28,118 nucleotides of DNA from a virus. Positions within the stretch are counted from its first letter, which is position 1. The number at the start of each line of letters is the position of its first letter. The DNA lies in the IMG/VR virus record IMGVR_UViG_3300037847_000165, positions 1-28,118 of that record; one strand, given 5' to 3'. Below, piece by piece: positions 1 through 28,118 of the stretch. The notes beneath the pieces are model-generated. The model saw only the letters and a program-made list of their open reading frames with translations. It was not told the origin of the DNA and made no database searches. The position numbers and the translations under genes are program-made.

Positions 1-54
1 GCAGAAGAAATAAAAGCTAAGGCAGAGAAAATAAACGATATAATAAATGAATAA
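1..54 (+). CDS. C-terminal end of an unidentified gene (5' partial)
   Basis: An open frame enters from the left edge and gives a 17-residue charged, helix-prone tail (AEEIKAKAEKINDIINE) before TAA at 52-54. The next gene starts at 47 inside it, the same short-overlap style seen throughout the window, which supports it being real. Too little is present to name a family. Its position directly before the lysin suggests a lysis-region or late gene. Confidence 0.5.
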   Translation, partial: AEEIKAKAEKINDIINE

Positions 55-535
55 GATAAGCAGACATATTTCATATAAAGAAGCTGTTTATAGTGCTACA
101 GCTAAGCGTAAAGGCATAAAGAACGTCCCTAATGACGACCAAATCTATAACATGAGAAAGGTAGCCGATTATATATTTGAGCCTCTTAGATTGTATGTAG
201 GTGGTGCTATAAAGATTACATCATTCTTTAGAAGTCAAGAGCTTAATGCTGCAATAGGTGGTGCGTATAAATTAGTTGATGGAAAAAAAATTCAGACTAG
301 CCAACATTGTAAAGGTCAAGCTATTGACATAGATGATGTTTTTGGTCATAAAACTAACTATGAGATGTTTGAGTACATAAGAGAGAACCTAGACTTTGAC
401 CAACTTATATATGAGTTTGGCACTAATGATAATCCTGATTGGGTTCATGTTTCATATGTGTCAAAAAAAGAAAATCGTAACAGGGTTTTAAGAGCTATAA
501 GAAAAAATGGCAAAACAAGATACGAATTATTTTAA
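47..535 (+). CDS. M15-family zinc peptidase (endolysin)
   Basis: This 162-residue protein looks like a phage peptidoglycan peptidase of the D-Ala-D-Ala carboxypeptidase / L-Ala-D-Glu endopeptidase (M15) type. Visible motifs are the substrate-side segment ITSFFRSQELN (about residues 57-67), SQHCKGQAIDID (85-96), which holds the SxHxxGxAxD signature with zinc ligands His87 and Asp94, and WVHVSY (132-137) with the third ligand His134. The length is normal for a single-domain lysin. No signal peptide is visible, so release through a holin is expected, and a 3TM holin candidate lies immediately downstream. The start ATG overlaps the preceding stop. Family assignment is strong. The exact bond cleaved cannot be read from sequence. 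Confidence 0.9.
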   Translation: MNKISRHISYKEAVYSATAKRKGIKNVPNDDQIYNMRKVADYIFEPLRLYVGGAIKITSFFRSQELNAAIGGAYKLVDGKKIQTSQHCKGQAIDIDDVFGHKTNYEMFEYIRENLDFDQLIYEFGTNDNPDWVHVSYVSKKENRNRVLRAIRKNGKTRYELF

Positions 536-678
536 TGGACTTTTCTGTAATACTTTTACTGCCAAATGGAATAAACTTAGGGTTTAACTATTTTCCTATG
601 GACGAAGAACACCAATACGAAGAGCTTAACATTTATTTATTAATCATACAATTAAAATGGAGGTTTTATTATGAGTAA
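535..678 (+). CDS. Small conserved phage protein between lysin and holin
   Basis: This 47-residue ORF begins at the ATG that shares its A with the lysin TAA (533-535) and ends 8 bases inside the holin gene. It begins MDFSVILLLPNGINLGF, followed by FNYFPMDEE and an aromatic, hydrophobic C-terminal half (NIYLLIIQLKWRFYY). I associate this LLP-N-G-NLGF plus acidic patch pattern with small proteins of Bacteroidota phages, but I know no function. Overlaps on both sides imply translational coupling within the lysis operon. Its last codons contain AAATGGAGG just before the holin ATG, one of the few plausible Shine-Dalgarno-like stretches here. Confidence 0.65.
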   Translation: MDFSVILLLPNGINLGFNYFPMDEEHQYEELNIYLLIIQLKWRFYYE

Positions 679-1126
679 AAAGAAATTTAAAGAAACTACA
701 GTCGGTCAGCTTTTATTAGGAGCTGCAAGTGTTATCAATCCAACACTCGGAAATGTGTTACAAGGTGTTACAACACCCAAAGAAGCGATTGCAGAAATAA
801 CTAAATCAGATGCTTCACAAGAAGATAAGATTAAGTTACAACAAATAATATACGACCAACAAAACAAAGAGATACAAGCGATAACATCAAGATGGGAGGC
901 AGATAGTATGTCTGATTCTTGGATGTCAAAAAATGTAAGACCTTTAGTTTTAATTTGGTGTATATGTATATTTTCTTTAGCAGGTATATTAGATAGTATA
1001 GAAAGTGTGCCTTTTCACATAAACGACACTTGGAATGATACTTTTGAAAAAGTTATGATGGCTGTAGTTTTAGCTTACTTTGGTGGAAGAACAACAGAAA
1101 AAGCTACAAGTTTATTCAAAAAATAA
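671..1126 (+). CDS. Holin, 3TM (GTA_holin_3TM-like) family
   Basis: This is a 151-residue membrane protein. An N-terminal semi-hydrophobic stretch (about 11-31, VGQLLLGAASVINPTLG) is followed by a charged helical region (40-75). Then comes RWEADSMSDSWMSKNVRPLV, which leads into a strong transmembrane segment (about 90-108) and a second one (about 127-139, MMAVVLAYFGG). The W/R-rich SW-x5-RPLVLIW entry to the membrane segment and the closing YFGGRTTEK are typical of 3TM holins of phages and gene transfer agents. Such proteins permeabilise the inner membrane so the lysin can reach the wall. The position right after the M15 lysin supports the call. The start is set by the AGGTTTTATTATG context. 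Confidence 0.8.
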   Translation: MSKKKFKETTVGQLLLGAASVINPTLGNVLQGVTTPKEAIAEITKSDASQEDKIKLQQIIYDQQNKEIQAITSRWEADSMSDSWMSKNVRPLVLIWCICIFSLAGILDSIESVPFHINDTWNDTFEKVMMAVVLAYFGGRTTEKATSLFKK

Positions 1127-1224
1127 GCGTATATATAATTCATATATATTAATCACAGGTCAGGTTGTTTAAGGGAAGTGTATATATTATATATATATAT
1201 AGGCTAAGTTATATCTTTTTTTTG

Positions 1225-1232
1225 TAAATTAC
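1225..1232 (+). promoter_or_regulatory. Weak candidate -7 element in AT-rich gap before ninG-like gene
   Basis: The 109-base gap 1127-1235 holds an AT-dinucleotide-rich stretch (1181-1201) and then TTTTTTTTG-TAAATTAC right before the ATG at 1236. TAAATTAC fits the TAnnTT core of the Bacteroidota -7 box and resembles the stronger site at 5035-5042. No TTTG lies at the expected -33 position, so this is tentative. Confidence 0.25.
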
Positions 1233-1235
1233 AAC

Positions 1236-1613
1236 ATGCCTAGAAAAATATCTCGCAAAGGTCTTGTAAAAAAACTTGATAAAGTATTTAGTATTTACAT
1301 AAGAACAAGAAACGCTAAAGAGGGAATGGTAAAATGCGTAACTTGTAAAAACCCTTTACCTAAACATTGGAAAGAAGTAGATGCAGGACACTTTGTATCT
1401 CGTAGACACTACTCAACTAGGTGGAATCCACAAAACGTACACGCTCAATGTAAATCTTGTAATGGCTTTCATGGAGGACAAAATTACATAATGGGTAAAT
1501 ACATAGATAAGACCTATGGAGAGGGTACAGCAGACGAATTAATAAATTTATCAAGACAAATTAAAAAGTTTTCTGACCAAGATTTAAAAGACTTGATAGA
1601 AACTTATTCCTAA
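1236..1613 (+). CDS. NinG-like recombination protein (zinc-binding, HNH-like)
   Basis: This 125-residue protein matches the lambda NinG/Rap pattern. It has a basic N-terminus, a CVTC pair (Cys34, Cys37), DAGHFVSR (49-56) with His52, NPQNVHAQCKSCN (64-76) with the second CxxC pair (Cys72, Cys75), then a GG-x-NYIMGKYIDKTYG segment. The four cysteines would hold a zinc and the DAGHF/NVHAQC region is HNH-like. NinG/Rap proteins act on branched DNA, such as Holliday or D-loop structures, during phage recombination. It stands as a single gene between an AT-rich gap and a strong terminator (1631-1663), so it is probably its own transcription unit. The length is shorter than lambda NinG, close to the zinc core alone. 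Confidence 0.82.
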   Translation: MPRKISRKGLVKKLDKVFSIYIRTRNAKEGMVKCVTCKNPLPKHWKEVDAGHFVSRRHYSTRWNPQNVHAQCKSCNGFHGGQNYIMGKYIDKTYGEGTADELINLSRQIKKFSDQDLKDLIETYS

Positions 1614-1630
1614 TTTTTTTTTGTTTTTAG

Positions 1631-1663
1631 AGGGGTTTACTTCTGTAAGCCCTTTTTTTTTTA
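1631..1663 (+). terminator. Rho-independent terminator after ninG-like gene
   Basis: The stem AGGGGTTTAC (1631-1640) pairs with GTAAGCCCT (1645-1653) through one bulged G and one G-T pair, with loop TTCT. A T tract runs to 1662. It closes the lysis/ninG block just before a candidate promoter. Confidence 0.85.
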
Positions 1664-1673
1664 TTAACATTAG

Positions 1674-1702
1674 TTTAAATCAAAATATTTTTTATAACTT
1701 TA
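1674..1702 (+). promoter_or_regulatory. Candidate Bacteroidota-type promoter for the early/replication operon
   Basis: TAACTTTA (1695-1702) matches seven of eight positions of the TAnnTTTG -7 box. The upstream text TTAACATTAGTTTAAAT closely parallels TTAACATTTGTTTATAT of the better promoter at 5012. The -33 box is poor (TTTA, spacer 17). Both sites lead into a similar leader ending TAATAATTATG, and this one directly follows the terminator. Confidence 0.45.
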
Positions 1703-1718
1703 AGAAAAATTAATAATT

Positions 1719-1826
1719 ATGGAAAGTCCAAAAGACCAGTTAATAGAATTGTATTATAGAAGAATACAAGCTATGACTGAAAAAATAAATCAATTACAAA
1801 AACAATTAAATTATGAAAAAAGGTAA
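1719..1826 (+). CDS. 35-residue coiled-coil microprotein
   Basis: This short ORF begins at the first ATG after the candidate promoter and has the leader AATTAATAATT. The protein MESPKDQLIELYYRRIQ... is almost all helix, with heptad-like I/L/M spacing through MTEKINQLQKQLNYEKR, so a small coiled coil is likely. It overlaps the next gene by 14 bases, suggesting coupled translation. The family is unknown to me. The case for it being real rests on its position, start context and regular helical composition. Confidence 0.5.
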   Translation: MESPKDQLIELYYRRIQAMTEKINQLQKQLNYEKR

Positions 1827-2166
1827 AATTAAATTTATTCAAGAAAAAGGCGAATGGTCAAATAGTTCTGGCACATTCAACAAGTTTCAAGTACATTTTG
1901 ACGATGGTCAAAGTTATCAGTTCTTAGCTAAAGGAGACTTCAAGCGTCAGATTGGAGATGAAATTAGTTATACTGTTACAAACGAGAAATATGGAACAGC
2001 AAAACTTGATTATAACCCAGAGCCTAAACAAGTAAATAAAGATGTAACAATTTCTAAATTAGCTTGTTTAAAGGCTTCAGCCGAGTTTAATGCAGGTAGA
2101 CCTCAGTCAGATAGAGTAAGTGTAATAGAAGATGCTAAACACTTCTATAATTGGATAATTAGTTAA
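1813..2166 (+). CDS. Putative OB-fold ssDNA-binding-like early protein
   Basis: This 117-residue protein starts MKKGKIKFIQEKGEW. Its N-terminal 70 residues alternate beta-like strands with turns (FQVHFDDGQSYQF, GDEISYTVTNEKYGTAKL), the look of a small OB-type barrel. The C-terminal helical part (SKLACLKASAEFNAGRPQSD through AKHFYNWI) resembles the helical tail I associate with ssDNA-binding or replication accessory proteins of Bacteroidota phages, where alternating hydrophobics and a W-I end are typical. Two genes downstream lies a DUF3127 protein, another OB-like ssDNA-binding candidate. A role in handling replication intermediates is therefore inferred from fold and context, not shown by a catalytic motif. 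Confidence 0.6.
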   Translation: MKKGKIKFIQEKGEWSNSSGTFNKFQVHFDDGQSYQFLAKGDFKRQIGDEISYTVTNEKYGTAKLDYNPEPKQVNKDVTISKLACLKASAEFNAGRPQSDRVSVIEDAKHFYNWIIS

Positions 2167-2169
2167 GCT

Positions 2170-2373
2170 ATGGTAATACACAATCAAATATTTGAAAGCT
2201 ATAGAGAGGAAGTGCATAAGATAGATGAAGCAATGAGATTATTGGTAAAGTATAAATACAAAATCATAGACTTAGAAAACCAATTAATAGATAGCACAAA
2301 TATCGACAGGGTAACAGAACGAGTACGATACAATAGAGTACCAAAACACAAAAGAATATATTTAAACAAATAA
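2170..2373 (+). CDS. Small hypothetical early protein
   Basis: This 67-residue protein has a helical N-terminal two thirds (ESYREEVHKIDEAMRLLVKY then DLENQLIDS) and a basic tail (RVRYNRVPKHKRIYLNK). It starts 3 bases after the previous stop and ends 2 bases before the next ATG, so it is firmly inside the early operon. No family is recognised. The acidic helix plus basic tail could suit a nucleic-acid-associated adaptor, but nothing specific supports that. Confidence 0.65.
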   Translation: MVIHNQIFESYREEVHKIDEAMRLLVKYKYKIIDLENQLIDSTNIDRVTERVRYNRVPKHKRIYLNK

Positions 2374-2375
2374 AA

Positions 2376-2717
2376 ATGAATAAAATGTCAATAACAGGAA
2401 AAATTAAAAAAATAACAGAATTAGAAGAAAAAGGTAATTTTAGAGTTAGAAAGTTAGTAATAGAAACTAAAGATAAATACCCACAGGTAGTAGCTTTGGA
2501 TTTCACACAAAATAATGTAGGATTGCTTGACGACCCTATTTGCAAAGTAGGAAATATAGTAGAGGTCTTTTACAATGTAAGAGGTAGAGAATGGACTAAC
2601 GCTAATAATCAAGTTTTATACTTTACTAGCTTACAGGGTTGGAGAGTTCGAGAGTTCAAAGAGGAGGTCAGCACATACGACCAAGCACCAGACAGAGAAA
2701 GCGATTTACCATTTTAA
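2376..2717 (+). CDS. DUF3127-family SSB-like protein
   Basis: This 113-residue protein fits the DUF3127 pattern: SITGKIKKI at the start, a middle reading YPQVVALDFTQNNVGLLDD (about 35-53), then KVGNIVEVFYNVRGREWTN (57-75) and YFTSLQGWRV (82-91). The family is OB-fold-like and widespread in Bacteroidota and their phages. The last residues are acidic and end in DLPF, like the C-terminal tip by which bacterial SSB recruits partner proteins. A role coating ssDNA during phage replication is the natural reading. The ATPase gene follows across a strong terminator-like hairpin (2725-2749), which would favour high production of this protein over the ATPase. MNKM gives two possible ATG starts. The first is used here. 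Confidence 0.8.
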   Translation: MNKMSITGKIKKITELEEKGNFRVRKLVIETKDKYPQVVALDFTQNNVGLLDDPICKVGNIVEVFYNVRGREWTNANNQVLYFTSLQGWRVREFKEEVSTYDQAPDRESDLPF

Positions 2718-2724
2718 TTATCAT

Positions 2725-2749
2725 GGGGGTTTAACGACCCCCTTTTTTT
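2725..2749 (+). terminator. Hairpin and T tract between DUF3127 and ATPase genes
   Basis: The perfect GGGGGT (2725-2730) / ACCCCC (2737-2742) stem has loop TTAACG and is followed by seven Ts that end one base before the ATG at 2750. No promoter fits between hairpin and gene, so read-through must feed the ATPase and sigma genes. It probably works as a partial terminator. Confidence 0.8.
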
Positions 2750-3682
2750 ATGCTTATAAACTATTCAGACCATATTAACCGACTAAACAACTTCCGAAAA
2801 GGTAAAGTAAAAGAATCACTTACATTAGGTATTAGAGATTTTGACAAACACTTTAGGTTTGTACATTCTAACTTAGTTATGTGGTTAGGGTTTCCAAATA
2901 TCGGCAAGACACATTTTGTAATCTACATAATGATGCTTTATGCGATTAAACATAAATTAAAGTTCTTAATTTTTTCAAGTGAAAATGACCCTGTAAGTCT
3001 AATACGAAAGATGATAGAGTTTTATTTTGGGTTGCCAATAAATAAGATAGAAGAAAAAGATTATGAGAAAGGTGTAAAATTTGTAGATAAACATTTTAAG
3101 TTTGTTGATTGTTCTAAACAATATACTTATACAAGTTTACTTGACTTGGCTACTAACATTAAAAATGCTTGGGATTATGATTGTTTAATGATAGACCCTA
3201 TTAATTCATTAAAGAAAGAAATAAAGGTTGGTAGTAACGCTTTTGAATATGGCTATGAGCAACTAAGCGAAATTAGAATCTTCTCAAAAAAATATAACAT
3301 TGCGACTTGGGTCTGCTTACATACAAACACAGAAGCACTTAGAAAAGTACATCCTAAAGGACATGATTTTGAAGGACAACCTGCTGTACCTAATTATGCA
3401 AGTGCCGAGAATGGGCAAATGAACGCATCAAGGTCTTGTGATTTTGTAACACTTCATCGTTATATATATGATAAAAGAGATTGGATGTACACAAGAATGT
3501 ACGTCAGTAAGGTAAAAAACCAAGAATTAGGTTATCGACCAAACTCAATGAATGAACCTATAATGTGGAAAAGTATCTTAAACAATGTGGGTTTCGAAAT
3601 ATCAGGAAAAAACTTAGTAAAATATCCAACCAGAAAACAACTAACCATTGACAACACTAGAAAAAATAGCGCAAAAACATAA
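2750..3682 (+). CDS. RecA/DnaB-type (RecA-fold) ATPase, putative replicative helicase
   Basis: This 310-residue protein carries a Walker A motif GFPNIGKT (47-54) after the strand NLVMWL. A KFLIFSSEND segment (71-80) has an acidic residue where DnaB/RecA proteins have their catalytic Glu. A Walker B strand CLMIDP (145-150) and a later THR/sensor-like region (TWVCLHTNTEALR, about 186-198) follow. This order is that of a RecA-fold core without the DnaB N-terminal domain, as in short phage helicases and KaiC-like ATPases. The neighbouring SSB-like, exonuclease and DnaA-like genes support a replication or recombination role. The ATG directly follows the T tract of a terminator. No better start exists upstream in frame. 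Hexamer formation and unwinding are inferred. Confidence 0.8.
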   Translation: MLINYSDHINRLNNFRKGKVKESLTLGIRDFDKHFRFVHSNLVMWLGFPNIGKTHFVIYIMMLYAIKHKLKFLIFSSENDPVSLIRKMIEFYFGLPINKIEEKDYEKGVKFVDKHFKFVDCSKQYTYTSLLDLATNIKNAWDYDCLMIDPINSLKKEIKVGSNAFEYGYEQLSEIRIFSKKYNIATWVCLHTNTEALRKVHPKGHDFEGQPAVPNYASAENGQMNASRSCDFVTLHRYIYDKRDWMYTRMYVSKVKNQELGYRPNSMNEPIMWKSILNNVGFEISGKNLVKYPTRKQLTIDNTRKNSAKT

Positions 3683-4142
3683 AGATTGGTTACGCATAGT
3701 AAAGAGCTTTGGGTGTGAGGGAGACAAATGCGAGGATATTGTACAGGAGATGTACTTAAAAGCTCACACTCTAATAAATAGTGGCACAGATATAAGTTAT
3801 GGAGATGAAATAAACCACTTCTATATATACAGAATCCTGCGAAGTTTATTTATTGATTTATGTCGCAAGGAAGCGAAGATAACAAAAGTAAATGTAGAAT
3901 ACTTAGAAAAGTTTGTAGAGGAAGAAGAAGTGCAACAATACAAAGACATAGAGGGTAAAATGAAAGAATTAGATAGTCTACTAGATAAAATATATTGGTA
4001 TGATAAAAAAGTATTTGATTTAATTTCTGGTGGTATGAGTATAGCAGAACTATCTAAAAACTCAGGTATAAGTTATTACTCGTTATATAATACATACAAG
4101 AATGTAAAAAATCTAATAAAAGAAAATATACAATGGGATTAG
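3648..4142 (+). CDS. Phage-encoded sigma-70-family-like factor
   Basis: This 164-residue protein looks like a minimal two-domain sigma factor. Residues 7-75 resemble region 2: CEDIVQEMYLKAHTL (28-42) is close to the sigma DIVQETFLRA helix, and FYIYRILRSLFIDLCRKEAK (58-77) corresponds to the RNA-polymerase- and -10-contacting part. After an acidic linker (90-105), residues 120-158 (VFDLISGGMSIAELSKNSGI and the helix after it) look like the region 4 helix-turn-helix. Start: an in-frame TAA at 3642-3644 leaves TTG at 3648 as the only near start, overlapping the ATPase gene by 35 bases. The next ATG (3750) would cut into region 2. It probably redirects host RNA polymerase, and the TACGTTATA late elements are the obvious candidate targets (inference). 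Confidence 0.75.
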   Translation: MTTLEKIAQKHKDWLRIVKSFGCEGDKCEDIVQEMYLKAHTLINSGTDISYGDEINHFYIYRILRSLFIDLCRKEAKITKVNVEYLEKFVEEEEVQQYKDIEGKMKELDSLLDKIYWYDKKVFDLISGGMSIAELSKNSGISYYSLYNTYKNVKNLIKENIQWD

Positions 4143-4288
4143 GAACACTATTAGAAAAAATAATAAATATAATTACTTTCGGATATGGCAAACGTATGGC
4201 TACATGGGTAGCAAAAAAACTAGGAAAAGACGATTGTGGGTGTGAGGACAGAAAAAATAAACTTGATGATAAAGTAAAGCTATGGTAG
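4133..4288 (+). CDS. 51-residue Cys-motif microprotein
   Basis: The ORF starts inside the end of the sigma-like gene and overlaps the next start (ATGGTAG). The N-terminal half is amphipathic to hydrophobic (LGTLLEKIINIITFGYG). The C-terminal half has DDCGCEDRKNKLDD. A C-G-C-x-x-R-K/Q-x-x-L pattern recurs, to my knowledge, in small proteins of Bacteroidota phages, without known function. The two cysteines could bind metal only as a dimer or with partners. Tight overlaps on both sides support it being translated. Confidence 0.62.
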   Translation: MGLGTLLEKIINIITFGYGKRMATWVAKKLGKDDCGCEDRKNKLDDKVKLW

Positions 4289-4491
4289 AAGAAGATAGAA
4301 TACTTTGGAAAGCGTTTTTACAAAGAGAGAAACAACATGAAATAAACAGAGAAGAAATAGAGCTTATAGCTAGACTGCACTCAGAACTATATAGACATAA
4401 ATATTCAGAACCCTGCACCTGTAATGGTTCACTATACAGACAATGGATTGCTGAGATAAACAAAATATATGAAATCCCTAATAAAAAATAG
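4282..4491 (+). CDS. Small hypothetical protein with CTC motif
   Basis: This 69-residue helical protein runs LWKAFLQREKQHEINREEIE then LIARLHSELYRHKY, ending SEPCTCNGSLYRQWIAEINK. The HSELYRHKY-x-EPCTCNG pattern followed by a Trp-containing helix looks like a conserved family in Bacteroidota phages. No activity is known to me. It lies immediately after another Cys-motif microprotein, so the pair (CGC then CTC) may act together. It overlaps both neighbours by short stretches. Confidence 0.68.
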   Translation: MVEEDRILWKAFLQREKQHEINREEIELIARLHSELYRHKYSEPCTCNGSLYRQWIAEINKIYEIPNKK

Positions 4492-4861
4492 AAACAGAAT
4501 AAAACAGGTTTTAGATTTTACAGGAGTCCAAAACAAAAAAATGCACCCTTCTGACATAGATGCTGTCTTAGAATTCAACAATGAAGCTCTTATACTTATG
4601 GAGGTCAAATATAAGTTTCACAAAATACCTATTGGTCAGAAACTTCTTCTGCAAAGAATAGCTGATAGGTGGGGAGATAAAGCTATAGTTCTAAAAATAG
4701 AACACTCTTTTAATAATGATAAACTAAATATTCCTTTAGATAAATGCGAAGTAACACAAATCTATTACAACAATAAATGGTCATTGATTAAACGTACTAA
4801 TGTGATAGATTACTTAAATAAGCTAGGACATAAATGGAATATTGCTAAATGTAAATTTTAA
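4469..4861 (+). CDS. PD-(D/E)XK nuclease-like protein
   Basis: This 130-residue protein has a compact restriction-endonuclease-like core: HPSDIDAVLEF (26-36) supplies the first acidic residue (Asp29 or Asp31), and LILMEVKYK (41-49) gives the E-x-K pair Glu45/Lys47. A following GQKLLLQRIADRW helix (56-68) and an IVLKIEHSF strand complete the pattern. The arrangement resembles VRR-NUC and phage resolvase-type PD-(D/E)XK enzymes that act on branched or damaged DNA. In this replication cluster a junction-processing role is plausible. Substrate and specificity cannot be read here. It starts 23 bases inside the previous gene. Confidence 0.68.
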   Translation: MKSLIKNRNRIKQVLDFTGVQNKKMHPSDIDAVLEFNNEALILMEVKYKFHKIPIGQKLLLQRIADRWGDKAIVLKIEHSFNNDKLNIPLDKCEVTQIYYNNKWSLIKRTNVIDYLNKLGHKWNIAKCKF

Positions 4862-4864
4862 ATC

Positions 4865-5005
4865 ATGCCACTACCTAAACCAAAACCAAACGAAACAAGA
4901 CGAGAGTATATGCAACGCTGCATGAATGATAAAGTAATGATTGACGAATACAGAAACGCTAATCAGAGAATTGCAGTTTGTTCTTCTATTTTTGAAAAAA
5001 AGTAA
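4865..5005 (+). CDS. MPLPKPKPNE-type small protein
   Basis: This 46-residue ORF reads MPLPKPKPNETRREYMQRCM, then an acidic middle and NQRIAVCSSIFEKK. The pattern P-x-P-K-x-x-E-x-x-x-x-(F/Y)-x-x-R-C-M ... Q-R-x-A-(V/I)-C is one I associate with short N-terminal modules of phage head-morphogenesis proteins. Here it stands alone among early genes. It is the last gene before the intergenic promoter at 5012, 3 bases after the nuclease stop. Two conserved cysteines (19, 39) may matter structurally. Function unknown. Confidence 0.66.
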   Translation: MPLPKPKPNETRREYMQRCMNDKVMIDEYRNANQRIAVCSSIFEKK

Positions 5006-5011
5006 TTAACA

Positions 5012-5042
5012 TTTGTTTATATTATATTTTTTTGTATATTAG
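5012..5042 (+). promoter_or_regulatory. Bacteroidota-type promoter (TTTG-N19-TATATTAG)
   Basis: TTTG (5012-5015), exactly 19 bases, then TATATTAG (5035-5042) matches the Bacteroidota -33/-7 arrangement (TTTG, N19, TAnnTTTG) with six of eight -7 bases. It lies in a 58-base gap and would start RNA near 5046-5048, giving a leader of about 16-18 bases to the ATG at 5064. Confidence 0.7.
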
Positions 5043-5063
5043 CAGTAAATAAAACTAATAATT

Positions 5064-5210
5064 ATGAAAACACTTATAGACGAATTAGTAATCTTAGACG
5101 ACTGCGTAGTAACAGGTTCGTTCAAATGGAGGTCAGAGATTGACCCTAAATGGAAACCTATGGTATGGAATGAAACCTTTGAATGTTGGACTAAGAATTA
5201 TTGTGGATAA
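5064..5210 (+). CDS. 48-residue hypothetical protein behind early promoter
   Basis: This is the first ORF after the 5012 promoter, with leader AACTAATAATT before its ATG, like the ORF at 1719. The protein runs MKTLIDELVILDDCVVTG, then a Trp-rich half containing KWRSEID, KWKPMVWNE and CWTKNYCG. It has three cysteines and five tryptophans, unusual for its size, suggesting a small folded domain. No family is recognised. It overlaps the next gene in another frame. Confidence 0.55.
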   Translation: MKTLIDELVILDDCVVTGSFKWRSEIDPKWKPMVWNETFECWTKNYCG

Positions 5211-5496
5211 AAAAGTAAATAACCTTAAAGATTTAGAAATCTGGGCAGACCTCAACTTTCTTTCTTCTATTGTCTCCTCCCAATTAGATAAAAGAAAAAC
5301 AAAGAACTTAGAGAAAATGTCCGAATCTATCATTAGGGTTATTTTTTATTTCCAAGAATATTCAAACAACATACGATTATATAAAAAAGCACTATCAGAA
5401 TATCGGCTTACAAAAAACAGAGCTATAGAGAGAGCAAGAAAAGCAGAAAAAGAAAATGAAAAACTACGAAAACAAAATGAGAGCCTTAGCATTTAG
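5203..5496 (+). CDS. Coiled-coil hypothetical protein (start uncertain)
   Basis: Read from GTG at 5203, which overlaps the preceding TAA by 8 bases, the protein is 97 residues. It has a helical N-terminal part (LKDLEIWADLNFLSSIV) and a long C-terminal coiled coil rich in K, E and R (about 55-97). Other in-frame starts are ATG 5170 and TTG 5140, but both overlap the upstream gene over a longer stretch. The GTG agrees with the short-overlap habit of this genome. No catalytic motif is visible. The coiled coil suggests oligomerisation or a scaffold role. Function unknown. Confidence 0.55.
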   Translation: MDKKVNNLKDLEIWADLNFLSSIVSSQLDKRKTKNLEKMSESIIRVIFYFQEYSNNIRLYKKALSEYRLTKNRAIERARKAEKENEKLRKQNESLSI

Positions 5497-5545
5497 TTAC
5501 TTAGGCTTAATAATTATATTTATATACATATTAATAAGCAATTAA
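5477..5545 (+). CDS. 22-residue single-TM microprotein
   Basis: This ORF overlaps the end of the coiled-coil gene in another frame and encodes MRALAFSYLGLIIIFIYILI plus SN: one short transmembrane helix and almost nothing else. It resembles toxin-like or regulatory membrane microproteins in size, but AT-rich DNA readily produces hydrophobic ORFs by chance, so it remains tentative. It ends 9 bases before the ParB-like start. Confidence 0.3.
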   Translation: MRALAFSYLGLIIIFIYILISN

Positions 5546-5554
5546 ATTTAAATT

Positions 5555-6259
5555 ATGAAAAACTTTCAAATTAAAACAACATCAGATTATAATATATTTT
5601 TGCATGTTATAGGAAATAGACCAATTAATAAATCTAATGTAAATAGGTTAAAAGAATCTATTAGCGAAATAGGTTTGCAAGTTCCTATTTTAGTGAATAA
5701 AAACAAAGCAGTAGTAGATGGGCAACACAGATTACAAGCATTAAAGGAATTAAATCTTCCTGTAACTTACGTTGAGTCTGTAATAACAAAAGAAGAACAC
5801 ATTCCAGATTTACAAGTAAGTAAAGTTTGGACTGGTTTAGACTATGCAAAAAAAAATGCTGCACAAGGTTATGAAGAATGTATTAAAGCATTAGATATTG
5901 CAGATGAATGGCATGAGTTAACAAACAAAAAATTTTCCAAAATAAATATTCTTGAATTATTAAATAAAAACTCATTAACTCAAGTTAAATTATATTTAAA
6001 AAATAAAACATATAAAGTAGATATAGATAATGGAATAAGAGTTTTTAATTGCCTTAATATTTTGAATAAAAATAAATCTGTAAGGTTTAACCCATATACA
6101 GCAACAAACGCAAGAGCTTTAAAAAGATTAAACAAGAAAATGAAAGGTTTAAAATATAAAGTAATAGAAAAGTTTAATAGACATTATTTAGATTCTTTTA
6201 CTCATGCTCAAGAACAATATAATTATTTAAAAGATTTATATAAAAAATATGACAGATAA
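5555..6259 (+). CDS. ParB/Srx-like N-terminal domain protein
   Basis: This is a 234-residue protein. Residues 20-75 match the ParB/sulfiredoxin fold: NRPINKSNVNRLKESISEIG (21-40), LQVPILVNKNKAVVDGQHRL (41-60) with the GQHR signature in place of the ParB GERR box, then LKELNLPVTYV. In ParB this box binds CTP, and in relatives it supports nuclease or ATPase activity. Residues 110-234 are lysine-rich helices without a recognised family. The DNA is unusually AT-rich in the second half: by hand count 6001-6060 and 6121-6180 hold about 17-18% G+C, against about 32% in 6661-6720, suggesting recent acquisition. Such proteins in phages often sit near methyltransferases, as here. A DNA-binding or regulatory role is inferred. 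Confidence 0.75.
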   Translation: MKNFQIKTTSDYNIFLHVIGNRPINKSNVNRLKESISEIGLQVPILVNKNKAVVDGQHRLQALKELNLPVTYVESVITKEEHIPDLQVSKVWTGLDYAKKNAAQGYEECIKALDIADEWHELTNKKFSKINILELLNKNSLTQVKLYLKNKTYKVDIDNGIRVFNCLNILNKNKSVRFNPYTATNARALKRLNKKMKGLKYKVIEKFNRHYLDSFTHAQEQYNYLKDLYKKYDR

Positions 6260-7040
6260 TATTGAACTATTAAATGGCGAACTATTTAGACACGATGAGA
6301 TACTAGAACTAATGAAAGATGATGAGTTCTACTATGGTTATTTAGGCAAAGCTGCTCTAAGTTCCTCATCAATAAAACTACTCTTAGATAGTCCAAAAAA
6401 ATACAAATACGTTACAGAATATGGTTCTCCCTCTACACAAGGTCTTAGAGATGGTTGGTTATTTCACACAGCAATACTTGAGCCAGATGTATTTGAGAAA
6501 CAAATATATGTAGATGTACAATCTAAAAACACTAAGGCTTACAAGTTAGCCAAAGAAGAACATGGTAAGGTATTTACTATGAAAGAAAAAAACGATGCAG
6601 AAAGATTGGCTGACGCTTTTCTAAGAAACGAACACGCTTTAGAATTAATAACAAACTGCGAGTTTGAAGTACCCGCAATAGGATATATAACAGCAAGAAG
6701 TGGAAACAAATATCCATTTAGAGGAAAAGCAGATGTGTTAGATTCTTATAGGGTGGTTGATTTAAAAACAACAAGCGACCTAAAAGCATTTCCATACTCA
6801 GCTCGTAAATTTTCTTATATGTGTCAAGTTTATATATATTCACAATTATTTAACAAGCCTTACGAGGAGTTTAAGTTTATAGCCATCGACAAAGGCTCAC
6901 TTGACATAGGCATTTATGATGTATCAGAAGAATTTTACAATTTAGGAAAAGAAAGAGTATTAGATGCTCTTGATACTTATGAAACATTTTTTATTAACGC
7001 AGCCTGTTTAGACAGTTACTGCATAAAAGGTACTTTATGA
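6249..7040 (+). CDS. RecE-like PD-(D/E)XK exonuclease
   Basis: This 263-residue protein fits phage RecE/lambda-exonuclease-like enzymes, the PDDEXK group annotated as exodeoxyribonuclease VIII-like. It has LSSSSIKLLLDSPKKY (37-52), GWLFHTAILEP (69-79) with His73, an acidic strand around Glu140, FRGKADVLDSYRVVDLKTTS (157-176) giving Asp162 and the Asp171-x-Lys173 pair, and QVYIYSQLF (193-201), the QxxxY motif. These enzymes resect dsDNA ends 5' to 3' for strand-annealing recombination with an SSAP partner. No annealing protein is recognisable in the window, but the SSB-like and ATPase genes are nearby. It overlaps the ParB-like gene by 11 bases and the DnaA-like gene by 4. Confidence 0.83.
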   Translation: MTDNIELLNGELFRHDEILELMKDDEFYYGYLGKAALSSSSIKLLLDSPKKYKYVTEYGSPSTQGLRDGWLFHTAILEPDVFEKQIYVDVQSKNTKAYKLAKEEHGKVFTMKEKNDAERLADAFLRNEHALELITNCEFEVPAIGYITARSGNKYPFRGKADVLDSYRVVDLKTTSDLKAFPYSARKFSYMCQVYIYSQLFNKPYEEFKFIAIDKGSLDIGIYDVSEEFYNLGKERVLDALDTYETFFINAACLDSYCIKGTL

Positions 7041-7465
7041 AAGAGGCAAATAAAATAGCAAAACATATTATTGATATATCTGGCATAGATGTATTTAATA
7101 ACACAAGAAAACGAGAATATATAGAGATGAGGTCTTTACTTACCTTCATGTTAAGACACCATTGTAATATGAAGTTCAAAGAGATAAAAGAATTTTACCA
7201 ACATAATGGTAAGAGATACGACCATGCTACAGCTCTACATAGCTTGAAATCTTTTGAAACACACAGAAGATATAATAATAAGCTAGACAAGTATTTTAAT
7301 ATAGTTCTTCTAAGAGTAAGAAACAAATCAAAATTAAGAAAAGCATTAATAAACCACATAGTAGACTACACTAAAGAAAAAGACTTAAAAAGATTATTAA
7401 AAATCGTAGACAAATTAAAAGATGGAAAAGAACAAACAAAAGAGAAAAGAGATACCCTTGTATAG
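7037..7465 (+). CDS. DnaA domain IV-like DNA-binding protein
   Basis: This is a 142-residue protein. Residues 22-73 look like the C-terminal DNA-binding domain of DnaA: RKREYIEMRSLLTFMLR aligns with the first helices, FKEIKEFYQHNGK with the turn, and RYDHATALHSLKSF (60-73) with the DnaA signature DHTTVLHA that contacts the DnaA box. The AAA+ domain is absent. The remainder is a basic helical tail. It may mark the phage origin, recruit host replication proteins, or repress transcription as Trp-repressor-type relatives do. It sits between the exonuclease and the nucleotide-pool gene, overlapping both, which favours replication. No obvious cluster of TTATNCACA boxes was seen nearby. Confidence 0.75.
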   Translation: MKEANKIAKHIIDISGIDVFNNTRKREYIEMRSLLTFMLRHHCNMKFKEIKEFYQHNGKRYDHATALHSLKSFETHRRYNNKLDKYFNIVLLRVRNKSKLRKALINHIVDYTKEKDLKRLLKIVDKLKDGKEQTKEKRDTLV

Positions 7466-7784
7466 TGGACTAATAAAATACTTTCCTGACGCACTATGCG
7501 AAGTAGCACGAGTAAGCTACATAGGGAGTAAACAACACCACCCAGACGAGGACATACATTGGGATAGAGAAAAAAGCTCAGACGACTTAGACGCACTTAT
7601 GCGACACCTAATGGAAAATGGTATGCATGATATAGATGGAGTAAGACACTCAGCAAAAATAGCATGGAGAGCATTAGCACACTTACAAAAAGAAATAGAG
7701 GGAGATAAGTTTCACGAGGGTTATGACGAGCAGTTTGGTACTTACAAAATACCACACGACCAAATAATATCTGGAACAGAATGA
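7422..7784 (+). CDS. dATP/dGTP diphosphohydrolase-like (PF18909-type) protein
   Basis: This 120-residue protein fits the phage family annotated as the dATP/dGTP diphosphohydrolase N-terminal domain (formerly DUF5664-like). It has PLYSGLIKYFPDALCEVARV (12-31), QHHPDEDIHWDREKSSDDLD (38-57), then ALMRHLMENG and DIDGVRHSAKIAWRALAHLQ (70-89). The E-x-A-R, D-D and H-S-A-K-x-A-W-R-A blocks supply the likely metal and nucleotide ligands of an all-alpha NTP pyrophosphohydrolase. It would remove purine dNTPs or shape the pool, which matters in phages with altered DNA. The methyltransferase follows with a 4-base overlap. It overlaps the DnaA-like gene by 44 bases. No PurZ or DatZ gene is present, so base substitution is not implied. 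Confidence 0.8.
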   Translation: MEKNKQKRKEIPLYSGLIKYFPDALCEVARVSYIGSKQHHPDEDIHWDREKSSDDLDALMRHLMENGMHDIDGVRHSAKIAWRALAHLQKEIEGDKFHEGYDEQFGTYKIPHDQIISGTE

Positions 7785-8638
7785 ATATAGATTTATTTGG
7801 AAACACGATTAAAGTCAATCCATTATTAAGGGATAAGTTTATAGAGCCTCCTTTTAGTGTGTTAGATACTAAAAGTGGTAATTGGCAAAGAAGAAAAAAA
7901 CTTTGGAAGAAGTTAGGTATTAAAAGCGAACTCGGTAGAGATAATAAAAAAGTAAATTCTATTCGTTTAGAAACAAATGGGGAAGATATAACCAAAAACC
8001 CTTACCAATCTATATTTGACCCTGCGTTATGTGAAATTATTTATCATTGGTTTTGTCGGAAAGGTGGGGATATACTTGACCCTTTTGCAGGAGGTAGTGT
8101 AAGAGGAGTTGTAGCAAACTATATGGGTTATCATTACACAGGAGTTGAGTTAAGAGGCGAACAAGTAGAAAGCAATAGAGAACAAGCATTAAATATATTA
8201 GACATAAATAAACAACCACAATGGTATGTAGGAGATAGTAATAAGGTTTTAGATGAATTAAATAAAGAATATGACTTTGTTTTTAGTTGCCCTCCTTACG
8301 CAAACCTTGAGGTATATAGTGAATTGGAGGGAGATATATCAAATATGAATTATAAAGATTTTCTTTTTGCTTATGAAAGTATTATTGCTAAAAGTTGTAA
8401 ATTGCTTAAAGTAGGTGGATATGCTTGTTTTGTTGTAGGCGAGGTTAGAGATAAAAAAGGTAATTTTATTGGTTTTGTGCCTGACACTATTAAAGCGTTT
8501 AAAAAATGTGGAATGAGTTTTTATAATGAAGCTATATTATTAAATGCTATTGCGAGTGCATCAATGAGGGCTAATGGAAATATGAAATCACAAAAACTTG
8601 TAAAAGTGCATCAGAACGTATTAATATTTAAAAAATGA
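7781..8638 (+). CDS. DNA N4/N6-type methyltransferase
   Basis: This is a 285-residue class I methyltransferase. The SAM-binding motif I is DPFAGGSVRGVVANYMGY (100-117), followed by YTGVELR, whose acidic residue would hold the SAM ribose. The catalytic motif IV is FSCPPYANLEVYS (168-180), where Cys replaces the usual D/N/S before PPY. SCPPY/TCPPY variants exist in phage methylases, so activity is not excluded. The N-terminal 80 residues (PPFSVLDTKSGNWQ... NPYQSIFDP) are typical of this phage group. No cognate endonuclease is next to it, so protection from host restriction is the likely role. The target sequence is unknown. Base composition is uneven, with AT-rich patches such as 8341-8400. Confidence 0.87.
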   Translation: MNIDLFGNTIKVNPLLRDKFIEPPFSVLDTKSGNWQRRKKLWKKLGIKSELGRDNKKVNSIRLETNGEDITKNPYQSIFDPALCEIIYHWFCRKGGDILDPFAGGSVRGVVANYMGYHYTGVELRGEQVESNREQALNILDINKQPQWYVGDSNKVLDELNKEYDFVFSCPPYANLEVYSELEGDISNMNYKDFLFAYESIIAKSCKLLKVGGYACFVVGEVRDKKGNFIGFVPDTIKAFKKCGMSFYNEAILLNAIASASMRANGNMKSQKLVKVHQNVLIFKK

Positions 8639-8754
8639 AACCAAAGAAATACACTACAATACAAAGAATAAAAAGATTAGAGAATATAGTAAGCCAAATC
8701 TACTTGAGTGTTGAGGTTATAAAAAAGCAGCTTGACAAAAAAGAAGAAAACTAA
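8635..8754 (+). CDS. 39-residue basic coiled-coil microprotein
   Basis: The ATG overlaps the methyltransferase TGA (ATGA). The protein MKPKKYTTIQRIKRLENIVS continues with QIYLSVEVIKKQLDKKEEN, a single basic amphipathic helix with leucine/isoleucine heptads. Its stop codon (8752-8754) lies within the upstream edge of the ACGTTATA element, so the early operon ends exactly where late transcription would start. Function unknown. Small helix proteins just before TerS are common in related phages. Confidence 0.55.
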   Translation: MKPKKYTTIQRIKRLENIVSQIYLSVEVIKKQLDKKEEN

Positions 8755-8761
8755 CGTTATA
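8753..8761 (+). promoter_or_regulatory. Late element 1 (ACGTTATA) before terminase genes
   Basis: AACGTTATA shares eight of nine bases with the TACGTTATA found before four later modules. It separates the early block from the terminase genes. A CTTGACA lies 18 bases upstream and could serve as a -33/-35 box. Unlike the other copies it does not sit 14 bases before an ATG. The TerS ATG is 36 bases downstream. Confidence 0.55.
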
Positions 8762-8763
8762 TA

Positions 8764-8777
8764 ATTGATTAATCAAT
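8764..8777. promoter_or_regulatory. Perfect 14-base palindrome, candidate operator
   Basis: ATTGATTAATCAAT is its own reverse complement. It lies directly downstream of late element 1, covering the predicted transcription start and 11 bases before the TerS ATG. The position fits a repressor or activator site controlling late transcription. No similar palindrome was noticed at the other four elements. Confidence 0.45.
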
Positions 8778-8788
8778 CTTTTTCAATT

Positions 8789-9031
8789 ATGGATAAACGC
8801 AAACTTAATGGTGGTAAAAGAGAGGGAGCAGGTAGAAAACCTAAAGCAGAAGAAGTCAAACTAATAGAGAAACTTACACCACTTGAACCTTTAGCATTTG
8901 AAGCTCTTAAAAAGGGTTTAGAGAAAGGCGACTTTAAATATGTACAACTATACTACAATTATGTAGCAGGTAAACCAAAAGAAACAAAGGACATTCACAT
9001 AAATGAAGATGTGCCTTTATTTATTGATTAA
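8789..9031 (+). CDS. terS: Terminase small subunit
   Basis: The 80-residue protein from ATG 8789 begins MDKRKLNGGKREGAGRKPKA. The NGGKREGAGRKP block is a hallmark of small terminase and related DNA-packaging proteins in Bacteroidota phages. The rest is helical (PLEPLAFEALKKGLEKGDFK) and ends in an acidic tail. A TTG at 8765 would add eight residues, but it falls inside the 14-base palindrome and the ATG gives the standard N-terminus, so the ATG is preferred. TerS recognises phage DNA and stimulates the large subunit, whose ATG overlaps this stop by one base. It is short for a TerS, with DNA-binding and oligomerisation parts compressed. Confidence 0.82.
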   Translation: MDKRKLNGGKREGAGRKPKAEEVKLIEKLTPLEPLAFEALKKGLEKGDFKYVQLYYNYVAGKPKETKDIHINEDVPLFID

Positions 9032-10200
9032 TGCAACTAACAAAAACCTCAGCACTTAACAAACTACGAGAACTAGACAAAAGAGTTCGCATAATTAGAG
9101 GAGGTTCTTCAGCAGGTAAAACTATTGGCATTATAGCAATCCTTATAGACTATGCAATAAGACACAAGGGAAAAGAAATAAGCATAGTAGCTGAATCAAT
9201 ACCACACTTGCGTAGAGGTGCTTTAAAAGACTTCTTAAATATCTTAAAGGGCTTGAATAGGTATGATGATAGAAAGTTCAACAAGAGTACCTTAAAATAC
9301 GAATTTAGTAATGGCAGCTATATAGAGTTCTTTAGCACAGACCAGCCAGACAAGCTAAGAGGAGCAAGAAGAACAGACTTATTTATAAACGAGTGTAACA
9401 ACGTCAGCTTTGATTCTTACCAACAATTAGCAGTTAGAACGTCTGGTAATATATGGCTTGACTTTAATCCTGCCAATTTATTCTGGGTAGATAAAGAACT
9501 TGTAGGACAACAAGACGCAAACTTTATAACGCTTACTTATAAGGACAATGATAGTTTACCAGAATCAATAATAAAAGAAATAGAGAAAGCAAAAGTAAAA
9601 GCTAAGACCTCTACATATTGGGCTAATTGGTGGAAAGTATATGGACTAGGACAAATAGGTAGTTTAGAGGGTGTATGCATTCCTGATTGGAAACCTATAG
9701 ACCAAATACCACAAGAAGCTAGATTATTATGTGCAGGTCTTGACTTTGGTTATTCTGTTGACCCCTCAACTATTATAAGATTATATAAATGGAATGATGC
9801 TTATATCTTCGATGAGGTATTGTATCGTAAAGGAATGTTAAATAGAGACCTCAGCTATTTCATCAAACAAAACGAGATACGAGAAAATATTTACGCAGAT
9901 AGCGCAGAGCCTAAATCAATTCAAGAGCTGAGGAACTATGGGCATAAAGTATTTCCTGTAACAAAAGGCAAAGACTCAATAGTCTATGGTATTAACTTAA
10001 TCAACCAAAACGAAATCTACATAACAAGCCATTCAAAGAATCTTATAAGAGAATTACAAGGTTATGTATGGGATAAAGACAAAGAGGGAAACAATTTGCA
10101 AAAACCTACAGGCACACACCCAGATTGTATTGATGCAGCAAGATACGCTTTAATGATGCAACTAAAGAATCCTAATAAGGGTAGATATACAATAAGTTAG
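9031..10200 (+). CDS. terL: Terminase large subunit
   Basis: This 389-residue packaging motor has all key elements. Walker A is GGSSAGKT (24-31). Walker B is DLFINECNN (116-124), with catalytic Glu121. The coupling region is WLDFNPA (142-148). The RNase H-like nuclease domain begins LCAGLDFGYSVDPST (233-247) with Asp238. A further acidic residue sits in YADSAEPKSI (288-297, Asp290), and HPDCIDAARYALM (363-375) carries the last metal ligands. This matches PBSX/T4-type TerL proteins. It cuts and translocates DNA into the prohead through the portal (21465). The Cys in FINECNN replaces the commoner Ala. The length is at the compact end for the family. It is followed by late element 2 and the tail genes, not by portal. 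Confidence 0.95.
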   Translation: MQLTKTSALNKLRELDKRVRIIRGGSSAGKTIGIIAILIDYAIRHKGKEISIVAESIPHLRRGALKDFLNILKGLNRYDDRKFNKSTLKYEFSNGSYIEFFSTDQPDKLRGARRTDLFINECNNVSFDSYQQLAVRTSGNIWLDFNPANLFWVDKELVGQQDANFITLTYKDNDSLPESIIKEIEKAKVKAKTSTYWANWWKVYGLGQIGSLEGVCIPDWKPIDQIPQEARLLCAGLDFGYSVDPSTIIRLYKWNDAYIFDEVLYRKGMLNRDLSYFIKQNEIRENIYADSAEPKSIQELRNYGHKVFPVTKGKDSIVYGINLINQNEIYITSHSKNLIRELQGYVWDKDKEGNNLQKPTGTHPDCIDAARYALMMQLKNPNKGRYTIS

Positions 10201-10220
10201 TTTCTAAAACTTTTATTTAT

Positions 10221-10229
10221 TACGTTATA
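10221..10229 (+). promoter_or_regulatory. Late element 2 (TACGTTATA) before tail module
   Basis: An exact TACGTTATA copy whose first T lies 14 bases before the ATG at 10235, the same spacing as elements 3-5. Read as a -7 box (TAnnTT), RNA would begin within about 3 bases of the ATG. No TTG is present at the -33 position. Confidence 0.6.
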
Positions 10230-10234
10230 TATAT

Positions 10235-10885
10235 ATGAAAGTAGACGTAAAGATTCCAGACACCCTTAGTGAGATTACTCTAGGGCAATATCAAAAGTAT
10301 ATTAAGATACAAGAGCAAAACGAAGATGAAAACTTTATAGCTCTTAAAATGTTAGAAATATTTTGTGGTTTGAAAGGTCAAACAGTACTTAACATGAAAA
10401 CAAAAAGCATAAAAGAAATAACTGATATTCTAGTAAAAATGTTTTCTGAAAAACCTCCACTTGTAAGAGAGTTTAAAATGAATGGTGTTAACTATGGTTT
10501 TATACCAAACTTAGAAGATATGACTTTTGGCGAATATATTGACCTAGATACGTTTGTAGGTAAGACAGAAGATTTACATAAAGCTATGGGAGTTTTATAT
10601 AGACCAATAACACATAAAAGAAAAGAATTATATTGGATACAAAAATATAAAGGCGACGACACTAACTTAATGAAAGATATGCCAATGGATGCAGTTTTTA
10701 GTTCCATGCTTTTTTTTTATCATTTAGGGACAGACTTGTCGAGAGTTATGCTGAACTATTTGGAACAGGACAACGAGGAGAATATAGCGCAGCAGCTAAT
10801 TTCTCTCGAAAATGGGGATGGTATCAATCGCTTCAAGGACTCGCTCAGGGAGATATTACAAGAATTGAAGATATCACTAAATTAA
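10235..10885 (+). CDS. Tail assembly chaperone-like protein, zero-frame product
   Basis: Read without frameshifting this gene gives 216 residues. The N-terminal 160 residues look like a compact conserved domain: IPDTLSEITLGQYQKYIKIQ near the start, a helical middle, then VNYGFIPNLEDMTFGEYIDL (about 88-107) and YRPITHK (127-133). After nine Ts at 10710-10718 the zero frame continues for 55 codons of unremarkable sequence that overlaps a much more protein-like -1 frame. The position upstream of tail completion genes and tape measure is where siphoviruses keep G/GT chaperones, which are made as short and frameshifted forms. The short form is therefore a plausible G equivalent, unless the break is an assembly error. 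Confidence 0.7.
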   Translation: MKVDVKIPDTLSEITLGQYQKYIKIQEQNEDENFIALKMLEIFCGLKGQTVLNMKTKSIKEITDILVKMFSEKPPLVREFKMNGVNYGFIPNLEDMTFGEYIDLDTFVGKTEDLHKAMGVLYRPITHKRKELYWIQKYKGDDTNLMKDMPMDAVFSSMLFFYHLGTDLSRVMLNYLEQDNEENIAQQLISLENGDGINRFKDSLREILQELKISLN

Positions 10886-10974
10886 ATCTGCATACTTGTT
10901 TGTATGCTTTAAGCTATATGAAAGACAAATCAGAACTCGAATCGAGACAAATGAAAAGTAAATTTAAAAGATGA
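10235..10974 (+). CDS. Tail assembly chaperone-like protein, -1 frameshift product
   Basis: Slipping back one base at T TTT TTT (10711-10717) joins the first 161 codons to an open -1 frame running to TGA 10972-10974, giving about 246 residues. The added 85 residues look like a genuine domain: FRDRLVESYAELFG, then NFSRKWGWYQSLQGLAQGD, then ITRIEDITKLNLHTCLYALS and a basic tail SKFKR. I associate the KWGWYxSxxxLAxGD...LHxCLxxL pattern with the C-terminal part of single-ORF homologues in Bacteroidota phages. The next gene's ATG (10971) overlaps this stop, not the zero-frame stop 86 bases upstream, which supports the -1 end as the true gene end. Either programmed frameshifting or one missing T in the assembly explains the break. 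Confidence 0.7.
10711..10717 (+). other. -1 ribosomal slippery site T TTT TTT
   Basis: Within C TTT TTT TTT A, the zero-frame codons CTT TTT TTT form a canonical X XXY YYZ heptamer, so both P- and A-site phenylalanine tRNAs can re-pair after a -1 slip. A small hairpin (GACA 10729-10732 / TGTC 10737-10740) starts 11 bases downstream but is weak. No strong upstream Shine-Dalgarno-like stimulator was seen. Confidence 0.6.
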
Positions 10975-11444
10975 GCAATCAAGGAGTAAGAGGATATTAT
11001 CAAATAACAGACACCATTAAGACTAATCTATTAGCAGATGAAAATGTCAACACAGTAACAACAGGCGATATATTTGACATTGACTTAGCTAAACAAACTA
11101 TATTCCCATTAGCTCATATTATAGTAAACTCTGTAGCGATACAAGAAGCAGTCCTCAACTTCAACATTACTATTATGTGTATGGATATAGTAGACGAATC
11201 GAAAGACGAAACAACAGACTTATTTAGAGGTAACAACAACGAGCAAGATATCCTCAACACACAACTAGCAGTAGCAAACAAATTAGTAGGATTATTAAGC
11301 AAAGGCACATTATACCAAGACAAATATCAATTATCTGGTGATGCTTCTTGTGAGTTCTTTTATGAAAGGTTTGAGAATAGATTAGCAGGGGTAGCTTGTA
11401 CTTTTAATGTATTAATAGCAAATGATATAAACGTATGCAGTTAA
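10971..11444 (+). CDS. Tail-terminator/completion-like structural protein
   Basis: This 157-residue protein begins at the ATG overlapping the -1 frame stop of the chaperone gene. It starts MSNQGVRGYYQITDTIKTNL, has FPLAHIIVNSVAIQEAVLNF (about 45-64), an acidic loop with ETTDLFRGNNNEQDILN, then NTQLAVANKLVGLLSKGTLY and FFYERFENRLAGVACTFNVL near the end. This order (strand, loop, LAVANKLV helix, ERFENRLAG strand) is what I associate with a conserved neck or tail-terminator protein in Bacteroidota phages, and the length is typical of tail terminators. It lies next to an HK97 gp10-like gene, which fits. The role is inferred from pattern and neighbours. Confidence 0.65.
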   Translation: MSNQGVRGYYQITDTIKTNLLADENVNTVTTGDIFDIDLAKQTIFPLAHIIVNSVAIQEAVLNFNITIMCMDIVDESKDETTDLFRGNNNEQDILNTQLAVANKLVGLLSKGTLYQDKYQLSGDASCEFFYERFENRLAGVACTFNVLIANDINVCS

Positions 11445-11935
11445 CCGAAGTAAAAGCAGAATTAGAAAAGTTTGCTAAGCATGTTATAAAACAAGCTAGA
11501 ACTAATTTATCAAAAAGAAAAAAAAATAGTTCAAAGAGACTATATAATAGTTTGGGTTATAATATAAACGCTAATGAAGAAAGAGTAAACGTAATTTTTC
11601 AAATGGAAGATTATGGTAAGTTTCAAGATGAGGGAGTAAGTGGAACAAAAACAAAATATAAAACACCTTATAGATATAAGTCTAAAATGCCACCAACTAA
11701 GGCTTTTAGTCAATGGGTTGTTAGAAAAGGTTTAAAAGGTGTAAGAGATGAAAAGGGAAAGTTTATTGCAAGAAAAAGTTTACAATACTTAATAGCAAGA
11801 AGTGTATTCTTACATGGGATAAAACCAAGTATGTTTTTTACTAGACCCTTCAATCAAGCATTTGACAAATTAGAGCCAGAGTTACAAGATAAATTTGGCA
11901 TAGATATAGAAAACTCAATAATTGATTTTGAATAA
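11435..11935 (+). CDS. HK97 gp10-like tail completion protein
   Basis: This is a 166-residue basic protein. An N-terminal helix (LTEVKAELEKFAKHVIKQAR) is followed by a lysine-rich loop and the strand-rich core NVIFQMEDYGKFQDEGVSGT (52-71). The Y-G-x-F-x-D-E-G-x-S-G feature is typical of gp10/minor-tail proteins. A KAFSQWVVRKGLKG helix and GIKPSMFFTRPF (about 129-140) follow. The C-terminus is acidic. Such proteins help attach the tail to the connector. It overlaps the previous gene by 10 bases and touches the next (TAATG), so the three are translationally coupled. Confidence 0.72.
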   Translation: MQLTEVKAELEKFAKHVIKQARTNLSKRKKNSSKRLYNSLGYNINANEERVNVIFQMEDYGKFQDEGVSGTKTKYKTPYRYKSKMPPTKAFSQWVVRKGLKGVRDEKGKFIARKSLQYLIARSVFLHGIKPSMFFTRPFNQAFDKLEPELQDKFGIDIENSIIDFE

Positions 11936-12864
11936 TGGCTAATATATTATTAAGAAGTCCATATTATGTAACAATAACAACAGCAGGTCATTTATCTGCT
12001 CAACTTGCATTGACCATAGATGGCACACTAAGATATACAATACTTAAAAACGCAATAAGTAACAGAACAGTATTTGAGATTGCTACATTATGTAAAGATT
12101 ATTTCAACGCAGATTATGATGCTTTAGATACAGTAAGTATATCTTATGTTGTTACTACTTTTACTGCTATAGATGGAGGAGGTACAGGCACAGCTCAAGG
12201 TGCAGTAACTCATACAGGTTATTATGGATATAGTGAATTTTGGGATGGTGTTAACCAAGACTTCGACCCAGATGACTTTGAATTAACAAACTCTGGTGGA
12301 ACACAAATATTATACTTGCCAGACAACACAGCTAGTTTTGCATGGGACATGAATAGTGGAACTGCAACAAAAACAACTATTAGCACAACTGACACAAGCA
12401 AGGCAGCAGCTTCTGGTAATTATACATGGACTATTGAAAGAGTTTGTCCTGCTAAATATACTGCTGTTCAGATGAGGTTTATTAATAAAAATGGAGTGCC
12501 ACAAGAACAATACTTTTTTCTTAAATCAGTTGAAAGCGTAGCAACAAAAAGCGAAACATTTAAAAGAAATATATTTGTTCAATCTACATCAAGCTATGGC
12601 ATAAGAGACCACCAAACTAAAACATTTAATAAAACAGGCAAGAAACGATTTACCTTAAACACAGACTATCTAGCAGAAGCATACAATAAAGTCATAGAAG
12701 ATATTTTGCTTAGTGAGTATGTCTGGATATTAGTAGATTCTAAATATCACCCTGTAACTGTTCTTACAAGTTCTTTTACAAAAAAGACATCATTAAATGA
12801 CAGATTGATACAATACACAATAGAGGTTGAGGACGCTAACGACATTATGAATAATATAGTATGA
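11935..12864 (+). CDS. Tail structural protein
   Basis: This is a 309-residue, threonine-rich, beta-dominated protein starting MANILLRSPYYVTITTAG. Central segments include GYSEFWDGVNQDFDP and QILYLPDNTASFAWDM. The C-terminal third reads YGIRDHQTKTFNKTGKKRFT and then ILLSEYVWILVDSKYHPVTV. The RSPYY opening and the W-V-x-x-x-x-x-x-P-V-x-V end are features I connect with conserved tail or baseplate structural proteins of Bacteroidota phages. No enzymatic motif is visible. It lies between completion proteins and the 693-residue tail protein, before the tape measure, so it is likely part of the tail tip or shaft. Confidence 0.62.
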   Translation: MANILLRSPYYVTITTAGHLSAQLALTIDGTLRYTILKNAISNRTVFEIATLCKDYFNADYDALDTVSISYVVTTFTAIDGGGTGTAQGAVTHTGYYGYSEFWDGVNQDFDPDDFELTNSGGTQILYLPDNTASFAWDMNSGTATKTTISTTDTSKAAASGNYTWTIERVCPAKYTAVQMRFINKNGVPQEQYFFLKSVESVATKSETFKRNIFVQSTSSYGIRDHQTKTFNKTGKKRFTLNTDYLAEAYNKVIEDILLSEYVWILVDSKYHPVTVLTSSFTKKTSLNDRLIQYTIEVEDANDIMNNIV

Positions 12865-14942
12865 GGCGTGAGGTACAATTATTTATATCAGATACTAGAG
12901 TTGATTTGTTCCAAGATGAAACAATTAGCATTACAGATTCTTTACAAAATGTCTCAGACATAAGTAAAATTTTCTCGCCTTTTTCTAAACAATTTAATTT
13001 ACCTGCCTCAGCTACAAACAATATACTTTTTAAGCATTATTATAACTTTGATATTACAGGTGGTTTTGATGCTAGGTTTAGAGTTGATGCAAGAATCGAA
13101 ATAAACCACGCACCATTTAGAACAGGTCAAATAAGACTTGAGGGAGTAACTATGAAAAACAACTTACCTCATACATATAAAATTGTCTTTCTAGGTGAGG
13201 TTAGTAATTTAAATGATATTTTTGGAGATGAGGAACTAAGCTCTCTAAATGGTTTGTCTACTTATGACATTAGTCTAAGTAACAATGATTTTATACAAGC
13301 GTTCAAAGTAGGTTTACAAAGCACAGCAACAGATGCAACAAGCACAGCTAATCGTAACATAGTAGTTCCAACAATACTGTTAAAAAACTTTTATACATAC
13401 GACACGCCAAGCACAAACAGATTAGATAATGTAGCATTTACAACTTTACAAGAAGATTTAAAACCTGCGATAAAAATAAAAAGAATTATTGAAGCCATAC
13501 AAACTCAATACGACATAACCTTTAATATGGCAGATGAGGGAAGTATTAAAACGTTTTTTGGCTCTGATGTATTTGATGAATTGTACTTATGGTTGCATAG
13601 AGAAAAAACACCTATAACATTACCTGAAACAAGTCCACCTACTTTTGGAGTAGATACTGCAACAAAAAGTAAAAAGCTTACATTTGCTGATTTTACTTAT
13701 GTATCTGGAGGTTCTGGCACAATACTGACTGCAAACAAGTTAGTTGTAAGAGAAGGCGAAGATTATGGTATTAGATTAGTACTAGACCCAGCTACAACAA
13801 ATAACACAGGTGAAATAATTGTTAAAGACAAAACAACAAACGAATTATTATTTTATAAAGATAATGTTGAATTTAACAATAGCTCTAATCTTTCTGTCCC
13901 TCTGATGAATTTAACAAGTGGTAATCTAACTGAAAGAACTTACGATATAGAATTTAGAATTAATTGTCAAGTGTCTGTTAATTTTGGCGCATTGAATCCT
14001 GCCTTAGTAATAACTCAAAACAGCACCACATTATTCAATTATAGTGCCTCAGCATTTAGTTTAAGCTCAAATATTTTTATACAGGACTATATACCTAAAA
14101 TGAAAGTTTTAGACTTTCTTACAGGACTTTTTAAAATGTTTAATTTGGTTGCTTATGTTAAAAAAAATAACTCTACAATATATGTGCAAACCTTTGACGA
14201 TTTTATGACACTTGGCACAAGTAGAGACATAACAGAATATGTTGATATAAACCAAAGCACTATCGATAGACCAATTCCATACAATAGAGTAAACTTCAAA
14301 TTTTCAAGCCCTGTAACGCAAACGAGTTTAAAATATGTAAACCAGTTTAGTCAAGTGTTTGGTGATTTAAGATATTCAGCACCAGAAAAATACGATGGAC
14401 AGGAGTTTAATTTACAAGTGCCATTTGAAAGAACTATACTAATAAACCAGCTTGACAACTCAGGAACTAGAACTAATAACATAATTGCATGGTGGGTCGA
14501 TGATGGTGGCTCTACAACACTAGGAAAACCATTTATATTTTTTAACAGAGTTATTGACCAAAGTGGTGGGAGTGGCTTTCCTATTACTAATGGAAACCTT
14601 ACAGAATATAACGCTCCCTCAAGTGTTTCTAGCGACCAAAACCATACAATAAACTTTGGAGCTGAGTTTGATGAATTTAATGAAGCAGTAAACACAAATA
14701 GTTTATTTAGTAGATTCTATCAACAATATATAGAGCAAACTTTTAATTTAAAGGGTCGTATTGTAAAGGTCTCTGCAAATTTACCTGTGAGCTTTATTTT
14801 AAATTACAACGTAAATGACACTATTGTTATTAATGGTCAGGATTATTATATAAATAGTTTGAGTATAAATTTAGCAACAGGCAAATCAGATTTAGAACTT
14901 TTAGTCAAAACAAAAACATACACAAGTAGTGTACTAACATAA
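12861..14942 (+). CDS. Large tail/baseplate structural protein
   Basis: This is a 693-residue protein. The first 150 residues are the most recognisable: REVQLFISDTRVDLFQDETI, then SDISKIFSPFSKQFNLPASA and FKHYYNFDI, then INHAPFRTGQIRLEGVTMKN and HTYKIVFLGEVSNLNDIFGD. I associate this run (S-K-Q-F-x-x-P-x-S-x-x-N and F-K-H-Y-Y-N) with a conserved large tail protein of Bacteroidota phages. Residues 260-420 are beta-rich and Thr/Asn-rich. The C-terminus ends in a domain with NVNDTIVINGQDYYINSLSI. The position before the tape measure is compatible with distal-tail or tail-tip assembly. Exact function is not assignable from sequence. Confidence 0.68.
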   Translation: MRREVQLFISDTRVDLFQDETISITDSLQNVSDISKIFSPFSKQFNLPASATNNILFKHYYNFDITGGFDARFRVDARIEINHAPFRTGQIRLEGVTMKNNLPHTYKIVFLGEVSNLNDIFGDEELSSLNGLSTYDISLSNNDFIQAFKVGLQSTATDATSTANRNIVVPTILLKNFYTYDTPSTNRLDNVAFTTLQEDLKPAIKIKRIIEAIQTQYDITFNMADEGSIKTFFGSDVFDELYLWLHREKTPITLPETSPPTFGVDTATKSKKLTFADFTYVSGGSGTILTANKLVVREGEDYGIRLVLDPATTNNTGEIIVKDKTTNELLFYKDNVEFNNSSNLSVPLMNLTSGNLTERTYDIEFRINCQVSVNFGALNPALVITQNSTTLFNYSASAFSLSSNIFIQDYIPKMKVLDFLTGLFKMFNLVAYVKKNNSTIYVQTFDDFMTLGTSRDITEYVDINQSTIDRPIPYNRVNFKFSSPVTQTSLKYVNQFSQVFGDLRYSAPEKYDGQEFNLQVPFERTILINQLDNSGTRTNNIIAWWVDDGGSTTLGKPFIFFNRVIDQSGGSGFPITNGNLTEYNAPSSVSSDQNHTINFGAEFDEFNEAVNTNSLFSRFYQQYIEQTFNLKGRIVKVSANLPVSFILNYNVNDTIVINGQDYYINSLSINLATGKSDLELLVKTKTYTSSVLT

Positions 14943-15085
14943 TGATAAAAAATATATTAGAATTATTGCCACTTGTACAAGGCGAAACAGAAAACATAAG
15001 AATTGCAAAAGGCAAATATAAACTTCCAGAAAGTGTTAAGGAAGCATGGCAACGATTTAAGCAACAACAGAAAAACAAAAAATAA
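14942..15085 (+). CDS. 47-residue small protein before tape measure
   Basis: The start ATG shares its A with the preceding TAA, and the stop shares a base with the tape-measure ATG (TAATG). The protein MIKNILELLPLVQGETENIR continues IAKGKYKLPESVKEAWQRFK and ends in a lysine/glutamine tail. The seamless spacing and protein-like composition (no low complexity before the tail) argue it is translated. It may be a small tail-assembly factor. No family is recognised. Confidence 0.62.
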   Translation: MIKNILELLPLVQGETENIRIAKGKYKLPESVKEAWQRFKQQQKNKK

Positions 15086-16941
15086 TGAGTAAAGAAGTCA
15101 AAATAGAATTAATTGTTGATTCAGGAGAAGCACAAAAAAATATTCAAGATGTTAATGCAGGACTTGATAAAACTGACAAGAATCTAAAGCAAACAAACAA
15201 AACTGCTAAAAAAGGTAAAAAAGGTTTTATAAGTTTAGCAGGTGGGGCTAGAGTATTAGGAGCAGCTTTAAAAGCAGCAGGTATTGGTCTTGTTATATCA
15301 GCTATAGCAGGTTTAAGCTCAGCTATGTCAAACAATCAAAAAGTGATGGACACTTTAAGTTTAGCCACAGGAACAGTTACACAATTTTTTACTGATTTAG
15401 TAGCTGCTGTTACAGACGCCTTTACAGCAACAGAAGATTTTACAAGTCAGTTTGATGCCTTAGGTAGAATTGTAGGTGCATTTGTTACTGGTGTAGGTGC
15501 AAATTTTTCTACTACGTTTCAAGCAATTAGAGGTAGTGTTTTAGGCGCACAACTTGCTTTTGAAAAATCTTTTTTTGGTGGTAACGATGCTGATAAAATT
15601 AAAGAGCTAGAAAGTGGTTTAATAGATGTAAACTTAAAACTTGTAGAGAATGCACGAACTGTCTTAGATTCAACAAAAACTATTGTTAAATCAATACCAG
15701 AAGCTGTTGGAGAAGTTGTAAATATAACTACAACAGCAGCAGACGCTGTAACAAAAGTAAGTATTAAAAGTGCATTTGAAACAACAAAAAACTTGCAACA
15801 ACTTACCAAAGAAGCAGAATTAGCAAAAGTGAAGAATCAAGGTTTAATAGAGGAGTTTGATAGGTTAGCAGAAAAACAAAGACAAATAAGAGATGACGAT
15901 AGAAAAGGTATTAATGAAAGAATAGAGGCAAACGAAAAATTATTAGAGCATTTAGAAGACCAGAAAGAAAAGATGTTAGAAAATGCAAAGGCTATGAAAG
16001 CTCAAGCTCAAGCTCAGTTTGACGCTAATAAAAGTGATGCAAATAACATAAAACTTCAAGAGGCAAAAAACGAATTGAAAGCAATAGAAGCTCAAATAGA
16101 AGGTTTTATGTCTGAGCAAAAATCAAATGCTGTTGCTTTAGAAAAAGAATTAAACGAATTAGAAATATCTGGTTTACAAAATAAAGCAGAGTTACAAAAA
16201 GCAGAAAGAGATTTTAAAGCTGAGATGATACAAGATGATGTAAAGCGAACTCAAATGCTGATAGATAATCTTGCAATCGAAAAAGAATTAGACAGAGAAA
16301 GGTTACAATCAAAAATAGATTCCTTTCAAGCAGGAACACAAGCTCAACAAGATGCTCAACAAGAATTAGATTTATTTTTAGCAGAGAGTGCAAGAACAGA
16401 AAAAAAATTAAAAGCTGATTTAGTAAAATTTACTGACGCAGCAGATAAAAAATCAGCCGATAACGAGAAAAAATTACAAAAACAAAAAGTAGAAAACATA
16501 AGAGGTGCGCTATCCGATATAGCAAGTATCGTAGGTGCTAACTCAAAGTTTGGTAAAGCTATAGCTATTGTACAAGCAATTCAAGACACTTTTGCAGGTG
16601 CTAACAAAGCTCTAGCACAAGGTGGTATATTTGGTTTTATTGGAGCAGCTTCAGTAATTGCAGCAGGTCTTGCTAATGTAAAAACAATTACGAGTACTAA
16701 GTCACCTAAACCACCTGCAAGTTTAGGGGCAAGAGATACAGGAGAAAGCGCACCTGCGATTCCAGCAGCAGCTACAGCTTCTTTACCTCCACAATTTGAT
16801 ACAGTTGGAGCAAGTGGTATAAATCAACTAGCAGATGTTTTAGGAAACCAAGCACCACCAAGAGCATTTGTTGTATCAGGAGATGTAAGTACAGCACAGG
16901 AATTAGATAGAAATATTATTAGTAGTGCAAGTATAGGATAA
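15085..16941 (+). CDS. Tape measure protein
   Basis: This 618-residue protein fits a siphovirus tail length ruler. It has an N-terminal helical region (SGEAQKNIQDVNAGLDKTDK), a hydrophobic segment (about 50-80, VLGAALKAAGIGLVISAIAG) and a second hydrophobic patch (about 92-112). A long K/E/Q-rich coiled coil follows from about 235 to 470, including a short AQAQAQ stretch. A C-terminal hydrophobic module (GKAIAIVQAIQDTFAGANKA then GIFGFIGAASVIAAGLANVK) is typical of Bacteroidota-phage tape measures. Helical tape measures span roughly 0.15 nm per residue, which would suggest a tail near 90 nm. No peptidoglycan hydrolase domain is visible. The order tail proteins then tape measure then head genes is unusual. 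Confidence 0.85.
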   Translation: MSKEVKIELIVDSGEAQKNIQDVNAGLDKTDKNLKQTNKTAKKGKKGFISLAGGARVLGAALKAAGIGLVISAIAGLSSAMSNNQKVMDTLSLATGTVTQFFTDLVAAVTDAFTATEDFTSQFDALGRIVGAFVTGVGANFSTTFQAIRGSVLGAQLAFEKSFFGGNDADKIKELESGLIDVNLKLVENARTVLDSTKTIVKSIPEAVGEVVNITTTAADAVTKVSIKSAFETTKNLQQLTKEAELAKVKNQGLIEEFDRLAEKQRQIRDDDRKGINERIEANEKLLEHLEDQKEKMLENAKAMKAQAQAQFDANKSDANNIKLQEAKNELKAIEAQIEGFMSEQKSNAVALEKELNELEISGLQNKAELQKAERDFKAEMIQDDVKRTQMLIDNLAIEKELDRERLQSKIDSFQAGTQAQQDAQQELDLFLAESARTEKKLKADLVKFTDAADKKSADNEKKLQKQKVENIRGALSDIASIVGANSKFGKAIAIVQAIQDTFAGANKALAQGGIFGFIGAASVIAAGLANVKTITSTKSPKPPASLGARDTGESAPAIPAAATASLPPQFDTVGASGINQLADVLGNQAPPRAFVVSGDVSTAQELDRNIISSASIG

Positions 16942-16958
16942 ACAAAATAATAAATTAA

Positions 16959-16967
16959 TACGTTATA
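16959..16967 (+). promoter_or_regulatory. Late element 3 (TACGTTATA) before head module
   Basis: An exact TACGTTATA copy in the 31-base gap after the tape measure gene, with its first T 14 bases before the ATG at 16973. No -33 TTG is seen. It would give the protease gene its own, nearly leaderless transcript. Confidence 0.6.
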
Positions 16968-16972
16968 CATAT

Positions 16973-18544
16973 ATGAGAATCGTTGAATTAATTTTAGGAG
17001 ATGATGAGCTAACAGGAATTGAAGCTATATCTGTAGTAGAAAATCCTGCAATAGAAGAAGATTTTATCGCACTTAAAAGCGAAGAAATAAAACTTGCTGA
17101 GGTAGACAAAGAGAAGCGTATTCTCATGGGTGCTTTACTAATTCCTAACAAACCTATTTACAGAAAAAAAGGCGAAGAAGAATATTATATATATTTTTCA
17201 AAAGACACAGTATCTAAAGCATCTCAATTATACTTAATGAATGGCAATCAGTCAAAAGCAACATTAGAACACCAACACACGATTAATGGACTGACACTTG
17301 TTGAATCTTGGTTAGTAGAAGATGAGGTACATGATAAATCAAGAAAGTATGGATTAAATGTTCCTCTAGGTACTTGGATGGGTGCAGTAAAAGTAAACAA
17401 TGATGATATCTGGAACAACTTTGTAAAAACAGGTAAAGTTAAAGGTTTCAGTATAGAGGGTTACTTTGCTGACAAAATGGAAAGACCTAAAGAACCTGTA
17501 AACGACTTTGAGGAAGAAGAAGCAGAAGAAATGTTGTCTGTAATAAGGTCTATAATAAAAGAGGACAAACGTTTAAAGGGTGGTAAGAGACGAGAACTCG
17601 AAGCATATAGCGATTACCCAGACGCAGTAAAGAACAACGCTAAAAGAGGTATAGAACTAAACGACAAAGTCAACAATAAATGTGCTACACAAGTTGGCAA
17701 GATACGAGCTAGACAACTAGCACAGGGTCAACCAATCTCCAAAGAAACAATAAAGAGAATGTTTTCTTTTTTAAGTAGAGCAGAGGAATACTACGATGAA
17801 AGCGATACAAAAGCGTGTGGCACTATATCTTATTTACTTTGGGGTGGTAAAGCAGGTAAGAGATATGCAGAGTCTAAACTAAAAGAATTAGAAGAACTGG
17901 AATTAGCTAGTATGGTTGTCAATGACGAGTTTGCAATAATAGACGACAGACTTGGATATTCAACACAAGAGAAAGCTGAGGAAATGGCTAAGAACATAGG
18001 ATGCGAAGGTTTTCATACGCACGAGTTTGAGGGCAAAACTTGGTATATGCCTTGTGAGTTTCACATAAAAGAGGATATGAAGAAATGTCCTAAGGGTTTT
18101 AAAAAAGTCTATGGTAAGTGTGTTAAAATGGCTGAGGTAGGCGAAAGAGGTGGAATTCGTAAATCTCCTAAAGCACCAAAGTCAGATACACCAAATCCAA
18201 ACCCAAAAGGCAAAGGAACAGCAAAAGGCGATGCCTCTACAACAAGAGGTGCTAAGGTGTCTAAAAAAGATGAAGCGACTTTAAAAAAAAAGTCTGACGA
18301 GTTTAACGAGAGATACAAAAAGAAATTAGGTTATGGTGTAAATGTAGGAATGTTAAAAGCAGTATTCCAAAGAGGTTTAGGTGCATTTAACGTTTCAAGA
18401 AGTCCTAGAGTTTCTAGTGCTTCACAATGGAGTTTTGCTAGAGTAAACGCTTTTTTGTACTTAGTAAAAAATGGTAGACCACAAAACAAGAAGTACACAG
18501 GCGACAACGATTTGCTACCAAAAGGACACCCTAAAAAACCATAA
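16973..18544 (+). CDS. XkdF-type prohead protease with extra C-terminal modules
   Basis: This is a 523-residue multidomain protein. Residues 1-170 match the XkdF-like phage serine protease: DDELTGIEAISVVENPAIEE, MGALLIPNKPIYRK, a histidine-bearing TLEHQHTINGLTLVESW (98-114), LGTWMGAVKV and VKGFSIEGYF (156-165), where Ser160 is the likely nucleophile and His100 or His102 the partner. Residues 207-310 form a second module (YSDYPDAVKNNAKRGIELND, CATQVGKIRARQLAQG, ACGTISYLLWGGKAG). Residues 334-385 hold GCEGFHTHEFEGKTWYMPCE. Residues 440-523 form another module (GYGVNVGMLKAVFQRGLGAF to LLPKGHPKK), separated by a Pro/Gly/Lys-rich linker. The protease matures scaffold and capsid, whose genes follow. 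The added modules are known to me as movable pieces in phage head proteins, without clear function. Confidence 0.82.
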   Translation: MRIVELILGDDELTGIEAISVVENPAIEEDFIALKSEEIKLAEVDKEKRILMGALLIPNKPIYRKKGEEEYYIYFSKDTVSKASQLYLMNGNQSKATLEHQHTINGLTLVESWLVEDEVHDKSRKYGLNVPLGTWMGAVKVNNDDIWNNFVKTGKVKGFSIEGYFADKMERPKEPVNDFEEEEAEEMLSVIRSIIKEDKRLKGGKRRELEAYSDYPDAVKNNAKRGIELNDKVNNKCATQVGKIRARQLAQGQPISKETIKRMFSFLSRAEEYYDESDTKACGTISYLLWGGKAGKRYAESKLKELEELELASMVVNDEFAIIDDRLGYSTQEKAEEMAKNIGCEGFHTHEFEGKTWYMPCEFHIKEDMKKCPKGFKKVYGKCVKMAEVGERGGIRKSPKAPKSDTPNPNPKGKGTAKGDASTTRGAKVSKKDEATLKKKSDEFNERYKKKLGYGVNVGMLKAVFQRGLGAFNVSRSPRVSSASQWSFARVNAFLYLVKNGRPQNKKYTGDNDLLPKGHPKKP

Positions 18545-18663
18545 TGGCTAGAAAAGTCGTTAATATATATAGAAAGAATAAACGTAAATCACACCCACAT
18601 AGCAAAAATGCGAGTGTAGGACAAACAGGATATAAAAAACAATACAGAGGTCAAGGTAGATGA
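18544..18663 (+). CDS. Small basic head-region protein
   Basis: This 39-residue protein (MARKVVNIYRKNKRKSHPHS, then KNASVGQTGYKKQYRGQGR) is very rich in K and R. It starts by sharing a base with the protease stop and ends by overlapping the next ATG. The YKKxYRGQG(R) ending recurs, as I recall, in small proteins near capsid genes of Bacteroidota phages. Its charge suits binding packaged DNA or the acidic scaffold protein. Function is unproven. Confidence 0.65.
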   Translation: MARKVVNIYRKNKRKSHPHSKNASVGQTGYKKQYRGQGR

Positions 18664-18791
18664 AAAAATTTGAAACACCAAGTAAGACAAGTCCAAGAGG
18701 AGGGCGTAGAGGTTGTTTATGTAAAGATGAAACCTATTCAGTAAGGTGCTGTAAGGGTAATATAATAAATCAAGGCATTGGTAAAGTATAA
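18660..18791 (+). CDS. Cys-rich small head-region protein
   Basis: The 43-residue protein MKKFETPSKTSPRGGRRGCL continues CKDETYSVRCCKGNIINQGI and ends GKV. The C-x-C-x-D-x-x-Y-S-x-x-C-C-x-G plus Q-G-I-G pattern is one I associate with small proteins beside capsid genes in Bacteroidota phages. Four cysteines could bind zinc or form a disulfide-stabilised knot, for instance on the capsid surface. It overlaps the preceding stop (ATGA) and is followed by late element 4. Confidence 0.66.
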   Translation: MKKFETPSKTSPRGGRRGCLCKDETYSVRCCKGNIINQGIGKV

Positions 18792-18812
18792 AAATGCAAA
18801 TATAAATTTAAA

Positions 18813-18821
18813 TACGTTATA
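18813..18821 (+). promoter_or_regulatory. Late element 4 (TACGTTATA) before scaffold/capsid genes
   Basis: An exact TACGTTATA copy in the 35-base gap, with its first T 14 bases before the ATG at 18827. It would drive scaffold and major capsid, the most abundant products, up to the terminator at 20412. Confidence 0.6.
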
Positions 18822-18826
18822 GTAAT

Positions 18827-19411
18827 ATGAAATCAACAGAAATCTTAAACAAAATCAAAACTTTCTTAGGAGAGGAGATACAAGAAGAAACTCAACTCAC
18901 TGAGGAAGTATTAGAACTAGCACAATTAAAGCTAGAAAATGGAACAGTATTAGAAGCTGATTCTTTTGAAGCAGGTAAAGAAGTTTTTATTCTTACTGAA
19001 GATGAAAAAGTAGCTGTACCAAAAGGTGAATACCAAATGGAAGATGGCAGAATGTTAGTAGTCGAAGAAGAAGGACTTATAGCAGAAATTAAAGCTGCTG
19101 AAGAAAAAGAACCTACAGTAGAGGAAGAAGATAGAACAGACGCTGAAGAAGAAAAAGAAGAAATGCAATACGTTCGTAAAGAAGAATTTGAAAATGCAGT
19201 TGAGGAAATCAAAGGCATGATTAAAGAGCTAAAGGAAGAAAAGAAAGAGAAAGAAGAAATGGCAGAGCAAGTTAAAGAAGAACTTAGCAAAACTCCTGCT
19301 GTAGAGCCTATCTCTCACAATCCAGAAGCAAAACAAGAATTTAAAGTAAAGTTCGGACAAAACAGGAAAGAAACTGCTTTAGATAGAGTAATGAAAAAAT
19401 TAACCAATTAA
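18827..19411 (+). CDS. Capsid scaffolding protein
   Basis: This is a 194-residue, strongly acidic protein. Residues 30-85 form a small strand-rich part (LENGTVLEADSFEAGKEVFI, VPKGEYQMEDGRMLVVEEEG), residues 90-160 a Glu/Lys coiled coil, and the C-terminal 40 residues are basic and end in ALDRVMKKLTN. A coiled coil with a positively charged C-terminus that docks on the capsid protein is the classic scaffold layout. The location directly between protease and major capsid genes supports it. It is probably removed by the XkdF-type protease before packaging. It heads its own promoter-like element. Confidence 0.78.
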   Translation: MKSTEILNKIKTFLGEEIQEETQLTEEVLELAQLKLENGTVLEADSFEAGKEVFILTEDEKVAVPKGEYQMEDGRMLVVEEEGLIAEIKAAEEKEPTVEEEDRTDAEEEKEEMQYVRKEEFENAVEEIKGMIKELKEEKKEKEEMAEQVKEELSKTPAVEPISHNPEAKQEFKVKFGQNRKETALDRVMKKLTN

Positions 19412-19421
19412 ATATTAAAAA

Positions 19422-20381
19422 ATGCCAAATCCAACAATAACAAGTAGTAGTTATGCAGGAGAATTTGCAGGTAAATATATTGCTGCGAGTTTATTAACAG
19501 CAAAAACTTTAGATGATGCTGCGATAACTATTCTACCAAACATTAAATTTAAAGCTGCTATGAAAGTAGGGGCTTTCTCAAGTTTAGTAAGAAGTGCTGA
19601 TTGTGATTTCGATTCTTCGACTTCAGGTCTTACACTTACTGAAAAAGTATTAACTCCAACTGAGTTACAAGTTAACCTACAGATTTGTAAAAAAGAATTA
19701 CACGCTGATTGGGAAGCTGCTCAAATGGGCTTTTCTGCTTTTGATAATTTACCACCATTATTTTCTGACTTCGTTATCGCAAGAGTAGCAGCAGAGGTTG
19801 CAAGTGCAACTGAAACTTCTATCTGGGATGGTGCAGCAGGAGAGGGTAACTTTGATGGCTTTAGAGCTTTAGCTTTAGCTGATGGAACTGTAAACGATGT
19901 TACAGGAACAACAGTAACTTCTGCAAACGTAATCACAGAAATGGGAAAAATCGTTGACGCTATTCCTAGTGGAGTTTATGGAGCAGATGACTTAAACATT
20001 TATGTATCACAAAACATCTTCAAAGCGTATGTAAGAGCTTTAGGTGGGTTTGCTAGTGTAACTAGTGGTTCAGGTGCTACAGCAGGTGTTGCAGGTATCG
20101 GAGCTAATGGTGTAGAAAATAGAGGTAACCTATGGTATCAAGGTGGTGCTTTATCTTTCGATGGTATCAACATTTACCCATCATCAGGTTTTAGAGATAA
20201 CTGTGCTATCGCAGCAAGGTCAAGTAACTTATTCTTTGGAACAGGTTTATTGAATGACAGAAACGAAGTAAAAGTTATCGATATGTCTGACATTGATGGT
20301 TCACAAAATGTAAGAGTAGTAATGAGATATACAGCAGGTGTACAAATCGGTGTAGGTGCTGACGTAGTTCTTTACGACTAA
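19422..20381 (+). CDS. Major capsid protein
   Basis: This 319-residue protein looks like a Bacteroidota-phage major capsid protein of probable HK97 fold. It has an N-terminal AGEFAGKYIAASLLTAKTLD, then ITILPNIKFKAAMKVGAF, a central ICKKELHADWEAAQMGFSAF (about 87-106), FSDFVIARVAAEVASATETS (a long spine-like helix) and IWDGAAGEG, then beta-rich regions including LNIYVSQNIFKAYVRALGG. It ends VRVVMRYTAGVQIGVGADVV. The length suits a capsid protein without an internal delta domain, consistent with a separate scaffold upstream. It follows scaffold by 10 bases and precedes a strong terminator, so the scaffold-capsid pair forms a transcription unit. Confidence 0.85.
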   Translation: MPNPTITSSSYAGEFAGKYIAASLLTAKTLDDAAITILPNIKFKAAMKVGAFSSLVRSADCDFDSSTSGLTLTEKVLTPTELQVNLQICKKELHADWEAAQMGFSAFDNLPPLFSDFVIARVAAEVASATETSIWDGAAGEGNFDGFRALALADGTVNDVTGTTVTSANVITEMGKIVDAIPSGVYGADDLNIYVSQNIFKAYVRALGGFASVTSGSGATAGVAGIGANGVENRGNLWYQGGALSFDGINIYPSSGFRDNCAIAARSSNLFFGTGLLNDRNEVKVIDMSDIDGSQNVRVVMRYTAGVQIGVGADVVLYD

Positions 20382-20411
20382 TAAATAAATTAAATTAACA
20401 TATAAGAGGGT

Positions 20412-20436
20412 GGGTAGTTTCTGCCTACCCTTTTTT
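20412..20436 (+). terminator. Terminator after major capsid gene
   Basis: GGGTAG (20412-20417) pairs with CTACCC (20425-20430), with loop TTTCTGC, and six Ts follow. It lies 30 bases after the capsid stop. No TACGTTATA or host-type promoter was found before the next gene at 20451, so partial read-through is likely. Confidence 0.82.
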
Positions 20437-20450
20437 AATACTTAGAAAAT

Positions 20451-20975
20451 ATGGCTTGTATATTAACAAAAGGTAGAGCTTTACCCTGTAAAACAGGAGT
20501 AGGTGGTTTAAAAGCTGTTTACTTTTCAGACTATGGTAGTTATGGTGCTTTGACACAATCTGGAGGAGAAGTTTCTGGGTTTGGTGGAAGTCCTACATTA
20601 ATGAAGTTTGACATTAAAGGCACATCAACGCTTGACACGACTGTAACATCATCAAGAGAAAATGGAACAACTTTCTACGAATCAACTTTAGTTCTTAACT
20701 TAACATTCCAAGAAAAAGCAACATCAGAAGAAATTAAATTATTAGCAGTTGCAAGACCACAAATCATTGTAGCTGATTATAATGGAAATTTCTTTTTATT
20801 AGGCGAAGTACATGGAAATGAGTTAACGACTGGAACGTTTTCAAGTGGAGCTGCTATGGGAGATATGTCTGGTTATTCCTTGACATTCACATCATCTGAG
20901 GTTAATCCTCCATTATTTGTACAGAAATCTGTAATAGATGGTGCAACTGAGGGTACTCAAATAACACCTAATTAA
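20451..20975 (+). CDS. Probable major tail tube protein
   Basis: This is a 174-residue, beta-rich protein. It opens MACILTKGRALPCKTGVGGL, followed by KAVYFSDYG. The middle reads MKFDIKGTSTLDTTVTSSRE and NGTTFYESTLVLNLTFQEKA. The end contains IIVADYNGNFFLLGEVHGNE and AMGDMSGYSLTFTSSEVNPP. The C...KGR...C...GG-(I/L)-K opening, the S-R-E-N-G-T-x-F-Y-E strand and the G-Y-S-x-T-F-x-S-x-E end are features I connect with the conserved tube-type protein of Bacteroidota siphophages. It stands between two terminators, giving an isolated single-gene unit that may be set by read-through from the capsid gene. Confidence 0.68.
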   Translation: MACILTKGRALPCKTGVGGLKAVYFSDYGSYGALTQSGGEVSGFGGSPTLMKFDIKGTSTLDTTVTSSRENGTTFYESTLVLNLTFQEKATSEEIKLLAVARPQIIVADYNGNFFLLGEVHGNELTTGTFSSGAAMGDMSGYSLTFTSSEVNPPLFVQKSVIDGATEGTQITPN

Positions 20976-21040
20976 AATTAATTTTGTATATTGAAGAAAA
21001 CTTAGAGTTTTCATAATTTTAAATTAGTTTTGTTTTTAAA

Positions 21041-21067
21041 GGGGAGTTTTCGGACTCCTCTTTTTTT
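21041..21067 (+). terminator. Terminator before portal unit
   Basis: GGGGAGT (21041-21047) pairs with ACTCCTC (21054-21060), including one G-T pair, with loop TTTCGG and seven Ts. Late element 5 begins 22 bases further on, so a unit boundary is well defined here. Confidence 0.85.
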
Positions 21068-21088
21068 ATACACAAAATCTAAAGTTTG

Positions 21089-21097
21089 TACGTTATA
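21089..21097 (+). promoter_or_regulatory. Late element 5 (TACGTTATA) before portal unit
   Basis: An exact TACGTTATA copy with its first T 14 bases before the ATG at 21103, directly after a strong terminator. The terminator-then-element order is the best positional support for a promoter role. Without it the portal, adaptor and fibre genes would lack a start site. Confidence 0.65.
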
Positions 21098-21102
21098 TAA
21101 GT

Positions 21103-21468
21103 ATGATACACTTAACAACATCTGCTTCTGCACAAACTATAAAAGTGATTCCAAGAAGTTATGCTAGTACAGTAAGTATGATACTGAGAGACGATTCGAC
21201 AAACACCTCAACAACATACTCATCAATAAGCACATCAACAGATAAAAATTATTTAGTAGTATCAAAGGCTTTAAGTCCTGTTTTGGTTGAGGGTAGGTTT
21301 TATGATTTAACTTTAAAAGAGGGGTCGAGTGTAATTTATAAAGATAAAATCTTTTGTACTGCACAAACAATTAACCAAGCTAATAATGACAATTACACAA
21401 TTAATAGTGGAGAATATACTATTCCAACAGGAGACGACAAGCATGATAACGATTATATTATAGTATGA
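21103..21468 (+). CDS. Small structural protein before portal
   Basis: This is a 121-residue, beta-rich, Ser/Thr-rich protein. It has IHLTTSASAQTIKVIPRSYA at the start, SMILRDDSTNTSTTY, then VEGRFYDLTLKEGSSVIYKD (about 61-80) and KIFCTAQTI, ending YTIPTGDDKHDNDYIIV. The (L/V)xEGxFYxLxxKxGxxVIYKxKIFCTxQ stretch is one I recognise from small Bacteroidota-phage proteins beside portal genes, role unknown. It could be a decoration or connector accessory. It overlaps the portal gene by 4 bases and is the first gene after late element 5. Confidence 0.68.
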   Translation: MIHLTTSASAQTIKVIPRSYASTVSMILRDDSTNTSTTYSSISTSTDKNYLVVSKALSPVLVEGRFYDLTLKEGSSVIYKDKIFCTAQTINQANNDNYTINSGEYTIPTGDDKHDNDYIIV

Positions 21469-23261
21469 AAAATAAATCAGATTTAAGTATTGTAAATTTA
21501 AGCACTTACACTTCCCCTGTAGTAAAGGAAGTAAGAGGTAAAAACTTTATCGAGTATGGAGAAGATAATAACTATTTCCAATACTTAATTGACAGATACA
21601 ATGGAAGTCCTACTAACAACGCTATTATAAATGGTGTTAGTGAGATGATTTATGGAAAAGGATTAGATGCTACTAACTCAAACAAAAAGCCTGAGCAATA
21701 CGCACAAATGAAATCCCTCTTCAACAATGATTGTACCAGAAAGTTATGTTACGATTTAAAATTAATGGGTCAATGTGCATTGCAAGTTATCTACTCAAAA
21801 GATAGAACTAAGATTGTACAATTAGAACACATGCCTATTGAGACACTAAGAGCTGAGAAATGCAACGAAAAAGGCGAAATAGAGGGTTACTATTACTTTA
21901 GTGATTGGTCAAAGTACAAGCGAGGAAACGAACTTAAAAGAATACCTGCATTTGGAACTTCTAAAGAGGGATTAGAAATACTTTATATCAAACCTTATAG
22001 AGCAGGTTTCAAGTATTATAGTCCTGTAGATTATCAAGGTGGGACACAATACGCAGAACTAGAAGAGGAGATTTCCAACTTCCATTTAAACAACATACTA
22101 AATGGACTTGCACCAAGTATGTTAATTAACTTCAACAATGGAACTCCAGACCCAGAGCAAAGAGAAATGATAGAAAGAAGAATCTACGAAAAGTTTAGTG
22201 GTTCAAGTAATGCAGGTAAATTTATTTTAGCATTTAACGATAACCCAGAAACAGCAGCAAGTATTGAACCTGTACAATTAAGTGATGCACACCAACAATA
22301 CGAGTTCCTAAGCAACGAAAGTTCTAAAAAGATTATGGTATCTCACAGAATTGTAAGTCCTATGTTATTTGGTATTAAAGACGATACAGGACTTGGAAAC
22401 AATGCAGACGAATTAAAGACAGCTTCTATATTGTTTGACAACTTAGTAATTAAGAGCTTTCAAGGACTTTTGATTGAGTCGTTTGATAGAATACTTGCTT
22501 ATAATGATATATCGCTTAATTTATACTTTAAAACGCTTCAGCCACTCGAATTTGTTGACATGGAGAATATTGAGGACGAAGAAACAAAAGAAGAAGAAAC
22601 AGGAGTTAAGTTAAGTAAAGAAGATGACTTTAGAGATTCTATAGCACAAGATTTGATTGACTTAGGCGAAGATGAAGAAGAACTTCTAAAAGACTTTGAT
22701 TTAGTAGACGAGTCAGATGTTGATTATGAGTTTGACGATGAAATGGACGAATTGATTGAACAAACAAACAACGAAATAAAATTAGCAAGAGTAGGAAAGG
22801 CAACACCATATAGAGAAAGCGAACAAGATGGAAAAACACCTGCGAGTAAGTTATTAGGATTTACTTTTTTAGTTAGATATTATTACAGTCCAAACAGGGT
22901 AAAAGCTACATCAAGAGAATTTTGTAGAAAAATGGTAAGAGCTAAAAAGGTTTATCGTAAAGAAGATATTAAAGCTATGGACACTATAGCAGTAAATGCA
23001 GGGTTTGGAAAAAATGGCTCAGACACTTACTCAATATGGTTATATAAAGGTGGTGCAAGATGTGAGCATTATTGGTCTCGTAGAACGTATCTTAGAAAAG
23101 ATGGCAATAAGAGTTTAGGTAAAAAGCTATATGATAGTGAGGCTAAGAGACGAGGGTTTATTGCACCTAAAAACGCTAAGAAAGTAGCAATCAAACCTAA
23201 GGATATGCCTTATAGTGGATATACAGCAGCATACGCAAAGAAAATAGGAATAAGTAGATAA
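21465..23261 (+). CDS. Portal protein with C-terminal extra module
   Basis: This is a 598-residue protein. Residues 1-370 match a portal: SPVVKEVRGKNFIEYGEDNN, YLIDRYNGSPTNNAIINGVS, EMIYGKGLDATN, then CYDLKLMGQCALQVIYSK, a wing-like region, PEQREMIERRIYEKFSGSSN and VSHRIVSPMLFGIKDDTGLG. An acidic linker (about 370-430) leads to a distinct C-terminal module (about 455-598): GFTFLVRYYYSPNRVKATSR, EFCRKMVRAKKVYRKEDIKA, GSDTYSIWLYKGGARCEHYW, and a basic tail. I know this REFCxxM...YRKEDI...YKGG...C.HxW piece as a mobile module of head-morphogenesis proteins. The portal forms the dodecameric DNA channel that docks TerL. It lies after, not before, the capsid gene. Confidence 0.85.
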   Translation: MKNKSDLSIVNLSTYTSPVVKEVRGKNFIEYGEDNNYFQYLIDRYNGSPTNNAIINGVSEMIYGKGLDATNSNKKPEQYAQMKSLFNNDCTRKLCYDLKLMGQCALQVIYSKDRTKIVQLEHMPIETLRAEKCNEKGEIEGYYYFSDWSKYKRGNELKRIPAFGTSKEGLEILYIKPYRAGFKYYSPVDYQGGTQYAELEEEISNFHLNNILNGLAPSMLINFNNGTPDPEQREMIERRIYEKFSGSSNAGKFILAFNDNPETAASIEPVQLSDAHQQYEFLSNESSKKIMVSHRIVSPMLFGIKDDTGLGNNADELKTASILFDNLVIKSFQGLLIESFDRILAYNDISLNLYFKTLQPLEFVDMENIEDEETKEEETGVKLSKEDDFRDSIAQDLIDLGEDEEELLKDFDLVDESDVDYEFDDEMDELIEQTNNEIKLARVGKATPYRESEQDGKTPASKLLGFTFLVRYYYSPNRVKATSREFCRKMVRAKKVYRKEDIKAMDTIAVNAGFGKNGSDTYSIWLYKGGARCEHYWSRRTYLRKDGNKSLGKKLYDSEAKRRGFIAPKNAKKVAIKPKDMPYSGYTAAYAKKIGISR

Positions 23262-23263
23262 TT

Positions 23264-23764
23264 ATGGCAACAGCATTATTCATATCGAGAACAGATTTAG
23301 TCAAGAATAGTATCATTGATGGAAATGTAGATACTGATAAATTTATTCAGTTTATCAAACTAGCACAAGAAATTGAAATAAGAAACTATTTAGGCACAAA
23401 ACTTTACGATAAATTACAAGCAGATATTGCAGGAAGTGGTGTTACAGGTAATTATCAAACATTATTAAACACTTATGTTCAGCCAATGTTACTATGGTTT
23501 GCACAAGCCGAGTATATTCCTTTTGCTGCTTATTCTATAAAGAATGGTGGAGTGTTTAAGGGTTCATCAGAGAACGCAGAATCAGTAGTAAAAGAAGAAG
23601 TAGATTATCTAGCTAGTAAAGCAAGAGACAAAGCAGAATATTATACTCAAAGGTTTTTAGATTACATAAACAACAATAGTAATTTATTTCCAGAGTACAA
23701 TGATAATTCAGGTGGCGATGTGTTTCCTGATAGTGACGCACTATTTAATGGTTGGGTGTTGTGA
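23264..23764 (+). CDS. Head-tail adaptor-like protein (DUF6712-type)
   Basis: This is a 166-residue, mostly helical protein: TALFISRTDLVKNSIIDGNV, QFIKLAQEIEIRNYLGTKLY, QPMLLWFAQAEYIPFAAYSI, NGGVFKGSSENAESVVKEEV, YLASKARDKAEYYTQRFLDY and FPEYN near the end. The IRNYLGTKLYDKL and NGGVxKxxSENAExVxKEEV blocks are typical of the DUF6712 phage family, which I place as a gp6-like connector between portal and tail. The location directly after portal supports this. It starts 2 bases after the portal stop. Confidence 0.75.
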   Translation: MATALFISRTDLVKNSIIDGNVDTDKFIQFIKLAQEIEIRNYLGTKLYDKLQADIAGSGVTGNYQTLLNTYVQPMLLWFAQAEYIPFAAYSIKNGGVFKGSSENAESVVKEEVDYLASKARDKAEYYTQRFLDYINNNSNLFPEYNDNSGGDVFPDSDALFNGWVL

Positions 23765-23877
23765 TATACAAACCAAAACAAAAAAATATAATTAAATTAA
23801 AACAGTATTTAAATGGCAAATACAATAAATTGGGGAATAACATACTCGTACAGCTATTGGGGAAACGGACAAAATGA
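23761..23877 (+). CDS. Possible 38-residue basic microprotein (GTG start)
   Basis: GTG at 23761 overlaps the adaptor stop (GTGA). The frame gives MIYKPKQKNIIKLKQYLNGK, then YNKLGNNILVQLLGKRTK, a basic and protein-like sequence. It uses the otherwise empty 23765-23812 stretch but overlaps the first 65 bases of the ORF at 23813. Either or both may be real. Evidence is limited to spacing and composition. Confidence 0.35.
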   Translation: MIYKPKQKNIIKLKQYLNGKYNKLGNNILVQLLGKRTK

Positions 23878-23989
23878 CGTTAGTTGGGGAGATGATTATT
23901 ATGTAGCCTATCTTACTTCTGATTTAAGGAGGAGAGCTACAACATACGAAAACAATGACGAAACAGTTAAACTTTTAGAAGAACTATAA
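23813..23989 (+). CDS. 58-residue small structural-region protein
   Basis: The 58-residue protein starts MANTINWGITYSYSYWGNG, has VSWGDDYYVAYLTSD and ends in a helical ENNDETVKLLEEL. The MANTxNWGxxY opening resembles short proteins encoded next to tail-fibre or adaptor genes in Bacteroidota phages. The stop shares a base with the fibre gene ATG (TAATG), which supports coupled expression. Function unknown. Confidence 0.58.
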   Translation: MANTINWGITYSYSYWGNGQNDVSWGDDYYVAYLTSDLRRRATTYENNDETVKLLEEL

Positions 23990-25581
23990 TGAATCATCCT
24001 TTATTACAAAAAGCAAGTATTGTATTGACTCCAACAGCTTATGGTGCAGACACTTTAAATTCTATAAAACCTGCTATACCTTTTGGAGACGAGCTTGTTG
24101 TTAATGGTAATTATAGAGATGGATTGACAGGGTGGTCAACACAAATACCAAGTGGGCAATCTGTTTCAGTAACAAACAACCAACTTAGAATAAATTATGA
24201 TAGTTCAGCTACACAAGGTTCTACAGGTGTAAATCAGACTATTTTAACTGCTAATAAACCTGTGCGAATTATTGTTGATATAGCATCAATCACAGGTACA
24301 ATTAGAATACAAGCAGGTGGACAAGTACAAGACATTAGTTCAACAGGGGTTCACACATTTGAAAAGACACCAACTTCAGCAATACTATTTATTGTGCGTT
24401 CAAGTAATAGCTCAAGCGTAGATGTTACAATCAATAGCATATCTGTTAAAGAAAAAACAGATGCCGACTTTGAATTTACAAGAGGTTCGACAGGCACAAG
24501 AGTAGGTGAAAGTGGTTTAATTGAAACAATCGCTAGTGGTAAACCTAGAATAAATTTTACTTCAGGTGCAGGTGCTTTGTTATTAGAGCCACAAATTACA
24601 AATCATTATTTAAAAAGTGAAGCATTTGACAATTTCTCAGGTACTATAAATTTAAATAATGCTACAAGTCCAACAGGTGCTACTAATGCAGCTAAACTAA
24701 CTAAAACAAGTGCTTCAGACCAATTTTTAAATCTGTCTTGGAGTGGTACAACAATATCTACATCAACAGCATATACAATGAGTTTGTTTGTAAAACATAA
24801 TGGAGATGATATAGATGTAAGGTACGAATATAATAATAGTTCTGATTGGGGTGTAACTTGGACTGCTTTGTTTTTAGTTAGAGCTTCTGGCACTACTGCT
24901 TCTACTGTTACAAATTGCACTTCTAAAGTTGAAGATTTTGGTAATGGTTGGTATAGGATTAGTTGTACATTTACAACAGCAGGTTCGGTTTCAGCCACAT
25001 CACCTGCAAACCTAGTTAGAATAACAGGGGGTGATACAGAAACAATATTAGTTTTTGGCGCACAAATGGAAAAATATTTAGCTCCAACATCTTATATACC
25101 AAGTTTAGGAACTGCTGTAACAAGGTCTCAAGATGTTTGTGGTAATGCAGGAAGTAGTGATTTAATTAATTCAACTGAAGGTACTCTTTATGCAGAGATA
25201 GATGTTCAAGCAATATCAGGTGGAACTTTTTTATCTTTGTCAGCAGGTAACTCAAGCAATCGAGTTATATTTGGATTTATTTCAAGCTCAGGTAAATTCT
25301 TTATTACAGGGTCTGGTTCTACATCTAGTTCAACATTTTCAATAACTACAGGACAATTTAATAAGATTGCATTGACTTACAAAGCAAACGAACGTAAGGT
25401 ATTTGTAAATGGCTCTAGTGCTTTTAGTAGTACAAGTTCTTTTTCTTTACCTACAGGACTAAGTGAATTATCTTTTGATTCAAATGGTACAGGCTCACAA
25501 GATTTTGAGGGTTCAGTAAAAACAGTAGCAGTATTTAAAGAAGCATTAACAGATGCAGAATTAACAACATTAACAAGTTAA
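23989..25581 (+). CDS. Lectin-like tail fibre / receptor-binding protein
   Basis: This 530-residue, Ser/Thr/Gly-rich protein is built of beta-sandwich-like modules. Residues about 30-155 (ELVVNGNYRDGLTGWSTQIP to INSISVKEK) look like a carbohydrate-binding module. A linker FEFTRGSTGTRVGESGLIE (about 162-180) is common in phage fibre proteins. Residues about 205-370 (TNHYLKSEAFDNFS, YTMSLFVKHNGDD, GNGWYRISCTFTTAG, VFGAQMEKYLAPTSYIPSLG) resemble a second CBM-type domain. Residues 390-530 fit a LamG/concanavalin-A-like domain (GTLYAEIDV, NKIALTYKANERKVFVNGSS, EGSVKTVAVFKEALTDAELT). It probably binds host surface glycans and sets host range. No depolymerase motif was recognised. Confidence 0.75.
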   Translation: MNHPLLQKASIVLTPTAYGADTLNSIKPAIPFGDELVVNGNYRDGLTGWSTQIPSGQSVSVTNNQLRINYDSSATQGSTGVNQTILTANKPVRIIVDIASITGTIRIQAGGQVQDISSTGVHTFEKTPTSAILFIVRSSNSSSVDVTINSISVKEKTDADFEFTRGSTGTRVGESGLIETIASGKPRINFTSGAGALLLEPQITNHYLKSEAFDNFSGTINLNNATSPTGATNAAKLTKTSASDQFLNLSWSGTTISTSTAYTMSLFVKHNGDDIDVRYEYNNSSDWGVTWTALFLVRASGTTASTVTNCTSKVEDFGNGWYRISCTFTTAGSVSATSPANLVRITGGDTETILVFGAQMEKYLAPTSYIPSLGTAVTRSQDVCGNAGSSDLINSTEGTLYAEIDVQAISGGTFLSLSAGNSSNRVIFGFISSSGKFFITGSGSTSSSTFSITTGQFNKIALTYKANERKVFVNGSSAFSSTSSFSLPTGLSELSFDSNGTGSQDFEGSVKTVAVFKEALTDAELTTLTS

Positions 25582-25583
25582 AT

Positions 25584-25760
25584 ATGAAATATAATTTTAA
25601 AAATAGAGATGAAATGGTAGCTATGTATAATAGCATACAAACACCACATTCACATGGAATAGTTTTAGATGGTAATTCTATTGTTATTGAGTGGGATGGC
25701 AAAGAGCCAGAAGCGTGGAAAGAATACAAAGCAAAAAAGAAGAATGATAAAAATAAGTAA
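25584..25760 (+). CDS. 58-residue hypothetical protein
   Basis: This ORF starts 2 bases after the fibre stop and encodes MKYNFKNRDEMVAMYNSIQT, then PHSHGIVLDGNSIVIEWDGK and EPEAWKEYKAKKKNDKNK. A helix, a short beta hairpin (GIVLDGNSIVIEWDG) and a basic tail are visible. It overlaps the next gene's ATG by 17 bases. No family is known to me. Tight spacing and balanced composition support translation. Confidence 0.6.
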   Translation: MKYNFKNRDEMVAMYNSIQTPHSHGIVLDGNSIVIEWDGKEPEAWKEYKAKKKNDKNK

Positions 25761-26082
25761 ATACGAATTTAATTCTGAAAGTCAAGCAGATAGTAAGATT
25801 AACGCTTTGCCAGAAGAAAACAATCATAGTGTAGTAAAACTAGGCAATATTGTTTTAGAACAAGGAGAGTATGATAGTGAGGGGAATCAAACAAAAGCAC
25901 CTGTTTATTCTACTAAATATCATGTTGACGTTCTTTGGAATGGAAGTGAGATACAAGAAATTGACGAAGAAGAAAATATAACTTATGACCACCCACATGG
26001 TTGGAAAACTTATGCTATTGATTTAGAGAGTGAGGGTGTACATTCTTTTATGGGGGTATCATATCAAGAAAATAAAATGTAA
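25744..26082 (+). CDS. Conserved hypothetical phage protein (MIKISKYEF-type)
   Basis: From ATG 25744 this is a 112-residue protein: MIKISKYEFNSESQADSKIN, HSVVKLGNIVLEQGEYDSEG, TKAPVYSTKYHVDVLWNGSE, and DHPHGWKTYAIDLESEGVHS. An upstream TTG (25669) would add a basic stretch that overlaps the previous gene, so the ATG is preferred. The sequence resembles a small conserved protein found next to fibre genes in Bacteroidota phages (E-G-x-Y-D-x-x-G-x-x-x-x-A-P-V and YHVDVLW), suggesting a fibre accessory or chaperone. Function unproven. It shares its last base with the next ATG. Confidence 0.7.
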   Translation: MIKISKYEFNSESQADSKINALPEENNHSVVKLGNIVLEQGEYDSEGNQTKAPVYSTKYHVDVLWNGSEIQEIDEEENITYDHPHGWKTYAIDLESEGVHSFMGVSYQENKM

Positions 26083-26393
26083 TGAAAATAGGCGAAGAAA
26101 CAAACGTAACGTTAGATTTAAAAACTATAGGAATAATTATAGGTGGTGTTGTAGCTATTGCAACGACATATTTTACTTTATCAAGTAGTGTAGCTGCAAA
26201 TACAGATGATATAGAAAATTTAAAAACAGATGGAGTTTCAAGTGTAGAATTTCAATATAAAGACGAGCTAGTAAGAAGCACTATACAACGTATTGAAGAA
26301 AAACAAGAGGTTATGAGTGATGATGTAAAGGAGGTTAAAGACCAACTTTCTAAGATTGATGAAAGATTGTATCAAATAAGTAAAAATAAATGA
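26082..26393 (+). CDS. Single-TM, coiled-coil holin-like membrane protein
   Basis: This is a 103-residue protein with one membrane segment, IGIIIGGVVAIATTYFTLSS (about 16-35), after a short N-terminal MKIGEETNVTLDLKT, and a coiled-coil C-terminal half (ELVRSTIQRIEEKQEVMSDD, VKEVKDQLSKIDERLYQIS). This N-in, one-TM, coiled-coil layout is seen in pinholins, spanin-like and tail-anchored phage proteins. It opens a group of envelope-directed genes, so a lysis or envelope role is inferred. It overlaps the next gene by 4 bases. Confidence 0.6.
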   Translation: MKIGEETNVTLDLKTIGIIIGGVVAIATTYFTLSSSVAANTDDIENLKTDGVSSVEFQYKDELVRSTIQRIEEKQEVMSDDVKEVKDQLSKIDERLYQISKNK

Positions 26394-26713
26394 AATGGAT
26401 TGTAACGGGAATTGCCCTTTTTGTATCGGTTGTTAGTTCTGCTCAAATTGAGATTGTTCAATATAGCGCAGAGTTTGTAAAGTCAAACGAAATATCTTTA
26501 AAGAGTTTTAGATACGACACTAAAACTTTATATATGTCTAAAGCACAAGACAAATTCAAAGAGTCAGACGTTAAGTATATACCCACTATTATATTATTTT
26601 ATAATGGTGAGGAAGTATATAGGGTTGAGTCAGGTATTAGTTTGAAGCTACCAGAAGATACTATAGAACAAATAGAAGAACAGATTGATGAAATAATGGA
26701 AAGTAAGTTTTAA
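26390..26713 (+). CDS. Exported thioredoxin-fold protein lacking CxxC
   Basis: This is a 107-residue protein with a signal peptide (MKWIVTGIALFVSVVSSA, likely cut before Gln19). The mature part follows a thioredoxin layout: a first strand IEIVQYSAEFVK, a helix, a strand TLYMSKAQDKF, then VKYIPTIILFYNGEEVYRVE (about 61-80), where Ile-Pro-Thr matches the cis-Pro loop and FYNGE the following hairpin, ending in a helix TIEQIEEQIDEIMESKF. The segment at the active-site position (AEFVKSNEISL) has no cysteines, so redox activity is not expected. It probably acts in the periplasm as a binding or structural protein. It lies between two membrane or exported proteins. Confidence 0.65.
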   Translation: MKWIVTGIALFVSVVSSAQIEIVQYSAEFVKSNEISLKSFRYDTKTLYMSKAQDKFKESDVKYIPTIILFYNGEEVYRVESGISLKLPEDTIEQIEEQIDEIMESKF

Positions 26714-27075
26714 TGAAATACTTTCTTTTATTATTTGTTAGTTTATCTTATGGGCAAATAGCTGAGGACAAAGTATTGCATTTTGTAGCAGGTAATGTAA
26801 GTGGTAGTACAGGTTATTTGATAGGAGATTATTATTTAGATAAACCACAGCTTTCAGCAATAGGTTTAGCTTTTGCAAGTGGTGTTTTAAAAGAAACTTA
26901 CGACTATTCTAGGGGTGGTAAGTTTGATAGTGAAGATTTACTAGCTACCACAATAGGTGGAATAGTAATTGTAAAAATAATTAGTTTAACAAAAAAAAGT
27001 AAGAATGAAAAAATTAATGACAATCTTATTCGTTCTATGCGTAAGTTGGAACGTCAGCGCAAACGAAAAAGATAA
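26713..27075 (+). CDS. Exported YfiM/VanZ-like protein
   Basis: This is a 120-residue protein with a short signal peptide (MKYFLLLFVSLSYG). The mature part reads EDKVLHFVAGNVSGSTGYLI (18-37), a second hydrophobic stretch LSAIGLAFASGVLKETYDYS (about 47-66), then GGKFDSEDLLATTIGGIVIV (68-87) and a basic tail. The D-K-x-L-H-F-x-x-G ... K-E-x-Y-D-Y ... D-x-L-x-T-x-x-G order fits YfiM-like (DUF2279-type) envelope proteins. No lipobox cysteine is present. A location in or at the inner membrane facing the periplasm is likely. It overlaps the beta-barrel gene by 71 bases in another frame. Confidence 0.62.
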   Translation: MKYFLLLFVSLSYGQIAEDKVLHFVAGNVSGSTGYLIGDYYLDKPQLSAIGLAFASGVLKETYDYSRGGKFDSEDLLATTIGGIVIVKIISLTKKSKNEKINDNLIRSMRKLERQRKRKR

Positions 27076-28118
27076 CTTATTTAAAAAGATATATAAAGAG
27101 TTATTTAAGTATAGTACTATTTATGTTGCAGGAGATATAGACAATCCTAAAGAAAACCCTAAAGATTATTTTGTAAGAACAAACCCAAGTGGTAATTTAT
27201 ATGAACCACCTGTAGTTGTTGATGGTACTGATTATTACGACTTTGATTATCGTTATGGTTTTGGGATTCGTAAGTTAGCAAGGTTCGATTACGAAATCAA
27301 AGGTAAACACTACTACGATGGCACAGAAAACAATATAGGACTTTCAGCACCTAATTCTCCTGTAAGTGGCTTAGAATACACCTTTCACTATGAAAAAGAA
27401 AGAGCAAGAGACGAAGTATATATAAACCACAGATACTTTATAAAACATAGTGGCAAGTACCATATGGTAAAACTAGAAAGTAGAGAGCAAGGCAGAGTTG
27501 ACTTTAACTATAAATCGGCAGAAGTAAGAGCTAAACTACCAATAGGTAAAAAGTTTAGTTTAAGCGCAGGTGCTATGTATCGTACACACGAAAGACCTTA
27601 TGGGTACAATCCAATAGAGATATGGCTGAATGAAACTAACGAGCAGGGTTATCCTGTAAATTATTGGTATCAGCTTGGGTACAATTATGGGTTTTCTGAC
27701 CAATGGGTTACTATAGATATTGATGGAGAACAAGTTTATGATTATTATTGGTATGACCCAGAAGGTAACGTTGTAGCTTATACAGATTTACAATTTAGGG
27801 ACACAGTATTTGAAAGCCTTATAAATCGTTATAATAACGAGCAATGGGATTTATTAGACCCTTTTGGAGTTGTATCTCCTGTAGTCGGTTTTGACTTCTA
27901 TCATTACAAGCGAAACTTCTGGCTACACGCTTACGCTTCATACTTATTACCTTATCACAAATATGTAAAAGGAGACGTAGACTTTAGCTATCTTAACAGA
28001 AATAATTGGGGTCTAGGTGGACTGAGACAAGACTCCGAACATGAACAATGGGAGGATTACCAAGCAGGAATCAGTTTTGGTTGGAAACTATCAAAATCTA
28101 TTGGGGTGTTTGTAGAGG
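27005..28118 (+). CDS. Exported beta-barrel-like protein (3' partial)
   Basis: An open frame from ATG 27005 runs to the right edge (371 full codons). It begins with a signal peptide (MKKLMTILFVLCVSWNVSA, cut near Asn20). The mature part alternates polar and hydrophobic residues in strand after strand, rich in Tyr, Phe and Trp with charged turns: FDYRYGFGIRKLARFDYEIK, VDFNYKSAEVRAKLPIGKKF, SLSAGAMYRTH, FYHYKRNFWLHAYASYLLPY, YQAGISFGWKLSKSIGVFVE. This is the look of an outer-membrane beta-barrel. The repeating end strands suggest only a few dozen residues are missing. In a phage it may exclude superinfecting phages or help at lysis. Both are inference. It overlaps the YfiM-like gene by 71 bases. 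Confidence 0.7.
   Translation, partial: MKKLMTILFVLCVSWNVSANEKDNLFKKIYKELFKYSTIYVAGDIDNPKENPKDYFVRTNPSGNLYEPPVVVDGTDYYDFDYRYGFGIRKLARFDYEIKGKHYYDGTENNIGLSAPNSPVSGLEYTFHYEKERARDEVYINHRYFIKHSGKYHMVKLESREQGRVDFNYKSAEVRAKLPIGKKFSLSAGAMYRTHERPYGYNPIEIWLNETNEQGYPVNYWYQLGYNYGFSDQWVTIDIDGEQVYDYYWYDPEGNVVAYTDLQFRDTVFESLINRYNNEQWDLLDPFGVVSPVVGFDFYHYKRNFWLHAYASYLLPYHKYVKGDVDFSYLNRNNWGLGGLRQDSEHEQWEDYQAGISFGWKLSKSIGVFVE

Follow-up and report, generated by a model that had tools for sequence, protein, structure and literature searches.

The window analysed here is a stretch of viral DNA of 28,118 nucleotides (IMG/VR record IMGVR_UViG_3300037847_000165). It holds a small sigma-like gene, 3648-4142, and a set of short elements placed before late genes. 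These are the features discussed below, with negative positions counted from the A of the ATG as +1:

2750-3682, plus strand: DnaB-like helicase gene, assigned by family profile searches; it adjoins the sigma gene upstream and overlaps its start.
3648-4142, plus strand: gene for a small ECF-type sigma factor of 164 aa with a TTG start, assigned by profile matches and predicted fold; the predicted protein comprises sigma2 (about residues 3-76), a linker (about 77-100) and sigma4 (about 101-160).
8736-8761, plus strand: candidate late promoter 5, the weaker one (14.6 bits), CAAAA plus AACGTTATA, before terS/terL.
8765-8776, plus strand: palindrome TTGATTAATCAA in the terS leader; the same leader occurs in many relatives.
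10204-10229, plus strand: candidate late promoter 1, CTAAAA (-31 to -26) plus TACGTTATA (-14 to -6), before the ATG at 10235.
16942-16967, plus strand: candidate late promoter 2, ACAAAA plus TACGTTATA, before the ATG at 16973 (XkdF-like protease gene).
18796-18821, plus strand: candidate late promoter 3, GCAAAT plus TACGTTATA, before the ATG at 18827, with a probable capsid gene (19422) downstream.
21072-21097, plus strand: candidate late promoter 4, ACAAAA plus TACGTTATA, before the ATG at 21103 and then the portal gene; it lies 3' of a terminator-like hairpin.

ECF (group 4) sigma factors consist of sigma2 and sigma4 joined by a linker, without sigma1 or sigma3, and the predicted fold of the 3648-4142 product has this same domain plan. 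The reading frame is open over 164 codons and its TTG start stands immediately 3' of an in-frame stop (TAA CCA TTG); the TTG is conserved in all close relatives listed, and the stop-plus-one-codon context is kept in most of them. A weak start kept so strictly may serve to hold the level of the sigma factor low. The protein is matched by PHROG 1740, 'RNA polymerase sigma factor' (E 2.7e-7), and, over residues 11-77, by Pfam Sigma70_r2 at 22.3 bits, which just misses the curated cut-off of 24, a library setting rather than a defining feature of the ECF family. No Pfam region 4 model matched up to an E of 0.1, the only matches there being to generic HTH models; we do not read this as a missing sigma4, the assignment of which rests on predicted structure. 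An AlphaFold2 model built with 63 relatives as input has a mean pLDDT of 87.9 and shows the sigma2 helices, a poorly ordered linker and the four helices of sigma4. Its pTM is 0.47, a low value that is probably due to the flexible linker. The closest solved structures are E. coli sigmaE, Mycobacterium tuberculosis (Mtb) sigmaH, SigE and SigL, and AlgU, all of them ECF sigma factors, with matches that span the whole chain at Z 9.6-10.3; the best PDB profile match has an E of 0.0094. Several of the named viral matches carry an ECF sigma annotation, and homologues are present in 298 fetched loci. As modelled, the 3648-4142 product is a compact ECF-type sigma factor, closest to sigmaE and sigmaH, with weak sequence similarity and a confident predicted structure. 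Expression of its gene is likely early or middle, judging from gene order, because it overlaps the end of the DnaB-like helicase gene. The first-pass annotation had suggested a small sigma-like protein in the early block, and had named the lack of a sigma2/sigma4 fold as grounds for rejecting its link to the late elements; the PHROG match, the Pfam near-match and the predicted fold, which contains both domains, bear the suggestion out, with 'early' taken from gene order. A cognate anti-sigma factor is common among ECF sigma factors, if not universal, and the small open reading frame beside the sigma gene (4133-4288) gave no match in family profile searches.

The word TACGTTATA occurs exactly four times in the window, always on the plus strand (10221, 16959, 18813 and 21089), and every copy lies exactly 14 nt 5' of an ATG (10235, 16973, 18827 and 21103). 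Simulation with a first-order Markov model gives 0.135 expected forward copies; 2000 runs produced at most 2 copies, and at most 1 with an ATG at the 14-nt distance, which rules out a chance word. When one mismatch is allowed there is no enrichment in the window (16 against 11.6 expected), so that what stands out is the exact word locked to an ATG. In a weighted scan of the window, five strong sites of 14.6-22.9 bits emerged, namely the four TACGTTATA sites and one at 8734 before terS; the next best scores were 9.3 bits on the plus strand and 10.1 bits on the minus strand, and no strong site fell within the early half. The five sites stand at the heads of the terminase, tail, protease, capsid and portal operons, some of these names resting on gene order. 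The earlier view that a promoter-like word is confined to late genes thus holds, with four exact copies, the terS copy and an empty early half, and its lock to the start codon had been overlooked. GC hairpins followed by T runs, terminator-like in appearance, are found at about 20400-20440 and 21035-21070, before the genes at 20451 and 21103, and fit separate late operons. The word AACGATAT seen 5' of orthologues of gene 11435 was rejected as coding sequence of the upstream gene, and a motif match in L275 was set aside as chance, that record reading like an enterobacterial prophage.

It had also been proposed that the element acts as an extended -10 and has no -33 box, and this part proved wrong. 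AAA at -29 to -27 is common to all four TACGTTATA sites in the window, while random quadruples of sites match a shared trinucleotide at one offset in 0.3% of cases. Among 45 unique sites, picked by CGTTATA alone in 13 records with the window included, AAA is found at -29 to -27 in 45/45, and -30 is mostly C or T. Because this trinucleotide is kept throughout, the late elements are, as judged from their sequences, two-part promoters with boxes at -30 to -27 and -12 to -6; the invariant second box rules out an extended -10 acting alone, and the predicted sigma4 is the kind of domain that would read it. ECF promoters are marked by stringent -35 and -10 boxes, fixed spacing and a GT/CG core at -10, all of which are found at the late sites.

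The sigma gene and the promoters occur together. The gene after promoter 1 was found in 96 distinct loci, 91 of which carry the motif, and the sigma gene is present in 38/38 of those loci having at least 8 kb of upstream sequence. Relatives that keep the motif and lack the protein, which would have spoken against the original proposal, were accordingly absent among these 38. The sigma gene is likewise found in all 11 searched records of at least 22 kb, and the records without it are shorter contigs. A phage late sigma is recognised by a sigma gene paired with promoters before late genes, and such a pairing is seen here, with the timing presumably as outlined above. Two sigma genes each were seen in the L025/L026 record (47,685 bases) and the L147/L165 record (53,010 bases), the former additionally holding two late promoter sets; assembly may have fused two related phages, or the genes may lie in tandem.

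A cultured relative shows the same organisation. Nonlabens phage P12024S (genus Inhavirus) has a portal protein 41% identical to that of the window, and its gp33, annotated only as a hypothetical protein 'containing Sigma-70 region 2', is a homologous sigma factor (HMM E 3.8e-26) encoded upstream of the terminase. The link was made through the portal and the HMM, a tblastn search with the window's sigma factor against cultured phages having found nothing; a weak Paenisporosarcina match in a genome collection was dropped, as the HMM did not recover it. P12024S carries seven locked bipartite late sites, composed of AAAACAAA at about -34 to -27 and CGTTAATA at -12, one of them shifted by a base. 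Its -35 and -10 boxes, AAAACAAA and CGTTAATA, thus differ from the CAAA and CGTTATA of the window.

The register of the two boxes bears on where transcription would start. In the open complex of Mtb sigmaH, the -35 element GGAACA occupies -34 to -29 and the -10 element is G-11 T-10 T-9 (PMC6411747). Numbered from the A of the ATG (+1), the phage sites run C-12 G-11 T-10 T-9 A-8 T-7 A-6, and their upstream box lies at -30 to -27. The ATG stands at exactly the locked distance in 170 of the 244 unique strong sites across all fetched loci, and many of the others are the terS promoter, which relatives keep, followed by a leader some 22 nt long. Leaderless genes are recognised by a -10 signal about 12 bp 5' of the start codon (Zheng et al., PMC3160421), and CG lies at -12 in the same 170/244 sites. 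Since the phage boxes fall on the sigmaH register when +1 is the A of the ATG, most late mRNAs are probably leaderless, with transcription starting at the start codon. Leaderless mRNAs are rare in flavobacteria, accounting for 5.5% in F. psychrophilum (PMC9723704), and leaders longer than 10 nt are found on 87% of F. johnsoniae transcripts (PMC6847099). The terS gene probably starts at the ATG at 8789 and not at the TTG at 8765, because the latter sits inside the palindrome TTGATTAATCAA. The palindrome itself, within the terS leader (8765-8789), could be an operator, a hairpin or a packaging-linked site.

Bacterial sigma factors tolerate start sites a few nucleotides either way, and in a variant of this reading the sigma factor and its promoters would be as described, with transcription starting a few nucleotides off the ATG to give very short leaders or with trimming. 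The register is known from sequence, and the single P12024S site that is off by a base would agree with such a shift; against it, the boxes at 170/244 sites keep the sigmaH register when the first base of the ATG is taken as +1. We consider a shifted start rather unlikely, if by no means negligible.

If the sigma factor reads the late elements, the two might be expected to change together, and the first-pass annotation had put forward covariation across related phages as a check. Protein and motif do change together across relatives, with exceptions. The motif types found among differing sigma factors are CGTTATA, CGATATA, AGTTATA and CGTTAATA. The promoter change from T-10 to A-10 occurred twice on the sigma tree, as forced by well-supported branches, and the covariation thus rests on few independent changes, these two A-10 events. 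Both A-10 lineages have Gly at sigma residue 66 (S66 in the window), a position that is Ser, Thr or Asn in 46/47 T-10 sigma factors. Residue 66 falls opposite N88 of sigmaH in the alignment, and N88 hydrogen-bonds base -10 (PMC6411747). The alignment was made to Streptomyces sigmaR (1H3L), and the sigmaH numbers were transferred through six residues, W81-Y83-I85-N88-I91-N92, aligned to phage Y59-Y61-I63-S66-I69-D70; at its end, the structural alignment to 1H3L agrees with this register, pairing phage residue 73 with 102. K38 is likewise lost in both A-10 lineages, and residue 95 is one other column that converges in both. In L347 and L348 Gly66 occurs with K38, and L348 retains T-10, which rules out a strict one-residue code in which Gly66 means A-10. 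In the Gly66/Gln38 group (L054-L057, L354-L362) the -10 arrangement differs: the late element is approximately (C/T)GTTTATATATTAAT, with an AAAA box about two bases closer (L359 at 8484, L355 at 10184, L428 at 13739). More distant sigma factors go with A at -12 (AGTTATA, AGTTATCAT, AGTTAATA) and ACAAAA upstream, as in L190 (10001), L079, G019 (L112/L113) and G020 (L114/L115). Automatic counts of position-locked 6-mers yielded no clear motif for the most distant clades, where some motifs were read by eye, and in G018, among the most distant sigma factors, no clear locked motif was found. Taken jointly with a leaderless late switch, it is our tentative view, held at somewhat less than even confidence, that sigma and promoter specificity changed together more than once, partly through the residue contacting base -10.

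Instead, a sigma factor of the host, be it sigmaA or one of the ECF kind, might read the late elements, perhaps helped by an activator from the phage; the phage's sigma-like protein would then have another role. F. psychrophilum does have ECF promoters of its own in which a CGT box lies at -10 (motif SM6; PMC9723704), and TACGTT coincides in part with the TAnnTT pattern of the host. However, F. johnsoniae sigmaA uses a -7 box of the form TAHHTTTG, in which G hardly ever stands at -10/-9 (PMC6847099). The phage word, by contrast, carries CG at those positions without exception, and it is the leading TA that varies among relatives. In host sigmaA promoters (TTTG / TAnnTTTG) both TA and TTTG are invariant; the late elements have no TTTG, and on this consensus we rejected a host sigmaA promoter as unlikely. 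A host ECF factor recognising a CGT box is conceivable, yet it leaves the match to the phage sigma factor unexplained, nor would a host factor lead one to expect that the motif varies along with the phage sigma factor or with its residue equivalent to N88. We therefore regard reading by a host factor as improbable. A search for early promoters of the host type (TTTG/TAnnTTTG) turned up none that was convincing 5' of the early genes. Least probable is that the element is a translation signal replacing a Shine-Dalgarno sequence, or a site for RNA binding held close to the start codon: the 14-nt distance to the ATG is indeed fixed at most sites and the start context is A/T-rich, but a second box is conserved at -30 to -27 with fixed spacing, the ATG distance differs at roughly one site in four, many of them with the ATG 20-26 nt further and both boxes intact, the sites stand at operon heads and not before every gene, and the motif differs by sigma type, so that we discarded it.

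We thus return to the phage's own sigma factor as the reader of the late elements. The protein family, the predicted fold, the two boxes, the ATG lock, the co-occurrence and the co-variation with sigma type are observed in the sequences; the timing, core enzyme binding, the start site and the reading of these boxes by the sigma factor are what we infer. Made early, the ECF-type sigma factor would associate with the host core RNA polymerase and bring it to the late promoters, which head the operons for terminase, tail/tape-measure, protease, capsid and portal. There sigma4 would read the -35-like box, C/T-AAA at -30 to -27, and sigma2 would read CGTTATA at -12 to -6, with its core G-11 T-10 T-9. 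Transcription would begin at the first base of the start codon, leaving most late mRNAs leaderless, while the terS message would have a leader some 22 nt long. The pairing of the sigma factor with the late elements, as first suggested, is well supported by fold, co-occurrence and covariation once its single-box promoter is given up. It is very probable, in our judgement, that the 3648-4142 sigma factor drives the late operons through two-part, start-codon-locked promoters.

Phage sigma factors with late promoters are established. Salmonella phage 7-11 has a late sigma factor, SaPh711_gp47, with a bipartite late promoter (PMC8948821). The 7-11 promoter sequence and host group are unrelated to those of the window phage, and the passages considered report no start-codon lock. 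In phiEco32, the small sigma factor gp36 serves middle and late genes from a single-element promoter, tAATGTAtA, and has no homology to region 4; a factor of this kind, using a -10-like element alone, differs from the present one with its two boxes and predicted sigma4. The small late sigma factor of phage T4, gp55, lacks region 4 and reads only a -10-like element together with gp33 and the sliding clamp. Mtb sigmaH and Streptomyces sigmaR share with the phage sigma factor the domain plan, the -10 core GTT and the pattern of contact residues, but they are cellular and have GGAAC at -35 where the phage has CAAA, and the sequence link has an E of only 0.0094. Compared with the established phage systems, the sigma family, the host group, the start-codon lock and the natural series of co-changed sigma/promoter pairs are different here.

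As far as our literature search went, no late-gene switch has been described for marine flavobacterial phages. Possibly, though we would not yet count on it, a single sigma factor switches transcription and translation together across a broad group of flavobacterial phages, with leaderless late mRNAs and with sigma and promoter specificities that have co-changed. If true, this would provide a testable late regulator for marine flavobacterial-type phages and a promoter consensus with which to annotate the late operons of hundreds of uncultured phages. The natural sigma/promoter pairs with altered specificity would be useful for working out the sigma recognition code, and might be used for orthogonal expression in Bacteroidetes. 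Moreover, in hosts without Shine-Dalgarno sequences, where initiation is leader-based, the late messages would sidestep that route.

Follow-up and report, generated by a model that had tools for sequence, protein, structure and literature searches.

Late gene units and their upstream element

The stretch of DNA analysed here (28,118 bases, referred to as the window) is one complete IMG/VR virus record with a G+C content of 32%, in which a tRNA search found none. The nearest relatives of its large terminase are Flavobacterium phages (49%) and its portal is closest to that of the Nonlabens/Persicivirga phage P12024S (41%), on the basis of which a member of the Bacteroidota, probably a marine one, is the most likely host. 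A scan of 84,980 bacterial and archaeal species with the phage sigma factor listed below gave a single weak match (24% identity, E 4e-5), and thus no sign of prophages. The window also encodes small HTH-like proteins, such as a DnaA-C-like product at 7037-7465. The genes and promoters considered are the following:

3648..4142, + strand: ECF-type sigma factor gene, 164 aa with a TTG start; family and fold matches
8736..8767, + strand: predicted terminase late promoter; CAAAAAA at 8736-8742, CGTTAT at 8755-8760
8789..9031, + strand: small terminase subunit-like gene, opening the packaging unit directly 5' of the large terminase; weak PHROG_38011 match only
9031..10200, + strand: large terminase; PHROG_2 (2.5e-42), Pfam Terminase_3/3C
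10204..10235, + strand: predicted late promoter of gene 10235; CTAAAA at 10204-10209, CGTTAT at 10223-10228, predicted +1 at the A of the ATG
10235..10885, + strand: first gene of the tail unit, with no assigned function; PHROG_32199
16943..16973, + strand: predicted protease late promoter; CAAAA at 16943-16947, CGTTAT at 16961-16966, predicted +1 at the A of the ATG
16973..18544, + strand: XkdF-type (S78_2) head protease; Pfam PF14550 (6.8e-13)
18797..18827, + strand: predicted late promoter of the scaffold-like and capsid genes; CAAA at 18797-18800, CGTTAT at 18815-18820, predicted +1 at the A of the ATG
18827..19411, + strand: acidic scaffold-like protein, 5' of the capsid gene; second half of PHROG_24921
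21073..21103, + strand: predicted late promoter of gene 21103 and the portal; CAAAA at 21073-21077, CGTTAT at 21091-21096, predicted +1 at the A of the ATG
21103..21468, + strand: 121-aa gene 5' of the portal
starting at 21465: portal; PHROG_33693 (1.2e-124)

The first half of PHROG_24921 matches the protease and its second half the product of 18827..19411, which we infer to be a scaffold.

In the whole window, TACGTTATA occurs on the + strand only at 10221, 16959, 18813 and 21089, each copy lying 14 nt upstream of an ATG (10235, 16973, 18827 and 21103, respectively). Across 300 dinucleotide shuffles the mean number of + strand copies was 0.12, against the 4 observed, TACGTTATA-N5-ATG was never produced, and the commonest 9-mer at ATG-14 in any shuffle reached 3 occurrences, compared with 4 in the window. 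A fifth element, AACGTTATA (8753-8761), stands 36 nt upstream of the small-terminase ATG (8789) and so does not share the 14-nt spacing. An earlier, sequence-only reading of this DNA had described four copies exactly 14 bases before an ATG, which is borne out with a shuffle expectation of 0, as well as a copy before the terminase genes, which does exist but at a spacing other than 14 nt. Its further claim that each copy opens a functional block also holds for the terminase genes (8789/9031), gene 10235 leading into the tail genes, the protease (16973), the scaffold-like protein and capsid (18827), and the 121-aa protein and portal (21103).

Conservation, promoter anatomy and start register

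Relatives were collected by terminase and portal scans, which yielded at least 160 loci with proteins 64-100% identical to those of the window. In these loci the late strand has 163 copies of TACGTTATA and the opposite strand 14, the corresponding figures for the reversed-motif control being 2 and 23, and 121 copies stand exactly 14 nt upstream of an ORF-opening ATG. Among 125 non-redundant sites, 92 lie exactly 14 nt before an ATG that starts a member of the same four families of genes (33 before 21103, 31 before 10235, 23 before the protease and 5 before the scaffold-like gene) and a further 12 lie 35-44 nt upstream of the small terminase; the others are mostly within coding sequence or truncated at a contig end. 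Genes internal to the operons lack the element. A motif search in relatives, which had been proposed as a check, has thus found the element before the same genes. The records are metagenomic, some of them (G007 and G012 included) resembling joined genomes, and orthologous starts were compared genome by genome, a pooled k-mer-by-offset scan being swamped by orthologous coding sequence.

The invariant part of the element in relatives is CGTTAT, while the two preceding bases differ (TA, AA, TT, AT or CA), so that the true element is the stretch from -12 to -6 and not TACGTT. Logos of the dereplicated CGTTAT, CGATAT and TTATAT classes contain AAA at -29 to -27 (91-100%), usually preceded by C(A/T) in a box at about -31 to -26, and then an A/T-rich spacer, the hexamer and a T at -1 (100%); this T is present before 92% of the starts of the four late genes, compared with 45% of other intergenic starts. 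In sequence terms the pattern is that of a two-part promoter followed by a pyrimidine-purine step at the start, and the spacing between the upstream box and the -10 box is constant and 2-3 bp shorter than in sigmaH promoters. The element had previously been linked to the Bacteroidota TAnnTT -7 core, a link that finds no support: the core is CGTTATA, the TA is variable, the sequence does not agree with TAnnTTTG, and what the element follows is a phage ECF-type sigma factor; its identification as a host TAnnTTTG box was rejected. The accompanying observation that TTTG is absent at -33 was correct, but the promoters do have an upstream box, the C(A/T)AAA at about -31 to -26.

The sigmaH consensus is numbered G-11 T-10 T-9 from +1 (PMC6411747), and the same numbering applied here places +1 on the A of the ATG. 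A pyrimidine-purine (YR) step lies 12 nt past the start of the hexamer in 98 of 102 terminase leaders (T-G in 77, T-A in 21), as it does for 12 of the 14 late starts that are shifted, both counts ignoring relatedness; since the step is kept where the ATG lies elsewhere, its position appears to depend on the -10 box rather than on the start codon. No leader at all is predicted for 160 of the 174 sites before the four genes (a count that also ignores relatedness), and one of 21-41 nt for the terminase across relatives, the terminase promoter of the window having its predicted +1 at G8767, with a leader of 22 nt to the ATG at 8789. The additional match of TTATATA within CGTTATATA was taken into account in setting the terminase register. 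Conservation, register and YR step together lend good comparative support to the late promoters and leaderless mRNAs proposed by the sequence-only reading.

In F. psychrophilum, leaderless mRNAs make up 5.5% of mapped mRNAs and one ECF motif (SM6) has a CGT box (PMC9723704). If the predicted register is true, the capsid, tail and portal messages would be leaderless and would provide a good case for the study of leaderless translation in Flavobacterium, since such mRNAs are a minority there.

The phage sigma factor and concerted promoter change

The sigma factor gene at 3648-4142, overlooked in the earlier reading, encodes a product matching TIGR02937 (sigma70-ECF, E=1e-9), PHROG_1740 (a phage sigma factor family, E=2.7e-7) and Pfam Sigma70_r2 (E=1.1e-4), with scores that lie under the curated cut-offs. 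With 38.2 bits against TIGR02937, under the curated cut-off of 42.9 bits, it is by score a divergent member of the ECF family, whose membership is supported by fold and conserved neighbours. The nearest solved folds to its AlphaFold model (pLDDT 86, built from 54 relatives) include E. coli sigmaE and M. tuberculosis sigmaH, sigmaE and sigmaL; the model aligns over its full length with sigmaE (1or7, 6jbq) and the M. tuberculosis sigmaH and sigmaL chains with Z of about 10, and single domains superpose at 2-2.4 A. At the sequence level no solved structure was matched significantly, and a tblastn search of 50,697 phage records found no relative at E 0.1. Both size and architecture are those of ECF factors, which have only sigma2 and sigma4 in about 160-200 aa (164 aa here), and the promoters that this protein would read have the CGT-type -10, AA-rich -35 and rigid spacing of ECF promoters. 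No anti-sigma was recognised among the annotated neighbours of the gene.

Among 50 long relatives, the sigma factor is present in 44 and the exact promoter in 31. Records with TACGTTATA-N5-ATG also carry the sigma factor in 26 of 31 cases, and in 20 of 20 when at least 23 kb long; the records with promoter and without sigma factor (G001, G003, G018, G029 and G034, of 18.4-22.7 kb) are likely fragments.

For the joint analysis of both components, sigma factors and late starts were taken from 216 loci, the starts being assigned through homology with a set of reference proteins, with no use of the motif. Diverged relatives retain the late promoters in a jointly altered form: positions -12 to -7 relative to the ATG hold CGTTAT, CGATAT, TTATAT, CTATAT or AGTTAT, and different late genes within one genome share the variant. 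CGATAT is found in G042/G043 and G025/G026 (one G042/G043 gene having CTATAT), TTATAT in G031/G033/G035/G036/G037 and AGTTAT in G048-G050, while G022/G023 and G044 keep CGTTAT, preceded by TT. The occurrence of the same variant before several unrelated genes of a genome is what a single trans-acting reader predicts.

Of all columns of the sigma factor alignment, column 66 is the most informative about the -10 base, other columns correlating too. In dereplicated counts that ignore relatedness, CGTTAT accompanies Ser66 at 66 of 79 sites and Thr66 at 20 of 21 (together 86/100), and Gly66 goes with A at -10 in 42 of 48. Dereplicated sites with Asn66 have AGTTAT (10/40), CGTTAT (2/40) or no clear element (28/40), the last belonging in part to distant phages or wrong starts. 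On the sigma tree there are two separate T to A switches at -10, both with Gly66: one in G042/L343, where L210 of the same clade retains Thr66 and T, and the other in the branch holding G025 and the CTATAT and TTATAT groups. Because there are only two separate switches, a pair test of residue 66 against the -10 base on this tree was not significant. Locus L365 was rejected as an exception to the residue-66 pattern, its start lying 2 nt further on (TACGTTATATATATATATG), and the third change counted there was an artefact. Moreover, HMMER aligns the helix YRILRSLFIDLCRK with YRILTNTFINSYRK of SigR without gaps, so that Ser66 falls at the SigR Asn equivalent to M. tuberculosis sigmaH N88, which is reported to contact T-10 and has been proposed to help set specificity (PMC6411747); the covariation had been detected independently of these contact data. 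We lean slightly towards the view that the late genes of this lineage stand under leaderless promoters of its own ECF sigma factor and that residue 66 and every late -10 base have switched together at least twice.

A cultured phage with a similar organisation is P12024S (JQ823122), which encodes an ECF sigma factor (P12024S_33, annotated as a hypothetical protein with sigma-70 region 2). In its genome CGTTAAT stands exactly 12 nt before the ATGs at 3019, 5400, 23949, 25189 and 26790 (shuffle mean 0.05), with AAAACAAA upstream of all five; a sixth site is one base shorter, with AAAACAAA at 21247, and CGTTAC occurs at 167. Judged from its genome sequence, P12024S is an independent case of the same arrangement. 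P12024S and P12024L (Persicivirga/Nonlabens, Inhavirus) resemble the window in the ECF sigma factor, the -12 element before late genes and the 41% identical portal, but their core ends in CGTTAA instead of CGTTAT and sigma identity is only 24%. A literature search found no description of their late promoters, and the availability of P12024S in culture makes the start-site claim testable now. Flavobacterium phage FpV9, whose terminase is the nearest among cultured phages (49%), shows neither a detectable relative of the sigma factor nor any version of the element, and for this reason serves as a negative control.

Proposed late-gene switch and comparison with known systems

Host-type promoters (TTTG-N18-22-TAnnTTTG) were found 9 times upstream of non-late genes, where 0.7 were expected from mononucleotide shuffles, and twice upstream of late genes (0.55 expected); their enrichment before non-late genes gives modest support to an order in which early genes are read by the host and late genes by the phage. 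According to this order, the host sigmaA enzyme would read the early genes first, the sigma factor gene included, and the phage sigma factor would then open the late units. Recognition of C(A/T)AAA (about -31 to -26) would fall to its domain 4, and melting and recognition of CGTTAT (-12 to -7) to its domain 2, with the start fixed 12 nt past the C, at the T-1/purine+1 step. Four of the five promoters would in this way start on the A of the ATG and give leaderless late mRNAs, and the terminase mRNA would carry a 22-nt leader.

Very probably, host core RNA polymerase equipped with the phage ECF-type sigma factor (3648-4142) reads the five elements as late promoters, as argued by the conservation of the promoters, the co-occurrence of the sigma factor, the concerted change, the tracking of residue 66, the register and the case of P12024S. 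Variant host sigmaA promoters (TAnnTTTG type) that owe their late timing to a phage activator bound to the A-rich box near -29 would agree with the superficial likeness of TACGTT to TAnnTT and with the apparent use of host-type promoters by early genes, but relatives do not keep the TA at -14/-13, there is no TTTG, and the part that is conserved, the core, changes along with a residue of the phage sigma factor, which makes this explanation improbable. That the element serves some other DNA-binding protein of the phage as an operator, instead of being a core promoter box, is very improbable: the window does encode small HTH-like proteins (the DnaA-C-like product, for example), yet the element has a single orientation, a fixed distance to the YR step, an ECF-like CGT core and a second box at fixed spacing.

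A translation-initiation signal of the mRNA, acting at a fixed distance from the AUG, would explain why the 14-nt spacing is so constant; however, the terminase copy is mostly 35-38 nt off and fixed to the YR step rather than to the ATG, the second box stands further upstream and operon-internal genes lack the element, so that such a signal is hardly credible. Finally, as a CGT -10 box also marks ECF promoters of Flavobacterium (SM6, PMC9723704), a host ECF sigma factor could be imagined to read the late promoters while the phage sigma factor served others, but the phage late genes would then hang on host stress sigmas, and the element tracks the phage sigma factor across lineages, which leaves next to no room for this idea.

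Reading by the phage sigma factor would make these promoters the likely late-gene switch of a large group of phages, mostly marine and apparently infecting Bacteroidota, for which we found no switch described. The matched natural variants of sigma factor and promoter make residue-to-base specificity directly testable and, if residue 66 and the -10 base did switch together, this abundant and mostly uncultured lineage holds a natural record of a sigma factor and its whole regulon changing specificity.

Recruitment of host RNA polymerase to late genes by a phage sigma factor is established for T4 gp55, with its late promoters (TATAAATA), and for SPO1 gp28, T4 late transcription also requiring the sliding clamp and gp33; to our knowledge, these proteins are unrelated to the sigma factor of the window or very distant from it. 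A search of open-access papers found neither a Bacteroidota phage sigma factor with such promoters nor leaderless late mRNAs of a phage sigma factor. A late regulon under a phage sigma factor is of a known kind (phiEco32, 7-11), while the element, the lineage and the leaderless register appear undescribed. The ECF-family sigma factor of phiEco32 has tAATGTAtA promoters and Salmonella phage 7-11 has the late motif TGATGTTATA (PMC4331800, PMC7881722), both being enterobacterial podophages with an extended -10 and no recognisable -35 (PMC5333181). The window resembles them in its phage ECF-like sigma factor, in a -10 motif of 9-12 bp that ends in TATA and stands before late structural genes, in its relatives as well, and in early genes apparently left to host sigma, and differs from them in the upstream A box, the predicted +1 on the ATG, the lineage and the concerted switch; the tblastn search (E 0.1) detected no homology to the phiEco32 sigma factor, and the PHROG_1740 match stands at 2.7e-7. 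With M. tuberculosis sigmaH, E. coli sigmaE and F. psychrophilum SM6 it shares the CGT/GTT -10 core and the two-domain sigma factor (PMC6411747, PMC9723704), and in sigmaH the equivalent of position 66 contacts T-10 (PMC6411747). Unlike these cellular ECF systems, the window has no anti-sigma recognised among the annotated neighbours of its sigma gene, its upstream box is C(A/T)AAA and not GGAA and lies 2-3 bp closer, and its promoters belong to a viral late regulon.

Early block and leader elements

In the early block of the window, two proteins could be related to known families:

7037-7465, DnaA C-terminal-like small protein (Pfam, 7e-5)
7422-7784, dATP/dGTP diphosphohydrolase N-terminal-like protein (9.4e-11)

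A terminator-like hairpin, GGGGGTTTAACGACCCCC followed by seven T, is found at 2722-2749, where it abuts the ATG of the helicase gene (2750) and lies shortly 5' of the gene for the ECF-type sigma factor; similar hairpins occur in relatives at the same place.

The small-terminase leader (8764-8788) carries a conserved palindrome (ATTGATTAATCAAT in the window and CTTGAATAATCAAG elsewhere), which overlaps the predicted +1 of the terminase promoter. Moreover, a second TCAAT/TCAAG, immediately 5' of the small-terminase ATG, covaries with the palindrome. An operator, an RNA hairpin or a packaging site may possibly lie here.

Sigma groups among related phages

The related loci with a G050-type sigma (L371-L417) form a distinct sigma group, having Asn at position 66 and promoters of the type AAGTTATA, and in this group the element stands before fewer late genes. 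Two related records are about twice the usual length, G007 (47.7 kb; loci L016, L187 and L188) and G012 (53 kb; locus L036), each carrying the sigma in two differing copies and having its late-promoter sets repeated; these are probably joined or chimeric assemblies.

Furthermore, the cultured marine phage P12024S (locus L506) encodes an ECF-type sigma, P12024S_33 (20595-21074), annotated only as hypothetical, and contains five to seven late promoters, built as in the window.

Protease and scaffold-like genes

The scaffold-like gene has its own late promoter. PHROG 24921 is matched in its first part by the protease and in its second part by the scaffold-like protein (window 16973-19411), and judging from these matches the pair would appear as if it were a split version of the protease-scaffold fusion of other phages.

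Follow-up and report, generated by a model that had tools for sequence, protein, structure and literature searches.

A conserved in-frame T_TTT_TTT junction points to -1 recoding of a tail-module gene in a marine flavobacterial phage family

We analysed a virus record from IMG/VR, 28,118 bases long, referred to here as the window. The features of the locus are listed in Table 1. Across the T run the zero-frame codons read CTT TTT TTT TAT, and this frame ends at a TAA (10883-10885), 55 codons beyond the slip site. Starting at 10717, the -1 frame comprises 85 codons and closes with a TGA (10972-10974) that overlaps the ATG at 10971, and joining zero-frame codons 1-161 to this extension yields a fusion of 246 residues. 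Upstream, a TAG at 10699, 18 nt before the slip site, closes the -1 frame, which contains no ATG, GTG or TTG before 10900 (codon 62 of 85); it therefore could not be started alone as a whole. These positions confirm an earlier note on this DNA, which had described an in-frame slippery heptamer within nine Ts and a -1 frame of 85 residues whose stop overlaps the next ATG.

Table 1. Features of the candidate frameshift locus and its downstream neighbours in the window.
Feature	Position	Strand	Evidence
Zero-frame ORF, putative short product, 216 aa	10235-10885	+	ORF list, phrog_32199 match, relatives
Nine-T run holding the in-frame slippery heptamer T_TTT_TTT (10711-10717)	10710-10718	+	Sequence, junction conservation
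-1 frame extension, 85 aa and TGA	10717-10974	+	Sequence, relatives, weak phrog_38404 match
Dual-coded overlap, 55 zero-frame codons past the slip site and stop	10718-10885	+	Codon-position rates, two-frame rates, simulation
Next gene, 157 aa, ATG overlapping the -1 frame TGA	10971-11444	+	phrog_30964
Tape-measure candidate	15085-16941	+	phrog_3336 'tail length tape measure protein' (E 6.2e-7 over part of the protein); phrog_32985

The run at 10710-10718 is the only sense-strand run of at least nine Ts inside a long gene of the window. The other T runs of this length, at 1614-1622 (nine Ts) and 1653-1662 (ten Ts), lie between long ORFs, just after the ORF at 1236-1613, and nine-A runs occur within ordinary long ORFs at 5848-5856, 11518-11526 and 18283-18291. 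The candidate frameshift gene adjoins the large terminase gene, both here and in the phage P12024S, and four genes separate its end from the tape-measure candidate. A candidate tail tube protein is encoded further downstream, at 20451-20975.

Relatives were collected by scanning viral contigs with the -1 domain and the N part as queries, which recovered 285 relatives of the -1 extension in a first scan and at least 590 in an alignment scan. Of 228 distinct junctions among the matches listed, all but one place the C part at -1 relative to the N part, at an in-frame T_TTT_TTT; these 227 comprise 148 runs of nine Ts and 79 of ten. Because the same junction recurs throughout these distinct members of the family, it is not attributable to chance. 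The phenylalanine of the slip codons is encoded by TTT in all 49 divergent representatives, compared with 320 TTT and 85 TTC codons elsewhere. A contig 99.3% identical to the window over 6.2 kb carries the same nine Ts, with zero differences inside the gene.

Several further observations were made in the course of this comparison. The sole junction among the matches listed that breaks the rule (1/228; L030, ~4001) has nine Ts against ten in L025, its near-identical sister, and the frame of L030 meets a stop after the run; this exception is probably a homopolymer error. One 53 kb contig, IMGVR_UViG_3300030202_000332 (L086, L125, L043), bears two different copies of the gene about 26 kb apart, perhaps representing two phages joined in assembly or lying in tandem. 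Many relatives also contain a purine-rich, GGAGGAGGA-like stretch some 40-60 bases past the slip site (alignment A4, columns 75-100), which codes for Glu repeats in the zero frame and for Gly in the -1 frame.

Two isolated Nonlabens phages, P12024S and P12024L, share the slip codons CTT TTT TTT TAT with the window, with 28.7% identity in the N part. Their genes 38/39 and 40/41 are homologous to the N and C parts of the window gene and have the same neighbours; a homologue of the gene at 10971-11444 likewise follows. The zero-frame tail of P12024S continues for 25 codons past the slip site, compared with 55 here. The zero-frame ORF matches the profile of phrog_32199 over most of its length (E 2.6e-21, residues 5-171 of 216), as do 49 of 49 representatives, and the -1 extension weakly matches phrog_38404. 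In PHROGs these N and C parts form two unlinked families without known function, and GenBank, which mentions no frameshift, records the gene as two separate hypothetical ones (L160, 8995-9689; L344, 352-1046; P12024S/L). The literature searched contained no work on frameshifting in P12024 or flavophages.

Selection on the overlap was assessed in several ways. Codon-position rates were computed on 765 sequence pairs of 3-25% divergence. After the overlap, positions 1, 2 and 3 of the -1 codons showed 0.16, 0.08 and 0.35 changes, respectively, and within the overlap 0.21, 0.13 and 0.18. The drop at the third position, from 0.35 to 0.18, is predicted by constraint on the zero frame, since that base is the second position of a zero-frame codon. 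Additionally, two-frame substitution classes were counted per opportunity on 36 independent close pairs. Changes silent in the -1 frame and altering the zero frame occurred at 0.058, those silent in the zero frame and altering the -1 frame at 0.048, and those altering both at 0.020, compared with 0.12-0.15 for silent changes in the single-coding parts; the class silent in both frames comprised 4.5 events, too few to weigh.

The zero frame is also open for 53-64 codons in 120 of 120 unique sequences. When codons were redrawn by usage with the -1 amino acids fixed, it stayed open with a median probability of 0.0035 per sequence, a value whose product over sequences is not readable as a probability because the sequences share ancestry. 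Synonymous drift simulated from the window sequence left the zero frame open in approximately 28-55% of cases at 30-50% third-position change. Both frames are thus under purifying selection over the 55 codons, and both the short and the long product are likely made, as the earlier note had allowed. That note was right that the zero frame continues for 55 codons, but the sequence it called unremarkable is conserved and selected. It had also envisaged homologues keeping the zero-frame tail instead of the -1 tail; both tails are conserved.

More distant relatives encode the protein without interruption. Fold matches in BFVD led to Flavobacterium phage 6H and from there to phages with a single ORF, namely Flavobacterium 23T, laban6-1, Cellulophaga Ingeline, Polaribacter Leef_1, a Microcystis phage and Bacteroides phage BT-TP2, whose proteins comprise 259-301 residues. 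The alignment between the profile of these proteins and the frameshift fusion ran from one end to the other (hhalign P 6.7e-15; column-shuffled controls 0.3-1.0). The C halves alone gave a collinear but weak alignment (P 7.4e-4), and the zero-frame tail did not match the C halves of the single-ORF proteins (P 0.54). Since distant relatives encode an end-to-end homologous single ORF, the fusion corresponds to the full-length protein of the family. The question of whether homologues are single ORFs, posed in the earlier note, therefore has a divided answer: the distant ones are, whereas the 227 junctions described above are split at -1. In the Duneviridae members (Flavobacterium 23T, laban6-1 and Cellulophaga Ingeline), the gene is one open frame without a shift, lies in the tail or neck module, and encodes Leu-Phe-Phe at the matching place without a long T run. 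Homology between the gene following the frameshift gene and the one following the Duneviridae homologue was undetectable.

On this evidence, we consider it probable that the locus undergoes conserved programmed -1 recoding, with a short product of 216 residues and a long product of 246 residues, in a layout resembling lambda G/GT. Most ribosomes would stay in the zero frame and produce the short protein, and a minority would shift at T_TTT_TTT, where tRNA-Phe on UUU UUU may re-pair one base back. The shifted product would have the first 161 residues in common with the short form and a different C-terminal domain of 85 residues, while the short form would have a separate, selected tail of about 55 residues. 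The two proteins, present in unequal amounts and built on a common N domain, might then act in tail assembly, upstream of the tape measure. The data show the frame relation, how well it is conserved, the selection on both frames and the existence of single-ORF relatives, whereas we infer that it is the ribosome that slips, that it does so rarely, and that the products act as chaperones. Among the single-ORF relatives, the long form by itself seems to suffice, which was counted against the two-product reading.

The same 246-residue fusion would arise if RNA polymerase inserted an additional U while transcribing the nine or ten Ts and the transcript were translated normally. The length and phase of the run fit both ribosomal and transcriptional slippage. 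Among the matches listed, the run has nine or ten Ts and never seven or eight, and nine is the length reported for bacterial slippage on A/T runs, including slippage of bacterial RNA polymerase at nine-T runs (PMC5009743, PMC1088944). Moreover, no signal of a stimulatory RNA structure above dinucleotide shuffles was found upstream or downstream of the slip site (downstream mean z 0.1 to 0.65), a result likewise counted for a polymerase event. However, judging from the slip codons, the amino acids around an in-frame T_TTT_TTT would force nine or ten Ts in any case. Furthermore, other long ORFs at these loci contain 22 T runs and 21 A runs of at least nine bases, so long runs are evidently tolerated, and the phage tail cases in a published review are ribosomal (PMC5009743). 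Less favourable to the ribosomal reading is that in E. coli ribosomes slip less readily at U_UUU_UUU than at A_AAA_AAG (PMC5009743). Frameshifting of 6-7% has been measured in two tail-chaperone-type genes (PMC3711429), and infrequent slipping that lacks a strong stimulator would fit the product ratio of a chaperone. We moderately favour ribosomal frameshifting, in line with the known phage tail cases, and regard polymerase slippage as a serious but rather unlikely source of the fusion.

The function of the products is a separate matter. As in lambda gpG/gpGT, a short and a long product with a common N part would result from a -1 shift late in a tail-module gene that lies upstream of the tape measure. 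Lambda G, however, has the slip site GGGAAAG followed by five zero-frame codons, whereas the window has T_TTT_TTT followed by 55 dual-coded codons. In P2, gene E/E+E' uses a nearly identical slippery heptamer, T_TTT_TTG, for a GenBank-annotated -1 shift, so there is precedent for a T-rich slip site in a gene of this kind; P2 E has 91 aa and six zero-frame codons after the slip, and lies directly before gene T. Measured against this group, the window gene has its slippery heptamer towards the end of the first ORF, with sequence and conservation pointing to a programmed -1 slip, and both products are conserved in relatives. It departs from the group in that its zero frame does not end within a few codons of the slip (55, compared with 5 and 6) and in that four genes intervene before the tape measure, whereas lambda G/T, P2 E and Mu gp41 stand directly beside it. 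The earlier note was accordingly right to place the gene upstream of the tape measure, but not in the G/GT chaperone position. At best, the gene may be G/GT-like in its working, and we claim no membership of that group.

Profile comparison with hhalign detected no match to lambda G or HK97 gp13, and no Pfam chaperone matched above threshold, with one TAC_7 match at E 0.17. Faint fold matches in BFVD, at E 0.026 and 0.29, carry the name tail assembly chaperone, and a PHROG tail-protein match was marginal, involving 22 of 49 members. The AF2 model of the zero-frame protein had a mean pLDDT of 80.9, with residues 179-216 mostly below 50. A PDB fold search with this model (Foldseek, VIA-align) gave nothing meaningful (best Z 2.9), and the sequence profile had no match in PDB. 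The -1 domain modelled alone reached a pLDDT of 65, too weak for a fold search.

Recoding could thus be real and the protein nevertheless another head-tail joining or tail component. The gene's place beside the large terminase gene and four genes from the tape measure would agree with this, as would the position of the Ingeline homologue, which comes after portal and adaptor with one gene between, and the lack of detectable homology to lambda G and HK97 gp13. The finding that two genes stand between the Ingeline single ORF and a TP901-type tape measure was, in contrast, counted for the favoured reading. Most annotated frameshifts in phage genomes concern tail chaperone genes (PMC10885494), and the weak fold and PHROG tail matches also speak against a joining or other tail component, which we judge a less likely, though credible, identity. 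Our best guess, from layout and the faint fold match, remains a tail-assembly-chaperone role; the earlier note's description of the gene as tail chaperone-like is plausible on these grounds rather than through sequence homology.

GenBank annotates P12024S_38 and _39 as two genes, and the second part could in principle be translated from its own start or by termination-reinitiation. This is very improbable: a start codon is absent from the -1 frame ahead of 10900, the frame is closed at 10699, and the conserved FRDRL...KWGWY part comes ahead of any start, so separate initiation of the -1 part was rejected. Weakest of all is the earlier note's suggestion that the run is one T short through sequencing or assembly error and the gene a single ORF, for despite the single-ORF distant relatives and the odd nine Ts of L030, such an error would have to recur identically in 227 distinct junctions among the matches listed, which show the same frame relation, in the isolates P12024S and P12024L, which have the same slip codons, and in the contig 99.3% identical to the window, and it would leave selection on the zero-frame tail unaccounted for; it was ruled out.

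Recoding at this site would extend frameshifting in a tail-module gene to a large family of marine flavobacterial phages, and would mean that databases show two unrelated genes without known function where one frameshift gene stands. The case combines measurable selection on both frames over 55 codons with single-ORF relatives for comparison, and the purpose of the short product is therefore testable. As for its origin, we tentatively propose, at somewhat less than even confidence, that an indel in the T-rich Leu-Phe-Phe of a single-ORF ancestor split the gene, that slipping restores the full-length protein, and that the zero frame grew an overprinted C-terminus of 50-60 residues selected for a function of its own. 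If true, one N domain would carry two alternative functional tails in the same phage.

A related irregularity occurs in Flavobacterium phage 6H (L324, NC_021867, ~10340-10400), which is otherwise near-identical to 23T (L337) but departs from it over roughly 50 bases located precisely where the domains join, with two single-base gaps. The C domain is out of frame in 6H, whereas 23T, 2A and FPSV-F7 each have it in one frame.
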